From assembly GCF_014698755.1 (NCBI RefSeq), contig NZ_JACJTO010000001.1, positions 1-64,000 of the forward strand: a stretch of 64,000 nt of DNA. The letters are read 5' to 3'. The notes below the pieces were generated by a model. That model did no database searches. It was not told the origin of the DNA and was given only the letters and a program-made list of their open reading frames with translations. Below, piece by piece: positions 1-64,000 of the stretch (position 1 is the first letter of the stretch; every line of letters starts with the position of its first letter). The stretch comes from Aphanizomenon flos-aquae FACHB-1287. GTDB lineage: Bacteria > Cyanobacteriota > Cyanobacteriia > Cyanobacteriales > Nostocaceae. Position numbers and translations under genes: made by a program.

Positions 1-1
1 G

Positions 2-73
2 GTTAATGCTATTACTGATGAAAATGCTCTCAATTGGTTTAATCATTGTGGATTGTTTTTTGACCCTATTTAG
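2..73 (+). pseudogene. IS630-like transposase, C-terminal end (cut by window edge)
   Basis: The first bases read in frame to a stop at 71-73 and give a 23-residue tail containing the segment ALNWFNHCGLFFDPI. This resembles the last residues of IS630-family transposases, which often end in a WF-x-HCG motif. Only the tail is visible, so it is unknown whether the upstream gene is intact. The same tail (FNHCGLFFDSI, then stop) recurs on the minus strand at about 3455-3487, which supports a mobile-element origin. The IS630 assignment rests on this short motif only. Confidence 0.5.
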
Positions 74-115
74 ATAGCTATTCTTGTACTGGACTTGATA
101 TCAAACTGCTGTAAG
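36..115 (+). mobile_element. IS630-like element, right end
   Basis: About 75 bases, including the transposase stop codon and the following non-coding end, are repeated in inverted orientation at 3412-3487 with only a few differences. The shared block ends at CTGCTG followed by TA in both places. That fits an IS630/Tc1-type end inserted at a TA target. This copy continues beyond the left edge of the window. Confidence 0.5.
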
Positions 116-1032
116 TGCAAATATCCAATTATTTTAGTTGTCAGGGTTTGTTGCGTAAGTAATGAATATTTTTATATGGACAAATTTATTTGCAAACCTG
201 GGAAATTGTTATAGAACTGTAATCAGGGATCTACTCAATGAATAACAGCACAGTGATCCCCAAACAGTAATCTCGTCCCTAAAACTACTAGAGAATAGGG
301 AACGGTTAGGGCATGGAGGATAAGCTTCTGCGGCTCTGCAGAGGCTTAGTCGAAGATCCCAACGGTGATAATAAGTAATTACGAATTACCAATCACCAAT
401 TACCCATTCTCAATTACCGATTTAAAAAAAAACAGATAAGTGCTCAATTCTGTTACAAATCGGCTACTCTAGAACCTGGGAATGATGTAAACAAAGGCTG
501 GGGGAGCGATAACCAGAACTGTCAGTACACAGTTATTCTATAGGCATCCTTACGGACCAAGCCAAAAACTTGCGTATTTGCTGTTCTAGAACGATAATGG
601 TAGTTTACTTGGATGGAGTCTGGTATCGCTAATTAAATCCAGAAGTCATGAGAGCAGGTCATCAAAGACCAGTTTCGCAATGAGTATGGTGAAAAAATCT
701 GTATTTTTAACTCATTCTTGACCAAAAAATTCCCCGGTTGATTTTGAACCTCTGATAGAGGCTTCACATCCGAAGGATAAGTAAAGCAGCAGTGTGTCAA
801 TAAAGGTGCGGGTGAATTTTGAGCTAGGGTCATCTTGAAAAATACCAACTTGTGAATCACAAGGATGATAATTTAATCAGGGTTTTTTAGCCTGCACCTT
901 TCAAATGGATCTATAATAGCGCATTATAAAGACTACTGCTATACGTATCCTTACTAGACTTTTTCGATCTACCTACAGTTATGTTGAAAGTGACTAATAC
1001 TTTTAAGACTTAGGTAGGTTAAAGTAGGTTGA
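116..1032. other. Long intergenic region upstream of the response regulator
   Basis: About 900 bases without a convincing gene. It holds degenerate copies of the cyanobacterial AATTACCAATTACCC-type heptamer repeat near 375-420. A minus-strand open frame of 75 codons at 633-860 has no recognisable domain and a composition that looks non-coding. Any promoter for the response regulator should lie towards 900-1030, but I see no clear -10/-35 pair. Confidence 0.5.
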
Positions 1033-1770
1033 GTGGGAAAAAGACAACTTCTGAAGTCATCCACCATACAGGATAACTATATCAATACCTTAATGGATCG
1101 AAGCGCGACCAGTTCCACAGTTATGAAAGAACCCAGCATGAAAGACCACAAAAGACTTCTACTAATTGATGATGACCCTAATCTCATCTTGCTGGTGAAG
1201 GATTACTTAGAGTTCCGAGGCTATGAAGTCATGACATCCGCAAATGGTGGAGAAGCTCTGGATCTGCTAGAAACAGAAGTTCCAGACATGATCATTTGTG
1301 ATGTAATGATGCCGGAAATGGACGGTTACACGTTTGTTGAACAAGTGCGACAAACTGAACGCACTAGTTGGATTCCCGTTCTCTTCCTCTCAGCTAAAGG
1401 TCAAAGTGCAGACCGAGTTAAGGGTTTAAACAAAGGTGCTGACGTATATATGGTCAAGCCCTTTGAACCCGAAGAACTGGTAGCACAAGTAGAATCCTCC
1501 CTCAAGCAAACAGTTCGCTGGAAAGAACATCAAACTAAAGGTGGGGACAGTAGTTCTCGTATCCAAGTTCCTTTTGATGTCCAGTTAACTCCGACTGAAC
1601 TGAAAGTAGTCCAGTTTGTCGCTAGGGGTTTAGCAAACCGAGAAATCGCTGAAGAATTAAATGTTAGTCAGCGTACTGTTGAAAGCCATGTGTCCAATAT
1701 GTTGGGCAAAACCAATCTCCACAACCGTACTGAATTAGCACGTTGGGCGATTGAAAATCAAATGGCTTAA
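1033..1770 (+). CDS. Response regulator, REC domain plus LuxR-type HTH (NarL/FixJ family)
   Basis: DNA-binding response regulator. Residues about 40-155 form a receiver domain with the acidic pocket IDDD (45-48), the phosphoacceptor D90 in IICDVMMPEMDG, a switch Ser at 120 and the conserved Lys at 142 in VKPFEP. Residues about 185-242 form a LuxR-type helix-turn-helix with LTPTELKVVQFVARG and ANREIAEELNVS. The family resembles the cyanobacterial Ycf29/Rre1 group, but I cannot assign an ortholog. The first 35 residues are poorly conserved-looking: the frame opens with GTG at 1033, and ATG codons at 1093, 1123 and 1138 are possible starts. No histidine kinase gene is adjacent, so the partner is unknown. 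Confidence 0.85.
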   Translation: MGKRQLLKSSTIQDNYINTLMDRSATSSTVMKEPSMKDHKRLLLIDDDPNLILLVKDYLEFRGYEVMTSANGGEALDLLETEVPDMIICDVMMPEMDGYTFVEQVRQTERTSWIPVLFLSAKGQSADRVKGLNKGADVYMVKPFEPEELVAQVESSLKQTVRWKEHQTKGGDSSSRIQVPFDVQLTPTELKVVQFVARGLANREIAEELNVSQRTVESHVSNMLGKTNLHNRTELARWAIENQMA

Positions 1771-2156
1771 ACGATTTTAGATTTTGGATTTTAGATTTTG
1801 GATAATTTATCTAAGGTCTAAAGTCCAAAATTTGTGATTGTGGATTGGGAAAGATGATGCTGGAGATTGAAAATTGACATTTCCTGTAAATTGAAATAAA
1901 GTTTCTGTTCCTTTATGAGACTGTAATCCCCAAAGTCCATATTCATGGCGGTGGAAACATTCAAATCTGGGTTTTTTGGCATTAATTAAAATATATTCTT
2001 GTATGTAGGGGGAATTTTTAACCCCAACCTCAAAAAATTAGCTTGATCAAATTAAAAAACTTATGAGAAGATTTGTTTTTAATAGATAACTGACCCACAT
2101 TGCCGAAATGTGCCAAAATAAGGAATTGTAATAAAAAATATTATTAAGGTAATTTA
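1771..2156. other. Intergenic region upstream of chlI
   Basis: 386 bases between the response regulator and chlI. The left part carries short tandem repeats of the TTTTAGATTTTGGA type just after the regulator's stop. The right part is AT-rich and should contain the chlI promoter. I could not identify a specific binding site. Confidence 0.4.
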
Positions 2157-3275
2157 GTGACTTCAACTGCTCAAGCTAGTGCGAGTGCGCGTCGTGCGGT
2201 CTTCCCATTTACAGCCATCGTCGGCCAAGAAGAAATGAAACTGGCGCTGCTGTTAAATGTCATTGATCCCAAAATTGGTGGTGTAATGATTATGGGCGAT
2301 CGCGGCACCGGAAAATCTACAACTATCCGCGCCTTGGCGGACCTTTTACCAGAAATTCCTGTTGTCGCCAATGACCCCTTCAACAGTGACCCCAACGACC
2401 CGGACTTAATGAGTGATGAAGTGCGTCAACAAGTAGCCCAAGGAATAGAAATTCCCATCGCTCATAAAAAGGTGCAAATGGTAGATTTACCATTGGGTGC
2501 TACAGAAGACCGGGTTTGTGGCACAATTGACATTGAGAAGGCTTTATCTGAGGGTGTTAAGGCTTTTGAACCTGGACTACTAGCGAAGGCTAACAGGGGG
2601 ATTCTCTACGTTGATGAGGTCAACTTGTTAGATGATCACTTGGTAGATGTACTTCTAGATTCCGCTGCTAGTGGTTGGAATACTGTGGAACGGGAGGGAA
2701 TTTCCATTCGTCACCCAGCCCGGTTTGTTCTTGTTGGTTCGGGAAATCCAGAGGAGGGGGAATTGCGTCCTCAACTCCTCGACCGTTTTGGAATGCACGC
2801 AGAAATCCGCACTGTGAAAGAACCGGCTTTACGGGTACAAATTGTGGAAGAACGGGGCGAATTTGACCAAAATCCGCCTGTGTATTTAGAAAAACACCAA
2901 GCTCCACAAGTAGCATTACAAGAGCAAATTGTCAATGCTCAGGAATTATTACCGGAAGTTAATTTAGACTATGACTTCCGGGTAAAAATTTCCGAAGTTT
3001 GTTCAGAATTAGATGTGGACGGGTTGCGGGGTGATATTGTTACTAACCGTGCTGCTAAAGCCTTAACTGCTTTTGAAGGTCGGACAGAGGTTACAGTTGA
3101 CGATATCCGACGGGTAATTACCTTATGTCTGCGTCACCGTTTGCGGAAAGATCCTTTGGAATCCATTGATACTGGCTATAAGGTAGAAAAGGTCTTTTGT
3201 CGAGTTTTTGGTGTGGAACTTCCAGAAGATTCAACGGTGAAAAATGGTGCAGGGATAAAAGCTGGCGCTCGTTAG
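2157..3275 (+). CDS. chlI: Magnesium chelatase ATPase subunit I (ChlI)
   Basis: AAA+ motor subunit of the ChlI-ChlD-ChlH complex, which inserts Mg2+ into protoporphyrin IX at the first committed step of chlorophyll synthesis. The 372-residue length is typical. The Walker A motif GDRGTGKST is at 47-55 and Walker [12 protein letters not shown] at 148-158. A sensor-type segment ([20 protein letters not shown]) and a C-terminal helical lid follow. The start is GTG at 2157, giving an N-terminus MTSTAQAS that fits cyanobacterial homologs. chlD and chlH are not in the window. The gene stands alone, followed by an interrupted gene stub and repeats. Confidence 0.97.
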
Positions 3276-3335
3276 TGATAATGTAGAGATGTTCTATGGA
3301 ATGTCTCTACAACGGTTAATAACAACTAACAAATT

Positions 3336-3455
3336 ATGAGAATCTGGAATTTTTGGATAAATACTTTAATTTTATCTATTGAATATCATCAACCTCGGTT
3401 TGTGGAATTATTACAGCAGTTTGCGATCAAGTCCAGTACAAAAATAGATATCTAA
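3336..3455 (+). pseudogene. Gene stub truncated by an IS end
   Basis: An ATG opens a frame MRIWNFWINTLILSIEYHQP, followed by RFVELLQQ, which looks like a true protein N-terminus. At about 3412 it runs into sequence shared with the IS end at the start of the window. The last dozen or so codons before the stop at 3453-3455 therefore come from the IS, and no continuation of the host gene is visible beyond the repeat block. I do not recognise the family. It is probably a relic of a gene that once followed chlI. Confidence 0.45.
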
Positions 3456-3487
3456 ATAGAGTCAAAAAACAATCCACAATGATTAAA
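3412..3487 (-). mobile_element. IS630-like element, solo right-end remnant
   Basis: Reverse complement of the IS end at 36-115. It includes the last codons of the transposase (FNHCGLFFDSI, stop) and the non-coding terminus ending in CTGCTG followed by TA. The rest of the element is gone; unrelated repeat sequence starts at about 3494. Confidence 0.5.
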
Positions 3488-3493
3488 TCAAAA

Positions 3494-3802
3494 ATTTAAA
3501 CTTGTTTATATATTCTATTTTTTGTCTCCCACAAAAGTACAAAAATCAAAACTTGCTTTTAGATATCAACAAAGCGACAGCGTAACGTACCATTATCAAA
3601 GATGATTATACATCTGAATATAGCCAATAAGTTATTTAAATCATTCTTTACCAAAAAAGTACAAGTATCGTATATTCTCAATAATCTTGAGAATTTTCTC
3701 AATAAGCTGACGAAAAAAGTTAATTTCAGGGCTTGAAATTCTCAACTATTTTTTGTACAATATTTCTATATAAAATCTGCTTGGGCTTTTTTTGAGAAAA
3801 AA
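3494..3802. repeat. Dispersed copy of the 320-bp intergenic repeat
   Basis: About 300 bases nearly identical to the tandem units at 7534-8127. They run from the AAACTTGTTTATATATTC block to the GGGCTTTTTTTGAGAAAA block. The unit is AT-rich and has no open frame of note. It contains the short motif AAAGCGACAGCGTAACG and a run AATAATCTTGAGAATTTTCTC that could fold. Function is unknown. Confidence 0.85.
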
Positions 3803-4000
3803 CTTAATTGTCATCAATGAGTTTTAAAGAAATATTATACTAGTATCTTCAAATCTGATCAAGGTTGTGGATGTAGTGGGTAATTATGAATTACCCATAA
3901 CCGATTGTACTGCATTTAATTTGTATAATTCTTGCGGGGAAGATGCCAGCACCACAAGAAATAACAATATCAGGATTATTGGATTTAGCTGCGTAACAGC

Positions 4001-4972
4001 TTATTGTGCTAAAAATCTAGCTAATAACTCCTCACGAGATGATTTTAGAAGTAACGGGGTAAATTCTTCTCTACTCATGGCAATCAGGGGGTTAATAATT
4101 CTTGTCAATTCGGCATCAACTTCACCAAAACGCACTTGTAGAATACTCTCAATTATAGCGCGTCTTTCTCTTTCTACACCAGTCCTAAGTCCTTCCTGTT
4201 GTCCTTCTTGTCGTCCCTCTTCTCGTCCTTCTTGTCGTCCTTCTTGGAGTCCTTGTTTTCTCAGTTCTTCTAATTGTTGTTGATACATTTGGGATAATTT
4301 CATAATTAACTCCTGATCATCTTGATCAATATCTTGTTCTTGACGCTGACGTGCCGATAACACAGCAATTAGGTTATGTACTAATTCTATGACATCTGCC
4401 AGAAATGGACTGTTATTTGTCAGTGTTTCCAATTCTTCCACCGCTTGTCTTTGTACTTTTCCCCTCCCTAATATCCGTAAAAACAGGGTTTCGGGTGTAC
4501 TGGGTAATTGATGAATACTCACAATGACGGTTTTAAATCCTTTACCAAAAAGGTAAATCCCCTTACCCCAGTTTTCTTCATCCAAACTAGCATTAAAGCT
4601 ATCGAGGATTTCTACTGATACCGTAGGAGTCAAAATCCACAAATTAGCTAATTCGGATTCATTTATTCGTGTATCATTGCGTTTAGCTTGACGTTCAACC
4701 TGGGAATGAATATCAAATAATTTACCCATACAACTGCGGATTTCACTTTTACCTACAGCATTGCGAAATGGTTCAAATACCGCATAATTAGCCGCCATTT
4801 TCCCTAATACGCCTAGTGTTGCTAGGTTGGTGGGTGGGGATGAGGGGATAAATAATACGTCAATTTGTCTGACTTCTGCGGTGATGTCTTTACTGGTTTC
4901 TACTTGTCCATAGGGTGTTAATAGTTCTGTTAAATATTGTTTAGCAAATTGATCATGTATAAAGCGAGTCAT
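4001..4972 (-). CDS. Cyanobacterial PD-(D/E)XK-like family protein with QEGR repeats
   Basis: A 323-residue protein of a family found in many copies in filamentous cyanobacteria, sometimes annotated as DUF4351/Rpn-like or flagellar assembly protein H-like. The N-terminus MTRFIHDQFAKQYLTELL followed by EVRQIDVLF resembles the start of the nuclease-like fold (RQIDVLF could carry an active-site Asp), but I cannot locate a full catalytic set. Residues about 235-275 are a charged helical stretch of QEGRQEGREEGRQEG repeats, and the C-terminus has a short helical domain. Whether it is enzymatically active, or linked to recombination as in Rpn proteins, is inference. It sits alone among repeats, as family members often do. 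Confidence 0.75.
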   Translation of the reverse strand: MTRFIHDQFAKQYLTELLTPYGQVETSKDITAEVRQIDVLFIPSSPPTNLATLGVLGKMAANYAVFEPFRNAVGKSEIRSCMGKLFDIHSQVERQAKRNDTRINESELANLWILTPTVSVEILDSFNASLDEENWGKGIYLFGKGFKTVIVSIHQLPSTPETLFLRILGRGKVQRQAVEELETLTNNSPFLADVIELVHNLIAVLSARQRQEQDIDQDDQELIMKLSQMYQQQLEELRKQGLQEGRQEGREEGRQEGQQEGLRTGVERERRAIIESILQVRFGEVDAELTRIINPLIAMSREEFTPLLLKSSREELLARFLAQ

Positions 4973-5090
4973 TTATTTTAATTTTGATTAGTAGATATGG
5001 GTTATATAGCAATCCTAAATGAAATGTGAACATCTCTTATTTTCCTACCTCTGTGTCCTCTGTGTCTCTGTGGTTCGTTAAAAAAACTAG
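4973..5090. repeat. Conserved cyanobacterial intergenic motif
   Basis: The segment at about 5044-5083 contains CCTCTGTGTCCTCTGTGTCT, then CTGTGG. This motif recurs widely between genes in filamentous cyanobacterial genomes. It is short and without known function. Confidence 0.4.
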
Positions 5091-5435
5091 TTTCATGCTT
5101 CAACCCAACCTACAGACTATTTTTTGTAGGTCGGGTTAAGCGACAGCGCAACCCGACGTTTATGTTGGGTTTCATGCTTCAACCCAACCTACAGACTATT
5201 TTTTGTAGGTCGGGTTAAGCGACAGCGCAACCCAACGTTCATGTTGGGTTTCGTACCTCAACCCAACCTACAGACTATTTTTTGTAGGTCGGGTTAAGGG
5301 ACAGCGTAACCCGACGTTTATGTTGGGTTTCATGCTTCAACCCAACCTACAGACTATTTTTTGTAGGTCGGGTTAAGGGACAGCGCAACCCGACGTTTAT
5401 GTTGGGTTTCATGCTTCAACCCAACCTACAGACTA
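5091..5435. repeat. 79-bp tandem repeat, about 4.4 copies
   Basis: Units begin at 5091, 5170, 5249, 5328 and 5407 (last one partial), exactly 79 bases apart and differing at only a few sites. Each unit contains mutually complementary blocks (CAACCCAACCTACA, TGTAGGTCGGGTT, CAGCGCAACCCGACG and TGTTGGGTT), so each can form hairpins. Related single units lie at 7404-7536 and 34957-34990. The array ends against the 3' end of the trypsin-LRR gene. Confidence 0.95.
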
Positions 5436-7268
5436 AAACTCACAAATAGACTCTGGTTGCAGGGGACATTGTTTAGAGACAAGTGGATTTCCCTCAAGGG
5501 AAAGGATAGTCAATTTAGTCAGATTAGACAAAGGTTTGATATCGCTAATTTGATTTCCCCTAAGGGAAAGGAAAGTCAAATTAGTCAGATTAGACAAAGG
5601 TTTGATATCGCTAATTTGATTTTCCCAAAGCCAAAGGCTAGTCAATTTAGTCAGATTAGACAAAAGATTAGACAAAGGTTTGATATCGCTGATTTGATTT
5701 TCCCGAAGCCAAAGCCAAGTCAAATTAGTCAGATTAGACAAAGGTTTGATATCGCTGATTTGATTTTGCCAAAGCCAAAGCTCAGTCAAATTAGTCAGAT
5801 TAGACAAAGGTTTGATATCGCTGATTTGATTTCCCGTAAGGGAAAGGAAAGTCAAATTAGTCAGATTAGACAAAGGTTTGATATCGCTAATTTGATTTCC
5901 CGTAAGGGAAAGCCTAGTCAAATTAGTCAGATTAGACAAAGGTTTGATATCGCTAATTTGATTTCCCGTAAGGGAAAGGAAAGTCAAATTAGTCAGATTA
6001 GACAAAAGATTAGACAAAGGTTTGATATCGCTAATTTGATTTCCCTCAAGGGAAAGGCTAGTCAATTTAGTCAGATTAGACAAAAGATTAGACAAAGGTT
6101 TGATATCGCTAATTTGATTTACCGTAAGGGAAAGCCAAGTCAATTTAGTCAGATTAGACAAAGGTTTGATATCGCTGATTTGATTTTCCCGAAGCCAAAG
6201 GCTAGTCAATTTAGTCAGATTAGACAAAGGTTTGATATCGCTAATTTGATTTCCCCAAAGCCAAAGCTCAGTCAATTTAGTCAGATTAGACAAAGGTTTG
6301 ATATCGCTAATTTGATTTCTGCTAAGGTTAAGCCAAGTCAATTTAGTCAGATTAGACAAAGGTTTGATATCGCTAATTTGATTTCTGCTAAGGTTAAGCC
6401 TAGTCAATTTAGTCAGATTAGACAAAGGTTTGATATCGCTAATTTGATTTCCCTCAAGGTAAAGCTCAGTCAAATTAGTCAGCGTTTGATTAGCTTGACC
6501 ACAATTTTGGGTTTTAGCAACTTGTAGTAATACTTCTACCGTTCTTCTTCTCTGTTGAGATAAATTGGCTTTTTGTTGACACCATTCTGTAAAAGTTTGA
6601 GCAATCAAATAACCTGGCCACTTTTCCGTCGGTATTCCCTGAACACCATCTCTTGCTAACCCTGATTCACTTCTGCCAAATTCAGCCTTACCATAAATAC
6701 CAATTACTTCCCCCTGGTCGTTTAATATTGGTCCTCCACTCATCCCCGGTCTTGGACTCCCACTCAAAAATAAATCATATCCCAGATTTTCTCCCCTTCC
6801 TCTAGCTGTGATTTGGGATGTTAAAAAGAAGTAATTTCGCTGTTGACTATTAGAAATAGAGGGAATAGGAAATCCAGAATTATGTACCGTTTCTCCCTCT
6901 TTAACTGTCCGAGAATCAGCAATTTTAGCAATAGGATAATTTTTAGAACTGGTAAATTTGACCAAAGCTAAATCTAATTTTCCCACATTTTGAGACCGTT
7001 CAATGCGGTATTTTTGCCCGTCATAAGTGATAATGTCATAAACTCCTGGGTTTTTAATTACATGATAGGCTGTCAGGACAGTATAAGTATTACCATCTTT
7101 GTCAATAATTACTCCTGAACCTTTACCATCTAGTCCTCCAATCATGACAGTGATTTGTTTAGCGATATCATTAACTTCTACAGGAGTTAAAGCAAATACG
7201 GTCTGGTATTGTACTAAAGCTAGGGTTGTTGTCCCTAGAATTACGCCTAATCCCTGGGAAAATTTCAT
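5433..7268 (-). CDS. Secreted trypsin-like serine protease fused to a leucine-rich repeat domain
   Basis: Predicted secreted or surface protease of 611 residues. The N-terminal signal peptide (MKFSQGLGVILGTTTLALVQ) is followed by a trypsin/HtrA-like domain with the catalytic triad visible as TAYHV (His), KLDLALV (Asp) and PGMSGGP (Ser). After a linker with two Cys comes an SDS22/internalin-like LRR domain of about 15 repeats built on LTxLxLxxNQISDIKPLSN. Three repeats are lengthened by NLLS. The ATG at 7268 is chosen because it begins the signal peptide; the frame is open 24 codons further upstream. The LRR part is nearly identical at DNA level between units and so can change length easily. 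No PDZ domain is present. Substrate and target are unknown. Confidence 0.9.
   Translation of the reverse strand: MKFSQGLGVILGTTTLALVQYQTVFALTPVEVNDIAKQITVMIGGLDGKGSGVIIDKDGNTYTVLTAYHVIKNPGVYDIITYDGQKYRIERSQNVGKLDLALVKFTSSKNYPIAKIADSRTVKEGETVHNSGFPIPSISNSQQRNYFFLTSQITARGRGENLGYDLFLSGSPRPGMSGGPILNDQGEVIGIYGKAEFGRSESGLARDGVQGIPTEKWPGYLIAQTFTEWCQQKANLSQQRRRTVEVLLQVAKTQNCGQANQTLTNLTELYLEGNQISDIKPLSNLTKLTRLNLSRNQISDIKPLSNLTKLTWLNLSRNQISDIKPLSNLTKLTELWLWGNQISDIKPLSNLTKLTSLWLRENQISDIKPLSNLTKLTWLSLTVNQISDIKPLSNLLSNLTKLTSLSLEGNQISDIKPLSNLLSNLTNLTFLSLTGNQISDIKPLSNLTNLTRLSLTGNQISDIKPLSNLTNLTFLSLTGNQISDIKPLSNLTNLTELWLWQNQISDIKPLSNLTNLTWLWLRENQISDIKPLSNLLSNLTKLTSLWLWENQISDIKPLSNLTNLTFLSLRGNQISDIKPLSNLTKLTILSLEGNPLVSKQCPLQPESICEF
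5470..6515 (-). repeat. 66-bp coding minisatellite (LRR repeats)
   Basis: About fifteen tandem units of 66 bases, three of them 78 bases, encode the LRR consensus. On the plus strand each unit shows GACAAAGGTTTGATATCGCT. The unusual DNA identity between units points to recent expansion or gene-conversion-like homogenisation. Confidence 0.95.
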
Positions 7269-7403
7269 AGTTTTTTGTCTGTTATAATTGTCTTTTATAA
7301 TACTATATTTTATAATACACTTTCTTTCCACTTTACGCAAAGGCGCGAAGTTTTAAAAGTTTTCAGGAATTAATTTAACTTTGACTTATCAATGCCTTGT
7401 CCA

Positions 7404-7536
7404 TTTTCTGTAGGTTGGGTTAAGCGACAGCGCAACCCAACGCTCATGTTGGGTTTCATACTTCAACCCAACCTACAAATCTAGGTTTTTATGTGTAGTG
7501 TTGGGTTTCATGCTTCAACCCAACCTACAAATCTTA
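7404..7536. repeat. Additional copies of the 79-bp family repeat
   Basis: One and a half units related to the array at 5091-5435: GTAGGTTGGGTTAAGCGACA followed by a complementary CTTCAACCCAACCTACA. They lie upstream of the trypsin-LRR gene, so the gene is flanked on both sides by this family. Confidence 0.8.
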
Positions 7537-8127
7537 TACATCTGAATATATCCAATAAGTTATTTAAATCATTCTTTACCAAAAAAGCACAAGTACCGTA
7601 TATTCTCAATAATCCTGAGAATTTTCTCAATAAGCTGACGAAAAAAGTTAATTTCAGGGCTTGAAATTCTCAACTATTTTTTGTACAATATTTTTATATA
7701 AAATCTGCTTGGGCTTTTTTTGAGAAAAGGACTTACAGCAGATTTAAACCTGTTTATATATTCTATTTTTTGTCTCCCGCAAAAGTACAACAATCAAAAC
7801 TTGCTTTTAGATATCAATAAAGCGACAGCGTAACGTACCATTATCAAAGATGATTATATATTTGAATATATCTAATAAGTTATTTAAATCATTCTTTACC
7901 AAAAAAGCACAAGTACTGTATATTCTCAATAATCCTGAGAATTTTCTCGATAAGCTGACGAAAAAAGTTAATTTCAGGGCTTGAAATTCTCAACTATTTT
8001 TTGTACAATATTTTTATATAAAATCTGCTTGGGCTTTTTTTGAGAAAAGGACTTACAGCAGATTTAAACTTGTTTATATATTCTATTTTTCGTCTCCCGC
8101 AAAAGTACAAAAATTAAAACTTGCTTT
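7534..8127. repeat. 320-bp tandem repeat overlapping a protease 3' end
   Basis: Two successive partial copies with a period of 320 bases; for example ACTTACAGCA is at 7731 and again at 8051. The right end of the array runs into the last codons of the protease gene ending at 8114, and each unit carries a copy of that short coding tail (AAAACTTGCTTTT). A third copy is dispersed at 3494-3802. Confidence 0.9.
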
Positions 8128-8914
8128 TGTCCATCAATAATTGCTTGGCTGTTTCTAAAGAAATACCCCAACTATATTGACTTATTTGTTCTCGCTGTGC
8201 GTCCGTCGGATAAGAACCATCTTTAAAAACATAGGGGTCTCCCCAAATTGGGTTAGCATGAAGTCCATTAATTCCCACTAGTTCCCCCGCGCTATTTAAT
8301 AGGGGTCCTCCACTCATCCCTTTTTCTATATCATTGGTAAAGCCAATTTGGTATCCTCCCTCTAGGGCTTTATCTAGCACCAGTTGAATTTTACCAGGTT
8401 TAATTACAAACTCTCCAGATTTGCTTTTGCTATTTTTGAGGGGAAACCCTGCGGACATTACCCAAGCTCCAATGGTGGCTTGTTGATTTGATTTGGTAGC
8501 AATCCTGTATTCTGAGTCAGCTACAAATTCTAATAAGGCTAAATCATTTCCCCTCAGTTGTTTTTTTTGCACCACAGGGTTAGCACGGTGAATTTTTCCG
8601 TCGGGAGTTTGAATGGAGTAGGGAGCTTCACCACCTTGTAAAACGTGATTATTGGTAATTACTCCATAGGTTAAGTTATCTATATACAATATAATACCAG
8701 AACCTAATAAGCGATCGCGTTTAGTTATTGGTCTACCCAAAATTTTAACGGTGATTAAGCGAGCTTCCTTTTCCACTTGTTCAATTTGTTGTTGATCACA
8801 CTGAGAATTAACTATTGAAAAAGGGGGTTGTTGAACTGACGACACTGGAGTTACTAAAGTCCAAAGAGAACTAGCTAATGCAACAACAGCGCCCATTCCT
8901 ATCCGCCAATTCAT
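8114..8914 (-). CDS. Trypsin-like serine protease, secreted
   Basis: Predicted exported protease. The signal peptide MNWRIGMGAVVALASSLWTL is followed by a trypsin-like domain with TNNHVL (His), GNDLALLEF (Asp) and EKGMSGGPLL (Ser). The C-terminus ends soon after the protease fold, with no PDZ or LRR. I chose the ATG at 8914 because GGGGG lies six bases upstream and it begins the signal peptide. An ATG at 8941 would overlap the stop of the COP23 gene. The gene follows the COP23 and kinase genes on the same strand and is probably co-transcribed with COP23. It is similar in fold to the protease half of the trypsin-LRR gene nearby. Confidence 0.88.
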   Translation of the reverse strand: MNWRIGMGAVVALASSLWTLVTPVSSVQQPPFSIVNSQCDQQQIEQVEKEARLITVKILGRPITKRDRLLGSGIILYIDNLTYGVITNNHVLQGGEAPYSIQTPDGKIHRANPVVQKKQLRGNDLALLEFVADSEYRIATKSNQQATIGAWVMSAGFPLKNSKSKSGEFVIKPGKIQLVLDKALEGGYQIGFTNDIEKGMSGGPLLNSAGELVGINGLHANPIWGDPYVFKDGSYPTDAQREQISQYSWGISLETAKQLLMDKSKF

Positions 8915-8934
8915 GGTTTTACCCCCATTATGGT

Positions 8935-9480
8935 TTACCATATCTGACCATTAATTACTTTATCAATGTCAATGCTGGCGGTGCCATCACGGTTGATTGT
9001 TGGTTTAATGTGTCCTTCTTGGTCGCCACTGAGGTAAACAGCCTCCCCACCTGCGCTTACGCGGGTATTTAATATTTGTTCGAGAACTTTATTAGGGTCA
9101 CGATCCTTTGTCATAGTCAGTAAAATATTTTTCTTATTACAAGCTCCCTGATTACTTCCTAAGCCACAGATAACAGATTGACCGTTAACTGTTCCCGTTT
9201 TGAGAACTTTCAATTGACCTTTATCGTTAAGTTTTTGGAAACGATAAGAAACTTCTTGACAACGTTTTTGAGGTGTCAATGTACTACTAATCCAGCTAGT
9301 ATCTGTCCAAACAATTAAGGCCAAGCTGCCTCTGGGGTGACGAACTACCGTTGCTGGATAGTTTTCACTCAAACCACAGACAAATTGACGCTCTTGAGCT
9401 TGACTGGGTTGATTATTGATGAGGTTGATACTCAAGGCTAAAACTAGACTGGTTAAAGGTGCTGATAGGTTACTTTTCAT
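8935..9480 (-). CDS. COP23-domain protein, exported
   Basis: A 181-residue protein with a signal peptide ending near SQAQER and a mature domain with conserved cysteines (FVCGL, RCQEVSYRF, VICGL, ACNKKN). These match the COP23 family, named after a circadian-oscillating membrane protein of a unicellular cyanobacterium. Its function is unknown. The gene lies between a Ser/Thr kinase and a trypsin-like protease on the same strand, and its stop overlaps an alternative start of the protease. This arrangement suggests a shared envelope role, which is inference. Confidence 0.85.
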   Translation of the reverse strand: MKSNLSAPLTSLVLALSINLINNQPSQAQERQFVCGLSENYPATVVRHPRGSLALIVWTDTSWISSTLTPQKRCQEVSYRFQKLNDKGQLKVLKTGTVNGQSVICGLGSNQGACNKKNILLTMTKDRDPNKVLEQILNTRVSAGGEAVYLSGDQEGHIKPTINRDGTASIDIDKVINGQIW

Positions 9481-9606
9481 AAGTAAAGCTATAGGAAATC
9501 AGGTTATTAAGAGGGTTACAAAAAGCTGATGATTTGAGTTAATTCTATGTTAATATAACTAGTTGTACGTGTCAAGGAGAGGAGATTAAGTTTCTGTTTG
9601 TGTACC

Positions 9607-11166
9607 TCATAAACCACCTTCTAAAACAGGCTCTATATGGAAAGACCTAATCATTGTTTGTTCTACATCTTGGAGGAAGGGATCATAAAGTTTTTCTCCT
9701 GTTCGATAGGTGAGAATATAAACTTTTGAATCCCTAATAGTCCAAATTTCCATGGCTTTAAATCTGAAGTTATAAATTTGATCTTGGCCAGTATAAACTA
9801 TTTGATATCCTTCTTGATTATCTAAGGCTCTCGATTTTTGTTCCAGGATTTTTACATCTTTAACCGATTTTTTAATTTGTTCGATAGCGGCCTGATTATA
9901 ATCTAATATGGTCTGAGATTTTGGAATATATTCTACACTAATAAATAACCCCATGTCTAGATTTAAACTGGAAATATTAGGGAATATTTTAGCAATAGTT
10001 CCGCGGGTTAAGGGGCTAGGTTGTTGTTTTTCGGCTTTCCAATCTTGAGGATATTTGATCTGAATTCCAAATTTTTTATCTTCAAATAATTTACCAGGAA
10101 TGGTTTTAATACTTCCTTGGTAGTTTTGAATTTGATAGCGATACAAGGTTATGAAAACACCAGTAACGGTGAAAATAATTGCTGTTATCAATAAAACTTT
10201 AATAAATCGAGGTTGGAAAGTAGTAAAAACTATTGTTGGTTCAAGACTATTATTATTAGTTTTATTGGTAGTAGTTGATTGAATTTCTTTTTCTTGATCA
10301 TGTTTCTTCAAAGATTCTATTACTTCCCTTGCTGACTGAAATCTATGATAGGGAGTCTGTTGGAGCATACGCCTTAATATTTTACCCAAATGTTCACTAA
10401 TATAGGGATATTTTCGCCAATTCCAAAGATTATTAACGTCACGGGAATCGTCTGGAAATTCACCTGTTAATAATTGCACACAAGAAGCAGCTAAAGCATA
10501 TAAATCACTGGAATAATCAACTTTTTCCTTTTTGATTTGTTCTGGGGGAGCATAGGAAATAGTTCCAAACACTATAGATTTTTCTGTAGTGGAAATATCA
10601 CCTTTAATTACTTGTTTAACTGCTCCAAAGTCAATTAAATAGAATTTGTTATTTTCTGCATTGGAGCGCACAATATTACTAGGTTTAATGTCCCGGTGAA
10701 TAACATTGTGATTATGAATAAATTCTAAACTAGGTAAAATATTATTTAATAGAGCTAAAACTTTTGCTTCTGAAAAAAGTCCTTGTTGTTTTAATTCTTT
10801 ACTTAGATCTTCCCCTTCGATATATTGTTGAACCAAATAATTAAACTCTTGCTGAGTATTTACTTGAGGGTCAGTTACAGTTAAGGAAAAATAATCATAC
10901 AAGCAAGGAATGTTACCGCTTTTATCTCCTAAATCTTCCAGAACTTTAGCTTCTCTTTCAAAAGCTTTTTTAATCCCTTCAACAATTTCAGAAGAATGAT
11001 TACCTTCAATTCTTAATCGCTTGATAACGCAAAGTCGGTCATTAAGTGTATTTAAATCAATAGCTAAAAAAGTATGTCCAAAACTTCCTTCTCCCAAAGG
11101 TCTGAGAAGTTGGTATTTTCCTCTGTTTCCAGTTAAGACTGGAGGTTGTTTGTCAATTTCTCTCAT
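9607..11166 (-). CDS. Membrane-anchored Ser/Thr protein kinase (Hanks/PknB type)
   Basis: The kinase domain spans residues about 15-290: glycine loop LGEGSFGHTFLA, VIKRL with the ATP-binding Lys, catalytic loop IHRDIKPSN, DFGAV, and the activation segment ending in SYAPPEQ. A transmembrane helix follows (LLITAIIFTVTGVFITL), then an extracytoplasmic domain of about 150 residues resembling the PsbP-like/lipoprotein-type domains found on other cyanobacterial kinases. The ATG at 11166 is preferred: AGGGG lies just upstream and the kinase fold starts soon after. The frame is open 26 codons further. It is likely to sense or signal at the cell envelope together with the COP23 and protease products downstream. 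Confidence 0.9.
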   Translation of the reverse strand: MREIDKQPPVLTGNRGKYQLLRPLGEGSFGHTFLAIDLNTLNDRLCVIKRLRIEGNHSSEIVEGIKKAFEREAKVLEDLGDKSGNIPCLYDYFSLTVTDPQVNTQQEFNYLVQQYIEGEDLSKELKQQGLFSEAKVLALLNNILPSLEFIHNHNVIHRDIKPSNIVRSNAENNKFYLIDFGAVKQVIKGDISTTEKSIVFGTISYAPPEQIKKEKVDYSSDLYALAASCVQLLTGEFPDDSRDVNNLWNWRKYPYISEHLGKILRRMLQQTPYHRFQSAREVIESLKKHDQEKEIQSTTTNKTNNNSLEPTIVFTTFQPRFIKVLLITAIIFTVTGVFITLYRYQIQNYQGSIKTIPGKLFEDKKFGIQIKYPQDWKAEKQQPSPLTRGTIAKIFPNISSLNLDMGLFISVEYIPKSQTILDYNQAAIEQIKKSVKDVKILEQKSRALDNQEGYQIVYTGQDQIYNFRFKAMEIWTIRDSKVYILTYRTGEKLYDPFLQDVEQTMIRSFHIEPVLEGGL

Positions 11167-11394
11167 TTTCTTTCCCCTATCTAGCTGCGGAACGTATCTA
11201 ATTTCCCAAAAATATAATAACAGTAATTGTGAACACTTTTCCAACCTGGTATAATAACAGCGATTTTAAATCACGACTACACAAACAAAACTCATCTGGG
11301 ACTGACGGAAATCTAATTAAAAGCAGTAGCTAACTTATTCCAAAAACAAGAAAGAATTACTAATCACCAAGAGGTTATTAATATTATTAATAAA

Positions 11395-11425
11395 TAAAAA
11401 ACCCGACTTTTCAAAAAAGTCGGGG
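11395..11425 (-). terminator. Rho-independent terminator of the HAD gene
   Basis: Perfect 10-bp stem CCCGACTTTT/AAAAGTCGGG with a 3-base loop at 11402-11424, followed on the minus strand by a run of six T (plus-strand A at 11396-11401). It lies about 30 bases after the stop of the HAD gene. Confidence 0.9.
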
Positions 11426-11452
11426 AGCTAGACATTTTAGATATTGTGTAAA

Positions 11453-12238
11453 TTACAACCAAGTTGCAAAATCGTAAGCAAAATGAGAAAGTGATATTAG
11501 TTGAATGCGAGGATCATTTTTTCCAGTTTCCCTTTCTAATTGAGTATTATAACCCCAATCTGCGAGAAAAAGTTTTACATGATTTAAATCTGATTGTTGT
11601 TGAACTAATTGTAATGTTTTTAGTCTATCTTCAACAAACCATAAATTAACAGTTTGGGTATTTGCTTGCTGAATTAATTCCCGCAAAGTTGCATATTTGG
11701 GGCGTTTTACCTCTTTTCCAAAAATATTTTCTGGAGGTAAATTAACTCCCTCTTGTTCTAACAATTGCTTGACAAATCGCCCTTCTTTAGTAGTGACAAT
11801 ACATAACTGAATTTCACTTTCAATAGTTATTTTAAGTCTTTCAATTACACCGGGATAAAATCTATGTAAACTTAACCAACCATCTAAATCTTTGTGAATC
11901 CATTCATCTCGTAAATGATCTAATTTCGTAGAAATTGTCTTTGCTTCTAGATGATCTGCTGATAAAATTTGGAGAGTGATATTTGTCCATGATTGAAGAA
12001 TTTCAAAATCAGAAAAACCTGCAATTAAAGCTTTAATTAAAACAGGCATTTCCCAACCAGTTTCAATTACAGGACGTAAACGATAGAATCTCAATGCTAA
12101 ATCATCTGGTGGTGTATCATCGACCTGTGACCAAATTTGACAGTAAGTGTGCCATGCTACCTCAAAATATTCAATTAGTCCATCGCAAACCACTCCGTCA
12201 AAGTCTAAAGCCAAAATCGTGGGACTATTTGCTGTCAT
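11453..12238 (-). CDS. HAD-superfamily hydrolase
   Basis: Probable phosphatase of 261 residues. The HAD motif I is clear (LALDFDGVVCDG, nucleophile and acid/base Asp near residue 12). Motif II is likely CIVTTKEGRF, and motif III/IV acidic residues occur in NLWFVEDRLKTL. The large helical cap between motifs I and II resembles phosphoglycolate-phosphatase-like members. The substrate cannot be predicted. A strong terminator follows; no co-transcribed neighbour is apparent. Confidence 0.85.
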   Translation of the reverse strand: MTANSPTILALDFDGVVCDGLIEYFEVAWHTYCQIWSQVDDTPPDDLALRFYRLRPVIETGWEMPVLIKALIAGFSDFEILQSWTNITLQILSADHLEAKTISTKLDHLRDEWIHKDLDGWLSLHRFYPGVIERLKITIESEIQLCIVTTKEGRFVKQLLEQEGVNLPPENIFGKEVKRPKYATLRELIQQANTQTVNLWFVEDRLKTLQLVQQQSDLNHVKLFLADWGYNTQLERETGKNDPRIQLISLSHFAYDFATWL

Positions 12239-12590
12239 TGTTTTGAGGGTAAAAACTGCTTTTTTAGTTTACCGCACCTTGCTCTGGAGAATATGTAGCG
12301 ATTAAACTCTGAAAAGATATTTTAAAAATTGACGGGGATTATAAACTGCTACTACATAAATAAAGTCCATCTAAATGAATTAATAAAAGTCCAGGGTTTT
12401 ACCTGTGTAGACCAGGTTTTTAACTGAGAGGAGAGAATAAAATTTAACTTTTCATTCCTCCTCTGAAATAAGGAATAAAAAAATAAAGTTTTTTTAAAGT
12501 TTTTTCAGTATTTTTATAGAAATGGAGCAAAATATTTATGTATCAATATAATCAATAATGTATCAGGATGTAAATAGGAGCATCAAAACC
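12239..12590. other. Intergenic region upstream of the FHA-FAD gene
   Basis: About 350 bases separating divergently transcribed genes, with promoters for both expected. The imperfect inverted pair AGGGTTTTACCTGTGTAGACC / CCAGGTTTTTAACTG near 12390-12425 may be regulatory, but this is weak. The stretch before 12540 is T/A-rich. Confidence 0.35.
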
Positions 12591-14639
12591 ATGCAAATCA
12601 CACTGATTTCCGAAAATAAACTGACACAAGAGCAGGAAAAACAAGTTTTTCCCCTACCAGTAGCTCTCGGACGAGATATAACTCAACTTCCTACCGTCAT
12701 TAATGGTGAAACAGTCTCCCCTGTAGTTTTATTAGATTCTAGTAAGCAAATTTCTCGGTTTCATGCTCAAATTACCTTAGAGAACAACGAGCTTTATGTA
12801 GAGGATAAAAGTGCTAATGGGACTGAACTCAACGGGGAAAAGCTAATTAAAAAACGTCGGGCTTTAAACAGTGGGGACAGACTGGGAATAGGTAACTACA
12901 CCATTACCGTTGTCCCGGTTCGAGCTGAGGATGAGAATGCTACTATTGTACTTGAAAGTAAGTCCACAATTTTTAACCCCCAATCTGAGATTATTCCCGT
13001 ATCTAGGGTGCGGAAGTCACTAGATTCTCAGTCGTCCATCATTTTTAACCCCTATACTGATGCTTTAGAAGAGCAAACTCCCGACGCTGTAACCATTCAA
13101 ACAGCGGGTTTTCCCTATCATCTCAATTTTTGGAATGCAGAAAAGGTTTCCCTTGAGGCTATTCGTCGCAGTGGTGTTTTAGTCAGAGAAACAGAATATC
13201 TGGCCTGTGGGGGAGGAATGGGTAGTTTTGTTTGGGTGGATATGTTGAGAATTGCGGGAGTTAAACCAGAAAATATTAAAGTTTTGAGTGTTCAAGATAA
13301 ACCTTATAAACGCTATGAAAGCTTACTGAAAAATTGTCAAATTCCCCGACATAAACGAATTCGTTCTGGTTCGGATTCCTGTCCTGATAATATTTGGGGG
13401 TGGCCAGGATATGCTTTAAGAGATACTTGGAAATCCTTTTTTTCTGGACAAGTTGGTGCAGCTTTAGGATTTTTGTGGCAAGTTTTTGCTGAACCTGTTT
13501 ATGCAGATACCTACACCCCCCGTGGAAAAGATGTATTTGAGTCCATGGACCGGGAGAGCGATCGCATTAGTTGGGGTAAAATGTTAGAATATGGTAGTAT
13601 TCGTAGTCTACGACAAACGGAAGATGGCCGTTATTGTATTGCATATTCTACTTCTCAGCAAGAAGACGGAAATCACCAATTTTTATTAGCTAAATATGTC
13701 CATCTCTGCACAGGTTATCCCGCAATTAAACTACTAGAAGACCTGGAAAAATATCGTCAGCAATATCCCGAAGAAACAGGAAATAAAAGAACTGTAGTTC
13801 AAGGTTATGAACCCCATGATCATATTTACCAACAATTAGAAAAAAAAGGCGGTACTATTGTTCTTCGGGGGTCAGGAATTGTAGCCTCACAAATATTAGA
13901 AAGGCTGTATGAAGCCCGGAAAATGCAAGGTAATATTCAGATAATTCATTTAAACCGAGAACCCCGCAAAGGTAATCAATTTGAGGGAGCTAAACGCTAC
14001 GTAGAAAATGATTGGGAATTTCAACCTTTTAACTGGCCAAAAGGAACTTGGGGAGGTGATATGCGAACAATGCTAGAAGCCGCTGACCCGTTAAGACGAC
14101 GGGAATTATTACAGGGTTGGGGGGGAACAACCACAGCTAGTCGCAAAAAATGGCGCGACATTGTTCGTCAAGGAATAGCTCAAAAATGGTATGAAATTCG
14201 TTATGGTGTAGTCACCAAATTAGAACGTAATTCCCAAGGTCAAGTTATTACTCATGTAGTCACTAATAGGGGTCAACAAAACCTGACCGCTGATTTTGTT
14301 ATTGATTGTACAGGCTTGATTTCTGACCCTTTAGAAAGTCCATTTTTAAAAGACTTAATCCTGCATTATGACTTAGATTTTAACCCAGAAGGACGTTTTC
14401 ATGTAGAAAACAATTTTGAAATCAAAAAACTACGAAATGATCGTTCTCGCATATATGGGGCAGGAATTATCACTTTAGGCGGTCCCTACGCCCCTGTAGA
14501 CACATTTTTAGGACTACAATATGCTGCCCATCGTTCTATGGAAGCATTGGCGGCTGCAAAGGCTCCAGGAGTCCGCTACATTGAGGGAATTTATTCCCTT
14601 TGGCAATGGCTAAAATGGGCATTGAATCAAAAACCTTAA
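12591..14639 (+). CDS. FHA domain fused to an FAD/NAD(P)-binding oxidoreductase
   Basis: A 682-residue two-part protein. Residues about 5-100 form an FHA phosphothreonine-binding domain: VALGRD, then ISRFHAQI and NGTELNG. The remainder is a flavoprotein of the monooxygenase/pyridine-nucleotide oxidoreductase type with a glycine-rich motif ACGGGMGSF, a second nucleotide-binding motif IVLRGSGIVASQI, and VIDCTGL near the C-terminus. The start at 12591 is preferred (AGGAG about ten bases upstream); the frame is open from 12558. The FHA part suggests recruitment to a phosphorylated partner, perhaps a Hanks-type kinase target, linking phosphosignalling to redox chemistry. The substrate is unknown. 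A small membrane protein gene follows after 34 bases. Confidence 0.85.
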   Translation: MQITLISENKLTQEQEKQVFPLPVALGRDITQLPTVINGETVSPVVLLDSSKQISRFHAQITLENNELYVEDKSANGTELNGEKLIKKRRALNSGDRLGIGNYTITVVPVRAEDENATIVLESKSTIFNPQSEIIPVSRVRKSLDSQSSIIFNPYTDALEEQTPDAVTIQTAGFPYHLNFWNAEKVSLEAIRRSGVLVRETEYLACGGGMGSFVWVDMLRIAGVKPENIKVLSVQDKPYKRYESLLKNCQIPRHKRIRSGSDSCPDNIWGWPGYALRDTWKSFFSGQVGAALGFLWQVFAEPVYADTYTPRGKDVFESMDRESDRISWGKMLEYGSIRSLRQTEDGRYCIAYSTSQQEDGNHQFLLAKYVHLCTGYPAIKLLEDLEKYRQQYPEETGNKRTVVQGYEPHDHIYQQLEKKGGTIVLRGSGIVASQILERLYEARKMQGNIQIIHLNREPRKGNQFEGAKRYVENDWEFQPFNWPKGTWGGDMRTMLEAADPLRRRELLQGWGGTTTASRKKWRDIVRQGIAQKWYEIRYGVVTKLERNSQGQVITHVVTNRGQQNLTADFVIDCTGLISDPLESPFLKDLILHYDLDFNPEGRFHVENNFEIKKLRNDRSRIYGAGIITLGGPYAPVDTFLGLQYAAHRSMEALAAAKAPGVRYIEGIYSLWQWLKWALNQKP

Positions 14640-14673
14640 TTTACACATATTATAATAGGATAATAACATCATC

Positions 14674-15123
14674 ATGACTCCAACTTTATTCGGACGCTGG
14701 CAAACACGAATTTTTTTGTTAGCAACAGTGGGAATGTTAGTTTCTCTGCTTTTTTATTGGGGATATTTAGGAATTGCCTCCAACTTAGTTTACTTTTGGG
14801 TTGTGTTTTATGTAGGTTTATTTGGCATTGCTTGGGATGTTTTGTATGATTTTCTGCAAAAATATCTCTGGGACCATGACTGGCCTGGGGTATTTCAATT
14901 TTATGCAGGGGTTATAGAAGGGGTATTTCTAGCTTTAATAATTGCCAATATCGGTTTACCTCATATTCCTAAAAGTGAATTTGATTTAATCAGATTTATT
15001 CAACATTATGGTTTAGTTTGGTTAGCAGTTTATTTATCTACTTGGGTAGTCATGCGGTTATTATTTCCCCGGTGGCGTTTTCGCGGTGGAGAATGGATTG
15101 GTAAATGGCCGAGAATTTCTTAG
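14674..15123 (+). CDS. Small integral membrane protein, probably cotranscribed with the FHA oxidoreductase
   Basis: 149 residues with about four hydrophobic helices (starting near IFLLATVGMLVSLLF, LVYFWVVFYVGLFG, VIEGVFLALIIANIG and GLVWLAVYLSTWVVM) and a basic C-terminus RGGEWIGKW. I do not recognise the family. Its position 34 bases after the FHA-FAD gene suggests one operon, perhaps a membrane anchor or electron partner for it. That role is inference. Confidence 0.75.
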   Translation: MTPTLFGRWQTRIFLLATVGMLVSLLFYWGYLGIASNLVYFWVVFYVGLFGIAWDVLYDFLQKYLWDHDWPGVFQFYAGVIEGVFLALIIANIGLPHIPKSEFDLIRFIQHYGLVWLAVYLSTWVVMRLLFPRWRFRGGEWIGKWPRIS

Positions 15124-15494
15124 TGAGGAAACTTACCTCCCTTATTCCCCCCTTGCAAACGGGGAAACTGGAATCTAGTCCTCTCCCCTTGATAAGGGGA
15201 GGGTTAGGGTATGTTTTGAACTTGATATTGTGCTAAGACAAATAAACATTTTTGGCTCTTCAGCACTTGTTATGGAAGAGCCAGAATAATTCTGGCTGCT
15301 CATTATGCTAAATTGACCTAAATTTACAACAGTTTTTATGTATTTATACCACAGATGAATGAATCTATTAGCAATAGACATCTGGTGATAATTAAATGTA
15401 GCTAACCTGAAACTATTATAGGTATAATTCATCAATTGTCCCTAGATTTTTTCTCCCGCTGTGTCTAGTAGTAGTACAAAATAAATTTCATATT
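15124..15494. other. Intergenic region with inverted repeats
   Basis: 371 bases between convergent genes. It begins with CCCCTTGATAAGGGGAGGG-type short repeats common in cyanobacteria. Two overlapping hairpins lie at about 15253-15300: TGGCTCTTC/GGAAGAGCCA and AGCCAGAA/TTCTGGCT. The first resembles the end sequence of ISL3-type elements, but no transposase is present. An 86-codon minus-strand frame here has no coding character. Confidence 0.5.
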
Positions 15495-15914
15495 CTAACA
15501 ATAATGTTTACTGATAAATAAACAATAACGATTATCATCTGTTAGTTTATAGGACAGTTTGTCAGCAATGGAGGACATTATTTGCAATCCCCGTCCTCTT
15601 TCTTGATCATTATCCTCTAATGCTGAAGTTATTTCCAATTGCTTTTCTAATTCAAAAGGTTCTCCCAAAGACCATATCCGAATTTCTATATCTTCTTCGA
15701 GTCTAATAACTTCTAATTCAATCGGAGTTTCTCTGGGTAATTTCTTGTGGGCGTGTTCTACAATGTTAATAAATCCTTCTACTAGTAGTGTTTGTAATTC
15801 CCACCAAATTTTTTGATTATGAAACGGGGGCTGGTTGATTTGCTCTAGCCAGGATAAAACTTCACTGGTCGCATTAATATCTGTATTGGTTTTTAGGTAG
15901 ATTTTATGATTCAT
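15495..15914 (-). CDS. Anti-sigma-factor-like HATPase (RsbW/SpoIIAB family)
   Basis: 139-residue GHKL ATPase/kinase of the partner-switching type. The N-box EGFINIVEHAHKK and the G-box-like segment ERGRGLQIM are visible. Such proteins bind a sigma factor or another target and phosphorylate a STAS antagonist; in cyanobacteria the target is often not a sigma factor. The matching phosphatase (16028-17242) and STAS protein (17257-17610) are immediate neighbours. By layout, the module resembles the hormogonium regulators HmpW/HmpU/HmpV of Nostoc, but orthology cannot be settled from sequence alone. Confidence 0.88.
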   Translation of the reverse strand: MNHKIYLKTNTDINATSEVLSWLEQINQPPFHNQKIWWELQTLLVEGFINIVEHAHKKLPRETPIELEVIRLEEDIEIRIWSLGEPFELEKQLEITSALEDNDQERGRGLQIMSSIADKLSYKLTDDNRYCLFISKHYC

Positions 15915-16027
15915 TGGTCAGTCTATAGAATATTTGACTATGAGTGTATATTCAAAATGTGAAAAATGTAAATTCTTAGGCAAAATTTAATGTAGACTAA
16001 TTAATAAGTAATTATTCAAAGTGTTTA

Positions 16028-17242
16028 ATGGTCAAAATGTTTAAAATCCTTGTCATTGATGATGATCCTATCTTACGAATGGTTTTGAAAAAAACTCTGA
16101 AAACCCAGGGCTATGATGTTACCATAGCAGCTAATGGCGAAGAGGGAATAATAGAAGCCAAAAAATTATGTCCCGCTCTCATTATCTGTGATTGGGTAAT
16201 GTCTGGGATGGATGGTTTACAAGTATGTCGTCAAATTAAGTCAGATTCGGAATTAGCTACAACTTTTTTTATTCTTCTGACTGCAAAAGGAGCTTCTTTA
16301 GGAGAGGAAGATGATCGTGTCAGAGGATTGGACGCAGGAGCAGATGAATTTATCTCTAAACCCATTGAGATGAATGAATTAAAAGCACGGGTAAGAGCAG
16401 GATTAAGGCTACATCAATTAAGTCGAGATTTGCAGCATCAAAAGCAAATTTTAGAGCAGTTAAATCAAGATTTACAGCATCAAAAGCAAGTTTTAGAAAC
16501 CGAACTAGCTGAAGCTGCTGATTATGTGCGATCGCTTTTACCATTACCAATTATAGGATCAGTGACAATAGAATCTTTATTTGTACCTTCAGCACAGTTG
16601 GGAGGGGATTGTTTTGATTACTATTGGATTGACGATGAGCATTTGGCAATTTATCTATTAGATGTCTCTGGTCATGGTGTAGGCTCGGCTTTGTTATCTG
16701 TATCTGTATTGAATATCTTGCGATCGCAGTCTCTCCCAAATACTGATTTTTGTCAACCAGCAGAAGTTCTTAAAGCGCTCAATGAGACTTTTCAAATGAG
16801 TAAACATGGCGATAAATACTTTACCATTTTGTACTGTGTTTTTAATCGTGTTAATCATCAGCTAGTTTATGGTAATGCTGGACATCCACCGGCTGTATTA
16901 ATATTTGGAAATGATCCCTCCAGTATTGAGGTTATAAAACTAAAATCTCTAGATTTACCCATTGGCTTTTTACAAGATATCAGTTTTGAAACTGCTATTT
17001 TGGAAGTTGCAGAAAACAGCACTTTATATATTTTTAGTGATGGTGCTTACGAATTGCTACAACCAGAGGGACAAATTTGGGGTTTCGACTCCTTCGTTAA
17101 TTTATTGCTCACCCATAATCAGACAAATAACAATCATATTAATCAACTCTTACCTGAGATTATAAATATCAGCGGGAACGAAAATTTTGATGATGATTTG
17201 TCTTTACTACAAGTTAATTTTAGTGGATATCAAAATCCCTAA
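16028..17242 (+). CDS. Response-regulator PP2C phosphatase (RsbU/SpoIIE type)
   Basis: 404 residues. The N-terminal receiver has the acidic patch VIDDDP, phosphoacceptor Asp in IICDWVMSGMDG and Lys in ISKPIE. It is followed by a coiled-coil linker with a repeated HQKQ..L..LNQDLQ heptad pattern. The C-terminal PP2C-type domain carries metal-binding Asp residues in GGDCFDYY, DVSGHG and DDDLSLL. It should dephosphorylate the neighbouring STAS protein in response to a phosphorelay. It is divergent from the HATPase gene and convergent with the STAS gene, leaving only 14 bases between the latter two stops. The ATG at 16037 is an alternative start. Confidence 0.93.
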   Translation: MVKMFKILVIDDDPILRMVLKKTLKTQGYDVTIAANGEEGIIEAKKLCPALIICDWVMSGMDGLQVCRQIKSDSELATTFFILLTAKGASLGEEDDRVRGLDAGADEFISKPIEMNELKARVRAGLRLHQLSRDLQHQKQILEQLNQDLQHQKQVLETELAEAADYVRSLLPLPIIGSVTIESLFVPSAQLGGDCFDYYWIDDEHLAIYLLDVSGHGVGSALLSVSVLNILRSQSLPNTDFCQPAEVLKALNETFQMSKHGDKYFTILYCVFNRVNHQLVYGNAGHPPAVLIFGNDPSSIEVIKLKSLDLPIGFLQDISFETAILEVAENSTLYIFSDGAYELLQPEGQIWGFDSFVNLLLTHNQTNNNHINQLLPEIINISGNENFDDDLSLLQVNFSGYQNP

Positions 17243-17256
17243 GATGTAAACTTTTA

Positions 17257-17610
17257 TCAAGGTTGTTTGAAAAGTGTTTGGCGATTTTCTAGTTCTAATA
17301 CTTTGCTGTCAAACTCTTTTCTATTACTTAATATGTTCAAAACTCGATCAATTTTCGTTAATTCAAATAACATTTTAACTTGCTCATTAATGGAACATAC
17401 AAATAGTTCTCCTTTAGCATTTCTCACACTTTGCATTGCTCCTACTAAAGCACCTAAACCAGAACTATCAATAAAACTCACCTTTGACATATCAATCAAT
17501 AGCATATTAAATCCATTATTAAGGATATCAGTAATTTGACGACGTAATTCGTTACCGGCGGTGGCGTTTAAGATTCCTGATGGTTCAAAGACGTGAATTT
17601 TAGAAGTCAT
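17257..17610 (-). CDS. STAS-domain anti-sigma factor antagonist
   Basis: 117-residue STAS protein. The phosphorylation site is visible in FIDSSGLGALV (Ser near residue 50). It should switch between the HATPase kinase and PP2C phosphatase encoded next to it. A good ribosome-binding site (AGGAAG, about nine bases) precedes the ATG at 17610. The next gene on the same strand upstream is the cellulose-synthase-like enzyme; the two are separated by a palindrome and about 220 bases, so they may be linked in transcription or only in function. Confidence 0.92.
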   Translation of the reverse strand: MTSKIHVFEPSGILNATAGNELRRQITDILNNGFNMLLIDMSKVSFIDSSGLGALVGAMQSVRNAKGELFVCSINEQVKMLFELTKIDRVLNILSNRKEFDSKVLELENRQTLFKQP

Positions 17611-17811
17611 AAATTATCTTCCTTTCTGTGTTAGTTTGTAAATTTGCCATTGAAAATCGTCACATCTATTGAAAATTATACTACTATTTAAGGCATTTTG
17701 TATAACTTTAAAAAATAGATTTACAAGCAATAAGGACTTTCATTAACTTTCCCCACGGGGTGAGGGGGTGAGGTTTTATGGTTGTATACAATTCCTTTGC
17801 AACACCCTCTT

Positions 17812-17835
17812 AGAGGTAATTCATGAATTACCTCT
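17812..17835. repeat. Perfect 24-bp palindrome at the 3' end of the glycosyltransferase gene
   Basis: Arms AGAGGTAATTCA and TGAATTACCTCT meet with no loop and overlap the stop codon of the glycosyltransferase gene. There is no T-run after it on the minus strand, so it is not a classical terminator. It could be a transcript-stabilising hairpin or a protein-binding site. Confidence 0.6.
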
Positions 17836-19864
17836 ACTTTACTTCTGTTTTGTGTAAGTCCTGTGGTTGCCAAACAGCAGCGCTGATAATTGCCCAAAGT
17901 AGAGATAAAATATATATACCCCATAATGTGTTGATCAAATAAACCCAAGGAGTTTCTAACTGACCAATAGCGAAACGATATATACTCCATATTATACCTA
18001 AAATCATCAAAATAAACACAGTTATTTGTGGCCAAATTAGCTGGAGATAAATTCCTGATTGTCGCTGCTTAGGTGTAACCTGAAATTTAATAGGTTGTCC
18101 GGTTAATACACTCCATGCAGATTGAATGAATAGGGGAAATAAAGAGATAGAATATTGTTCTGAACGCCATAATTCCGCAGCATTAATTCCCCAACCAGCA
18201 GCTAAAAAAGTCAACCTATTAATTATAAAAGCTGGAAGAAAATGGATAGTAAAATCAAAACCATAAGTTTTCACGGGGATAGTTCCCGTAAAAAAATAGA
18301 TAATGGGACAAGCAATAAAAACCAAAGTTGCAAATCCAGAAAAATAACTATATGTTGTCTTAAAATAGTGTAATCGTTGCCAAAATGTTAGTCCTGGTTT
18401 GGTGAGAGGATTTTCTCTCATTAACACTTGAATTGTACCTTGAGACCAGCGCATTCGCTGTTTGAGGGTAGAACTTAAATCATCAGGAGCAAGTCCTTCT
18501 GCTAATAATTCATGATGATAAATTGATTTCCAACCAGAACTATGCAACCGCATGGCCGTATTCATATCTTCGGTAATACTATTACTAGAAACACCACCAA
18601 TTAATTCAAATTCATCTAATTTTTTACCATCTTTGACAAATTCATCTGCAAAATATTGTAACCCCACACTAACTAATGCTTCTCTTCTTAAGACTGCATT
18701 TGTACCTGTGTAGAAAGCTGAATTCATACCATCTTTACCTTGTTGAATCGGTCCATAAAATAAATTGGCTCGATGTCCAAAGGGGTCTCCAGGGGGAATA
18801 TTATAAAAATCTTGGGGAGTTTGCACAAATGCAATACGGTTTGGCTCATATTTTCCTGAATACAAATTATAGGTATAGAAATATGGCAAAACTCGCTTTA
18901 AAAATGCTGGTTTAGGAACATGATCTGCATCTAAAGTAAGAATAAAATCTCCTGCGGTCTCTCCAGAAAAAATGGCGTAATTAAGATTACCTGCTTTAGC
19001 ATGATGAGGTACTCCTGGTTGTTTAGGACGAGCAATATACCGCAATCTAACCAGTTGCACAAGTTCTAATTCTTTTTGACGAATTGCTAATTCTAATCCG
19101 CTACGTTCATGATTGAGATGTTCATATATAGTTGATTTATTGACATGATGACTATTTTGATGTTGAGGATTTAACCAGAGAATAAACTGTTGTAAACTGT
19201 GGACAAATCTAGCGGGAATATCCTCGAAATTATTTGAAGTATTTAAAGATGATTTTTGCAGCCATTCTTCAGCGGCTTTTACTTCAGGTGCTAGACTTTC
19301 CAGTTGTTCAATTCGTTGATTTAAAGTAGATAATTCCGCGTCAATTCGATTAGCTTCCTGTTGTAATAATGGTGATTGTAAATCCTCTAGAGCTAATCTT
19401 TCTGACATGGCTCGCATTTGTTCAGAATTACCATCATCTAATACATATACACGCAGCTTTGTGGTTGGATAATCTATCGCTAAAGCCGCTCTAGCAGTTT
19501 CTTCCACCATTTCTGAGGGTTCATTATAGCAGGTTATAAACACATCTACATTTGCCCAATCAGAATTAGGAAGGGGTGGAATTAACTGATTAAGAGACTT
19601 AACCTGTCGGACTATAGGCCGCCATAATCCAATGACAAACATAACTCCTCCGAAATAGCTGTAAATTTCCGCCAGCAATAAAGGAATAGACAGCCATAGA
19701 GCATCAAAGTTGATAGAATGAGTTATCCGCCATTGTAAATACCAAGCACCAAAAATTAAGTTGATTTCCGCTAAGTACCGAAAAAGTAGGGTTCTTTTTT
19801 TCAGTGTTGTACGGCTATTACCGGAAAAATTCGCTGAATCATAACTAGAGGACGCTGGGTTCAT
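17834..19864 (-). CDS. Cellulose-synthase-like family 2 glycosyltransferase with P-CR-position insert
   Basis: Processive membrane GT2 of 676 residues. Two N-terminal membrane helices precede a GT-A domain with VLDDG (143-145), DADH (312-315), TED (431-433) and QRMRW (469-473), and C-terminal membrane helices follow. Between VLDDG and PGVPHHAKAGNLN lies an insert of about 120 residues, rich in Glu, Leu and Gln and predicted helical; bacterial BcsA has about 25 residues here. This is the position of the plant-conserved region of plant CesA. No PilZ domain is seen at the C-terminus, so direct c-di-GMP control by that route is unlikely. The ATG at 19864 is used; a TTG lies 11 codons upstream. 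Product could be cellulose or another beta-glucan. Confidence 0.9.
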   Translation of the reverse strand: MNPASSSYDSANFSGNSRTTLKKRTLLFRYLAEINLIFGAWYLQWRITHSINFDALWLSIPLLLAEIYSYFGGVMFVIGLWRPIVRQVKSLNQLIPPLPNSDWANVDVFITCYNEPSEMVEETARAALAIDYPTTKLRVYVLDDGNSEQMRAMSERLALEDLQSPLLQQEANRIDAELSTLNQRIEQLESLAPEVKAAEEWLQKSSLNTSNNFEDIPARFVHSLQQFILWLNPQHQNSHHVNKSTIYEHLNHERSGLELAIRQKELELVQLVRLRYIARPKQPGVPHHAKAGNLNYAIFSGETAGDFILTLDADHVPKPAFLKRVLPYFYTYNLYSGKYEPNRIAFVQTPQDFYNIPPGDPFGHRANLFYGPIQQGKDGMNSAFYTGTNAVLRREALVSVGLQYFADEFVKDGKKLDEFELIGGVSSNSITEDMNTAMRLHSSGWKSIYHHELLAEGLAPDDLSSTLKQRMRWSQGTIQVLMRENPLTKPGLTFWQRLHYFKTTYSYFSGFATLVFIACPIIYFFTGTIPVKTYGFDFTIHFLPAFIINRLTFLAAGWGINAAELWRSEQYSISLFPLFIQSAWSVLTGQPIKFQVTPKQRQSGIYLQLIWPQITVFILMILGIIWSIYRFAIGQLETPWVYLINTLWGIYILSLLWAIISAAVWQPQDLHKTEVK

Positions 19865-20136
19865 TTTGCTACCGAAAATAAAATTTAAATTAGTCAATTA
19901 TGCGGTTGTTTGTTTTTACAAGAGTCCTGTATTCGATTTGAACTCCCATGGTTGTCCATAGCCAGTCTATAGTCCTTGATATTTTTTAGATATCACTGAG
20001 GATTCCTGTAGCTTGTTAAAGTAGAGTTGTTATTTAATGTATCAGATTTTTGGTGTCATTTCTAACCATAGCGAAGTAATTCTCTCTTCTCTAGCTCTCT
20101 AGTCCTCCCTGAATGGTTCTCAAATCTTATTTGTAA
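19865..20136. promoter_or_regulatory. Divergent promoter region between glycosyltransferase and DUF3131 genes
   Basis: About 270 bases separate the starts of two oppositely transcribed genes of the same presumed pathway, so both promoters must lie here. I found no convincing -10/-35 pair or known operator by eye; a TTCTCTCTTCTCTAGCTCTC pyrimidine-rich tract occurs near 20080. Confidence 0.4.
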
Positions 20137-23043
20137 ATGATGCAGCAACACCGTCACCACAAACTATTAAAATGGATTGCATTGTTCCTAAGTGGAGCAT
20201 TTTTGCAATTTTTGTTCTGCGTGCCTACAGTATCTTTAGCACAAAATTCTACTCCTAATAGCTGTAGTCAAATTTCAGCGCCTCTGACACCGGAGGAACA
20301 GATTTACGCTCGTGCAGCTTGGCAATATTTTGTCAATAACTATCAAGCAAATACAGGGTTTACTAATTCTACTGGTGGTTATCCTTCTGGTACTCTCTGG
20401 GACATTGGTAATTACCTAATGGCTTTGAATGCAGCGCGGTGGATGAATTTGATTAACCAGTCGGAATTTGATTCACGCTTTAATAAATTTCTTACCAATT
20501 TTGCTAATCTTAGTTTATTTGAAAACGCTTTACCAAATAAGGTATACAATGCTGCTAATGGAAAAATGACTGATTATGGTAATAAACCTGTAGAAAAGGG
20601 GCTGGGTTGGTCAGCTTTGGATATTGGTCGTATATTGGCTGCTTTTCATATTATTGGTACTTGTCATCCTCAATATAAAAATTGGTTGAAGGGAGTTCTC
20701 AGTAAGTGGCAGTTAGCAAGATCACTGAAAGATGACCAACTTTACGGAGCGCTTGTCTTGCCTAATGGTAAAACATTGTTGGTACAAGAAGGGCGACTTG
20801 GTTATGAGGAATATGCTGTTAGGGGTTATGAACTATGGGGATTTAAAGCACCCAAAGCAGCGGCTTTAGAGCCTTTCAAACTTGTAGATATTAATGGGGT
20901 GAAAATTCCTGTTGATACCCGTGATTTTCAAAGCACTAATGCTAATAATTATGTAGTTGGTGAATCCTACATTCTTGATGGCATTGAATTTGGCTTAGAA
21001 GGTTATTTAAAAAAATATGCTGCTGATGTTTTAGAAGTACAAAAGCGACGCTTTGAATCTACAGGACAACTAACTGCTGTTTCTGAAGACAATATTGATC
21101 AACCCCCTTATTTTCTCTACAATACTATATACTCTAATGGAGTTGCTTGGGCGACAATTACGGAGAAAAATAAGCCCTATACAGAGTTGCGGAGTATTAG
21201 CACTAAAGCTGCCTTTGGTTGGCGCTATCTTTACCCAGGTAATGCTTATGCTCAAAAGGTTTTTGATGCGGTTAAGGATTTACGTGATCCTAAAGGTGGT
21301 GGCTTCTACGCTGGACTGTATGAAGAAACAAAAAAACCTAATAAATCCCTGACAGGTAATACTAATGGCCTAATCATGGAGATTTTATATTATAAAGCTA
21401 GAGGAAATCGCCCCTTAATTGGTGGTAATGGGGTGAGTTTTGCAAAAATACCGTCTGGTGATTCTAAACCCTCAGATTCTAAACCCCCAGATTCTAAACC
21501 CCCAGATTCTAAACCCCCAGATTCTAAACCCCCAGATTCTAAACCCCCAGATTCTAAACCCCCAGATTCTAAACCCCCAGATTCTAAATCACCTGCTGCA
21601 AATTCGCCTCCAGCCCAAAGTCCTATTCCCATAAATGTTAAACCGGCTAAGACTAACACAGCGACTAACCCACCTCCGCTGATAGTTAAGCCTATCCCAT
21701 CCTTGGGTGTCCCGCAGCCAGCTAAACCATTACCTAAACCGTTAACAGTTGTCCAAAGACGCTATGCTCAAGCGGCCTGGAACTATTTCTCCGCTAATTC
21801 TCAGCCTAGCACAGGATTGGTGAGCGATCGCTCTGATGTTAAGGGTTCAACATTGTGGGGATTAGGAGACTATTTAACAGCACTCAATGCAGCATGGGCT
21901 ATGGATATAATTTCTCCCAAGGAATTTGATCAACGCATTCGACAGTTGTTGAGTGCTTTAGCGCAGATACCGCTATATGCAGGGGAATTACCGAGTCGGG
22001 GTTATGATCCGCGAACATTGCAACCAGTAGATTATGGAGGTAATCCAGTCCCTGAAGGTACTGGTTGGTCGTCTTTAGATGTGGGAAGACTATTAACATC
22101 CCTGTATAATTTAAAAACAGATCACCCCGAATATACGGAAGTTGTTGATCAAATTGCTCTCGACTGGTCATACTTGCGGGTTGTGCGGGAAGGTATTCTT
22201 TCTAGCGCCAATGTCACCAAAGATAAAAGTGGGCGGTTAGTCCCCAGAATTAATCCTGAAACCCGTTTGGGTTATGAGGAATATGCTGCTAGAGGTTTTC
22301 AATTGTGGGGCTTTAATGTTGATAAATCTGCTGTGGGTGGTGAATATAAAACAACATCAGTGGAGGGGGTAGAAGTCCCCATTGAACGGCTGCGTAAAGA
22401 TACAAAATCAAAGGTTAATCAATATACCGTTAGTAATCCTTTTCTGCTGTATGCTCTAGAGTTTGGTTTAGATCCAAAAATGCGATCGCTCTTTACAGCA
22501 GTATATCAAGCTCAAGCCCAACGCTACCTTAAGACTGAGATTCTTACAGCCTCAGCTACTACTCTCATTGAGCGTCAACCTTACACCATCCACAGTTCAA
22601 TTATTGGTCAAAATCAGCCTTGGGCAGCTTTAGATGATGATGGTAAAATACTACCAGAGGGAAGATTAGTCAGTTCGGCTGTAGCATTTGCCTATTATGC
22701 TTTATTGCCTAAAGATACCTATGCTCAGGAATTAATCAAGGCAACAACGGACTTGTACAGCCCTTTATTGGGCTTTTATGAAGGTTTTTATGAAAAAACA
22801 GGTAAAACCGCTCTTGGTTCTACTAGTAGCACTAACAGTATGATTCTACAATCTTTACTGTATACAGCAACAAAGCAACAACCCCTCCTCCGTCCTAATA
22901 CGGATATGAAATCACCCTGGTGGCGAGTAGTAGCTGATGGTAATTCTGGTCGGGGTCTACCGAATACTTCTACTCAAAAAACCCAATTTGTGACTAATGG
23001 CACTGAAAATTACTGGATTACTGTCACAGATGACAGGAAGTAA
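20137..23043 (+). CDS. Secreted tandem DUF3131 protein
   Basis: 968 residues. A signal peptide (KWIALFLSGAFLQFLFCVPT) is followed by a first DUF3131 domain at about 55-420, a low-complexity linker of repeated PPDSK at about 440-495, a Pro-rich stretch, and a second DUF3131 domain at about 545-910. DUF3131 domains have the (alpha/alpha)n character of glycan-active enzymes and are often encoded with cyclic glucan or cellulose-like systems. Shared motifs in both halves include RLGYEEYA(A/V)RG, G.GWS(A/S)LD.GR and TLW(D/G).G.YL. It probably acts on the product of the neighbouring glycosyltransferase, which is inference. The two halves are divergent enough to be an old duplication. Confidence 0.85.
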   Translation: MMQQHRHHKLLKWIALFLSGAFLQFLFCVPTVSLAQNSTPNSCSQISAPLTPEEQIYARAAWQYFVNNYQANTGFTNSTGGYPSGTLWDIGNYLMALNAARWMNLINQSEFDSRFNKFLTNFANLSLFENALPNKVYNAANGKMTDYGNKPVEKGLGWSALDIGRILAAFHIIGTCHPQYKNWLKGVLSKWQLARSLKDDQLYGALVLPNGKTLLVQEGRLGYEEYAVRGYELWGFKAPKAAALEPFKLVDINGVKIPVDTRDFQSTNANNYVVGESYILDGIEFGLEGYLKKYAADVLEVQKRRFESTGQLTAVSEDNIDQPPYFLYNTIYSNGVAWATITEKNKPYTELRSISTKAAFGWRYLYPGNAYAQKVFDAVKDLRDPKGGGFYAGLYEETKKPNKSLTGNTNGLIMEILYYKARGNRPLIGGNGVSFAKIPSGDSKPSDSKPPDSKPPDSKPPDSKPPDSKPPDSKPPDSKPPDSKSPAANSPPAQSPIPINVKPAKTNTATNPPPLIVKPIPSLGVPQPAKPLPKPLTVVQRRYAQAAWNYFSANSQPSTGLVSDRSDVKGSTLWGLGDYLTALNAAWAMDIISPKEFDQRIRQLLSALAQIPLYAGELPSRGYDPRTLQPVDYGGNPVPEGTGWSSLDVGRLLTSLYNLKTDHPEYTEVVDQIALDWSYLRVVREGILSSANVTKDKSGRLVPRINPETRLGYEEYAARGFQLWGFNVDKSAVGGEYKTTSVEGVEVPIERLRKDTKSKVNQYTVSNPFLLYALEFGLDPKMRSLFTAVYQAQAQRYLKTEILTASATTLIERQPYTIHSSIIGQNQPWAALDDDGKILPEGRLVSSAVAFAYYALLPKDTYAQELIKATTDLYSPLLGFYEGFYEKTGKTALGSTSSTNSMILQSLLYTATKQQPLLRPNTDMKSPWWRVVADGNSGRGLPNTSTQKTQFVTNGTENYWITVTDDRK
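21459..21590 (+). repeat. 15-bp coding minisatellite (PPDSK linker)
   Basis: About eight nearly identical units reading CCAGATTCTAAACCC encode PDSKP. The array sits between the two DUF3131 domains, so copy-number change would only lengthen or shorten the linker in frame. Confidence 0.95.
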
Positions 23044-23378
23044 CTTTGGATGATTTAGATACTTGAGGTTAGTAGAATTACTTGATTCTTGTCGCTATGG
23101 AGGAGATAAATGAAGATAAATCTGATATACCAACCCAAATTCATAAATACTGACATAAAATATATAGGATTTACACAAAACAGCAGAAAAATAGCGGTAA
23201 TATCTTCCGATATCTTGCTATATTAATTACTACTGCCTAAAAATAAGGTTTATGAGTCCACGTAAGCTATCAGCCATATCTGCTGTTAATCTTGGATACA
23301 TTAACTCACCCTAGTAAATTGGTAAAGGTATTAATATGAGAATATTCCTTCTATTCCCTTGCGTAGCTGTTTTGTAAA
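23044..23378. other. Intergenic region between DUF3131 and beta-barrel genes
   Basis: 335 AT-rich bases between two genes on the same strand. I see no strong terminator. The start of the next gene may have its own promoter here, but no clear element can be named. Confidence 0.35.
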
Positions 23379-24776
23379 ATGTTACTCTCACTAGACCCGC
23401 GAAAACGAATACTATATTTATTTTTCCCAATAAGTATCATCACTAGCTTTGGGATTAATTCTGTATCTGCTGCTCCTATCCAACCAGATGAAAATTGGGG
23501 TTCAGTCTCACTTGTGATAGAACCCGTTGCTGTGGTTGATAATTTACCAAATTCACGCCAAAATAACGGGGATATTACAGAAACAGATTCCTCTATTTTT
23601 TTCCCACTAGATGAAAACTCGAACTCATTTCCAGAATTGACCGCACAAATTACACATTTTGGTATTTTAGAAAACTTAAACATAGTCAGTTTTCCTCCTC
23701 AGAATTTGCAGTCAATACCAATATTAATTGCTGCACCTGAAAACTTTAATCCTCAGCTAAGGTTAACTTCCCAACAAGTATCTCTTCCGCAAAGACAACC
23801 AACTCCTACGGTACAATCAACTTCAAAACCAACTCCTATAGTACAACCAACTTCAAAACCAAATTCTACTACACCTCGGTCAGCGTTTGTTTTGGAAAGT
23901 GTCCAAACAGGATTTCGTAAGGATATGAATAGTTCCCAGCAGGAGAGCCAAATTATTGAACCAGTGTTTCAATTTCGGTTATTTAATGGAGAGAAAATTA
24001 AATTGAAAACTGCTTTTAATAAGTTAAGTCAACCGAAATTTACATCTCTTATTAATATTCCTCTTCAGTTAGGATGGGAAGGGAAAACAGGTCAATTTAA
24101 TATAAAATTAGGAGCAGGAATTGATCTATTTAATCGTTTACCAATGGCTCTCAATTTCAATGCTCAGATAGATAGACCAATTTTCGTTAAACTCAATCCA
24201 GATAATAGCATTAAGTCAAGTTTATTTTTATCAGCAGTCTTAGAACAAGGTCCTTATAAAACTAGTGTGAAAACACTGGAAAATCAAATTACAGCTACAC
24301 GCTCTGGTTTCAATACTTTTTGGCAAATTGACCCTAATACTAGCTTTTTTGGCTCTTATCGTGTGGGTTTATATAATGATGGTAATTTTGAACAACAGAT
24401 TTTTAATCGCTTGGAACATAAGTGGGGTGAATTTTGGTTTGCTGGTAATATTTTTGCTTGGAAATATGCAAGCGATAATCAAGAAAGTAGTGGCTATTTT
24501 TCTCCAGTATCTTCTCTAGTTTACAACGGTGAAATCGGATGGGGAAAAAACATTTTTCCTTTTTTAAATTGTCGTTTAAATACCACCTTGGGGAGACAAA
24601 TAGTTAATGGTAGTAAAAGTGGAGGTACTGGCTATCAAACTCGCTGTACCGTCAAAATGTCACCAACTATAGGCTTAGACTTAGGTTATAGTTTAGGTAA
24701 GTCTCACAATCTCATGACTGGGGAAAGTCTGTACAATAATCAGACATTAACAGGCCAATTACAGATAAAATTTTGA
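23379..24776 (+). CDS. Putative outer-membrane beta-barrel protein of the glucan cluster
   Basis: 465 residues. A signal peptide (ILYLFFPISIITSFGINSVSA) and a low-complexity Pro/Thr/Gln segment (about 130-165) precede about 280 residues of alternating hydrophobic and polar strands, ending in GQLQIKF. A C-terminal aromatic residue on the final strand is the classic signature of a Gram-negative outer-membrane barrel. The C-terminal part could be a counterpart of the BcsC barrel without its TPR arm. No family is recognised with certainty; an exporter role is inferred from location between DUF3131 genes and near the glycosyltransferase. Confidence 0.65.
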   Translation: MLLSLDPRKRILYLFFPISIITSFGINSVSAAPIQPDENWGSVSLVIEPVAVVDNLPNSRQNNGDITETDSSIFFPLDENSNSFPELTAQITHFGILENLNIVSFPPQNLQSIPILIAAPENFNPQLRLTSQQVSLPQRQPTPTVQSTSKPTPIVQPTSKPNSTTPRSAFVLESVQTGFRKDMNSSQQESQIIEPVFQFRLFNGEKIKLKTAFNKLSQPKFTSLINIPLQLGWEGKTGQFNIKLGAGIDLFNRLPMALNFNAQIDRPIFVKLNPDNSIKSSLFLSAVLEQGPYKTSVKTLENQITATRSGFNTFWQIDPNTSFFGSYRVGLYNDGNFEQQIFNRLEHKWGEFWFAGNIFAWKYASDNQESSGYFSPVSSLVYNGEIGWGKNIFPFLNCRLNTTLGRQIVNGSKSGGTGYQTRCTVKMSPTIGLDLGYSLGKSHNLMTGESLYNNQTLTGQLQIKF

Positions 24777-24884
24777 CCTGTTTTTTGACTGATAACTCAA
24801 TATTTCACAAGTAGAAAAAAGCAAAAGCAGAGAAATCGAAATCATAAATTATCGAATTTCACAGCATCAAAATAACCTTTTTGT

Positions 24885-26276
24885 TTACTCTTTTATTCCA
24901 GCCCAAACAGTGAGAGGTTTACCAACTTTTTTATAAAGTAAGCTTTCTAAAATTACACCATTATTATTGGCAGTAAGAGCTTTATTTGGCTGATTTAAAG
25001 ATTCATAAAACCCGTTATACCAACCTTGATCAGATTTAAGTTGAGTTTGCACAAAATTAAATAATTTGCCTGTATAATCAGTATTATACAGGACGTGCCA
25101 ACCTACTGCAGCCTTAGCACTGAGAAAACGTAGATCATTGTATTTTTTCCCTGCTCCTGTGATAGTTGCCCAAGGTTCTCCATTCACAAATAAACTACTA
25201 TAAACAAAGTAAGGAGCGCGATCTAAATTATCTTCCGTGACAGCAGTTAAAAAATTAGTTCTTTGATAACGAGCTTCTTGTGCAGCTAAAATTCGGTCTG
25301 AAAATGCTTTAGGTAAAGCTTGAAATCCGGTTTCAATGCCATCTAAAATATAAGGCTCGCTGAGAACATAATTATTTGCACCTGAATTTTGATAATCCCG
25401 TCGATCATAAGGAACACCCTGTCCATAGAGATCCACAAAGTCTGTATTAGATGTGTAATCTAAAGCTTTTTTAACATCTAAGCCCCAGAGTTTTAATCCA
25501 TAAGCTGCGTAATTTTCATAACCTAAACGCCCTTCTTGGTTATACTGTTCTTCACCAGAAATAACAGAAGTACCGTACATTTGCCCGTTTTTGACCAAGC
25601 GCTTGATTTGCCAATGTTTCCAAACGGCTTCTGTTTGTGGTTGCATTTTGGGATATTTTATACCGACAATATTCAGCCATATAGCTAAACGTCCTAAATC
25701 CAAAGCAGACCAACCAATTTCTTCTCGTTTATCTAATTGACCATAATTTACAGGTATCAATGTTTTTGAATTATAGACTTTATTCGGTAATTCTCCCTTA
25801 TACAAAGGCATAGACGCTAGAGTTTTTAACATCTGACTCATTTTGCTCTCAAACTCTTCTACGGTAATGATATTAAGTTCTTTAGCACTGACCAAAGCAG
25901 CCATAGCAGCGGCTTGGTCCCACATAGTAACAGAGGCAAAATTATTTACAGAGTTAACCAAGCCAGTTTTATCATTCCAATTACGTTGGAAGTATAACCA
26001 AGCTTGACGCGCCATTGCAGTTTCCTCTGTGGTTAATGTCCCACTTCCGGGCGCAATATAGGGTTCTTGGGTGGTTGTCAATTCGGTAGCGGCAATGGGT
26101 TTACCTGCGACAATTGTTAATTTAGTATTCAGCTTGCTAATACTATCGGTATTTATAGTTAAATACTTTGACAAAGAATTGAAACCTATAATTGCAATTA
26201 CAGCGGTTATAACTCCGCCAAAGGTAGCGAGAAAAGATAGTTTTTTTGATGGTGGCTCAAAATCAGAATTCATCAT
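24885..26276 (-). CDS. Membrane-anchored DUF3131 protein
   Basis: 464 residues with one N-terminal membrane helix (LSFLATFGGVITAVIAIIGF) and a single DUF3131 domain at about 85-460. It shares motifs with the other copies (MWDQAAAMAAL, EEIGWSALDLGRL, EGRLGYENYAAYG). The ATG at 26276 is chosen because the frame upstream to 26360 reads through a TTACCAATTACC-type intergenic repeat and is not coding. It is third in a minus-strand series after opgC and another DUF3131 gene. A small inverted-repeat element of about 114 bases separates it from the latter and may have separated a former tight operon. Confidence 0.87.
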   Translation of the reverse strand: MMNSDFEPPSKKLSFLATFGGVITAVIAIIGFNSLSKYLTINTDSISKLNTKLTIVAGKPIAATELTTTQEPYIAPGSGTLTTEETAMARQAWLYFQRNWNDKTGLVNSVNNFASVTMWDQAAAMAALVSAKELNIITVEEFESKMSQMLKTLASMPLYKGELPNKVYNSKTLIPVNYGQLDKREEIGWSALDLGRLAIWLNIVGIKYPKMQPQTEAVWKHWQIKRLVKNGQMYGTSVISGEEQYNQEGRLGYENYAAYGLKLWGLDVKKALDYTSNTDFVDLYGQGVPYDRRDYQNSGANNYVLSEPYILDGIETGFQALPKAFSDRILAAQEARYQRTNFLTAVTEDNLDRAPYFVYSSLFVNGEPWATITGAGKKYNDLRFLSAKAAVGWHVLYNTDYTGKLFNFVQTQLKSDQGWYNGFYESLNQPNKALTANNNGVILESLLYKKVGKPLTVWAGIKE

Positions 26277-26347
26277 GGAATTGGTAATTGGTAATTGGTA
26301 ATTGGGAATACAATTGAGGGTTTTTTCTTGTCTAGTTTTTTTAAGTC

Positions 26348-26461
26348 GGGACTTACGCAAAATATCTTTCTGTAGGGGCGAACGGCCGTTCGCCCTAAGT
26401 CCCCATTTCTGTTCTTTGTACCTGAAGTTGTTCGTGTATTCCGTGACTCGTGCGTAAGCCC
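26348..26461. mobile_element. MITE-like inverted-repeat element
   Basis: About 114 bases with imperfect terminal inverted repeats (left GGGACTTACGCA, right TGCGTAAGCCC). Inside is a perfect 20-bp palindrome at 26376-26395 centred on CGGCCG. A degenerate inverted copy at 60436-60520 shares GTACCTGAAGT and the TTTGCGTA end. It encodes nothing and lies between two DUF3131 genes. Confidence 0.65.
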
Positions 26462-26484
26462 TATCCAGGATAGATAGGAGATGA

Positions 26485-27792
26485 TTAGGGTTGTTTTTCC
26501 TTAGCCCAAACTGTCAACGGTTTGCCCACACGACGATATAGTATTGCTTCTAACACTATACCGTTAGTATTGACAGTTAAAGCTCGATTTGGTTCTTGAG
26601 TTTCTTCATAAAAACCTGCAAAAACGCCACGAGTTGGGTCAGCCAGCCAGCGCGTACCCTTATGAAGTCTTTCTGTATAGGGAGTTTGAAAGAGCATATT
26701 CCAGCCTATTGCGGCTTTAACACTACTACCCCGATAAACAAAGGCATCTTTACCAGATGAGTCTATACTTTTCCAAGGTTGACCATTGACAAAAATACAA
26801 TTGTAGACAAACCAAGGCTCTCGATCTAAATTATCCTCAGACCAGGCTGTGAGTTGATTGGTGGCTTGATAGCGACGTTGTTGAGCTTGGAGTAACTTGG
26901 CTGCATATTCCGCAGGTAAAGCCTGAAAACCACTTTCCAACCCATCCAAAATATAGGGTTCACTCGTGACATAATTATGATAGGTGGTGCGTTTATCCGC
27001 TGGTACTTCCACACCCATAATATTGACAAATTGAGTTTCAGTCTTAGTATCGAGTGCTTTGGGAGCTACAATCCCAATTTTTTGTAATCTATAGGCTGCA
27101 TATTGTTCATAACCTAGCCGTCCTTCTTGGTTCCAGGTTTCCTGACCATTTTTAATCCCTGTCCCCATTAGCTGTCCATTCGCTACTAACCGCTTTAACT
27201 GCCAACGAGCCGTGACTGCTTTACTGGCCGCAGCGTGTTTAGGGTATCGAGTTTGGATTATATCTAGCCATTGCACCAGTCGTGCTAAATCAATGGCCGA
27301 AAACCCAATTTCTTCAGGTTGTGCCAATTTGCCGTAGTTAACCGGGATTAAAGTTTTCGCGTTATAGGCTTTGTTTGGTAACTCATTCCGGTACAAAGGT
27401 ATTTTGGCTAGGGTGGCCAATACTTCCTCTATCCATTGATCAAATTCTGCCGGCTTAAGCAAGCCTAATTCCCGTGCTGCTACCATACCAGCTAATTGAC
27501 TACCTACGTCCCACATTGTTGTACTGGGAAAGTCCGCAGCGGAAGAAACTAAACCCGTGGATAAACGATTTTTCTGGAAATAACGCCAAGCTGTACGGGC
27601 TAATTGTATATCTTCTGCATTCAGCCGATTTTGACCAATGGAAGTAACTGGAGTTGGGAGAATGTTAGTCTCACGCCATTGCATTCCTTTATGCAATCCA
27701 AAGCCAACTAAAGCGATCGCTATAGCGACAATAGTTTGTTTTAATAAACTAGGTTGGATTGGAGTAGGATTGATAGTTGTATCTTGTGTCAT
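26485..27792 (-). CDS. Membrane-anchored DUF3131 protein
   Basis: 435 residues with an N-terminal membrane helix (LLKQTIVAIAIALVGFGL) and one DUF3131 domain (about 60-430). Motifs match the paralogue at 24885-26276: MWDVGSQLAGM, EEIGFSAIDLARL, EGRLGYEQYAAY. Its ATG lies two bases after the stop of the opgC gene, so translation is likely coupled. The three single or tandem DUF3131 genes in this cluster are paralogues that may have divided labour, for example on different chain lengths. That is inference. Confidence 0.88.
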   Translation of the reverse strand: MTQDTTINPTPIQPSLLKQTIVAIAIALVGFGLHKGMQWRETNILPTPVTSIGQNRLNAEDIQLARTAWRYFQKNRLSTGLVSSAADFPSTTMWDVGSQLAGMVAARELGLLKPAEFDQWIEEVLATLAKIPLYRNELPNKAYNAKTLIPVNYGKLAQPEEIGFSAIDLARLVQWLDIIQTRYPKHAAASKAVTARWQLKRLVANGQLMGTGIKNGQETWNQEGRLGYEQYAAYRLQKIGIVAPKALDTKTETQFVNIMGVEVPADKRTTYHNYVTSEPYILDGLESGFQALPAEYAAKLLQAQQRRYQATNQLTAWSEDNLDREPWFVYNCIFVNGQPWKSIDSSGKDAFVYRGSSVKAAIGWNMLFQTPYTERLHKGTRWLADPTRGVFAGFYEETQEPNRALTVNTNGIVLEAILYRRVGKPLTVWAKEKQP

Positions 27793-27794
27793 AG

Positions 27795-28943
27795 TTAACG
27801 GGGAATAATATTAAACAACACTTCTTTTTTTACCAGCCACCAGAAGCAGCCCACAGCTACAGCCTGAGCGATAGTAGTGACTATGGGATTACCATTAACT
27901 AAAGCCGGAATTAAAAACCAAATCACTGTGACTGGAACGTGAACAATATAGACGTACAAAGAGTTTTGACCCAAACTAATCAACAGTTTCCCCAGAATTT
28001 TATTTAACGGTTGCCAAAATGTATCCACAATGATATACAGCAAGGGGAAGAAACCGATGTGATTAATTAAACGCAAAAAACCCACCCGACTGCGGTCTGT
28101 CCATGCTAACCAAGCAACTCTATCTGAGAATTTGGCTGGCCAAACACCAAGCTGAATATCATAATGTGCGGTTACAATTGAGCCAGTGACGATTAATACT
28201 AAGCCTATAACTAGGGGGATTTTCGGAATTTTTCCCCATAATTCTTGTAGCTTTTGACGATAGTAACCTGCTAGTACACCATGCACGTATAAAATTTGCC
28301 AACCAGCTAAAGCAAAGTAAGGATGTTCTCTGTCTAAAGGATGGAAACTCAAGGCATAAGGATGTAATTGTTGGATACTCCAAAATGTCCAGGAAATAGC
28401 CAAAACAGGCAACCAAAAGCCTTTCCTTAACATCCAGAAAATGGCTGGGGAAAACAGCAACAGCAATACATACAGTTGCAAAATGTCAATGACAGGTGGT
28501 GCTAAATGGAATGTAGCTGCCGCCAGTAATATTTGCCACCAAGTCCCAGGAGCAAAATCAAAGGCCGGACGGGTCCAACCGGGGGCAATTATACTTAATA
28601 AACCCAGGACAGACATTAAAATGAAACTGGTGAGATAAAGTTTTCCAGAACGCTCTAACAGTTTTTTCATGGCTTCGGAAAAGCCAACTTTATTGATACG
28701 TCCTAATGTCACCATTCCTAATACCAGTCCAGAGAGAAATACAAAGCCTTCGGCTGCACTGGCGTAAATATGCCCCCTGTTGATAGCACTGAAATAAGAA
28801 GAACTTTCTAAATGATTGAATACCATGGAAACAATGGCAATGCCCCGGAGAAAATCAATCCTTAGATCTCGGTTTCCATAGAGCGTGGGATCATAGCGCC
28901 AGGATACAGGAGGATTGTTTGTTGTAATTGTATTGTTATGCAC
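27795..28943 (-). CDS. opgC: OpgC-type membrane acyltransferase
   Basis: 382-residue integral membrane protein with about ten helices. The N-terminal segment RDLRIDFLRGIAIVSMVFNH and the following EGFVFLSGLVLG match the OpgC/acyltransferase-3-like family. OpgC proteins add succinyl groups to osmoregulated periplasmic glucans in proteobacteria. The start is GTG at 28943. It heads a three-gene minus-strand series with two DUF3131 genes, which supports modification of a glucan in or outside the inner membrane. The acyl donor and the actual glycan are unknown. Confidence 0.87.
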   Translation of the reverse strand: MHNNTITTNNPPVSWRYDPTLYGNRDLRIDFLRGIAIVSMVFNHLESSSYFSAINRGHIYASAAEGFVFLSGLVLGMVTLGRINKVGFSEAMKKLLERSGKLYLTSFILMSVLGLLSIIAPGWTRPAFDFAPGTWWQILLAAATFHLAPPVIDILQLYVLLLLFSPAIFWMLRKGFWLPVLAISWTFWSIQQLHPYALSFHPLDREHPYFALAGWQILYVHGVLAGYYRQKLQELWGKIPKIPLVIGLVLIVTGSIVTAHYDIQLGVWPAKFSDRVAWLAWTDRSRVGFLRLINHIGFFPLLYIIVDTFWQPLNKILGKLLISLGQNSLYVYIVHVPVTVIWFLIPALVNGNPIVTTIAQAVAVGCFWWLVKKEVLFNIIPR

Positions 28944-29279
28944 AGGATATGGTTACCTTCGGTTATTTAACTACTTGGTTTTAGAACGGGAACTAACTAA
29001 ATATTTTTTCGTAGGTTTTTACCTCTTCTTTGTAATGGAGTACGCATCGAATGAGAATTACTGATAAGATAATACCCTAAAGACAGAAATAAAATCTAAA
29101 AATCCTGAATTTTCTTGATCTGTTTGCAGTAGCACTTCGCTATCAGTAAATAAGTGTAGATAGGTAAAATACAGCATCATTAATTTTACGTGCGTATGAT
29201 TATATATTTTAGTGTTTTTACGTCTACATACTCAAGATAGCCAAAATCACAACACTTTTCACTAGGGGTAAATTTAAAT
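28944..29279. promoter_or_regulatory. Divergent region between opgC and the hybrid kinase
   Basis: 336 bases between genes pointing away from each other. It must contain promoters in both directions. AT-rich stretches around 29190-29230 could hold a -10 element, but nothing distinctive is seen. Confidence 0.35.
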
Positions 29280-32200
29280 ATGAAAGCATTATTACGCAAT
29301 GACGAAGCCGGAAGAATTGAAGCACTTTTACAATACAGAATTCTTGATACTCAGTCCGAACAGGAGTTTGATGATATTACCCGTTTAGCTTCTTTTATTT
29401 GTGGAACTCCTATGGCCGTAATGACCTTAGTTGATACGGACCGCCAATGGTTTAAATCTAAAATTGGACTAGAAGCATCAGAAACACCCCGTAGTATTGG
29501 TTTTTGCAATCATGCTATCCAGCAACCAGATCCCATGATCATTCCCGACGCTACTTTAGATCCAAGATTTGTGAATAACCCTTTGGTGACATCAGATCCC
29601 AATATCCGTTTTTATGCGGGCATACCCCTAATTAATAATGAAGGTTATGGCTTAGGAGCGTTGTGTGTTCTTGATGACATACCAAGACAACTCGCATCAC
29701 AACAGATAGAGGCATTAAATATTTTAGGTCGCCAAGTCATGAAACAATTAGAATGGCGGCGTAATTTAGATAGTTTGCTCCTCTCAACGGTATTAGATAC
29801 AGTTAATGCTTTAGTGGTAGTTCTTAACCCAGAAGGGGAAATTATTGGATTTAATCGAGCTTGTGAAGAAACCACGGGTTATTCTTACAATGAAGTTAGA
29901 AATCAATGCTTTTGGAACGTATTTACAGAACCAAAACGCTGTCGAACGGTGCGATCTATTTTTGAAAAAATTAGATTAAGTAAAGGGTTAAAAGAATATG
30001 AAAATTATTGGCGAATAAAAGATGGAAATCTGCGGCTAATTAATTGGTCAAATAGAACGGTTGCAAATGAAAATGGTGAAATTGAATTTATTGTTTGTAC
30101 CGGCATAGATATCACTGAACGCAAACAAGTTGAAGAGTCTCTAAAACAGCAATTAGCAGCAGTAGAAGCGGCGAGTGATGGCATTAGTATTGTTGATAAA
30201 CAGGGTAATTATCTTTATCTAAATAGCTCTTATGTGAATATATTTGGCTATAGTCATATCACGGAATTGCTAGGAAAAAAATGGCAAGAAGTTTATGAAC
30301 AAGAGCAGATTAAATTGTTTGAAAAAAAGATATTTCCTGAACTAATGAAACAAGGTTACTGGCATGGAGAAACAATTGCTCAGAGAAAAGATAGCAGCAA
30401 CTTTGCCGCAGAAATGTCTCTGACGAAGTTGAAAGATGGAGGATTCATTTGCGTAGGCCGTGATATCAGTAAACGCAAAGAAGCCGAGGAAGAACTAAAA
30501 TACTTTAACTTGCGATCGCAATTATTAGCTGATATTACTTTAAAAATCCGCGGTTCTTTGCAGATAGATGATATTCTGCAAACGAGTGTTACAGAAGTAC
30601 AAAAACTGTTGAAAACTGACCGTGTAGTGATTCTAGAGTTGTTGGCCGATGGCTCTTTAACAGCGCGGAAAGAAGCATTAATTCCCGGTATTCCAGTTGT
30701 TATGGGGGCAAATATTGTTGAGCCTTGTTTGACAAAAAATTACATCGAGAAATATACTCAAGGATGGATTGGTGTAATTAATGATATTGAAAAAGCTAAC
30801 ATTCAACCTTGTCATATCGAACTATTGCAAAAGTTTAATGTCAAAGCTAACCTAGTTGTTCCTATTTTTCTCAAAGATGAATTTTGGGGTTTACTAATTG
30901 CTCATCATTGTACCCAACCCCGTCAATGGACTAACTGGGAAATAGAATTTCTCAAATCTTTATCTGATCAAATAGGTATTGCTTTAGCTCAAGCTAAATT
31001 ACTGCAAGCGGAAATTATACAAAGACGAGAACTGGAAATTGCTCGTCATCAAGCTGAGTTAGCATCTCTATCCAAAAGTAGTTTTTTAGCGAATATGAGT
31101 CATGAAATTCGTACTCCTATGAATGGCATTTTGGGCATGACTGGTTTATTATTAGAAACTCCTCTCAACCCAGAACAAAGAGATTTTTTAGAAACAGTTC
31201 GTGTGAGTGGTGATGCTCTTTTATCTCTGATTAATGAGATTTTAGATTTATCGAAACTTGAAGCTGGAGAAATGATCATCGAAAGCATAGATTTCGATCT
31301 TTGCAATTGTCTGGAAGAAGTGCTAGATTTATTAGCTCCTCAAGCACATAAAAAAGGACTAGAAATTGCCACACTGGTACAACAGAATATTTATAAATAT
31401 CTGAGGGGAGATGTTGGCCGATTACGACAAATTATCATGAATCTAATTGGTAATGCTATTAAATTTACCAGGGAAGGAGAGGTATTATTAGAAGTAGAAT
31501 TGAAGTCAGAAACTCAGGATCTAGTTATTCTCAATTTTACTGTTATAGATACAGGAATTGGTATTAGTCTTCAAGATCAAAACAAACTTTTTCAAGCATT
31601 TAGCCAAGTTGATGCTTCTATTACCCGTCAATATGGTGGCACAGGTTTGGGATTAGCAATTTGTCAACAATTAGTAAGTTTAATGGGAGGAAAAATTGGC
31701 GTAAAAAGTCAGATGGGTAAAGGATCTCAATTTTGGTTTGAGCTACCTTTTATGAAACAAATCCAGCCTTCTTCTCAGATTTTAGACCTTAATATATTGA
31801 CTAATAAGCGGTTGTTAGTAATAGATGATAATGGGACTAACCGGAGAATTATTTATCATCAAGCTACTCATTGGGGAATGTGGGTAGATGAAGCTGCTTG
31901 TGCAAATACTGGTCTTGCAGCTTTACAAAAGGCTGCCGAAAATCACCCCTATGATATTGTTCTAATTGATATGCAAATGCCTGTGATAGATGGTCTAACG
32001 CTGGGAACAAAAATTAAAACTAATTCGGCTATTAGCAATATTCCTTTAGTTCTATTGACTTCTAGTAATCAAAAGGATGAATCAAAAAAAGCAATCAACA
32101 TAGGATTTATTAGTTATTTAGTTAAACCAATAAAGCCTTCTCGTTTGCTAGATACTATCATGGATATTTTAGGAAGCCAACCAAAATTAGATAATTTCCA

Positions 32201-33047
32201 ATCTTCTAAAATTGAACAACATTTTATAACTATGTTGGATCAAAAAATACCTGATTCTACAAAATCAAAGTTAAAATTGCTCGTAGCAGAAGATAATCCA
32301 GTTAATCAAAAAGTTATCCTCAAGCAACTCGACAGTTTAGGCTATAAAGCCGATATTGTAGCCAATGGCCAAGAAGTTTTGGAAATGTTGGATAACATTG
32401 CCTATGATTTGATTTTGATGGACTGTCAAATGCCAATTCTCGATGGTTTAAAAACTACAAAAGTAATTCGTTCTCGGCCAATAAGTTCATTTGTTAATCA
32501 CCGACAACCTATAGTTATTGCTATTACTGCTAATGCTATGAAGGAGGATCAACAGAATTGTTTAGATGCTGGTATGGATGACTATTTTAGCAAGCCAATT
32601 ACTAAGGATAAATTAGCAACATTATTAGAGCTTTGGAGTTCGAGAATTATGGCGGGACGAGTAGTGACTATTCCTCAACCTGATCCAGTAGTTTTAATTA
32701 CAAATAATCCGTTAACAGATTTACCAATTGATTGGGAACATCTACATCAAATCTCAGAAAATGATCCAGAATTTGAGTTAGAAATATTAAAAGTTTTTGT
32801 GGAAGATAGCCTGTTTCATGTAGAGGGAATTAAAGCCGCAATTGCCGTTAATGACTTTCCTCAACTAGCGAGGGAAGCTCATCATCTTAAAGGTTCTAGT
32901 GGTAATATTGGCGCTACAGCCATACAGAAAATTGCCGAAGAACTAGAACAACTCAGTCGCAAACAGAGTTTTGTTGGTGCTGATGAATTTGTACTAGGAT
33001 TAGTTGATTTTATAAATAAGATTCAAGCTTTTTTAACTAAGTTCTGA
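29280..33047 (+). CDS. Hybrid sensor histidine kinase (GAF-PAS-PAS-GAF-HisKA-HATPase-REC-REC-HPt)
   Basis: 1255-residue cytoplasmic phosphorelay kinase. Domains in order: GAF (about 20-160), two PAS (about 165-285 and 285-400, each ending in an RKQVEE/RKEAEE-type linker), GAF (about 420-570), HisKA with phosphoryl His608 in [11 protein letters not shown], HATPase with [16 protein letters not shown] and GTGLGLAI, receiver 1 with D897, receiver 2 with D1048, and an HPt domain with His1201 in AHHLKGSS. No membrane helices are seen, so the signal is probably internal. Neither GAF shows an obvious Cys-His pair of a bilin-binding phytochrome or CBCR. It is divergent from opgC. It could feed the REC-PP2C phosphatase upstream, but that link is only a guess. 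Confidence 0.93.
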
Positions 33048-33079
33048 AAAAGTTTTTTCCTGCTCTTACAAAGCTATTT

Positions 33080-33126
33080 TGAATCATGAAACTCTTGTGG
33101 TGCGGGCATCTTGCCCGCTAGATATG
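33080..33126. repeat. REP-like hairpin element
   Basis: Contains GCGGGCATCTTGCCCGC, which can fold as a stem-loop, flanked by TGAATCATGAAACTCTTGTG. Inverted copies lie at 55417-55467 and 55488-55537 and a degenerate one at 3931-3958. Located just after the hybrid kinase gene. Confidence 0.75.
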
Positions 33127-33300
33127 TACCTCATAATACCGGGAAGTATATCCGATATTCCGCACTTCATAATGTAGTATAAGCCTTTTCAAGAGTACCC
33201 TTAATAAGGGTTAAATGACTACGTATTAAAACTTAAAATATTTGAAAAATATGTATGGTTAAAATGTCCAGATTCTTGATTAAATCGGCGATCTAAGGTA

Positions 33301-33873
33301 TTATAAATGCGATCGCCAGTGGGGATTTATTAAACTTGTGAAAATATGATCTTCCCATTTACCATTAATCATTAAATAATCTCTAGCATATCCTTCCACC
33401 ACAAAACCGAGTCTTTTAAGAACATTACCACTACGGCGATTATGTGGCATATAATTAGCCATTATGCGGTGTAGATTTAATTCTTCAAAAACATAGTTAA
33501 TAGCAATAGAGAGGGCTTCTGTCATGTAACCATATCCTTGGGCTGATTCTGCTAAACTATATCCTAATTGACAAAATTGAGCAGCACCATAGACAAAATT
33601 ATTAAAATTCACAGTTCCGACAATTTTTCTAGGCTGGTATTTTGGATAAATAAATAATTTTAATGAACCTATGTTCACAAATTCCCAAAAATTAGTTTCT
33701 ACTTGATATTCCCAATATTCTTGGGTAAAAAAGTTTTCGTCCCATTCAGGATAAAATGATGTGAGATATTCCTTATTTTCAATAAAATAGTTGAGTATGT
33801 AAGGAATATCCTCCATAGCTGCCATTCTTAATAATAGGCGATCGCTTTTCAGAATTGGTGGCTCTGATGTCAT
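33301..33873 (-). CDS. GNAT-family N-acetyltransferase, RimJ/RimL-like
   Basis: 190 residues. The opening SDRLLLRMAAMEDIPYIL, the acetyl-CoA loop QGYGYMTEAL and the downstream NVLKRLGFVVEGYAR are characteristic of RimJ/RimL-type N-alpha-acetyltransferases acting on ribosomal or other proteins. The actual substrate is not predictable. It is divergent from bioB, with 77 bases between the starts. Confidence 0.9.
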   Translation of the reverse strand: MTSEPPILKSDRLLLRMAAMEDIPYILNYFIENKEYLTSFYPEWDENFFTQEYWEYQVETNFWEFVNIGSLKLFIYPKYQPRKIVGTVNFNNFVYGAAQFCQLGYSLAESAQGYGYMTEALSIAINYVFEELNLHRIMANYMPHNRRSGNVLKRLGFVVEGYARDYLMINGKWEDHIFTSLINPHWRSHL

Positions 33874-33950
33874 ATAATCAAAATTAAATATTTTCTATCA
33901 GCTATACTAATTTGAACTCAAACCAAAAGACCGCAAAAAGGATCATAACA

Positions 33951-34952
33951 GTGGAAATACGCTACAATTGGCAACCAACAGAGATTTTAACCATATATAA
34001 TACCCCATTTCTCGAACTAATTTATCAAGCTGCTACGGTGCATCGTCAACATCATAAACCGGAACAAATACAAGTTTGTAAACTTATCTCCATTAAAACT
34101 GGTGCGTGTCCAGAAGATTGCGGTTATTGCGCTCAATCTTCCCGCTACAAAACGGAGGTAAAACCCGAAGCACTATTAGAAAAAGCCACAGTGATGAATA
34201 TTGCCAAAACAGCCAAAGAAAGCGGTGTTAGTCGGGTTTGTATGGGTGCTGCATGGCGGGAAGTCCGGGATAATTCCCAATTTGAGGAAGTCCTGGATAT
34301 GGTCAAGGATGTAACCAGCATGGGTTTAGAGGTATGCTGTACCTTGGGAATGTTGACGGAAAATCAAGCTAAACGGTTAGAGGATGCGGGATTATATGCT
34401 TATAACCATAATCTCGATACTTCAGAGGAATACTACAGCACAGTGATTACTACTCGAACTTATAGCGATCGCTTAAATACCATTGCCAATGTTCGCCAAA
34501 CTAATGTTACCGTATGTTCGGGCGGTATTCTCGGTTTAGGGGAAAATATTAGCGATAGAGTCGGAATGTTACATACTCTCTCAAATTTACAACCTCATCC
34601 CGAATCTGTACCCATCAATATTCTTTCTCAAGTTCCCGGTACACCCTTAGAAAATCAACCAGATGTACCCATTTGGGATGTAGTGCGAATGATTGCGACT
34701 GCTAGAATTATTATGCCCCAATCTGACGTGAGACTGAGTGCGGGTAGAGCAAGACTTTCCCAAGTAGAACAGGCTTTATGTTTCATGGCTGGTGCAAATT
34801 CTATCTTCTCCAGCGATGATCATAAAATGTTGACGGTGACTACTCCCTGTCCCGATTATGACGCAGATAAGGAAATGTTGAATTTGCTAGGGTTGGAAAT
34901 GCGTCCCCCATTTCAAAAGCAGGAAAAAACATCAACTCCAGTAATGATATAA
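33951..34952 (+). CDS. bioB: Biotin synthase
   Basis: Radical SAM enzyme that inserts sulfur into dethiobiotin. The [4Fe-4S] CxxxCxxC motif is visible in [16 protein letters not shown], and the family segments [20 protein letters not shown] and SAGRARLS follow. I chose the GTG at 33951, which follows AAGGA by eight bases and gives the usual start VEIRYNWQ. The open frame extends to a TTG at 33912. No other biotin gene is adjacent. Confidence 0.95.
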
Positions 34953-34956
34953 CAAA

Positions 34957-34990
34957 AGTAGGTTGGGTTAAGCGACAGCACAACCCAATC
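34957..34990. repeat. Single unit of the 79-bp family repeat
   Basis: GTAGGTTGGGTTAAGCGACA followed by GCACAACCCA, a partial unit of the repeat arrayed at 5091-5435, located just after bioB. Confidence 0.7.
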
Positions 34991-35082
34991 AATTGACCTA
35001 AATTATCTTCTATTTCATCTACAAAACTTGATATAATCAGAAACAGATCTAAATTCTTGGAAATATTTAAGCATTAAATAAT

Positions 35083-35466
35083 ATGGACACTGAACAACTG
35101 AAAATACAAATTGAAGAACAGAGAAATTTATTAAACACCGATAGACTTGATGTATCTTTCGGAGAAATAATGCGTATGTATGAAGATAAAGAAATTGTTA
35201 TTAAACCTGCATTTCAAAGATATTTTCATTGGGATGACGGCAATTTTGCCACTGCTCTTTATGATGTTATTACAATTGGTGTTGCAGAAAACTATGATTA
35301 TTACAAATCTCAACCATCAGACGTGATTTTAAATAAAATAAATCAGGAGGTGCGTACAGATACAATTTTAATAAAGTTTTCCAGAAGAGGAGGAAATAAT
35401 CAAAAAGCGAGAATTATCAATCGGCTGAGAGAAGCCAAGCGAATATTTGGAAACATCAATAAATAA
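35083..35466 (+). pseudogene. DUF262 (GmrSD-like) gene with large internal deletion
   Basis: 127 residues. The first half matches the start of DUF262 proteins (DVSFGEIMRMYEDKEIVIKP, FQRYFHWDDGN). The second half (FATALYDVITIGVAENYDYY and NNQKARIINRLREAKRIF) looks like the far C-terminus of the same family. Full-length members have several hundred residues, including the DGQQR-type catalytic region, which is absent. The join at about residue 52 is in frame. It is probably a remnant of a defence-type nuclease; a stable short protein is possible but unlikely to be active. Confidence 0.65.
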
Positions 35467-35795
35467 TGACTAATCAGATCAAATTAGAACTTAGTATTGA
35501 TGATGTTTGCAATCCTATTCTCATATATCATATTGAATCTAGATTTCCACAATTTAAACAATATCCAGAGCCAGATAAATTTAATAGAAAAGTAAATTTT
35601 TTTGATAAATTGGCAAAATTTTATAAAACTACTCCTTTAGAAATTAACCCAAATATCAATACAGAAAGCAATGTTGGTTTTAATGTGTTAAATAGAATAT
35701 TAAGTGATTTTAATGTAGAAAAGATTCCAGAATATCCAGAGCCTCAATATTCATTAAAAGATGAACTTGCTAAATTAAAAGAGCAATTAAAGTAG
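35466..35795 (+). CDS. Unknown protein translationally coupled to the DUF262 remnant
   Basis: 109 residues, soluble, charged, with a C-terminal helix LKDELAKLKEQLK. Its ATG shares one base with the stop of the preceding gene (TAATG), so the two were likely expressed as a pair. I do not recognise the family. If DUF262 formed a defence pair, this would be its partner or regulator, and it may now be without function. Confidence 0.6.
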   Translation: MTNQIKLELSIDDVCNPILIYHIESRFPQFKQYPEPDKFNRKVNFFDKLAKFYKTTPLEINPNINTESNVGFNVLNRILSDFNVEKIPEYPEPQYSLKDELAKLKEQLK

Positions 35796-36094
35796 TTGAT
35801 AAACTTATGGAGTTAGTATTTGAGAGAATTAAAACTGGGTTTATAGAAAGATCCTATCTCAAACAGTAAGTATCTGATATCATGTTCGCCCAATCACTTA
35901 CGATATAGTTTATCATTGTATTACCTTTTCCCAATTATCAATTACCCATTACCAGTCACAACAGACACAATCAAAAAAATTGAAAGCTAAAATATAGCTA
36001 CAAATTTTTTTTAGTTTTAAGGAACAAGGAGCAAATTGGTCTGTAATTCATTAAACTAGGAAACGAGATATCTAAATTAAAAAAGGTAGGCACA

Positions 36095-36967
36095 ATGAGT
36101 TCCCACGCCCTGTTATTAGTAAATCGTCATGCTCGTCAAGGACAAAAACGTTATGAGGAAGCGATAAATTGTTTACATCAATTAGGCTTAAAAATCATTA
36201 CAGAATCTACAGAAAATCCCACACAATTGGGTGAACTAATTCGTCATTACCAACAAGAAATTAACTTGGTAATTGTGGGTGGTGGTGATGGTACACTCAA
36301 CGCCGCTGTAGAGGCAATAGTTGATACTCAATTAACTTTAGGAATTTTACCTTTAGGAACTGCTAATGATTTAGCAAGAACTTTGGGAATCCCTAATTCT
36401 ATCCCCCAAGCTTGTGAAATTATTGCTAACGGAAAGTTACGACGAATTGATTTAGGTTCAGTCAATGGTAAGTATTTCTTTAATGTTGCTAGTTTGGGTC
36501 TGAGCGTGAATATTACTCAACAATTAACTAAAGAAATTAAACAACGTTGGGGTATACTTGCTTATGCTGCTATCGCCTTCCAAGTAATTTGGAAATCCCG
36601 TCCTTTCAGTGCAGAAATTCAGATACATGGTGAATCAACTTTAGTGAAAACTGTACAAATTGCTGTGGGTAATGGTCGCTATTATGGTGGTGGTATGGCC
36701 ATAGTTCATGATGCCGCTATAGACGACCAAAGACTGGATCTTTATAGTTTGGAAATTGATCATTGGTGGCAAATAATCCCATTACTTCCGGCTATGCGTG
36801 AAGGTAAACATATTAATTGGCCTAATGTCCGCGCCCTTCAGGGACAGGAAATCACAGTATATACCCGCAAACCCCATTCTATTAATACAGACGGAGAAAT
36901 TACAACCCATACTCCCGCTACATTTCGCGTCATTCCTCAAGCAATCACTGTTTTAGTCCCAGCATGA
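36095..36967 (+). CDS. YegS/DagK-type lipid kinase
   Basis: 290-residue diacylglycerol/sphingosine-kinase-like enzyme. The nucleotide-binding motif GGGDGTLN and the following LPLGTANDLAR are clear, and the C-terminal beta-sandwich ends with NTDGEIT, which corresponds to the conserved DGE. It should phosphorylate a lipid such as diacylglycerol at the inner face of the membrane. The AGGT before the ATG is a reasonable ribosome-binding site. Confidence 0.92.
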   Translation: MSSHALLLVNRHARQGQKRYEEAINCLHQLGLKIITESTENPTQLGELIRHYQQEINLVIVGGGDGTLNAAVEAIVDTQLTLGILPLGTANDLARTLGIPNSIPQACEIIANGKLRRIDLGSVNGKYFFNVASLGLSVNITQQLTKEIKQRWGILAYAAIAFQVIWKSRPFSAEIQIHGESTLVKTVQIAVGNGRYYGGGMAIVHDAAIDDQRLDLYSLEIDHWWQIIPLLPAMREGKHINWPNVRALQGQEITVYTRKPHSINTDGEITTHTPATFRVIPQAITVLVPA

Positions 36968-37080
36968 TCCTAGTATAATCATAATAGGCTGGAAACTCAC
37001 ACACTTCAGCACTAACAGCAAAATATCCAGCGGTTTTCACTTCTGAATTTTGTGTATAATACCATCATCACATCATAACT

Positions 37081-37686
37081 ATGAATTTACGGTTTTCTCA
37101 AGAAATCAAATCCCTACTAGAACGTTTAAGTGAAAAACCGCTGACTTTAGCTGATATTCTGGCGGAAACATCCGAACGAGGTTTTAGCTTAGTAATGACA
37201 TTATTAGTATTACCCTTTTTATTTCCTATGCCTCCAGGCTTAACCGGTCCCATGGGCGGTGCTTGCTTGCTATTATCATTACAGATGGTTTTAGGCAGAA
37301 AAACACCTTGGCTACCTAAAAAAATCGCTAACTATAAATTTTCTAACACCTTCGCCCAAATCATTTTACAAAATCTGCGGCGGGTTACTAGGGTATTAGA
37401 AAAAATTGCCCGTCCCCGATTACAAAAGGTCGCTAATCACCCTTGGATTTGGCGATTTAACGGGCTTTGCATTTCTTGGTTAACAGTATTATTAATTTCC
37501 CCAGTTCCCTTTACTAATCCCATTCCCACCGTGGGAATTTTACTTTTAGCAGTTGCTACCATTGAATCTGATGGATTATTAATGTGCATTAGCTATGTTG
37601 TCACCTTCTTAATTACTTTACTATTTGGTTTCATTGGTTATGCCCTGTGGTTAGCGCCCAATTTAGTACCCGCTATTTTTAATTAA
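37081..37686 (+). CDS. ExoD-family membrane protein
   Basis: 201 residues with about four membrane helices. The segments LTLADILAETSERGFSLVM and PFLFPMPPG match the ExoD family, first named for a role in exopolysaccharide synthesis and alkaline tolerance in rhizobia. Its biochemical function is not known. There is no clear operon partner; the lipid kinase lies 113 bases upstream on the same strand. Confidence 0.85.
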   Translation: MNLRFSQEIKSLLERLSEKPLTLADILAETSERGFSLVMTLLVLPFLFPMPPGLTGPMGGACLLLSLQMVLGRKTPWLPKKIANYKFSNTFAQIILQNLRRVTRVLEKIARPRLQKVANHPWIWRFNGLCISWLTVLLISPVPFTNPIPTVGILLLAVATIESDGLLMCISYVVTFLITLLFGFIGYALWLAPNLVPAIFN

Positions 37687-37978
37687 CAGTCCCCACTCTC
37701 AAAACACGGGGATTTTTGATTCCCCTTCAAAACTTACTTAATGATACTTATGTAAGTAAAGTAAAAATTTAAATTTCTATGGTGTGAATTAGTGATACCT
37801 CCCTATTTTATACCAAATTTAATCTAATTGGGTCTGCGTTTATATCTGTCTGTAATTCGCATCTACAGCTAAATCTATGCGTACGAGATAAGATGATAGA
37901 ATCTTTTCTACAATCAAAGTGATATGGCTTCTAGGGAATGAGGGAAGCCTTTCAGTGGTGTGATAGGAGTGAAGTGCA
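37687..37978. other. Intergenic region upstream of alr
   Basis: 292 bases. A weak hairpin GGGGA/TCCCC lies shortly after the ExoD stop (about 37707-37725) without a clear T-run. The alr leader contains an inverted pair GGCTTC/GAAGCC at about 37925-37948. No other gene is seen. Confidence 0.4.
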
Positions 37979-39166
37979 ATGTTAAGTCGCAAGCGAGTTC
38001 CAATTTTTGCAGATAATCAAGAAGGTGATACTTACGCCTGGTTTTCTCAGCGGGCTTGGGTCGAAATTGATTTAGGGGCATTGTCTCATAATGTCCAGCA
38101 GTTGGTAAAGTTTTTGTCACCACGTACTCAATTAATGGCAGTTGTCAAAGCAGATGCTTATGGACACGGAGCGGTGACAGTGGCTAAAACTGCCTTAGAG
38201 GCGGGCGCTAGTTGGTTAGGTGTGGCCACTGTTCCCGAAGGTATTCAATTGCGAGAAGAAGGCATTAAAGCCCCAATTCTAATTTTAGGGGCAATCAACA
38301 CCCCAGAGCAAATTCAGGCTAGTGCTAATTGGCAGCTTCAGCCTACACTATGTAGTCCTAAACAGGCTTTAGAATTTTCTAATACCTTAGAAAATATTAA
38401 TAATCATTCATCCTTACCTGTGCACATTAAACTAGATACGGGAATGTCTAGATTAGGTACTAATTGGCAAGAAGCAGCAGATTTTGTACAGTTAGTACAA
38501 GGATTACCTCATTTAGATATTATCAGTATTTATTCTCATCTAGCAACAGCAGATAGCGCTGATGTCACAGTGATGTCAGAACAACATAAAAGATTTGAGG
38601 AAGCAATTGTACAAATTAAAGCTAAAGGTATCAAAATTCCCAGTTTACATTTAGCCAACTCAGCGGCGACCCTTACAGATTCAAGATTACACTATGATAT
38701 GGTACGGGTGGGTTTAGCAATTTATGGGGTTTATCCTGCTACTCATTTACAAAATCAAATCAAATTGCAACCAGTTTTACAACTCAAAGCCAGAGTTACT
38801 CAAGTTAAAATCATAGCAGCAGGAACTGGAGTTAGCTATGGGCATAATTATACTGCTTCTGAGGAAATGCGTCTAGCTGTGGTGGGAATTGGTTATGCAG
38901 ACGGCGTGCCCCGTCATCTTTCTAATCAAATGCAAGTATTAATTCGGGGACAGCGTGTATCACAAATTGGCGCAATTACAATGGACCAAATCATGTTAAA
39001 TGTAGATTCTATACCTGATTTACAAGAGGGGGAAATAGTGACTTTACTGGGAGAACAGGGACAAGAACAAATCTCCGTTGATGATTGGGCAAATCTCCTC
39101 AAGACCATTTCTTGGGAAATTCTCTGCGGTTTTAAACATCGTTTACCCCGAGTGGCTGTTATCTAG
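37979..39166 (+). CDS. alr: Alanine racemase
   Basis: PLP-dependent enzyme converting L- to D-alanine for peptidoglycan. The PLP lysine is K57 in VVKADAYGHGA, and the catalytic Tyr is at about 287 in GVSYGHNYTA. Other family segments are KLDTGMSRLG, YSHLATAD and VRVGLAIYG. The length of 395 residues includes a short N-terminal extension of about 20 residues before the conserved AWVEIDLGAL. Confidence 0.96.
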   Translation: MLSRKRVPIFADNQEGDTYAWFSQRAWVEIDLGALSHNVQQLVKFLSPRTQLMAVVKADAYGHGAVTVAKTALEAGASWLGVATVPEGIQLREEGIKAPILILGAINTPEQIQASANWQLQPTLCSPKQALEFSNTLENINNHSSLPVHIKLDTGMSRLGTNWQEAADFVQLVQGLPHLDIISIYSHLATADSADVTVMSEQHKRFEEAIVQIKAKGIKIPSLHLANSAATLTDSRLHYDMVRVGLAIYGVYPATHLQNQIKLQPVLQLKARVTQVKIIAAGTGVSYGHNYTASEEMRLAVVGIGYADGVPRHLSNQMQVLIRGQRVSQIGAITMDQIMLNVDSIPDLQEGEIVTLLGEQGQEQISVDDWANLLKTISWEILCGFKHRLPRVAVI

Positions 39167-39268
39167 AAGGTTAGGTACTTGGGACAAAATCACCAGTACC
39201 CCATAGATGAATTTTCAACGTCAACCTATTTGATTGTTTTAATTGTTAATTTTAATTTTTAATTGCTT

Positions 39269-39871
39269 ATGCCCTCCCCACTTTGGCCTTATATTACTCC
39301 TGGGATTCCTGACGAATTATTTGAGCATTTACCAGGAATTCCCTTCAGTCAGAGAGAATTAAGATTGCTGTTAATTTCCCAACTGCGGCTACAAGCAGAT
39401 TCGATCTTGTGGGATATTGGCGCAGGAACAGGTACAATTCCTATAGAGGTCAGCTTATTGTGTCCCCAAGCGCGGGTGATTGCTATTGAAAGAGATGAGG
39501 ATGTTGCTAATCTAATTAGACGTAATTGCGATCGCTTTGCAGTTAAAAACGTCCAAGTAGTTGAAGGTAGTGCCCCAGAATGTTTAGATCAAATTAAGTC
39601 ACTACCTAACCGTATATGTATTGAGGGAGGTAGGGATATACAGGAAATATTCCAAGCTGCATGGCAATATTTACCAATATCTGGCAGAGTAGTCGCTACT
39701 GCTGCTAATCTAGAAAGTCTATATACTATTTCTCAAAGCTTTTCTCAGTTAAGAGCTAGAAATATTGAAGTTGTCCAATCAGCGGTTAATCGCTTAGAAA
39801 CACGAGGCTATTCTCAAACCTTCGTAGCAGCAGATCCCATTTTCATTCTTAGTGGTGAGAAACTAGATTAA
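39269..39871 (+). CDS. cbiT: Cobalt-precorrin C15-methyltransferase (CbiT-like)
   Basis: SAM-dependent methyltransferase with the glycine-rich motif WDIGAGTGTIPIE and acidic AIERDED. The sequence PGIPDELFEHLPGIPFSQRE is characteristic of CbiT, the C-terminal half of CobL, which acts on the corrin ring in cobalamin synthesis. The ATG at 39269 is used (a TTG lies two codons upstream). The neighbouring cdsA follows within about 70 bases across a heptamer repeat. Other cobalamin genes are not present here. Confidence 0.88.
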   Translation: MPSPLWPYITPGIPDELFEHLPGIPFSQRELRLLLISQLRLQADSILWDIGAGTGTIPIEVSLLCPQARVIAIERDEDVANLIRRNCDRFAVKNVQVVEGSAPECLDQIKSLPNRICIEGGRDIQEIFQAAWQYLPISGRVVATAANLESLYTISQSFSQLRARNIEVVQSAVNRLETRGYSQTFVAADPIFILSGEKLD

Positions 39872-39899
39872 ATTCCTTAGATTTTTGGTTTTGAGTTAT

Positions 39900-39931
39900 A
39901 CCCAAAATCCAAAATCCAAAATCCAAAATCC
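39900..39931. repeat. Short tandem repeat, CCAAAAT heptamer
   Basis: About four consecutive copies of CCAAAAT between cbiT and cdsA, a type of repeat well known from heterocyst-forming cyanobacteria. Confidence 0.9.
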
Positions 39932-39939
39932 TATTGATT

Positions 39940-40830
39940 ATGCCCTGGTCCCGAATTGTTAGTGGAATTATTGCGATTGTTATGGCGTTATCTTCAACTC
40001 TATTAGGAGGGTGGTATTTCACCATAGCGATCGCTATTGTCGTATTTTTAGGTCAACAAGAATATTTTAACTTAGTGCGTTCTCGCGGAATCACACCAGC
40101 GATCAAAACTACTATGTTTGTCAGTCAAGTTTTATTGGCAATTTGCACTCTCGATCCTAGTTTAGCGGATGCAATTATGCCCATAGCAGGAACGCTTATT
40201 TGTTTTTACCTACTTTTTCAACCCAAACTAGCCACCATTGCCGATATTTCTGCTTCTATTATGGGTTTGTTTTATGTCGGTTACTTACCAAGTTACTGGG
40301 TAAGGTTACGGGGAATTGATCATGATCTTACCAGCAATCTTCCTTTAAATGGTTATTGGCCATCTAATTGGTATGACATTACACAAGGCAATTTTAGTAA
40401 CTTATCAACAGGTTTAATCACCACTATCCTCACTTTTTTATGTATTTGGGCAGCAGATATTGGCTCTTATACCTTTGGTAAATTCTTCGGTAAAACTCGG
40501 TTATCAGATATTAGTCCCAGAAAAACCGTAGAAGGTGCAGTTTTCGGTATTGTTGCCAGTGTCGCTGTTGCTACAACAGGATCTCACTTTCTCCATTTTC
40601 CCCACTGGTTAATAACTGGTATCACATTGGGTCTAATTATTGGTATTGCTAGTTTGTTAGGTGACTTAACGGAATCTTTGCTCAAACGTGATGCTGGTGT
40701 CAAAGATTCAGGACAATTGATCCCCGGTCATGGGGGGATTTTAGACCGCACCGATAGCTATATTTTTACTGCTCCTTTGGTGTATTATTTCATTACCTTA
40801 CTTTTACCTTTATTACAAAAAACTCTGTAA
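39940..40830 (+). CDS. cdsA: Phosphatidate cytidylyltransferase
   Basis: Makes CDP-diacylglycerol from phosphatidic acid and CTP for phosphatidylglycerol synthesis. About seven membrane helices are visible, and the C-terminal CdsA signature reads LKRDAGVKDSGQLIPGHGG followed by ILDRTDS. The ATG at 39940 is preferred to a TTG two codons upstream. Confidence 0.95.
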   Translation: MPWSRIVSGIIAIVMALSSTLLGGWYFTIAIAIVVFLGQQEYFNLVRSRGITPAIKTTMFVSQVLLAICTLDPSLADAIMPIAGTLICFYLLFQPKLATIADISASIMGLFYVGYLPSYWVRLRGIDHDLTSNLPLNGYWPSNWYDITQGNFSNLSTGLITTILTFLCIWAADIGSYTFGKFFGKTRLSDISPRKTVEGAVFGIVASVAVATTGSHFLHFPHWLITGITLGLIIGIASLLGDLTESLLKRDAGVKDSGQLIPGHGGILDRTDSYIFTAPLVYYFITLLLPLLQKTL

Positions 40831-40933
40831 TAGCATCGGAGATAAGATATAATTTTCACTTGTCCATGTCAGTCACAATCGTTAGATAATTTCTAGTAAG
40901 TTTAGCCAGTATTGGAGTTTGATTTTTTAATGA

Positions 40934-41650
40934 TTATGGGTTAACATTGATACGTCCATAACAAGTTAGTTGTTTTGGACTCAGGGCAATTTTTTCGATA
41001 TCAACATCCGTTCCCAGATTTATAATATAAGGAGAGGTCCCTAAAAGATTTAGTACCTGTTGATCTGTAAAGACCTGAATCTGTGTTAATTGCAGTTCTT
41101 GTCCGTTGAGTAGTTCTAAGCCTAAATAAATATGGAAAAATGACCCGTCAGGATCAGAACTTGGGTTACCATGCAGGATCAATCCCTGATTTTCAAGGGT
41201 GATTTTTCGCCAAGTAATAGACTTGGAATTTAGGCTATATTCTGCTAATACTGTAATCAGTACATCATTTATAGCCGTCAATAATAATGGAGATGAGAGG
41301 GATTTACTTAGATCTGGTTCAGTCATGATCAGCTTACCAACCACGGGCACTATTGCTGATAATTGCAGCGGTTGGCCTTTTAATATTGATGCCACATTCA
41401 ATTGGATCTTTTCTGCCTGAAGTTCGATCTGTGTAATATAAATACCTTGATACACTGCATTACTAGCGGCAATAAGTACCCCAGGAATGCAGCCCGAAAG
41501 CAGTTGGCCATCGCTCGCTTCTATCTGTACCTGTAAATGAGATACTTGATTTAATTGGCTTCTTAACCAAAGCTTAATCGCTGATGTAAGAACTTTTGTA
41601 ATAATCCTGACTTTAGTGTTAGTTGTATTTGGGGAACTTGGTTCTGTCAT
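40934..41650 (-). CDS. DUF2993 (LmeA-like) phospholipid-binding protein
   Basis: 238 residues. The segments LSSAIKLWLRSQL-like (here LTSAIKLWLRSQLNQ), IEASDGQLLSGCIPG and AVYQGIYITQIELQA are typical of the cyanobacterial DUF2993 family, related to LmeA/TULIP-like lipid-binding proteins. No clear signal peptide is seen. It is convergent with cdsA; function is unknown. Confidence 0.82.
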   Translation of the reverse strand: MTEPSSPNTTNTKVRIITKVLTSAIKLWLRSQLNQVSHLQVQIEASDGQLLSGCIPGVLIAASNAVYQGIYITQIELQAEKIQLNVASILKGQPLQLSAIVPVVGKLIMTEPDLSKSLSSPLLLTAINDVLITVLAEYSLNSKSITWRKITLENQGLILHGNPSSDPDGSFFHIYLGLELLNGQELQLTQIQVFTDQQVLNLLGTSPYIINLGTDVDIEKIALSPKQLTCYGRINVNP

Positions 41651-41792
41651 TTTTCGACCGTTCTATAAATGTAATCATACTCAAAAGCTGAGTATCTTAA
41701 ACAATCCTTAACTCTAACATGGAAGTTTGTTAACAACAAAGTGCAAATATTAGCAGTATAAAAATATTCAGTAAGAAATTAACAATTTAGAT

Positions 41793-42584
41793 ATGGAGGC
41801 AAGGTTACAAAAAATTCTAGCTCAATGGGGTATCGCCTCACGCCGTGAAGCTGAAGAAATGATTAGGCAATCACGAGTATGTGTGAATGGGGGAGTAGCA
41901 CATTTAGGGCAAAAAGTCGATCCCTACCAAGATAAAATCTCTATTGATGGTAAAACTGTGTTAGCGGAACAGCGTCCATCCAAAATATATTTATTACTGC
42001 ACAAACCAGCAGGAGTGGTCTCTACTTGTTATGATCCCCAAGGAAGACCAACGGTTTTGGATCTGCTACCGTCAACATTAAGAACAGGATGGGGTATTCA
42101 CCCGGTTGGACGTTTAGATGTAGACTCGACAGGGGCATTGATTTTAACCAATGACGGGGAATTGACCTATGGACTTACCCATCCCAGTCATAGTATTTCC
42201 AAGACCTACCGTGTTGTCGTTCAAGGACATCCCCCGGCAAAAACTCTCAAAAATTGGAGTCAGGGTATAGTTTTGGAAGGAAAAATCACAAGACCGGCTC
42301 AAGTGCGGTTGATGGAAAATTATATTGATCAAAGCTGTTTAGAGATAGTTTTACAGGAAGGAAGAAACCGTCAAATTCGTCGTATAGCCGAACAGTTGGG
42401 ATATCCAGTCATTAAGCTACATCGCACCGCTATTGGTTCAATTCAATTAAAAACATCAATAACAGCATTCTTGGCCTCAGGTAAATATCGTCATCTGAGT
42501 GGGGATGAAATTAGTTTTTTAAGTAAGCAGATAATTCGCGTGCCTGAAGATAAAGCCAAGTTAAGGAGTAAAATAAACACATGA
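41793..42584 (+). CDS. Ribosomal large-subunit pseudouridine synthase, RluB/RsuA family
   Basis: N-terminal S4 RNA-binding domain (RLQKILAQWGIASRREAEEM) followed by the catalytic domain with the active-site Asp in GRLDVDSTGALILTNDG and the family segment EGRNRQIRRI. It converts a uridine in rRNA to pseudouridine; which of RluB, RluE, RluF or RsuA cannot be settled. Its stop overlaps the ATG of the next gene by four bases (ATGA), so the two are coupled. Confidence 0.92.
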   Translation: MEARLQKILAQWGIASRREAEEMIRQSRVCVNGGVAHLGQKVDPYQDKISIDGKTVLAEQRPSKIYLLLHKPAGVVSTCYDPQGRPTVLDLLPSTLRTGWGIHPVGRLDVDSTGALILTNDGELTYGLTHPSHSISKTYRVVVQGHPPAKTLKNWSQGIVLEGKITRPAQVRLMENYIDQSCLEIVLQEGRNRQIRRIAEQLGYPVIKLHRTAIGSIQLKTSITAFLASGKYRHLSGDEISFLSKQIIRVPEDKAKLRSKINT

Positions 42585-43357
42585 AATGGTTCAGAAAGAA
42601 GGGTGAACAGCTAATCAAACCTTCTATCAAGGAACATCAAGCCGAAAAGTTAGAGCAACTTGGCTCTCAACTAGCTTCCCTACGACAAGAACAGGGACTG
42701 ACTCTAGATGATTTAGTCGTGTTCACCAGAATTCCTCGACGACTTTTACAAGCTATTGAAGAAGGCAATTTAAATGATTTACCAGAGCCAATTTATACAC
42801 AAGGATTAATTAAACAGTTTGCATACGCTTTAGGGGTTCGGGGAGTGGAATTTGCCAGTCATTTCCCCATTGGTTCTCAATCAGTGGGTGTTCAATCTCC
42901 CTGGAAAGGCCAGGCTATTCCTCAATTACGTCCTGTTCATCTTTACTTGCTTTACATTGGGCTGATTTTTTGCTCTGTTAACGGTTTATCCCAATTATTG
43001 AATAATGGCTCATTACAGGCAAATAATCGCCAAGTTGAACCGAAATCAGTCACTAAATCATCAAAGCAAGAAATAGCTAATAATAGACTTGTTAGCAAGA
43101 AAGAGAATCAATCCGTACAAATTGGTGTCACCTTAAAGGCCTCATCATGGATTAGTGTGGTTACGGATGGCAAAATTGCCTTTGAGGGAGTTTTACCACA
43201 GGGTTCTAGTCGCACTTGGAATGCCACTGATCAACTGACAGTAAAAACTAATAATGCTGGTGGTGTGTTGGTGAGCGTGAATCAGGAAGCAGCCAAGGAA
43301 ATGGGGGAACTTGGGAAACCTCAAGAAATCAAGATTGCGGCCCAACCAAACTTATAG
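42581..43357 (+). CDS. RodZ-like protein (XRE HTH, membrane helix, DUF4115)
   Basis: 258 residues. A cytoplasmic XRE-type HTH (LASLRQEQGLTLDDLVVFTR) is followed by a transmembrane helix (LYLLYIGLIFCSVNGL) and a periplasmic DUF4115 domain (about 180-245). This is the RodZ architecture, which links MreB to the envelope for cell shape. It is translationally coupled to the pseudouridine synthase. Confidence 0.88.
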   Translation: MKWFRKKGEQLIKPSIKEHQAEKLEQLGSQLASLRQEQGLTLDDLVVFTRIPRRLLQAIEEGNLNDLPEPIYTQGLIKQFAYALGVRGVEFASHFPIGSQSVGVQSPWKGQAIPQLRPVHLYLLYIGLIFCSVNGLSQLLNNGSLQANNRQVEPKSVTKSSKQEIANNRLVSKKENQSVQIGVTLKASSWISVVTDGKIAFEGVLPQGSSRTWNATDQLTVKTNNAGGVLVSVNQEAAKEMGELGKPQEIKIAAQPNL

Positions 43358-43363
43358 AAGAAA

Positions 43364-43401
43364 TCAGGAGTCAGGAGTCAGGAGTTAGGAGTCAGGGGGA
43401 A
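43364..43401. repeat. Short tandem repeat, AGGAGTC heptamer
   Basis: Four to five copies of AGGAGTC with one variant, just after the RodZ-like gene and before the convergent malQ. Confidence 0.9.
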
Positions 43402-43451
43402 GAATATTTTTCTTTTCTGTTCCCTATTGCCCATTACCTGTCCCCTATTTC

Positions 43452-44960
43452 CTATTCTCCTCTATGGGCGCGTCCGTAAAGCACAGTGAGAGCTTTTAAG
43501 CGATCGCTTAATTCTGCCGTTAACATAGCTGCTTGGTAACGCCATTCCCAGTTTCCGTCCGCTGTGCTCGGAAAATTCATCCGTGCATCAGTTCCCAGAC
43601 CTAATAAATCCTGTAAAGGTATAATCGCTTGATTGGCAATAGAGCTTAAAGCTAACCTAATTAAATCCCAGTGTATACCATCAGGACTCATACAACCCAA
43701 ATACAACAATAAATTTTGCTTTTCGTAATCATTCGCAGCATTAAACCAGCCTAAAGTTGTATCATTGTCGTGAGTACCTGTATAAACTACAGCATTACGA
43801 TTGTAGTTAAAGGGTAAAAACGGATTTCCGGGATCAGAACCAAAAGCAAACTGTAATACCTTCATTCCTGGAAATTCAAACTGATCTCGCAGTGCTTCCA
43901 CTTCTGGGGTAATAATCCCCAAATCTTCCGCCAAAACGGGTAATTTGCCTAAACGCTTTCTAATTGCCTCAAATAAAGCCACTCCAGGGGCTTCAATCCA
44001 TTCGCCATTCATAGCAGTTGTTTCTCCCTGGGGAACAGCCCAATAAGCCTCAAACCCCCGGAAATGATCAATGCGAATTATATCTACATAATCCAGCATC
44101 GCCTCAAAGCGTAATATCCACCAGTTAAAATCTTGTTTTTGCAATTCTTCCCAATTATAAACCGGATTTCCCCATAGTTGACCGGTGGCGCTAAAGTAAT
44201 CTGGAGGAACTCCGGCCATTAAAGCTGCTGCTCCTGTTTCCTCGTCTAAAGCAAATATCTCAGGATTAGCCCAGACATCGGCGCTATCATGGGCTACATA
44301 AATGGGGATGTCACCAATAATTTCTATGCCATTTTTATTAGCATAATTTTTCAGTTCTGACCATTGACGGAAAAACTCATACTGAACAAATTTGTAATAA
44401 AAAATCTCCTCTTCCAACTCTTTTTCTATCTCAGCTAAAGCTGCTGGTTCGCGCTTTGATAATTCTGGCTGCCAATTATGCCAGCCTTCACCATTTTGGG
44501 CATCTTTAATTGCCATAAATAGCGCGTAATTATCTAACCAATAACCTTTATCAGCACAAAATTTAGAAAAAGCTTGTTTTTGAGTTGAATTTGCTTTAGT
44601 TTTAAAATCCTCACAAGCTTTAATGAGTAAATTGACCTTTATGGGGATAACTTCGTTAAAATCTACCTTATCTTGGGGAAAATCTGGTAAATCAGCCAAA
44701 TCTGATGTAATTAAAAAACCTTCCTCTAACAATTTCTCTGGACTAATCAAAAAGTAATTTCCCGCCATTGCGGAGTAGCACATATAGGGAGAATTACCGT
44801 AACCAGTTGGACCTAGAGGTAAAACTTGCCAATATTGCTGGCCACTATTTTTGAGAAAATCAATAAACCGATAAGCTTCTAAACCCAAATCCCCAATACC
44901 AAAACGACTGGGAAAAGAACTGGGATGAAGTAAAATACCACTTGATCTAGGAAAAGGCAT
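43452..44960 (-). CDS. malQ: 4-alpha-glucanotransferase (amylomaltase)
   Basis: GH77 enzyme of 502 residues that transfers alpha-1,4-glucan segments in glycogen/maltose metabolism. The catalytic residues are visible: nucleophile Asp in IIRIDHFRGF, acid/base Glu in LAEDLGIITPEV, and the stabilising Asp in TGTHDNDTT. The start PRSSGILLHPSSFPSRFGIG is typical of the family. Confidence 0.96.
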   Translation of the reverse strand: MPFPRSSGILLHPSSFPSRFGIGDLGLEAYRFIDFLKNSGQQYWQVLPLGPTGYGNSPYMCYSAMAGNYFLISPEKLLEEGFLITSDLADLPDFPQDKVDFNEVIPIKVNLLIKACEDFKTKANSTQKQAFSKFCADKGYWLDNYALFMAIKDAQNGEGWHNWQPELSKREPAALAEIEKELEEEIFYYKFVQYEFFRQWSELKNYANKNGIEIIGDIPIYVAHDSADVWANPEIFALDEETGAAALMAGVPPDYFSATGQLWGNPVYNWEELQKQDFNWWILRFEAMLDYVDIIRIDHFRGFEAYWAVPQGETTAMNGEWIEAPGVALFEAIRKRLGKLPVLAEDLGIITPEVEALRDQFEFPGMKVLQFAFGSDPGNPFLPFNYNRNAVVYTGTHDNDTTLGWFNAANDYEKQNLLLYLGCMSPDGIHWDLIRLALSSIANQAIIPLQDLLGLGTDARMNFPSTADGNWEWRYQAAMLTAELSDRLKALTVLYGRAHRGE

Positions 44961-45090
44961 AATTTACCGACAATATATTGTTTATCAGCAGAGTGCTAAA
45001 TTTATATCATGGCATACATGACATAATCAGTTTTGACTATTTTGATTCGTGAAGAAATGAGAAGATTAATCAACGGAATAATTAACAAGT

Positions 45091-45522
45091 ATGACTTACA
45101 GAAACCCTGCGCCCACGGTTGATATTATTATCGAATTAATTGATAGACCTCATCGCCCGATTATCCTGATTGAAAGACATAATGAACCTTTAGGTTGGGC
45201 TTTACCCGGCGGTTTTGTTGATTATGGCGAATCGGTAGAAAAGGCCGCAATTAGGGAAGCAGAGGAAGAAATAGGGTTAAAAGTGGAGTTAATAGAACAG
45301 TTATTAGTATATTCTGATCCCGGTCGTGATCCTCGTCAGCATACAATTAGTATTGTATTTTTAGCAACTGCTACGGGTCAACCCTTAGCGGGTGATGATG
45401 CTAAGAGTGTAGATATTTTCTCATCTTGGTGTGTTCCTGGTAATTTGTGTTTTGATCATGACCGGATTTTACGGGATTATTGGCAATATAGAAATTATGG
45501 GATACGTCCCAGATTGGGGTAA
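45091..45522 (+). CDS. NUDIX hydrolase
   Basis: 143 residues with a complete Nudix box at 41-63 (GFVDYGE...REAEEEIGL). It fits ADP-ribose or sugar-nucleotide pyrophosphatases, but the substrate is not determined. It is transcribed away from malQ. Confidence 0.92.
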
Positions 45523-45655
45523 GCGTTACTAAGGGATAGCAGCAAAGAATAGAAAAGAAGTGAATAACAGAGAAAGCAGAAATATCAGGGATTCAGCATT
45601 GCTAAATTCAAGGCGTTCAACTCTGTGGTCCTGTTACTTCTTTATTTTATACTTT

Positions 45656-45661
45656 TATAAT
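45656..45661 (+). promoter_or_regulatory. Probable -10 element of the pentapeptide-RidA gene
   Basis: A TATAAT hexamer lies 19-24 bases before the chosen ATG at 45680. A weak -35 candidate (TTACTT) is about 16 bases upstream. Its position argues that translation starts at 45680, not at 45560. Confidence 0.45.
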
Positions 45662-45679
45662 AGTATTCAATGGTGCATT

Positions 45680-46729
45680 ATGGACGCTGAAGAACGGAAT
45701 TTTAGTTCTAAGAATCTGAGCGGGGTAGACTTTACAGGTGAAGATTTGAGTGGATTTGACCTAACGCGTTCAAATTTAACTGGGTCAGACTTAGATAATG
45801 CTAATCTGAGTAAAGCAAACCTTTACCAGACAAATCTCACTAGGGCCTCTTTAATAAACGCTAATTTAAGTGAACTGAATGGTTTTGGTTTAAATTTGAC
45901 CTGGGCAGATTTGAGTGGTGCTAATTTGGAGAAAGCTAACCTAGAGAATGCCAATTTGAGCAATGCTAATTTGGATAATGCTAACTTAAGCAAAGCAAAT
46001 CTAAAAAGTACAAATTTCAGTAATGCTCACTTGGATAATGCTAACTTGAGCAAAGCCAATCTACAAAGTGCAAATCTCCAAAAAGCTTGTTTGAAAGGGG
46101 CAAATTTAGAAAGAGCAGATTTACAAAATGCAAATTTAATGAAAGCAAACTTCACTGGTGCAAATCTGAAAAGAGCCGATTTAACCGGCGCAAATATTTA
46201 TGGTGCAACCTTTAAAAATGCTGACCTCACAGGTGCGATAATGCCAGATGGAGAAGTTTACCAAACATCTACAGATTTAGAACTCGGTAAACCAGAAACA
46301 CCATTCACAAAAGAGCCAAAAGAGATATATATTATGACTCGTAAAGTAATCCGTACTGATAAAGCACCTGCTCCTGTGGGACCATATAATCAAGCAATTC
46401 TCGCTTCTGGACAAATGTTATTTGTAGCTGGACAAATTGCTATAGATCCTCGTTTAGGTGATGTTGTTTATACAGAGGATGTTGTTAAGCAAACTGAACA
46501 AGTAATGAAAAATATTGAAGCTATATTAACAGAAGCAGGGGCTACATTTGCAGATGTGGTCAAAACTGGGGTATTTTTAGCTGATATGAATGATTTTGCC
46601 GCTGTTAATGCGGTTTATGCAAAATATTTTTCCGAAGATACAGCCCCAGCGCGTGCTTGTGTTGAAGTGTCCCGTTTACCTAAAAATGTACTAGTAGAAA
46701 TTGACTGCATTGCAGTAATTACTGGTTAA
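45680..46729 (+). CDS. Pentapeptide-repeat protein fused to a RidA-family domain
   Basis: 349 residues in one open frame. Residues about 5-190 are pentapeptide repeats of the A(N/D)LxxAN type, predicted to form a right-handed quadrilateral beta-helix. A linker of about 30 residues leads into a complete RidA/YjgF domain from residue 219 (MTRKVIRTDK then APAPVGPYNQA, ending CVEVSRLPKNVLVEIDCIAV). RidA proteins deaminate reactive enamine/imine intermediates. The Met at 46334 could also start a separate RidA protein of 131 residues, so either a true fusion or an added internal start is possible. The chosen start follows a TATAAT. Confidence 0.85.
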   Translation: MDAEERNFSSKNLSGVDFTGEDLSGFDLTRSNLTGSDLDNANLSKANLYQTNLTRASLINANLSELNGFGLNLTWADLSGANLEKANLENANLSNANLDNANLSKANLKSTNFSNAHLDNANLSKANLQSANLQKACLKGANLERADLQNANLMKANFTGANLKRADLTGANIYGATFKNADLTGAIMPDGEVYQTSTDLELGKPETPFTKEPKEIYIMTRKVIRTDKAPAPVGPYNQAILASGQMLFVAGQIAIDPRLGDVVYTEDVVKQTEQVMKNIEAILTEAGATFADVVKTGVFLADMNDFAAVNAVYAKYFSEDTAPARACVEVSRLPKNVLVEIDCIAVITG

Positions 46730-46752
46730 TGAACTACAATACCCACCGCTGG

Positions 46753-46792
46753 TAAAAAAAATACCCCCTTTACCAGAAGTAAGAGGGGGTTT
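46753..46792 (-). terminator. Terminator between RidA fusion and PRC-barrel genes
   Basis: The stem CCCCCTTTAC/GTAAGAGGGGG with one bulge at 46764-46789 is followed on the minus strand by a run of eight T. It sits just after the PRC-barrel gene's stop and may also stop plus-strand transcripts from the RidA gene. Confidence 0.8.
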
Positions 46793-46799
46793 ACAAAAC

Positions 46800-47789
46800 T
46801 TAATATCCGCCTTCTTCCTCGTATTCCACCTGTCGTTCCTTGACTTTTTTGGGAATATTTACAGGCTTTGGCGCATCATCCCAAGCATCAGTTTCTAGAT
46901 CATCGTCATAGTCATCATACTGATCGGCATAAGTCTTTTTAACAGGTTTCGCTTCATATTTTGGAGCTTCCTGATAACTATCTCTTACCGTTGCATCACT
47001 CCAGTTATCTTCTTCATCTTCTTCATACTGAATTGACTCATAGGAACGGGCTTTCATGACCTGGCGTTGAGGTCTTGCTTCTTCTATATAATCTTCAGTC
47101 CATTCTTCCTCTTGGGCTATGGGTTCAGGAATGCGGACTTTTGGCCGGGGTGGTTCAAGAGGAAGACCGCTAGGTAATTGATTGCTGGGTGCAACTGTCC
47201 GGGGGGGAGTATAGCCAAATTCTTCTTCTGCGTCTCTTTCCCAGGGAGCTTTACCAATACCCAAACGTTCTAAAACACCCACCGTTAACTGATTTACTCT
47301 TTCTTCAGCACCTTCAAATACAATCAAGCGACTAGGTCCAGTGCTGACAACTTCATCTATGGACAATTCGTAGGTACTTAAAAACTGTTCAGGAATTTGT
47401 GGTAATCCCAAAGAAGCAATGACAATAGAGTATATTTTACCCGTTTCACCATTAAATTTAAAGCCTCTCACCTTACCCAAGACTTCACCCGTTTCTGTAA
47501 TCACTTCCCAGTTTATGAGGTTACTGAGAATCTCTATTTCTACATCTTCGATTACATCTTCGTTATCAACTAAGATAACATCACCGATTTGGTTGATGGT
47601 GTTAAGATACATATTCCGAGGCAGACTAGATATAGAGATTAGGCTGTCTCGCAAACTAAGCGCTACAACCTCTCTTTGATCAATATCAACCCAGACTTGA
47701 CTCACGATACCTAACCGCTTACCATTGTCGCGGGTGATTACCTGAGTGTTTAATATATCGGAACGTCTAATTACTTGTTCTGAGGTCAT
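46800..47789 (-). CDS. PRC-barrel domain protein
   Basis: 329 residues with two PRC-barrel domains (about 8-80 and 85-170; motifs GKRLGIVSQVWVDIDQREVV and GEVLGKVRGFKF) followed by an acidic, low-complexity tail rich in Glu, Asp and Tyr. PRC barrels occur in photosynthetic reaction-centre H subunits and RimM-like proteins; this cyanobacterial form has no established function. Transcription ends at a clear terminator. Confidence 0.85.
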   Translation of the reverse strand: MTSEQVIRRSDILNTQVITRDNGKRLGIVSQVWVDIDQREVVALSLRDSLISISSLPRNMYLNTINQIGDVILVDNEDVIEDVEIEILSNLINWEVITETGEVLGKVRGFKFNGETGKIYSIVIASLGLPQIPEQFLSTYELSIDEVVSTGPSRLIVFEGAEERVNQLTVGVLERLGIGKAPWERDAEEEFGYTPPRTVAPSNQLPSGLPLEPPRPKVRIPEPIAQEEEWTEDYIEEARPQRQVMKARSYESIQYEEDEEDNWSDATVRDSYQEAPKYEAKPVKKTYADQYDDYDDDLETDAWDDAPKPVNIPKKVKERQVEYEEEGGY

Positions 47790-48464
47790 TCTATAGGTCG
47801 TCCTGTTCGCTTAACGTGCCGTAGGCAATCTCAAATCCGGTTTATCTATAAACTATTTTTAACAGAAATTTGTCAGTTGTCATTTTCTATTGATTACTGG
47901 TAATCTTCTTACGGAAATGTCCGGTAAGTGTAAAGCTCAGTCACAAAGCGTGTTGAGATATAATCAACACAGGTGATTAAAACTGCTTTCAATATTGTAC
48001 TATCAAAGAACTACAAAACAAGTGGGTTAAAAAAATCATTATCAGTTGCCTTTTAGTGACTTATGGTGTTATAATGTTGATAAATTGGGTCTATACTGCT
48101 AATATACCCATTAGACTTCATGGTGGGTTTTTAGATCAATGGGGGCAAATTAACCCATCATTTCAGTGTATTTGCAGGAAAGAAGCACAATAAAACCAAA
48201 TTGTGTAAAAAAATGTAAAATCTCTGAAAACTTCTTCACTTTTGTCTAGTTCCATAACGACAGTTTTGAACCCCAACTAACTTAAACAAATATTTAAAAT
48301 TGTTATAGCATTTCCCATGATTGTGAGGTACAAAGTTTTTTAGTTTTAGGGAACAGAGTTTGGGAAACGATCATTTTCCCGTAGATTATGGACATAAAGC
48401 CTTAAATTGGCATTTTTTCTCCGCCGCGCTATAATTCAGAGCATAGAGCGCGGAATCTAAACCT
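47790..48464. other. Long intergenic region
   Basis: 675 bases between two minus-strand genes. An inverted repeat GTGTTGA/TCAACAC with a 7-base spacer at 47950-47970 could be an operator for the PRC-barrel gene. A 39-codon plus-strand frame at 48074-48193 has no recognisable features. I see no RNA gene. Confidence 0.4.
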
Positions 48465-49898
48465 CTAGGGATTACTAGGGTTTTGGAAAATGTCCTGATT
48501 TTGCAGCCAATCCTTACCCACCTGAATGGTAATGTCTGAACTAATATTACCCGTGCTTTCTACCCGCACTTCCCCAAATCCCAATAAACTACGAATTGAT
48601 TCCGCGCTATCTCCGTCTCCTTGTTGTGCTAAAATGTGAGTTGTATTTAAAGGTTCTCCCCAGGGCTTAGAAACGAAAATATTGGTATATCCAGATTTTT
48701 CTAATGTTTTAATTAGGGGGCGTAACTGAGAACGATTATTGCGATCGCCTCCTGTGGTATCCTGAATAGCTATACGCACACGACTAGGTTCACTAAATGA
48801 TGTTTCTATCGTGTTCCCCTCTAAACCAAAATACTGCTTCATTAGTTTAGCAACATTCCGTCGATCTGGAACCCAATAACTGGCATCAAATTCATGATTT
48901 TCGCTAAAGCGTCCAGGTAACATTAACATTTGCATATTAGAGCGATTGATTTTTGACCCAAAACCAATCAGGGCTATTAGTTCTTCAACGGATAAGTTTG
49001 TATCAATATTTTCTTTGACAACATTCAGAATCTCTGGTAATCTAGTAATAGTTGTCGGGTTTAAAGACTGTTCAATTAAAGCCCGTAACACCATTTGCTG
49101 ACGTTGAATCCGACCAATATCTCCCAATTCATCATGACGATAACGGAGTAATTGTAACGCTTGTTCACCGTTGAGATGTTGTTGACCTGCTTTTAAATTA
49201 ATGTATAAATGTTGGGAATCGTCCCGATATTTCATATCTTTGGGGACATAGACATTTACTCCGCCCAAAGCTTCAATTAGCTTACTCACACCTAAGACAT
49301 TAATACGGATGTAGCGATCAATTCCTACTCCACCTAAAAGATTACTAACGGTTTTCGCTGTTAAAGCTGGACCTCCCTCCATGTTAGCAGCATTAATTTT
49401 TTTCAGTCCATGGCCTTCAATTTCTGTACGGGTATCTCTAGGAACAGAAAGCATGGCTACTTTTTTTGTCTCTGGATCAAATTTGATTAACAGCATGACA
49501 TCAGAAAGACCGTCAAAGGAATTAATTTGCGGTTGGTATCGGAGATTTTTGCTTTCGAGGGGTGGGTTTTGCACGTCTGGAGGCAATACACTCATTCCCA
49601 TGAGTAAAATATTCACAGGACGAGTTAACTGAGAAAATTGTAACCCATTTCCAGAAATGCGATCGCCATCAAATACCGCCTCTTCCTGGGGACTAAGTTG
49701 AGCTTGTTGCAAAGGTGTACTTTCCCAAGAAACAGCCAATAATGCTCCGGCCAGCCCTGATACTATGGCAATTCCTCCCATTCCCACTGCAAACCATAGC
49801 CACCGTCCCGATTTTGGCAAGGGAGAATTTTTCCTTTGACCATTATATTTAGCTTTTGCTGCTTTTTGTTGTGCTGCTGATGTTTTTTGACTAGTCAC
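48465..49898 (-). CDS. LytR-CpsA-Psr (LCP) family protein
   Basis: About 477 residues. A cytoplasmic tail and one membrane helix (WLWFAVGMGGIAIVSGLAGA) precede the LCP domain with the signature SVPRDTRTEI...KINAA and the arginine-rich RYRHDELGDIGRIQRQQ. A LytR_C domain follows (RVRIAIQDTTGG..., about 360-450). LCP enzymes attach polyprenyl-linked glycopolymers to the cell wall; in cyanobacteria they may handle wall polysaccharides. The GTG at 49898 is preferred because GAGG lies six bases upstream; the frame extends to 49943. Confidence 0.9.
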   Translation of the reverse strand: MTSQKTSAAQQKAAKAKYNGQRKNSPLPKSGRWLWFAVGMGGIAIVSGLAGALLAVSWESTPLQQAQLSPQEEAVFDGDRISGNGLQFSQLTRPVNILLMGMSVLPPDVQNPPLESKNLRYQPQINSFDGLSDVMLLIKFDPETKKVAMLSVPRDTRTEIEGHGLKKINAANMEGGPALTAKTVSNLLGGVGIDRYIRINVLGVSKLIEALGGVNVYVPKDMKYRDDSQHLYINLKAGQQHLNGEQALQLLRYRHDELGDIGRIQRQQMVLRALIEQSLNPTTITRLPEILNVVKENIDTNLSVEELIALIGFGSKINRSNMQMLMLPGRFSENHEFDASYWVPDRRNVAKLMKQYFGLEGNTIETSFSEPSRVRIAIQDTTGGDRNNRSQLRPLIKTLEKSGYTNIFVSKPWGEPLNTTHILAQQGDGDSAESIRSLLGFGEVRVESTGNISSDITIQVGKDWLQNQDIFQNPSNP

Positions 49899-50056
49899 AG
49901 ACTTCCTCTCACCTAGAATTTTTAATAAACTAAATTTATGCACTCAATACATCTAAAACAAATCCGACTATATTAGCCAACTCCTCATTAAACTTACTAT
50001 TAGGAACTTCCAAATATACAAAAGAATTGACAAACTAGGACTAAGGGGTAAAAGCC

Positions 50057-50434
50057 CTACCTAGGCCATATTCTTGTTGCTAAGTTGCTAAATCCAGCTA
50101 AACGGCAAGATTTACCTTGAATGACCCGGAAAATTAACCAAACACTTACTAAAAAGTACCCAGAAGTCAGAAAACTATTAAGAATTAACAAGCGCAGAGT
50201 GAAAAAATCCGTTGCTGCTCCAGTAGTTAATAATAAATAACCTAATATCCAAATCAAAGCCAAGGTAATAGACAAACGACTGACAGCCAGTTGTTCCCGA
50301 CTACCCTGACCCTGGTAAATAGTCCACAACGATGGAAAAAAGCCTAGAATGGGAACCAAATATAAAATTAGCTGTGTTTTCAAGATATCTGTATCTTTCG
50401 GTGACAAGTTGTCCATAGTGGTTGATGTGATCAT
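50057..50434 (-). CDS. Small membrane protein of unknown function
   Basis: 125 residues with three or four hydrophobic helices (LILYLVPILGFFPSLWTIY, LALIWILGYLLLTTG, LNSFLTSGYFLVSVWLIF). No family is recognised with confidence, although it looks like a conserved cyanobacterial protein. It is divergent from the AI-2E-type permease gene. The ATG at 50416 is an alternative start. Confidence 0.75.
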   Translation of the reverse strand: MITSTTMDNLSPKDTDILKTQLILYLVPILGFFPSLWTIYQGQGSREQLAVSRLSITLALIWILGYLLLTTGAATDFFTLRLLILNSFLTSGYFLVSVWLIFRVIQGKSCRLAGFSNLATRIWPR

Positions 50435-50525
50435 AAACTAGAGATGGTAAATAACCGTTATTAACTTAGAGACAATATTCTGTGCAGAAGAAATCACCTT
50501 AGTTCTATAGTGTAATTATCTAAAA

Positions 50526-51686
50526 ATGCAGACACGTAAGCTACTCAATTGGTGGCAAGCACTAACACCCCTAGCTAGATATTTAGCGCTCGCCTTACTC
50601 GCGCCCCTATTAGTTCTTAATGGTTGGGCCGTGGCGGCAATTTTCAATTATTTTCACTCCCTGATAGTTATTTTAGTCGGAGCTTCTGTCTTAGCGTTTC
50701 TACTTAGCTATCCCGTGAGTTGGATGGAAAATCACGGAGCAAAAAGAGAACAAGTAGCTATCCTCGTATTTTTGTTGGCATTATCCATTTTATTAGCTTT
50801 AGGTGTCACTCTGTTTCCCCTTGCCCTAACTCAAGCTCAACAACTGGTGGCACGTTTACCAGACTTAATTGATTCAGGACGTTCTCAATTAATGATCCTC
50901 AACGAAAAAGCAGAAGGGGTGGGTTTACCAATCAACTTAGATGCTTTAGCCTCACAAATCAATGACCGCGTTAAGGGTCAATTACAGTCTATAGCTGGGC
51001 AGGCGCTAAATCTAGCCGTTATCACTGTCACTAGTATACTAGATTTTCTGCTGACAATGGTATTGACCTTTTATTTATTACAGCATGGCGGTGAACTTTG
51101 GCAAAGTTTAGTAGAATGGCTACCTCCTAAATTTCGCGCTCCTTTTTCCAAAACAGTCCGTTTAAGCTTTCAGAATTTTTTTATTACCCAACTAATTTTA
51201 TCAACCTGCATGGCTTCTGCTCTAATTCCTACCTTTTTATGGCTAAAAGTTCCTTTTGGTCTATTATTTGGGTTAACAATTGGAATTATGGCACTTATTC
51301 CCTTTGGCGGTTCTGTCGGTATTGCTCTAATAACTTCTCTAGTTTCGCTCCAAGATGTTTCTATGGGTGTGAGAGTATTAATAGCGGCTTTAATTGTCCA
51401 GCAAATCCTCGAAAATATAATTGCACCCCGAATTTTAGGTAGTTTTACGGGTTTAAACCCGGTTTGGATTTTAATTTCTGTCTTAACTGGAGCAAGAGTT
51501 GGCGGACTTTTAGGGGTAATTGTGGCTGTCCCCTGTGCTGTTGTTATTAAAAGCATCATTAACGCCATTCGTCCCCCGGTACTAAATCTTGATACAGAAG
51601 ACTCTGCTCTTGAGGAGATAGCTATACCTATAAAACCAGAAAAATCCTCGGAAATAGAAAACAATAATTCTTTGGGTATTTCATGA
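50526..51686 (+). CDS. AI-2E family permease
   Basis: 386 residues with about seven or eight membrane helices. Family segments include FLLSYPVSWMENHGAKREQV, VLTFYLLQHG, and GLLFGLTIGIMALIPFGGSV. Members are exporters of varied small molecules or ions, and the name AI-2E does not show that this one carries AI-2. The C-terminal tail is acidic. Confidence 0.9.
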   Translation: MQTRKLLNWWQALTPLARYLALALLAPLLVLNGWAVAAIFNYFHSLIVILVGASVLAFLLSYPVSWMENHGAKREQVAILVFLLALSILLALGVTLFPLALTQAQQLVARLPDLIDSGRSQLMILNEKAEGVGLPINLDALASQINDRVKGQLQSIAGQALNLAVITVTSILDFLLTMVLTFYLLQHGGELWQSLVEWLPPKFRAPFSKTVRLSFQNFFITQLILSTCMASALIPTFLWLKVPFGLLFGLTIGIMALIPFGGSVGIALITSLVSLQDVSMGVRVLIAALIVQQILENIIAPRILGSFTGLNPVWILISVLTGARVGGLLGVIVAVPCAVVIKSIINAIRPPVLNLDTEDSALEEIAIPIKPEKSSEIENNNSLGIS

Positions 51687-51872
51687 ACTAATTTATATTA
51701 TGACCTATGGGCACTGGAAACGCGCCCATTTAGACATCATACTCAAGTATCAGGGGAGGGAACAGGGAACAGGATACAATTTTTGACAATTAACAAATTG
51801 TTCTTGAATATTGTTAACCTCCTCCCCAAAGAAGAAGAGGTTTAAGAAAGGATTCAAAACAGACTTATTCGA

Positions 51873-54254
51873 TTAATATGGCCAAGTCCAATCACGGATT
51901 TCTGGCATATCTTCACCGTATTTTTGGATATATTGCTTATGTTCAATCAACTTATCTCGCAATTTTTGTTTTACATAAGCTGCTTGAGAACCTAATTTTG
52001 GTACACGGTCAATGACATCCATAACCAAGTGAAATCTATCTAAATCATTCATTACCACCATATCAAAAGGTGTGGTTGTTGTTCCCTCTTCTTTATAACC
52101 ACGGACATGAATATTCTGATGATTTGTATGCCGATAGGTGAGACGATGAATTAACCAAGGATAACCATGAAATGCAAAGATAATGGGTTTATCAGTTGTG
52201 AAAATTGTATCAAAGTCTTTGTTAGTTAAACCATGAGGATGTTCGCTTTGTGGTTGTAGTGTCATTAAATCAACAACATTCACAACTCGCACTTTTAAAT
52301 CTGGGAAATTTTGTCTTAAAATATCCACAGCCGCTAAAGTTTCTAAGGTCGGAACATCTCCAGCACAAGCCATAACTACATCAGTTTCACTGTTTTGATC
52401 ATTACTTGCCCATTCCCAAATTCCTAACCCTTTAGTACAATGTTTAATAGCTGAATCTATGTCTAAATATTGCAAGGCTGGTTGTTTACCAGCGATAATC
52501 ACATTCACGTAATTACGACTTTTTAAACAATGGTCGGTTACTGATAGCAAGGTGTTAGCATCTGGGGGAAGATAAACGCGAATGATCTCTGATTTTTTAT
52601 TAATTACATGATCAATAAAACCAGGATCTTGGTGAGAAAACCCGTTATGATCTTGCCGCCAAACATGAGAAGTGAGAAGATAATTTAAAGAAGCAATTGG
52701 TCTCCTCCAGGTAATATGACGAGTTGTTTTCAACCATTTAGCGTGTTGGTTGAACATTGAATCAATGATGTGAATAAAAGCTTCATAACAGGAGAAGAAA
52801 CCATGACGACCTGTTAATAAATACCCTTCTAACCACCCTTGACAATTGGTTTCGCTGAGGATTTCCATAACTCGACCGTCGGGAGCTAAATGGTCATCTT
52901 CGGGAAGAGTTTCCGCATCCCAAGCGCGATTTGTCACTTCAAATAAAGGATCTAGACGATTTGAGGCGGTTTCGTCAGGACCAAAAACGCGGAAGTTGCA
53001 GCTTTCGTCGTTCAGTTTCATGATATCGCGGAGAAACTTACCAGTAACTTTTGTTGCTTCAGCGTTTATTGTTCCTGGTTTAAGTAGTTCTACGGCATAG
53101 TTGGTAAAATCAGGCATTTTTAAATCACGCAGCAAAATTCCGCCATTTGCGTGGGGATTGTCTCCCATGCGACGCTGACCTTTGGGGGCTAATTCTGCGA
53201 GTTCGGGAATCAGTTGACCATTAGTATCAAATAGTTCTTCTGGTTTGTAACTCTTCAACCAATCTTCTAATAGTTGCAGATGTTCCGGTTTACCAGCTAT
53301 ATCACTAAAAGGGACTTGGTGCGATCGCCAATAACCTTCTGTTTTCTTTCCGTCTACTTCCTTGGGACCTGTCCAACCTTTAGGAGTGCGTAAGATAATC
53401 ATTGGCCATTGCGGTCTTTTTTGAACCCCATGTAGTCGCGCTTCTCGTTGAATACCCTGAATTTCAGGAATGATTGTATCTAAAACTGCCGCCATTTGTT
53501 TATGAACTTCCGCAGGATCTCCACCTTCGACAAAGTAAGGTTTATAACCATAGCCGATAAATAGACTTTCTAATTCTGCATGAGGTATCCGTGCTAATAC
53601 TGTAGGGTTGGCAATTTTATAACCATTCAAATGCAGAATTGGTAAAACCGCACCATCAGTAACAGGGTTAATAAATTTGTTAGAATGCCAACTAGTAGCT
53701 AAAGGTCCAGTTTCCGCTTCTCCGTCACCGACAACCGCAGCTACAATTAAATCAGGATTGTCAAATACCGCTCCATAAGCGTGAACCAAAGCATAACCTA
53801 ATTCTCCTCCTTCGTGGATAGAACCGGGTGTCTCCGGTGCGACGTGACTGGGAATACCACCAGGAAAGGAAAATTGCTTAAATAGTTTTTGCATTCCCCC
53901 CTCGTCTTGGGAGATATTGGGGTAATATTCGCTATATGTTCCTTCCAAGTAGGTATTAGCCACAATTCCCGGTCCACCATGTCCGGGTCCAGCGATATAA
54001 ATGGCGTTGAGGTCGTATTTTTTTATAACTCGGTTCAAATGGGCATAAATCAAATTTAGCCCTGGTGTAGTTCCCCAATGTCCCAATAGTCGGGGTTTAA
54101 TGTGTTCTTGTTTAAGGGGTTCTCTCAGTAAAGGATTATCAAGAAGGTATATTTGTCCAACTGAGAGATAATTAGCTGCACGCCAATAGGCATTGATTTT
54201 TTCTAATTCTGTGTCTGTTAAAGGTTTTACCTGTGGAATAGTGGTAACAGTCAT
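51873..54254 (-). CDS. Phosphoketolase
   Basis: TPP enzyme of about 793 residues that splits xylulose 5-phosphate (and possibly fructose 6-phosphate) to acetyl phosphate. Diagnostic segments are [30 protein letters not shown] (phosphate site), [20 protein letters not shown] (TPP/Mg binding) and [16 protein letters not shown]. The ATG at 54254 follows GGAG; a TTG lies two codons upstream. In cyanobacteria the enzyme gives an alternative route from the Calvin cycle to acetyl units. Confidence 0.95.
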
Positions 54255-54464
54255 TTCCAACTCCAGTGTAAGCTGTTGAGACTAATCAATTATAACACTA
54301 TTGTCAAGAAATACTATCCAAATAATCATCTAAATAGGGGGAAAAATAATCAATAAGACTGGTAAAAACGCAATTCTTAGTATCAGAAAAAATTGAAAAT
54401 ATCCGTGAGAAAAATGTCTCCATATCCGCGATAAAATCTTTAAGTACAATAGCCCCTTATCACC

Positions 54465-55298
54465 ATGCAGCCTGACTGGAAAACCGTCAAAACTTACGAA
54501 GATATTATTTACGAAAAAACCGACGGTATGGCCAAAATTACCATTAACCGTCCCCAGAAGCGTAACGCTTTCCGACCAAAAACCGTATTTGAATTATACG
54601 AAGCTTTTTGGGATACTAAGGAAGATACTAGTATTGGTGTGGTTCTATTTACTGGTGCAGGACCTCATGTAGATGGTAAATACGCTTTCTGTTCAGGAGG
54701 TGATCAAAGTGTGCGCGGGCAAGCAGGTTATGTAGATGATGCGGGTATCCCCCGTTTAAATGTCTTAGATTTACAACGTCTCATTCGTTCTATGCCTAAA
54801 GTGGTCATTGCCCTAGTTGCGGGTTATGCTATTGGTGGTGGTCATGTTTTACACTTAATTTGTGATTTAACTATTGCTGCTGATAATGCCATTTTCGGGC
54901 AAACAGGACCAAAAGTAGGCAGTTTTGATGGTGGTTTTGGTGCTAGTTATCTAGCTAGGATAGTGGGTCAAAAAAAGGCTAGAGAAATATGGTTTCTCTG
55001 TCGTCAATATAACGCCCAGGAAGCCTTAGATATGGGGTTGGTGAATACCATTGTCCCCGTAGAAAAACTGGAAATAGAAGGTATAAAATGGGCGCAGGAG
55101 GTTTTAGAAAAAAGTCCCATAGCTATTCGTTGTCTAAAATCGGCATTTAACGCTGACTGCGACGGACAAGCTGGTTTACAAGAACTTGCTGGTAATGCTA
55201 CTCTTCTCTATTACATGACAGAAGAAGGTGCAGAGGGAAAACAGGCCTTTTTAGAAAAGCGTCCTCCTAATTTTCGAGATTTTCCCTGGTTACCCTAG
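54465..55298 (+). CDS. menB: 1,4-dihydroxy-2-naphthoyl-CoA synthase
   Basis: Crotonase-fold enzyme that closes the second ring in phylloquinone synthesis, required for photosystem I cofactors. The 277-residue sequence has the MenB segments [26 protein letters not shown] and [15 protein letters not shown]. It is divergent from phosphoketolase, with about 210 bases between the starts. Confidence 0.96.
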
Positions 55299-55416
55299 AT
55301 TTATGGAAAATTGCGGTTGAAAATCCTGTCCTGATTTTGGCAGAAACACTAACCAGATGTGTATTATAGGGTGTTTGAAAAGTTTTCAGGGGTCATACAG
55401 CATCGGTGTTATGAGT

Positions 55417-55537
55417 TACATATCTAGCGGGCCAGATGCCCGCACCACAAGAGTTTCATGATTCAGGAAAATGCTGTATTATTAATTTCATATCTAGGTG
55501 GCAAGAAGCCCGCACCACAAGAGTTTCATGATTCAGG
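55417..55537. repeat. REP-like element in 70-bp tandem duplication
   Basis: Two copies of ATATCTAG-(C/G)GGC..GCCCGCACCACAAG, then AGTTTCATGATTCAGG, exactly 70 bases apart (AGTTTCATG at 55452 and 55522). The second copy contains the last codons of the EEP-family gene, so the duplication captured a gene end. Related copies are at 33080-33126 and 3931-3958. Confidence 0.85.
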
Positions 55538-56314
55538 AAAATGCTGTATTGTTAATTTCATAATTACCGGAAAATGGTCAGAAGGCCATACTCCTTCCCA
55601 CTGTTGACGATTAATAATAACTTGTTCTACGCGGAAAGAGTGATCGCAATATATAGTATCAATAGCATCCCAGGCTTGACCTGTAAAATTGTGAAAAGTT
55701 TTCTGTTGTTCTAGAGGGAGAGTCGCTAAAGGATCTTCTAATTGTTTACCATTGGCTAGAGGTGATAGGAAAATCTGCCGTTCTGGAGTATCAGGATTGG
55801 CGTTAAAATCTCCTGTTAGTAGCAAATGGTCTTCTAGTGGAAATTGACCTAAACGTTGACTAATTAAAGCTGCACTTAACTCTCTAGATTGAACATTTTC
55901 GTGATCCAAATGGGTATTTAATATAGTTAAAGACAGACCAGGATTAATAAGCTCAAAATTAGCCCAAGTGGCCATACGCGGTAAACGAGTTCCCCAAGTA
56001 ATACTACCAGGAATTTCTGGAGTATCACTAAGGTAAAAATCCTGTGTTTGCTGAAGTTTCAGATATTGGAAGTTATAAAAAATTGCACAGTGCTCACTTA
56101 TTCCTGTACCAGTGCGATCGCCCCCAATAATGTTATATTCGGGTAATAATGCTTGTAAATCTGCCAGTTGATGAGATTTACCCTCCTGTGTACCCAGTAA
56201 ATCTGGTTTGTAGTGCTGGACTAAGGAAGCGATTGCTCCCAAACGCTTTTTCCACTGATACACCCCCAAATCTGGTTTATCATAGCGGAGATTAAAGGTC
56301 ATTACAGTCAACAT
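55526..56314 (-). CDS. Endonuclease/exonuclease/phosphatase (EEP) family protein
   Basis: 262 residues. The start MLTVMTFNLRYDKPD, GTQEGKSHQL, LNTHLDHEN, TGDFNANP and the C-terminal WPSDHFPVI contain the metal-binding and catalytic residues of the DNase I-like fold. It could act on nucleic acids, phosphoinositide-like or sugar phosphates; no signal peptide is seen. Its last codons lie within a REP-like repeat. Confidence 0.9.
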   Translation of the reverse strand: MLTVMTFNLRYDKPDLGVYQWKKRLGAIASLVQHYKPDLLGTQEGKSHQLADLQALLPEYNIIGGDRTGTGISEHCAIFYNFQYLKLQQTQDFYLSDTPEIPGSITWGTRLPRMATWANFELINPGLSLTILNTHLDHENVQSRELSAALISQRLGQFPLEDHLLLTGDFNANPDTPERQIFLSPLANGKQLEDPLATLPLEQQKTFHNFTGQAWDAIDTIYCDHSFRVEQVIINRQQWEGVWPSDHFPVIMKLTIQHFPES

Positions 56315-56548
56315 AGATGTTTTTCAGACTAATAGTGTGGCCTAGACCTGTGAATATGCGAAATATGGTAAGAATACCCTATTGTATATTTTTATGTTAT
56401 CTAAAACTTGAGTAGACACGATTCCCTGACGGGCTTTAGCTTCAATATCTAAAAGTAAAAGGCAAAAGTAAAGAAATTTTCAGCAATTTTAGGTTTCTTT
56501 ACAAAGTTTAGTTTTATTGTCTTAGCGTACTTACTGATTTTTCAGAGT
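56315..56548. other. Intergenic region
   Basis: 234 AT-rich bases between two minus-strand genes. The right part should hold the 3' end signals of the OmpR regulator. No clear terminator or gene is seen. Confidence 0.35.
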
Positions 56549-57307
56549 TTAAATTGTAGTTGTGGGGTTTTCCGATGGATCAAACTTATAACCATAACCC
56601 CGTACAGTCTTAATAAACTCCGGCATACTAGAATCAGCTTCCATTTTTTTCCGTAGTTGACCAATATGCACATCAACAACCCGGCCATCTCCCACATAAT
56701 CACAACCCCAAATCTTTTGAATCAATTGGGTACGACTCCATGCTTGTCCAGGATGGGTAGCGAGAAAATATAAGATATTAAACTCTAAAGCAGTTAAGGC
56801 CAAAGGTTTATTATTCAGTGTTACCTCTCGCGCTTCGGAGTTAATAGCTAATTGGTTAAAAGTAAGGCGTTGTGAGACACTGGGCTGGATATAGCGAACA
56901 CGTCTTAATAGGGCATCTACCCTAACTTCTACCTCTGCTAAACTAAATGGTTTAGTCAAAAAATCATCAGCACCGGCGGCCATGACCTTGATTTTATCAA
57001 TTTCATCATTGCGACTAGTAAGCATCATTACTAGAACGTTGGTACGGTTTTGCATTTCTTGGCAGAGTTCATAGCCATTTGCGTCTGGTAAGTTCCAATC
57101 AAGAATCACTAAAGCTGGATTGAATTTGTCAAATAAGACAAGGGCTGTTTTACCATCCGCTGCTGATTCTATTTCATATTTGGTTTTACCATCTGCTAAT
57201 GATTCTATTTCATATTTCCGACTTAGAAACCGCTGGATGAGATTGCGGACGCTGGCATCGTCATCTACAATTAAAATCTTGGACTTGGTGGTGGAAGGCT
57301 TATCCAT
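56549..57307 (-). CDS. OmpR/PhoB-type response regulator with internal duplication in the receiver
   Basis: 252 residues. Receiver domain with IVDDD (13-17), phosphoacceptor D70 in LVILDWNLPDANGYEL, and K in LTKPFSLAE; C-terminal winged helix (about 145-245) with LTALEFNILYFLATHPGQ, VVDVHIGQLRKK and TVRGYGYKF. Residues 31-42 (KYEIESLADGKT) are repeated as 43-54 (KYEIESAADGKT): a 36-base tandem duplication covering the beta2 strand and the start of the next helix. That makes the receiver 12 residues longer than normal and may disturb phosphorylation. No partner kinase is adjacent. Confidence 0.92.
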   Translation of the reverse strand: MDKPSTTKSKILIVDDDASVRNLIQRFLSRKYEIESLADGKTKYEIESAADGKTALVLFDKFNPALVILDWNLPDANGYELCQEMQNRTNVLVMMLTSRNDEIDKIKVMAAGADDFLTKPFSLAEVEVRVDALLRRVRYIQPSVSQRLTFNQLAINSEAREVTLNNKPLALTALEFNILYFLATHPGQAWSRTQLIQKIWGCDYVGDGRVVDVHIGQLRKKMEADSSMPEFIKTVRGYGYKFDPSENPTTTI

Positions 57308-57477
57308 AATGCAATTTGTGATTGTTTGGGTAATTTGCTGTGATCATAGATGCTGTTGAAGTTGTGTTTTTGCAGATAACAAATTTTTTATTAATTTTAT
57401 GCAAACTTTAGATATCTTAACTCTTTAAAAGAAGTATCAGTAATGGACAATTTTGGTATTTTTTTAATTTTTTTTTG

Positions 57478-57566
57478 TATAAATTAGTCCTACAAATTAA
57501 CCTGGCTTGTTATATATTGGTCATAATCAAACACCCGATGTCTATAATATCGGGTGTCTTTTTGTT
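57478..57566 (+). ncRNA. Candidate small RNA between regulator and moeB-like genes
   Basis: On the plus strand a TATAAA at 57478-57483 could drive a transcript from about 57490 to a strong terminator at 57531-57564, about 75 nucleotides long with no open frame. Both neighbouring genes are on the minus strand, so this terminator's T-run on the plus strand is not explained by a protein gene. It does not match any sRNA I recognise. The hairpin may instead serve the minus-strand moeB-like gene. Confidence 0.35.
57531..57564 (+). terminator. Strong hairpin terminator
   Basis: The stem ACACCCGAT/ATCGGGTGT with a 9-base loop at 57531-57557 is followed on the plus strand by CTTTTTG. On the minus strand it is followed only by TTTGATTA, so its better orientation is plus. 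It may be bidirectional and end the moeB-like transcript too. Confidence 0.7.
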
Positions 57567-57631
57567 TAGATTAAATTAAGGATTGCTAGAATAATTCCTG
57601 TGATGATCATCAACAATTCCGCACAAAACCA

Positions 57632-58804
57632 TTAATACTGAGCTAGGGAAGCATCTACCTCCTGACTCCACGCATTAATTCCCCCTTTGACATTTGTACC
57701 TGTAATCCCTGCTTCTTTGAGGATAGCTAAGGCTTTCGCTGAACGTCCACCCATTTTACAATGAGCAATTAAGCGGTGTCCTTTGAGTAATTCTTTCACC
57801 TTAGCGACACCATCACCATTTTCAATATCTGGTAACGGAACTAACACAGAACCGGGTATTTTAGCAATTTCATACTCATTAGGATTACGTACGTCTAATA
57901 GTACAAAGTCCTTTGCACCACTATCTAATAATTCCTTTAATTCCTTCACGGTCATTTCTGGAATTTCCATTTGCTGTTTCGCTTCTTCCGCTTGGGCTTG
58001 GGGAATACCACAGAATTGTTCATAGTCTATGAGCCTGTCAATAACTGGACGGATGGGGTTAGGACGTAGTTTTAGTTCCCGGAACTTCATATCTAAGGCG
58101 TTGTAAAGCACCAATCTTCCGCTGAGGGTTGTACCATTACCCAAAATGATTTTGACTGTTTCTGTAGCTTGAATAATCCCAATCATTCCTGGTAAAATTC
58201 CCAGAACTCCACCTTCTGCACAAGAGGGAACCATTCCTGGTGGTGGTGGTTCGGGATATAGGTCACGATAGTTAGGACCGCCCTCATAGTTAAAGACAGT
58301 TGCTTGTCCTTCAAAACGAAATATAGAACCGTAAACGTTGGGTTTATCTAACAATACGCAAGCGTCATTAACTAAATACCGAGTTGGGAAATTATCAGTA
58401 CCATCTACAACGATATCGTAAGGACGAATAATCTCTAGAGCGTTTTCTGAACTCAGACGCGTTTCATATAAATCAACCTGACAATGGGGGTTAATTTCGT
58501 GAATGCGGTTTTTTGCTGATTCGATTTTGGGTTTACCTACCCAGGATGTGCCATGAATAACTTGACGTTGGAGGTTAGAGGTATCTACAATGTCAAAATC
58601 AACAATACCAATTCTGCCTATACCTGCGGCTGCAAGATATAACAGCAATGGTGAACCTAGTCCACCTGTACCAATACACAATACGCTGGCAGCTTTTAGG
58701 CGTTTTTGCCCTTCCATTCCCACTTCTGGTAAAATTAAGTGGCGGGAGTAGCGTTCATAGTCGTCTTTTGTTAACTGGATTTCATCCAGATTCGGATTTA
58801 GCAT
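57632..58804 (-). CDS. moeB: MoeB/ThiF-type adenylyltransferase with C-terminal rhodanese domain
   Basis: 390 residues. The E1-like ATP-binding part has GTGGLGSPLLLYLAAAGIG and D..D..NLQRQ, with a CAEGGVLG motif as in MOCS3/Uba4. The C-terminal rhodanese domain (about 285-385) has the active Cys in AHCKMGGRSAKA. Such fusions activate and sulfurate MoaD- or ThiS-like carrier proteins for molybdopterin, thiamine or tRNA thiolation. Which carrier is used cannot be told from the window. Confidence 0.92.
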   Translation of the reverse strand: MLNPNLDEIQLTKDDYERYSRHLILPEVGMEGQKRLKAASVLCIGTGGLGSPLLLYLAAAGIGRIGIVDFDIVDTSNLQRQVIHGTSWVGKPKIESAKNRIHEINPHCQVDLYETRLSSENALEIIRPYDIVVDGTDNFPTRYLVNDACVLLDKPNVYGSIFRFEGQATVFNYEGGPNYRDLYPEPPPPGMVPSCAEGGVLGILPGMIGIIQATETVKIILGNGTTLSGRLVLYNALDMKFRELKLRPNPIRPVIDRLIDYEQFCGIPQAQAEEAKQQMEIPEMTVKELKELLDSGAKDFVLLDVRNPNEYEIAKIPGSVLVPLPDIENGDGVAKVKELLKGHRLIAHCKMGGRSAKALAILKEAGITGTNVKGGINAWSQEVDASLAQY

Positions 58805-58990
58805 AGCAGTTGTAGAAATCAGCGCGGAGTATTAATGTTAACTTAAAGTTGCTAATTTTATCATTTTGGATTGCAATGGGCGCGGGAATCAGAAATCAGG
58901 AATCGGTGATAATAATGAACAAAAGACCACTGACAACTAACCGCTGAAGAACAGGGATTGGCAATTTTCCCTGTCTTGGAAACTTCTTTT
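58805..58990. other. Intergenic region between cpcS and moeB-like genes
   Basis: 186 bases. Contains a GGGAATCAGAAATCAGGAATC-type short repeat near 58880 and no gene that I trust; a minus-strand frame overlapping the cpcS end is out of frame with it and not coding. Confidence 0.4.
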
Positions 58991-59557
58991 TTAACTAGTA
59001 GCAGTATTAGCGGCTTCTGTAGCCATTCTAGAGGCATCTGTGCTACCCATACGAATTTCTGAGGTAAAGGAAGCCATACTAAAGCCACCAAAGCGTTTTA
59101 AAACACTTACTCGCATCCGCAAATTAGGACTAGCAAACCATAGTCTTTCTTCAGACCACATTGTTTCATATTCAGTGATCAAAGTTAAGGCTCCATCATC
59201 ACCGATTTTATAGCTACCAGCAACGGGGGCTTTTTCGGCGTAACCCATTTCCCGCAGTAATTTACCTTCATCTGGGTTATCTGCATTGGGAACTGTGGCT
59301 AAAACGGTTGAACCCTCGTGTTTTTCTTCGTCCCATTCCATTGTGCCATTCCAGGTAACTCGCGCTCCACAGGAAGCTGTATCTGGCTCAATTTCATACT
59401 GTTGACACAATTTAATCACTTCTGGATGATCAGCGGCTAATATCTCAATCACGATGTCTGATTTACCGTCTTCTGACTGCTTGAACGCCAAATGGTGACT
59501 GGTACGATGGGAAAACCATTTTCCAGCGCTTAATTCAAAAAATTCTTTAACGTTCAT
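58991..59557 (-). CDS. cpcS: Phycobiliprotein lyase, CpcS/CpeS family
   Basis: 188-residue lipocalin-like lyase that attaches phycocyanobilin to Cys of phycobiliproteins. The N-terminus [20 protein letters not shown] and the later [19 protein letters not shown] are diagnostic of the CpcS/CpeS family. Which phycobiliprotein is served is not shown by sequence. The HEAT-repeat gene upstream on the same strand is 72 bases away, so the two may be cotranscribed and linked to phycobilisome metabolism. Confidence 0.93.
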
Positions 59558-59629
59558 AAATCAAATTATCCCCTGTCCTTAATTTTCAAAATCTCTTTAT
59601 TTTATTAAAAACTAGGAAGAGACTTTAAT

Positions 59630-60310
59630 TCAACTAAGGTTATTGCTTTCCTCAAGTCTTTGTAGAGAAATCCTGGCTGCTTCTGCAACGTTTTTATGAC
59701 TATCCTTTTCTAGATATTTTAAAGCAGATACACTTTTAGGGGTGGGTAAGTTGCCAAGGGCTTCGGCGAGGCGTTGTCGTGTTAACCAATCTTCTGCTTG
59801 AGCAAAACGCAGAATATGTGTGACTGAATTTACATCCCGAATTTCTCCTAAGGCGGAAATAGCTGCTTGTTGAATCACTATTTCTTGACTATTTAGTGCC
59901 TGGATAAGAATATCATGGGAGCGGGGGTCTTTGATATTACCTAAAGATACTGCGGCACTAAATCTCACTAACCAGTCTGTATCTTCATAAAATGCTCTTG
60001 ATAGCACTTCTACGGCTCTATTATCTTCTAGATATCCCAATGCACCCGCAGCATCAGCACGGATACCATAATCGGGATCTGTTTCTAAAATTTTCACTAG
60101 AATGGAATAACACTCTGAGGTTTTTTTTATACCTAGAGCAAATGTGGCCATTGAGCGTAGTTGTAGAGATTGATCATCTAATACCTTTTTAATTAAAGGT
60201 ACTGCATCATCAGCAGATACATGACGCAAATTAGCAAGAGCTACCATGCGATCGCGCAGATTGGGACTTTCTAACTGAGCCGAAATTACTTCTAAATTTG
60301 GAGCAGCCAT
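59630..60310 (-). CDS. HEAT-like repeat protein, NblB/CpcE-F-like
   Basis: 226 residues made of about seven PBS-lyase HEAT-like repeats (e.g. LQLRSMATFALGIKK, GIRADAAGALGYLED, WLVRFSAAVSLGNIKD, IQQAAISALGEIRD). Small proteins of this type include NblB, needed for phycobilisome breakdown, and the CpcE/CpcF lyase subunits. Placement beside cpcS supports a phycobilisome role. NblB is the likelier match by size, but this is not certain. Confidence 0.85.
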   Translation of the reverse strand: MAAPNLEVISAQLESPNLRDRMVALANLRHVSADDAVPLIKKVLDDQSLQLRSMATFALGIKKTSECYSILVKILETDPDYGIRADAAGALGYLEDNRAVEVLSRAFYEDTDWLVRFSAAVSLGNIKDPRSHDILIQALNSQEIVIQQAAISALGEIRDVNSVTHILRFAQAEDWLTRQRLAEALGNLPTPKSVSALKYLEKDSHKNVAEAARISLQRLEESNNLS

Positions 60311-60685
60311 TTATTTGACAGCATTTTCTTAATTTATCTGCACTTTAACATAATTGGGACGGTCTCAACTGTAATTTTGATGATTTTGGTGATTTTGATG
60401 ATAGAAATCATCTCGATCACATTAATTAGAACTTCACACAAGTGACGGAATAACGAACTACTTCAGGTACAAAGAACACTGAGAAATGAGGGTTAGAGGA
60501 ATATTTTGCGTAGGTTCTGTTAATTACACAAATCATAATTCAGACTTATTCTTTATGTCCGATCTTGTCGTGTAAATAACAATTATATTTTACTGTGTCT
60601 TTAGTAAGAAGAAAATCAATAAGAGTAGCGGTAGGGTTAATGAAACGACTGTTAAAGACAGCGAAATAGCATTAGGAGTATGATC
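60311..60685. other. Intergenic region with MITE-like remnant
   Basis: About 375 bases between divergent genes. Short TGATTTTGGTGATTTTGATGA repeats lie near 60378-60402. A degenerate inverted copy of the element at 26348-26461 occupies about 60436-60520. The promoter of the DUF892 gene should lie after 60540. Confidence 0.5.
60436..60520. mobile_element. Degenerate MITE-like element
   Basis: Reverse-complement similarity to 26348-26461: ACTTCAGGTACAAAGAAC and the end ATATTTTGCGTAGG correspond to GTTCTTTGTACCTGAAGT and CTTACGCAAAATAT. The internal CGGCCG palindrome is lost. Confidence 0.6.
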
Positions 60686-61255
60686 ATGGTTCAACTTAGT
60701 GAGCGTCCAGGTACAAAAAAAATCACCAGCTTACAACAGAAGTTTATCTATGAAATTAACACGATGTACGATGCTGAAAATCGCTTCTTAGAAGCCCAGC
60801 AAATGATGTGGCAATGTTGTCAAAATAGTAAGTTAAAGGCGGTAATTGAGCCACATATTCCCGAAACTGAACAGCACATTGAAAACCTCAAACAGATATT
60901 AACTATTTTCGGAGAACAGCCACAACGGATTACTTGTGATATTGCGGCTGGTTTAATTAGTGAATGTCAAAAATTCACACTTTTATCTGCGGATAATTCC
61001 AAAATTGTAGATCTAGGACTAGCAGAATGGCATTGTAAAATTGAACAATTAGAAATTACTTGTTATCGTACTTTGATTAAGGTTGCTGAGAGTCTGCGTG
61101 GGGAAGTCATGCTAGGACAAAACCAAGTTGTCCAGTTATTAGAGCAAAATTTACGCCAAGAAGAACAGACAGCACAAAAACTGGAACAGTTGATGATGCA
61201 GTTAGTTCAAGAAGCGAAGCAACCCGAAGCTAAAGCTACGGTTAAAAATCGTTAA
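60686..61255 (+). CDS. DUF892 (YciF/YciE-like) ferritin-like protein
   Basis: 189-residue four-helix bundle protein. The segment FIYEINTMYDAENRFLEAQQ and regularly spaced Glu/His residues (EPHIPETEQHIENL, EWHCKIEQLE) fit the DUF892 family, associated with stress responses. The start at 60686 is chosen because AGGAG lies seven bases upstream; the ATG at 60680 is too close to it. Confidence 0.85.
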   Translation: MVQLSERPGTKKITSLQQKFIYEINTMYDAENRFLEAQQMMWQCCQNSKLKAVIEPHIPETEQHIENLKQILTIFGEQPQRITCDIAAGLISECQKFTLLSADNSKIVDLGLAEWHCKIEQLEITCYRTLIKVAESLRGEVMLGQNQVVQLLEQNLRQEEQTAQKLEQLMMQLVQEAKQPEAKATVKNR

Positions 61256-61274
61256 GTTGATCGCTATTTCCTAG

Positions 61275-61318
61275 AAAAAATCCCCGATATTTCTATAATT
61301 CGGGGATTTTAAGTTTTG
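61275..61318. terminator. Bidirectional terminator
   Basis: The stem AATCCCCGA/TTCGGGGATT at 61279-61308 has six A before it and a T-rich run (TTTTAAGTTTT) after it, so it can stop transcripts from both convergent genes (DUF892 and fasciclin). Confidence 0.85.
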
Positions 61319-61345
61319 AATTTTTATCAATTAAATATGGAAAAT

Positions 61346-62035
61346 CTATAAATTAGGAGGCACAAGTAAATGATCAATTTTATAAATAATGCCATTGCTA
61401 CCTTGGATACCTACTTCAGTTATCTTGCCATTATCAACCTTGACAATATTATTATTAATAGTTACTATGATATCATCTCCTTGTAAGCTTTTTACTTTCC
61501 CAGATTTCAAATCACTGAAAAGGATTTTACCAGGGACTACATGATACTTTAAAATCTGAATTAATATTTTCTTATTTTCTGGCTTTAACAAATCTTGTAC
61601 TGCGGTTTCATCTTTTAGTTGTGCAAATGCTGCATCTGTAGGTGCAAAAATGGTAAAAGGACCTGCTCCCTGTAAAGTTTCTGTGAGCCCCGCTGCTGTT
61701 AAAGCTTTGATAAGAGTTGTAAAAGATCCATCGGCGTTGGCCAACACGATTAAGTTCTTGTTTTCTGTGGTTTCAGTTACGGGTGTTGTTGGTGTCGGTT
61801 TAACGGTGGGAACTTCTATTACTGGTTTGATGGGTTTAGTTATAGGTACTTTTTGACTAGGGTTTCCATGACGATTATAGGGATCTTGGTTGAAAATACT
61901 TGGTTTGGGCTTAAGTGTTTCTTCGGCTGGGGATGGTATGTTAATTAACAGTCCAAAACTAGTTAATCCCATTATACTTACTATTCTAAATAATAATTTA
62001 CTGTAATTACACTTGATCAATTTTTTAGTCCTCAT
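61346..62035 (-). CDS. Fasciclin-domain exported protein
   Basis: 229 residues. A signal peptide or membrane anchor (LLFRIVSIMGLTSFGLLINI) is followed by a Pro/Thr/Val-rich linker (about 55-88) and one FAS1 domain (about 95-228) with GPFTIFAPTDAAFAQL and LKYHVVPGKI, both typical. FAS1 domains mediate adhesion; this one is likely periplasmic or surface-located. Confidence 0.92.
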   Translation of the reverse strand: MRTKKLIKCNYSKLLFRIVSIMGLTSFGLLINIPSPAEETLKPKPSIFNQDPYNRHGNPSQKVPITKPIKPVIEVPTVKPTPTTPVTETTENKNLIVLANADGSFTTLIKALTAAGLTETLQGAGPFTIFAPTDAAFAQLKDETAVQDLLKPENKKILIQILKYHVVPGKILFSDLKSGKVKSLQGDDIIVTINNNIVKVDNGKITEVGIQGSNGIIYKIDHLLVPPNL

Positions 62036-62395
62036 TACTTACAATTATAGGTTATATCAAAACTGACAAAATTCTGCTAACTAGAATATCTTCCTAATTA
62101 GTAGGTCTGATCTTACCAAATATTTTAGATCAACCTATCTCTACAAGAATTTACCAGTTAGGATTTATAATTGTCAAGATAATCTAAAAGTATTTAAAAC
62201 TAAATTCTGCCAAAAATCAAAAATATGATACAATCTTAACTAATGCTCCCGAAAATATCTAAATTTTCAATTGAACAAAAGTCTAGATAGTTTCCAAATT
62301 ACCTATCAGCAAATAAAGTCAAAAAAATCATTGATTCACGGGAAAAAGCCTCAGAATTAAAGATACAATCACAAACAACTTGCAGGATATATAAT
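62036..62395. other. Intergenic region between fasciclin and GST genes
   Basis: 360 AT-rich bases separating divergent genes, expected to hold both promoters. Nothing else recognisable by eye. Confidence 0.4.
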
Positions 62396-63190
62396 ATGCT
62401 AGAACTATATCAGTGGGAACTATCTCAATTTTCCGAAAAAGTCCGTCTAATTCTTGATTATAAAGGGTTAGAGTATCGCAAAATCGAAGTTGCGCCTGGA
62501 ATTGGACAGCTAGAATTATTTCGCTTAACTGGACATAAACAAGTACCAATTTTAAAGGATGGAAATAGATATATTGTTGATTCTACGGAAATCTCTAAGT
62601 ATTTAGATACGGAATATCCAGATCGACCGCTGATACCAATAGAACCCAAAAAACGGGCTTTAACTTTATTATTGGAAGATTGGGCAGATGAGTCAATGGG
62701 TGTTAAAGGTAGAAAAGCACTATTTGCAGCCATTAGTCAAGATCAAAATTTTCGTAAGTCGTTGTTACCAGTTTCAACTCCAGATATTCTCAGAAGTTTT
62801 GTTGAAGGTGTTCCTGGTGATTTTCTGTCCGCACTGGGTTTCGGTGTTGGTTTTACCCCAGATGTGGTTAATGCGGCTATTACCAGTTTGAAACAAGATT
62901 TGGACATTATTACCCAATTATTGGTGGGTAGTCCTTATTTAACAGGTGATGAACCAACTTTAGCTGATTTGACTGTAGCTAGTTTATCAATGCTTTTGAA
63001 GTTTCCTGATGGTGCTTACTTGGATTTACCAGTATCTCTTAGAGGTAAGGGTTTATCTAGTATAGCTGATAATCCTGAGTATGAAGCATTTTTTGCCTGG
63101 CGCGATCGCATTTACTCACAATTTAGAAAACCATTACCAGGAATTACCCCACCGGTGGGAAATATACCAACAAACATTCACATTGACTAA
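62396..63190 (+). CDS. Glutathione S-transferase family protein
   Basis: 264 residues. N-terminal thioredoxin-like fold with LYQWELSQFSEKVRLILDYK and QVPIL..G..Y.VDSTEIS, followed by an all-helical C-terminal domain with SPYLTGDEPTLADLTVAS. The likely catalytic residue is a Ser in the N-terminal helix region. Substrate unknown. Confidence 0.9.
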   Translation: MLELYQWELSQFSEKVRLILDYKGLEYRKIEVAPGIGQLELFRLTGHKQVPILKDGNRYIVDSTEISKYLDTEYPDRPLIPIEPKKRALTLLLEDWADESMGVKGRKALFAAISQDQNFRKSLLPVSTPDILRSFVEGVPGDFLSALGFGVGFTPDVVNAAITSLKQDLDIITQLLVGSPYLTGDEPTLADLTVASLSMLLKFPDGAYLDLPVSLRGKGLSSIADNPEYEAFFAWRDRIYSQFRKPLPGITPPVGNIPTNIHID

Positions 63191-63194
63191 GGAA

Positions 63195-63334
63195 AGGAAT
63201 GGGTAATTGGTAATTGATAATATTGGTCATTGGTAAGAATTTCCTATTCCCTGACAACGAACAACTGACAAAGAACAACTGACCACTGACCAGTGACAAC
63301 GAACAACTGACTACTGACCACTGACAACGGACAA
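63195..63334. repeat. Short degenerate tandem repeats
   Basis: GGTAATT-type heptamers followed by repeated ACAACTGACCACTGAC/ACAACGAACAACTGAC blocks between GST and the ATPase gene. Such repeats are common between cyanobacterial genes. Confidence 0.8.
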
Positions 63335-63336
63335 AA

Positions 63337-64000
63337 ATGAATTTGGGATTACCATTAGGTTCAGTTATTGAAGGTTCTCTGACTGGGGGTTTGGAAGTCA
63401 GATTACACCCAGACATTTCTGTAGAAGATATGCGGGTAGGTAAATTTCTCGTAGTACAGGGAATGCGATCGCGTTTTTTCTGTATGCTAACAGATGTATC
63501 CTTGGGTATGGCAAATGACCGCATTACAGCTAGTCCTCCTAATTGGGAAGATAGTTTTTTGCGCGAAGTATTAGCAGGTAGCGGTACTTACGGGATGATC
63601 AACCTAGCGCCCATGTTGATGTTTACCCCTGAATCTCTAGAATCTGTCTTTTCCAGTAATGGTAAATCTCCTAATACTTTTATACCATCGTCTACAGGTT
63701 TAGCATCCTTTCAACCCCAAACCAGTACGACGATGGAATTGTTACCTGTTAAAACTATTCCTAGTCATTTTAGCCAAGTTTATGAAGCCAGCGTTGAGGA
63801 TTTTCGTAAAGTATTTGGCTGGGAAGACGACCCGCAACGCAAAAACTTTTCTATCGGTAAACCCTTAGATATGGATGTGCCGATTTGTATTGATTTAAAT
63901 CGTTTTGTTGAGCGCAGTAATGGGATTTTTGGAAAATCGGGAACTGGTAAATCTTTCCTGACTCGTTTAATTTTAGCTGGTGTTATCCGTAAAAATGCTG
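63337..64000 (+). CDS. HerA-type ATP-binding protein (DUF87), N-terminal part
   Basis: An open frame from ATG at 63337 runs off the right edge, giving 221 residues. The first 140 residues resemble the HAS-barrel-like N-terminal part (LGSVIEGSLTGGLEVRLHPD), followed by IDLNRFVERSNGIFGKSGTG and KSFLTRL, a Walker A motif. This fits the HerA/DUF87 ATPase family, hexameric DNA-translocating motors that often act with nucleases. The Walker B and C-terminal regions lie outside the window. Confidence 0.85.
   Translation, partial: MNLGLPLGSVIEGSLTGGLEVRLHPDISVEDMRVGKFLVVQGMRSRFFCMLTDVSLGMANDRITASPPNWEDSFLREVLAGSGTYGMINLAPMLMFTPESLESVFSSNGKSPNTFIPSSTGLASFQPQTSTTMELLPVKTIPSHFSQVYEASVEDFRKVFGWEDDPQRKNFSIGKPLDMDVPICIDLNRFVERSNGIFGKSGTGKSFLTRLILAGVIRKNA

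Follow-up and report, generated by a model that had tools for sequence, protein, structure and literature searches.

A cellulose-synthase-like gene cluster of Aphanizomenon flos-aquae with partner-switch genes and DUF3131 proteins: putative polysaccharide secretion under unusual control

The interval 15495..28943 of the window (the whole 64,000-nucleotide stretch of DNA analysed) raises the question of what a set of partner-switch genes acts on when it lies beside a polysaccharide synthase. The ORF list, Pfam searches and a structure model place in this interval, close together, genes for a HATPase, a REC-PP2C protein, a STAS protein and a cellulose-synthase-like GT2, three genes that carry four DUF3131 domains between them, and genes for OpgC and a predicted outer-membrane barrel (Table 1), which is the gene set of the original prediction. 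The sole additional ORFs of at least 100 amino acids in the interval (17721-18035 and 23351-23683, both on the minus strand) overlap real genes and were rejected as genes; therefore no unrelated gene intervenes, as had also been predicted. Because its genes run in both directions and fall into several divergent units, the cluster is not one operon. We give even weight to the proposal that it codes a synthase-dependent polysaccharide secretion machine under a protein switch acting on the synthase.

Table 1. Features of the cluster and of the neighbouring hybrid kinase in the window
Feature	Coordinates	Strand	Evidence
RsbW-like HATPase (HATPase_c_2, E 2e-15)	15495..15914	-	Pfam, box check
Response regulator-PP2C (SpoIIE) fusion (Response_reg, E 2e-25; SpoIIE/PP2C, E 3e-38)	16028..17242	+	Pfam
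STAS anti-sigma-antagonist-type protein (E 4e-20)	17257..17610	-	Pfam
Cellulose-synthase-like GT2 (Cellulose_synt, E 2e-38)	17834..19897	-	Pfam, motif reading
GT2 insert between first (DDG) and second (DAD) Asp motifs	19043..19381	-	alignment; boundaries approximate
Secreted protein with two DUF3131 domains (20305-21405, 21760-22872)	20137..23043	+	Pfam
Predicted 16-stranded outer-membrane barrel (strands about 23886-24770)	23379..24776	+	structure model
DUF3131 protein, single N-terminal hydrophobic segment (domain 24921-26015)	24885..26360	-	Pfam, hydrophobicity
DUF3131 protein, single N-terminal hydrophobic segment; OpgC partner in relatives	26485..27792	-	Pfam, neighbourhoods
OpgC-type integral membrane acyltransferase (OpgC_C, PF10129, E 6e-49)	27795..28943	-	Pfam, hydrophobic segments
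Hybrid histidine kinase (GAF-PAS-PAS-GAF-HisKA-HATPase-REC-REC-Hpt)	29280..33047	+	domain search, neighbourhoods

Recurrence of the gene set

The gene-order search suggested with the original prediction found the core order again in many cyanobacteria, with exceptions, and related clusters are present in Enterobacterales, Vibrio, Rhodobacterales and Myxococcota. Conservation in relatives holds for the core (switch genes, GT2, DUF3131, barrel), whereas the OpgC part is separable. Among 244 genomes, the own one included, 13 code a full-length DUF3131 and 13 this GT2, and the association is beyond chance because 12 have both. A DUF3131 match of any kind at E ≤ 1e-3 occurs in 16 of the 244; at this threshold the own genome has the four domains of the cluster and none further. 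Frequently the components are dispersed: in 14 of the 50 stretches that span at least 20 kb, a DUF3131 protein of the 24885-26360 type is the sole component, the GT2 of G191 is about 3 Mb from DUF3131, and a HATPase is absent within 9 kb of the GT2 in L100 and in L105, L129 and L136, the last three lacking a close PP2C there as well. Viral contigs gave 27 pattern matches and no relative.

OpgC and its partner DUF3131 protein (26485-28943) form a separable sub-module in cyanobacteria. OpgC was found in nine of the 80 stretches examined, and of the 39 GT2 loci a single one has it no more than 9 kb from the GT2; in proteobacteria an acyltransferase is present in five of six clusters examined. The OpgC_C match supports the predicted acyltransferase function. 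The hybrid kinase lies outside 15495..28943 but is a recurrent neighbour in relatives, where its homologues include “response regulator” proteins of about 900-1000 amino acids; it is probably the input to REC-PP2C. An FHA-domain protein and a small membrane protein (12558-15123) were for now rejected as parts of the system, since they adjoin OpgC-DUF3131 in no neighbourhoods other than those of L135 and L137, which are nearly identical to each other.

The synthase and the target of the switch

The window GT2 has all its core motifs intact (DDG, DAD, TED and QRMRW for D, DxD, TED and QxxRW). Its best matches are UDP-glucose cellulose synthases and not MdoH/OpgH, with profile scores of 318 bits for CelA (below the CelA cut-off) versus 24 bits for MdoH. 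From its family, the enzyme would polymerise and extrude a beta-linked polymer. Control by c-di-GMP via PilZ is common, not universal, in synthase-dependent secretion, and Pfam found no PilZ domain in this GT2. Its catalytic region carries the insert of Table 1 (residues about 173-285), probably helical to judge from its sequence pattern. Four GT2s inspected from the next Nostocaceae tier (28-44% identity over parts) lack the insert, as do eight proteobacterial and myxobacterial GT2s in which QRFKY or QRYKY replaces QxxRW.

In five genomes a HATPase domain is found inside the GT2, without a stand-alone HATPase in the same examined stretch; by alignment and Pfam it occupies the same site as the window insert. 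This fusion points to the synthase itself as the switch target. It argues against the unlikely alternative that, as in classical partner switching, a sigma factor or some other regulator is what the switch controls, with the GT2 and its helper genes only downstream or adjacent, for which speak the RsbW/RsbV/RsbU type of the switch proteins, the REC-PP2C and HATPase pairs also present in cyanobacteria lacking this GT2 at E ≤ 1e-60, and the proteobacterial switch genes that adjoin a GT2 even though its insert is missing. Two further observations weigh against a regulator as target: G131 keeps the GT2(HATPase)-STAS-PP2C arrangement despite lacking a DUF3131 match, and the annotation tables and Pfam results examined name no gene for a sigma factor. 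The fused GT2 of G131 is missing catalytic residues, and this degenerate row was left out of the GT2 tree. The tree unites the four fused rows (support 75/99), giving one fusion origin, and repeated independent fusions were rejected on this ground. All four fused cases that are named come from genomes assembled out of metagenomes. The fused HATPases fall outside the group of GT2-linked stand-alone HATPases, and a paralogue may therefore have been recruited; in the Acaryochloris genome of L122 a second HATPase is located 18 kb from the fused one.

The window shares with the classical RsbW/RsbV/RsbU switch the STAS phospho-serine and the PP2C active site. The phospho-acceptor and metal-binding residues of REC-PP2C are intact, the PP2C Asps being present in 29 of 29 rows, and so is the DSSG motif of STAS, whose second Ser is kept in 35 of 36 rows. 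The HATPase differs: its N-box and G2 box are intact but the G1-box Asp is replaced by Ser (IWSLGEPF). In RsbW-type HATPases this Asp is involved in ATP binding. It is lost in 28 of 32 GT2-linked stand-alone rows, the window included and L134 counted as linked since it sits in a GT2 locus (27 of 31 distinct rows, as the window and L162 are one gene), with Ser or Cys at this position, and in none of 19 unlinked and five fused HATPases. A phosphorylation switch run by the window HATPase is therefore doubtful.

The mechanism that we propose would start with the hybrid kinase phosphorylating REC-PP2C, whose phosphatase would dephosphorylate STAS. Dephosphorylated STAS would engage a HATPase seated on the GT2 insert between the first two Asp motifs, and this contact would set synthase activity, replacing c-di-GMP and PilZ. 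The GT2 would make and extrude a beta-linked polymer, the periplasmic DUF3131 proteins, (alpha/alpha)6 barrels of the beta-1,2-glucanase/cyclic-glucan-synthase type, would cleave or transfer its chains, OpgC would acylate the product and the 16-stranded barrel would export it. The computed support consists of the gene set and its recurrence, the modelled folds of one DUF3131 domain and of the barrel, the HATPase-in-GT2 fusions and the intact STAS, PP2C and REC sites; what we infer is that the switch touches the synthase directly where, as in the window, the two are not fused, which way this contact acts, what the polymer is and in which order the steps follow. Against the proposal count the single origin of the fusion, its metagenome-derived cases, the separate grouping of the fused HATPases, the second Acaryochloris HATPase, the degenerate G131 enzyme, the lost G1 Asp, the proteobacterial GT2s that have switch genes beside them but no insert, and the frequent dispersal of the components. 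In its most specific form the proposal is tentative, just short of evenly balanced when taken as a whole: an allosteric partner switch on or in the GT2 would work through the insert, STAS binding set by a phosphorelay-driven PP2C would gate synthesis, the RsbW-like protein without G1 Asp of most Nostocales seen would be a pure binding switch, DUF3131 would be a new SGL-clan enzyme family, and the gene set would extend over cyanobacteria, proteobacteria and myxobacteria.

DUF3131 proteins, export barrel and polymer

The modelled DUF3131 domain (24921-26015) has the (alpha/alpha)6 fold of the SGL clan (GH144, GH162, GH189, GH192-194), and its closest fold is the cyclization domain of cyclic-glucan synthase. 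Fold and sequence place DUF3131 in the SGL/GH144-GH189 group, in support of the predicted periplasmic action on glycans. For the 20137-23043 protein the fold is taken from this sister-domain model; the N-terminal hydrophobic segment of the 24885-26360 protein is probably a membrane anchor. A candidate general-acid Glu (GLE; E343 of the 24885-26360 protein) is found in 190 of 191 DUF3131 domains and in all 15 diverse ones. It was preferred to the QEGR Glu because it is invariant in the diverse domains and fits the Y-x-L-x-x-x-E spacing of the clan; its equivalence to the clan acid was drawn from this motif and a low-confidence profile alignment, not from superposition. The QEGR Glu, aligned with the clan Glu in two of three MAFFT modes, was rejected, being missing in three of the 15. 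The TED Glu was likewise rejected as GH189 nucleophile: it is offset by 3 residues in MAFFT, unaligned in the profile alignment and replaced by Thr in 42 of 191 domains; domain 2 of the 20137-23043 protein lacks it. Aligning the C-terminal halves end to end by profile gave no useful outcome.

DUF3131 resembles TiCGSCy (PMC10834661) in fold, in the sequence of its N-terminal third and in a probable equivalent of the general acid E1356, and differs in being shorter and in standing on its own as a secreted or anchored protein; by a profile alignment that was forced and is of low confidence, the GH189 nucleophile E1442 has no Glu counterpart in DUF3131. This last point tells against a system of the cyclic-glucan-synthase or osmoregulated-glucan kind, as does the affinity of the GT2 to cellulose synthases rather than MdoH/OpgH. 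We consider such a system quite improbable, though the nearest fold of DUF3131 would suit it and weak DUF3131 matches occur within ORFs of about 2760-3090 amino acids, beside PF10091 in the four checked. OpgC, reported in the available part of PMC4726272 as the acyltransferase of osmoregulated glucans, would suit it too. The recurrence of an export barrel speaks against it. The 23379-24776 protein matches no family in Pfam. Its model begins with a hydrophobic helix and forms 16 strands between residues 170 and 464, and its clear top structural matches are the PgaA, BcsC and PelB export barrels, supporting the predicted exporter role. In the cyanobacterial module, 14 of the 39 GT2 loci have the barrel no more than 9 kb from the GT2.

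The fold of DUF3131 does not give its substrate, and the accessible parts of PMC4192349 and PMC6382750 contain nothing on function. SGL-clan enzymes characterised so far act on beta-1,2-glucan, according to the portion available of PMC12102758, and the relationship of the GT2 to UDP-glucose cellulose synthases would favour a glucan as polymer. The accessory genes of the loci (PIG-L, GH26-like, GH2, GH16, nucleotidyltransferase) point several ways. A mannan, glucomannan or aminosugar polymer is an improbable product in the face of these glucan affinities; it would account for the GH26-like genes that 7 of 39 loci carry no more than 9 kb from the GT2 (one tested, 19.6 bits versus a cut-off of 20.2), the weak mannosidase Ig match of a GH2 protein in one enterobacterial locus, the nucleotidyltransferase adjoining the Vibrio GT2, the PIG-L-like genes in 15 of 39 loci (one tested) and the PgaA-like barrel. 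GH16 in two alphaproteobacterial loci fits beta-glucans equally well.

Comparison with known systems

The system was predicted to be undescribed, which is nearly right: a paper of 2026 (PMC12974863) lists the same genes, uncharacterised, as accessory block 3b of Klebsiella pneumoniae, and its accessible part proposes no function and names no barrel, the likeness being drawn from the published listing. Within the open-access literature, no description beyond that gene list was found. If the proposal is true, it might provide a function for a block that varies among Klebsiella strains, and for DUF3131, a widespread family, the analysis supplies a predicted fold, a Glu that is a candidate for catalysis and a probable type of chemistry.

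Like the osmoregulated periplasmic glucan system, the window has an OpgC-type acyltransferase, but OpgG/OpgH families score below cut-off in the ten window proteins scanned. The BcsB and BcsZ found beside BcsA in the Bcs cellulose system are likewise missing from these ten, in line with the predicted absence of BcsB and PilZ from the cluster. BcsA and the cyanobacterial PilZ- and PCR-type synthases (PMC12430437) share the GT2 core motifs and, between U1 and U2, an insertion at the place reported for the PCR region of the PCR type; the window cluster differs in that PilZ, BcsB and HlyD were not found. An inner-membrane processive GT2 and an outer-membrane export barrel are shared with synthase-dependent secretion systems, the barrel being 16-stranded as in PgaA, BcsC and PelB but without their TPR part.

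On the side of control, HmpUVW of Nostoc also unites a phosphatase, a STAS protein and an anti-sigma-type kinase in polysaccharide control (available part of PMC8256260). The predicted link to it stands for the general type only, as the fusion in relatives indicates the synthase as target. The same portion of this review gives the targets of the polysaccharide-controlling switches of Vibrio (SypA) and Nostoc (HmpV) as not known; the in-synthase switch domain of relatives makes the synthase a directly testable answer, which, if true, means c-di-GMP-free gating of a cellulose-type synthase. In SiaABCD of Pseudomonas aeruginosa (PMC8457831) a partner-switch protein binds the helical stalk of an enzyme and activates it, a parallel to our proposal, but its target SiaD is a diguanylate cyclase whereas the target proposed here is a polysaccharide synthase. 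Set beside these systems, the cluster looks like a new form of synthase-dependent polysaccharide secretion whose proposed control is unusual and testable.

Gene content of the cluster

All genes that the original prediction assigned to a candidate system for glucan synthesis, trimming, acylation and export under partner-switching control are present as ORFs (see table). HATPase, REC-PP2C, STAS, cellulose-synthase-like GT2, OpgC and DUF3131 genes were confirmed by Pfam; the barrel matched no family in the Pfam scan. DUF3131 is found as two domains in one protein and as one domain in each of two further proteins. No further DUF3131 was detected in the same genome at E ≤ 1e-3, and its single match to the window GT2 at E ≤ 1e-15 is the window copy itself. 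The genes form several divergent units and a single transcript for the whole cluster is therefore impossible. The hybrid kinase, whose homologues adjoin the same regulators in relatives, is probably also part of the system.

The FHA-domain and small membrane proteins adjoin the switch genes. Their homologues in L135 and L137 (L, fetched DNA stretch of a relative; G, searched genome) adjoin OpgC-DUF3131, with an intervening gene that we take to be SelU-like. The second domain of the double DUF3131 protein lacks the TED Glu kept in the other three window domains; Thr occupies this position in 42 of 191 domains.

Features of the window and of related stretches
Stretch	Position	Feature
Window	12558-15123	FHA-domain protein, small membrane protein
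Window	15495-15914	HATPase
Window	16028-17242	REC-PP2C
Window	17257-17610	STAS
Window	17834-19897	GT2
Window	20137-23043	DUF3131 (double)
Window	21760-22872	Second domain of the double DUF3131 protein
Window	23379-24776	Barrel
Window	24885-26360	DUF3131
Window	26485-27792	DUF3131
Window	27795-28943	OpgC
Window	29280-33047	Hybrid kinase, GAF-PAS-PAS-GAF-HisKA-HATPase-REC-REC-Hpt
L050	8317-9441	Sugar nucleotidyltransferase-like
L058	21660-24785	Split REC-PP2C
L113	17062-17388	STAS, Asn variant
L126	677-997	STAS, Asn variant
L114	16947-19028	Enlarged phosphatase, REC-PAS-GAF-PP2C (Pfam)
L212 (G131)	9083-11437	HATPase-bearing GT2
L118	2566-3786	GDSL hydrolase
L120	7032-8300	GDSL hydrolase
L123	11217-12497	GDSL hydrolase
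L133	11103-12305	GDSL hydrolase

Recurrence in cyanobacteria

DUF3131 is sparse among cyanobacteria: 16 of 244 genomes, including the window's own, have a match at E ≤ 1e-3, full-length in 13, while the other three hold fragments (G068, G091) or a marginal match in a 2925-aa ORF (G236). At E ≤ 1e-60, 18 of 386 genomes contain a window-type GT2. Thirteen belong to the 244-genome set, where 12 also have full-length DUF3131 (genomes were matched between sets by handle number); in G131 the GT2 occurs without DUF3131, and in G035 DUF3131 without the GT2. The five additional genomes all carry DUF3131 in the fetched stretch, so that 17 of 18 GT2 genomes have it. In G191 the two genes are separated by ~3 Mb.

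Loci were drawn from a DUF3131 scan of genome contigs, and the presence of DUF3131 in them is by construction because it was the query. Among the best 80 of at least 555 confirmed matches, 39 loci whose GT2 is 560 aa or longer were counted (L133 shares its contig with L126 and was left out). Within 9 kb of the GT2 these have STAS (28), PP2C homologue (25), HATPase, separate or fused (20), PIG-L-like (15), barrel (14), GH26-like (7) and OpgC (1), in stretches many of which stop shortly past the GT2. No close PP2C or HATPase was found within 9 kb of the GT2 in L105, L129 and L136, and HATPase is absent between PP2C and kinase in L100. Fifty stretches among the best 80 of at least 555 reach 20 kb; 20 lack GT2, and 14 of these carry just a DUF3131 of the 24885-26360 type and no other component, which counts against a fixed unit. 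Lone genes of this type, all cyanobacterial, are those of L068, L070, L072, L074, L076, L078-L080, L087, L088, L091, L095, L096 and L130. In L058 (Nostoc sp. UHCC 0926 plasmid) REC-PP2C is split into 190-aa and 196-aa pieces flanking a 486-aa ORF, probably an insertion.

OpgC paired with a 26485-27792-type DUF3131 occurs in nine stretches among the best 80 of at least 555: L060 and L061 (close relatives of the window), L118, L120, L123, L133, L136 (Polyangiaceae), and L135 and L137, whose genomes carry the main cluster elsewhere (L112, L124). The pair is a movable sub-module. A GDSL hydrolase, identified by Pfam in L118 and by likeness in L120, L123 and L133, follows it, suggesting a sub-module for acylation and deacylation. 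Besides this hydrolase, relatives have GH26-like genes (the single one tested scores under its Pfam cut-off) and PIG-L adjoining GT2, and proteobacterial clusters have GH16, GH2 and an esterase; none of these was seen in the window cluster. Such accessory genes point to a modified polymer but conflict over its identity.

Switch proteins and the HATPase fusion

The second Ser of the STAS phospho-serine motif is found in 35 of 36 rows, the REC acceptor Asp in 28 of 29 (the remaining row is a gap) and the PP2C metal-binding Asps in 29 of 29. The G1-box Asp contacts adenine in GHKL proteins. Of 32 rows of stand-alone HATPases linked to GT2, 28 have lost it (27 of 31 distinct genes), against none of 19 unlinked or five fused ones; linkage was assigned by us from neighbourhoods, for L153 via near-identity to that of L120, and L134 was counted as linked. 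Judged from this residue, GT2-linked HATPases, the window's included, possibly form a pseudokinase clade, and the window HATPase may therefore serve for binding instead of acting as a kinase.

Pfam places HATPase_c_2 within GT2, between the DDG (first) and DAD (second) motifs, in four metagenome-assembled genomes: L113, L114, L122 and L126. G131, where the GT2 lost DDG, TED and QxxRW, adds a fifth case. Cases were counted once (L114 is G405, by identical scores; L126 is L133). No stand-alone HATPase was found within the fetched stretch of the five loci; paralogues exist elsewhere in these genomes, in Acaryochloris 18 kb off, just beyond the stretch. We read the arrangement as a Rosetta-stone fusion tying switch to synthase. 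Against this count the HATPase tree (138 columns), which puts fused domains outside the linked stand-alone clade, and the GT2 tree, compatible with one single fusion (support 75/99).

The G131 GT2 has DEG, TEK and EKLHW, adjoins STAS and REC-PP2C in a genome without DUF3131 match, and is possibly a dead synthase retained together with its switch. Two fused loci, L113 and L126, have Asn for Asp in the STAS DSSG motif. The G131 phosphatase (694 aa) is similar in length to the enlarged one of L114.

Distribution beyond cyanobacteria and relation to known systems

Eight of 27 plasmid records with DUF3131 were inspected around the match. Six clusters contain GT2, STAS and PP2C (Vibrio, Chimaeribacter, Paracoccus, Pantoea piersonii, Salmonella, Rhodobacteraceae SC52), five with an annotated ATP-binding protein; in the distant Mesorhizobium and Sulfitobacter a glycosyltransferase adjoins DUF3131 and no switch gene is annotated alongside. 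Of six proteobacterial loci, four have an annotated opgC and a fifth an Acyl_transf_3 protein. A Sphingobium locus found via GT2 has GT2, HATPase, STAS, PP2C, BcsS and GH16, with no DUF3131 annotated. In the genome samples any DUF3131 match occurs in 5 of 185 Gammaproteobacteria and 5 of 112 Myxococcota; strong matches number two in each, one of them being the sample's centre genome, picked for having DUF3131. QRFKY or QRYKY replaces QxxRW in all eight proteobacterial and myxobacterial GT2s inspected (L050, L051, L052, L053, L055, L059, L134, L136). Their DDG-to-DxD spacing is 48 residues, hence they lack the insert that the window GT2 has between DDG and DAD. In the Vibrio cluster (L050) the sugar nucleotidyltransferase-like gene immediately precedes GT2.

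The cluster is a real and widespread machine and a new form of synthase-dependent polysaccharide secretion; its gene set, core recurrence, predicted folds and fusions are solid. It was predicted to be undescribed. Little described it is, but the same set is already listed, without function in the part of the source available, as Klebsiella block 3b (PMC12974863). The nearest solved structures to the GT2 are BcsA and plant CesA. The window GT2 is set off from the next tier of GT2s in Nostocaceae, to which identity over parts is 28-44%, mostly 30-39%. Its insert sits at the place given for that of PCR-type cyanobacterial synthases in PMC12430437; cellulose is the likely product if the GT2 is of PCR type. 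A STAS domain is N-terminal in the glycosyltransferase all4160, according to PMC8256260. The nearest precedent for the proposed switch is SiaC, which binds the helical stalk of SiaD (PMC8457831).
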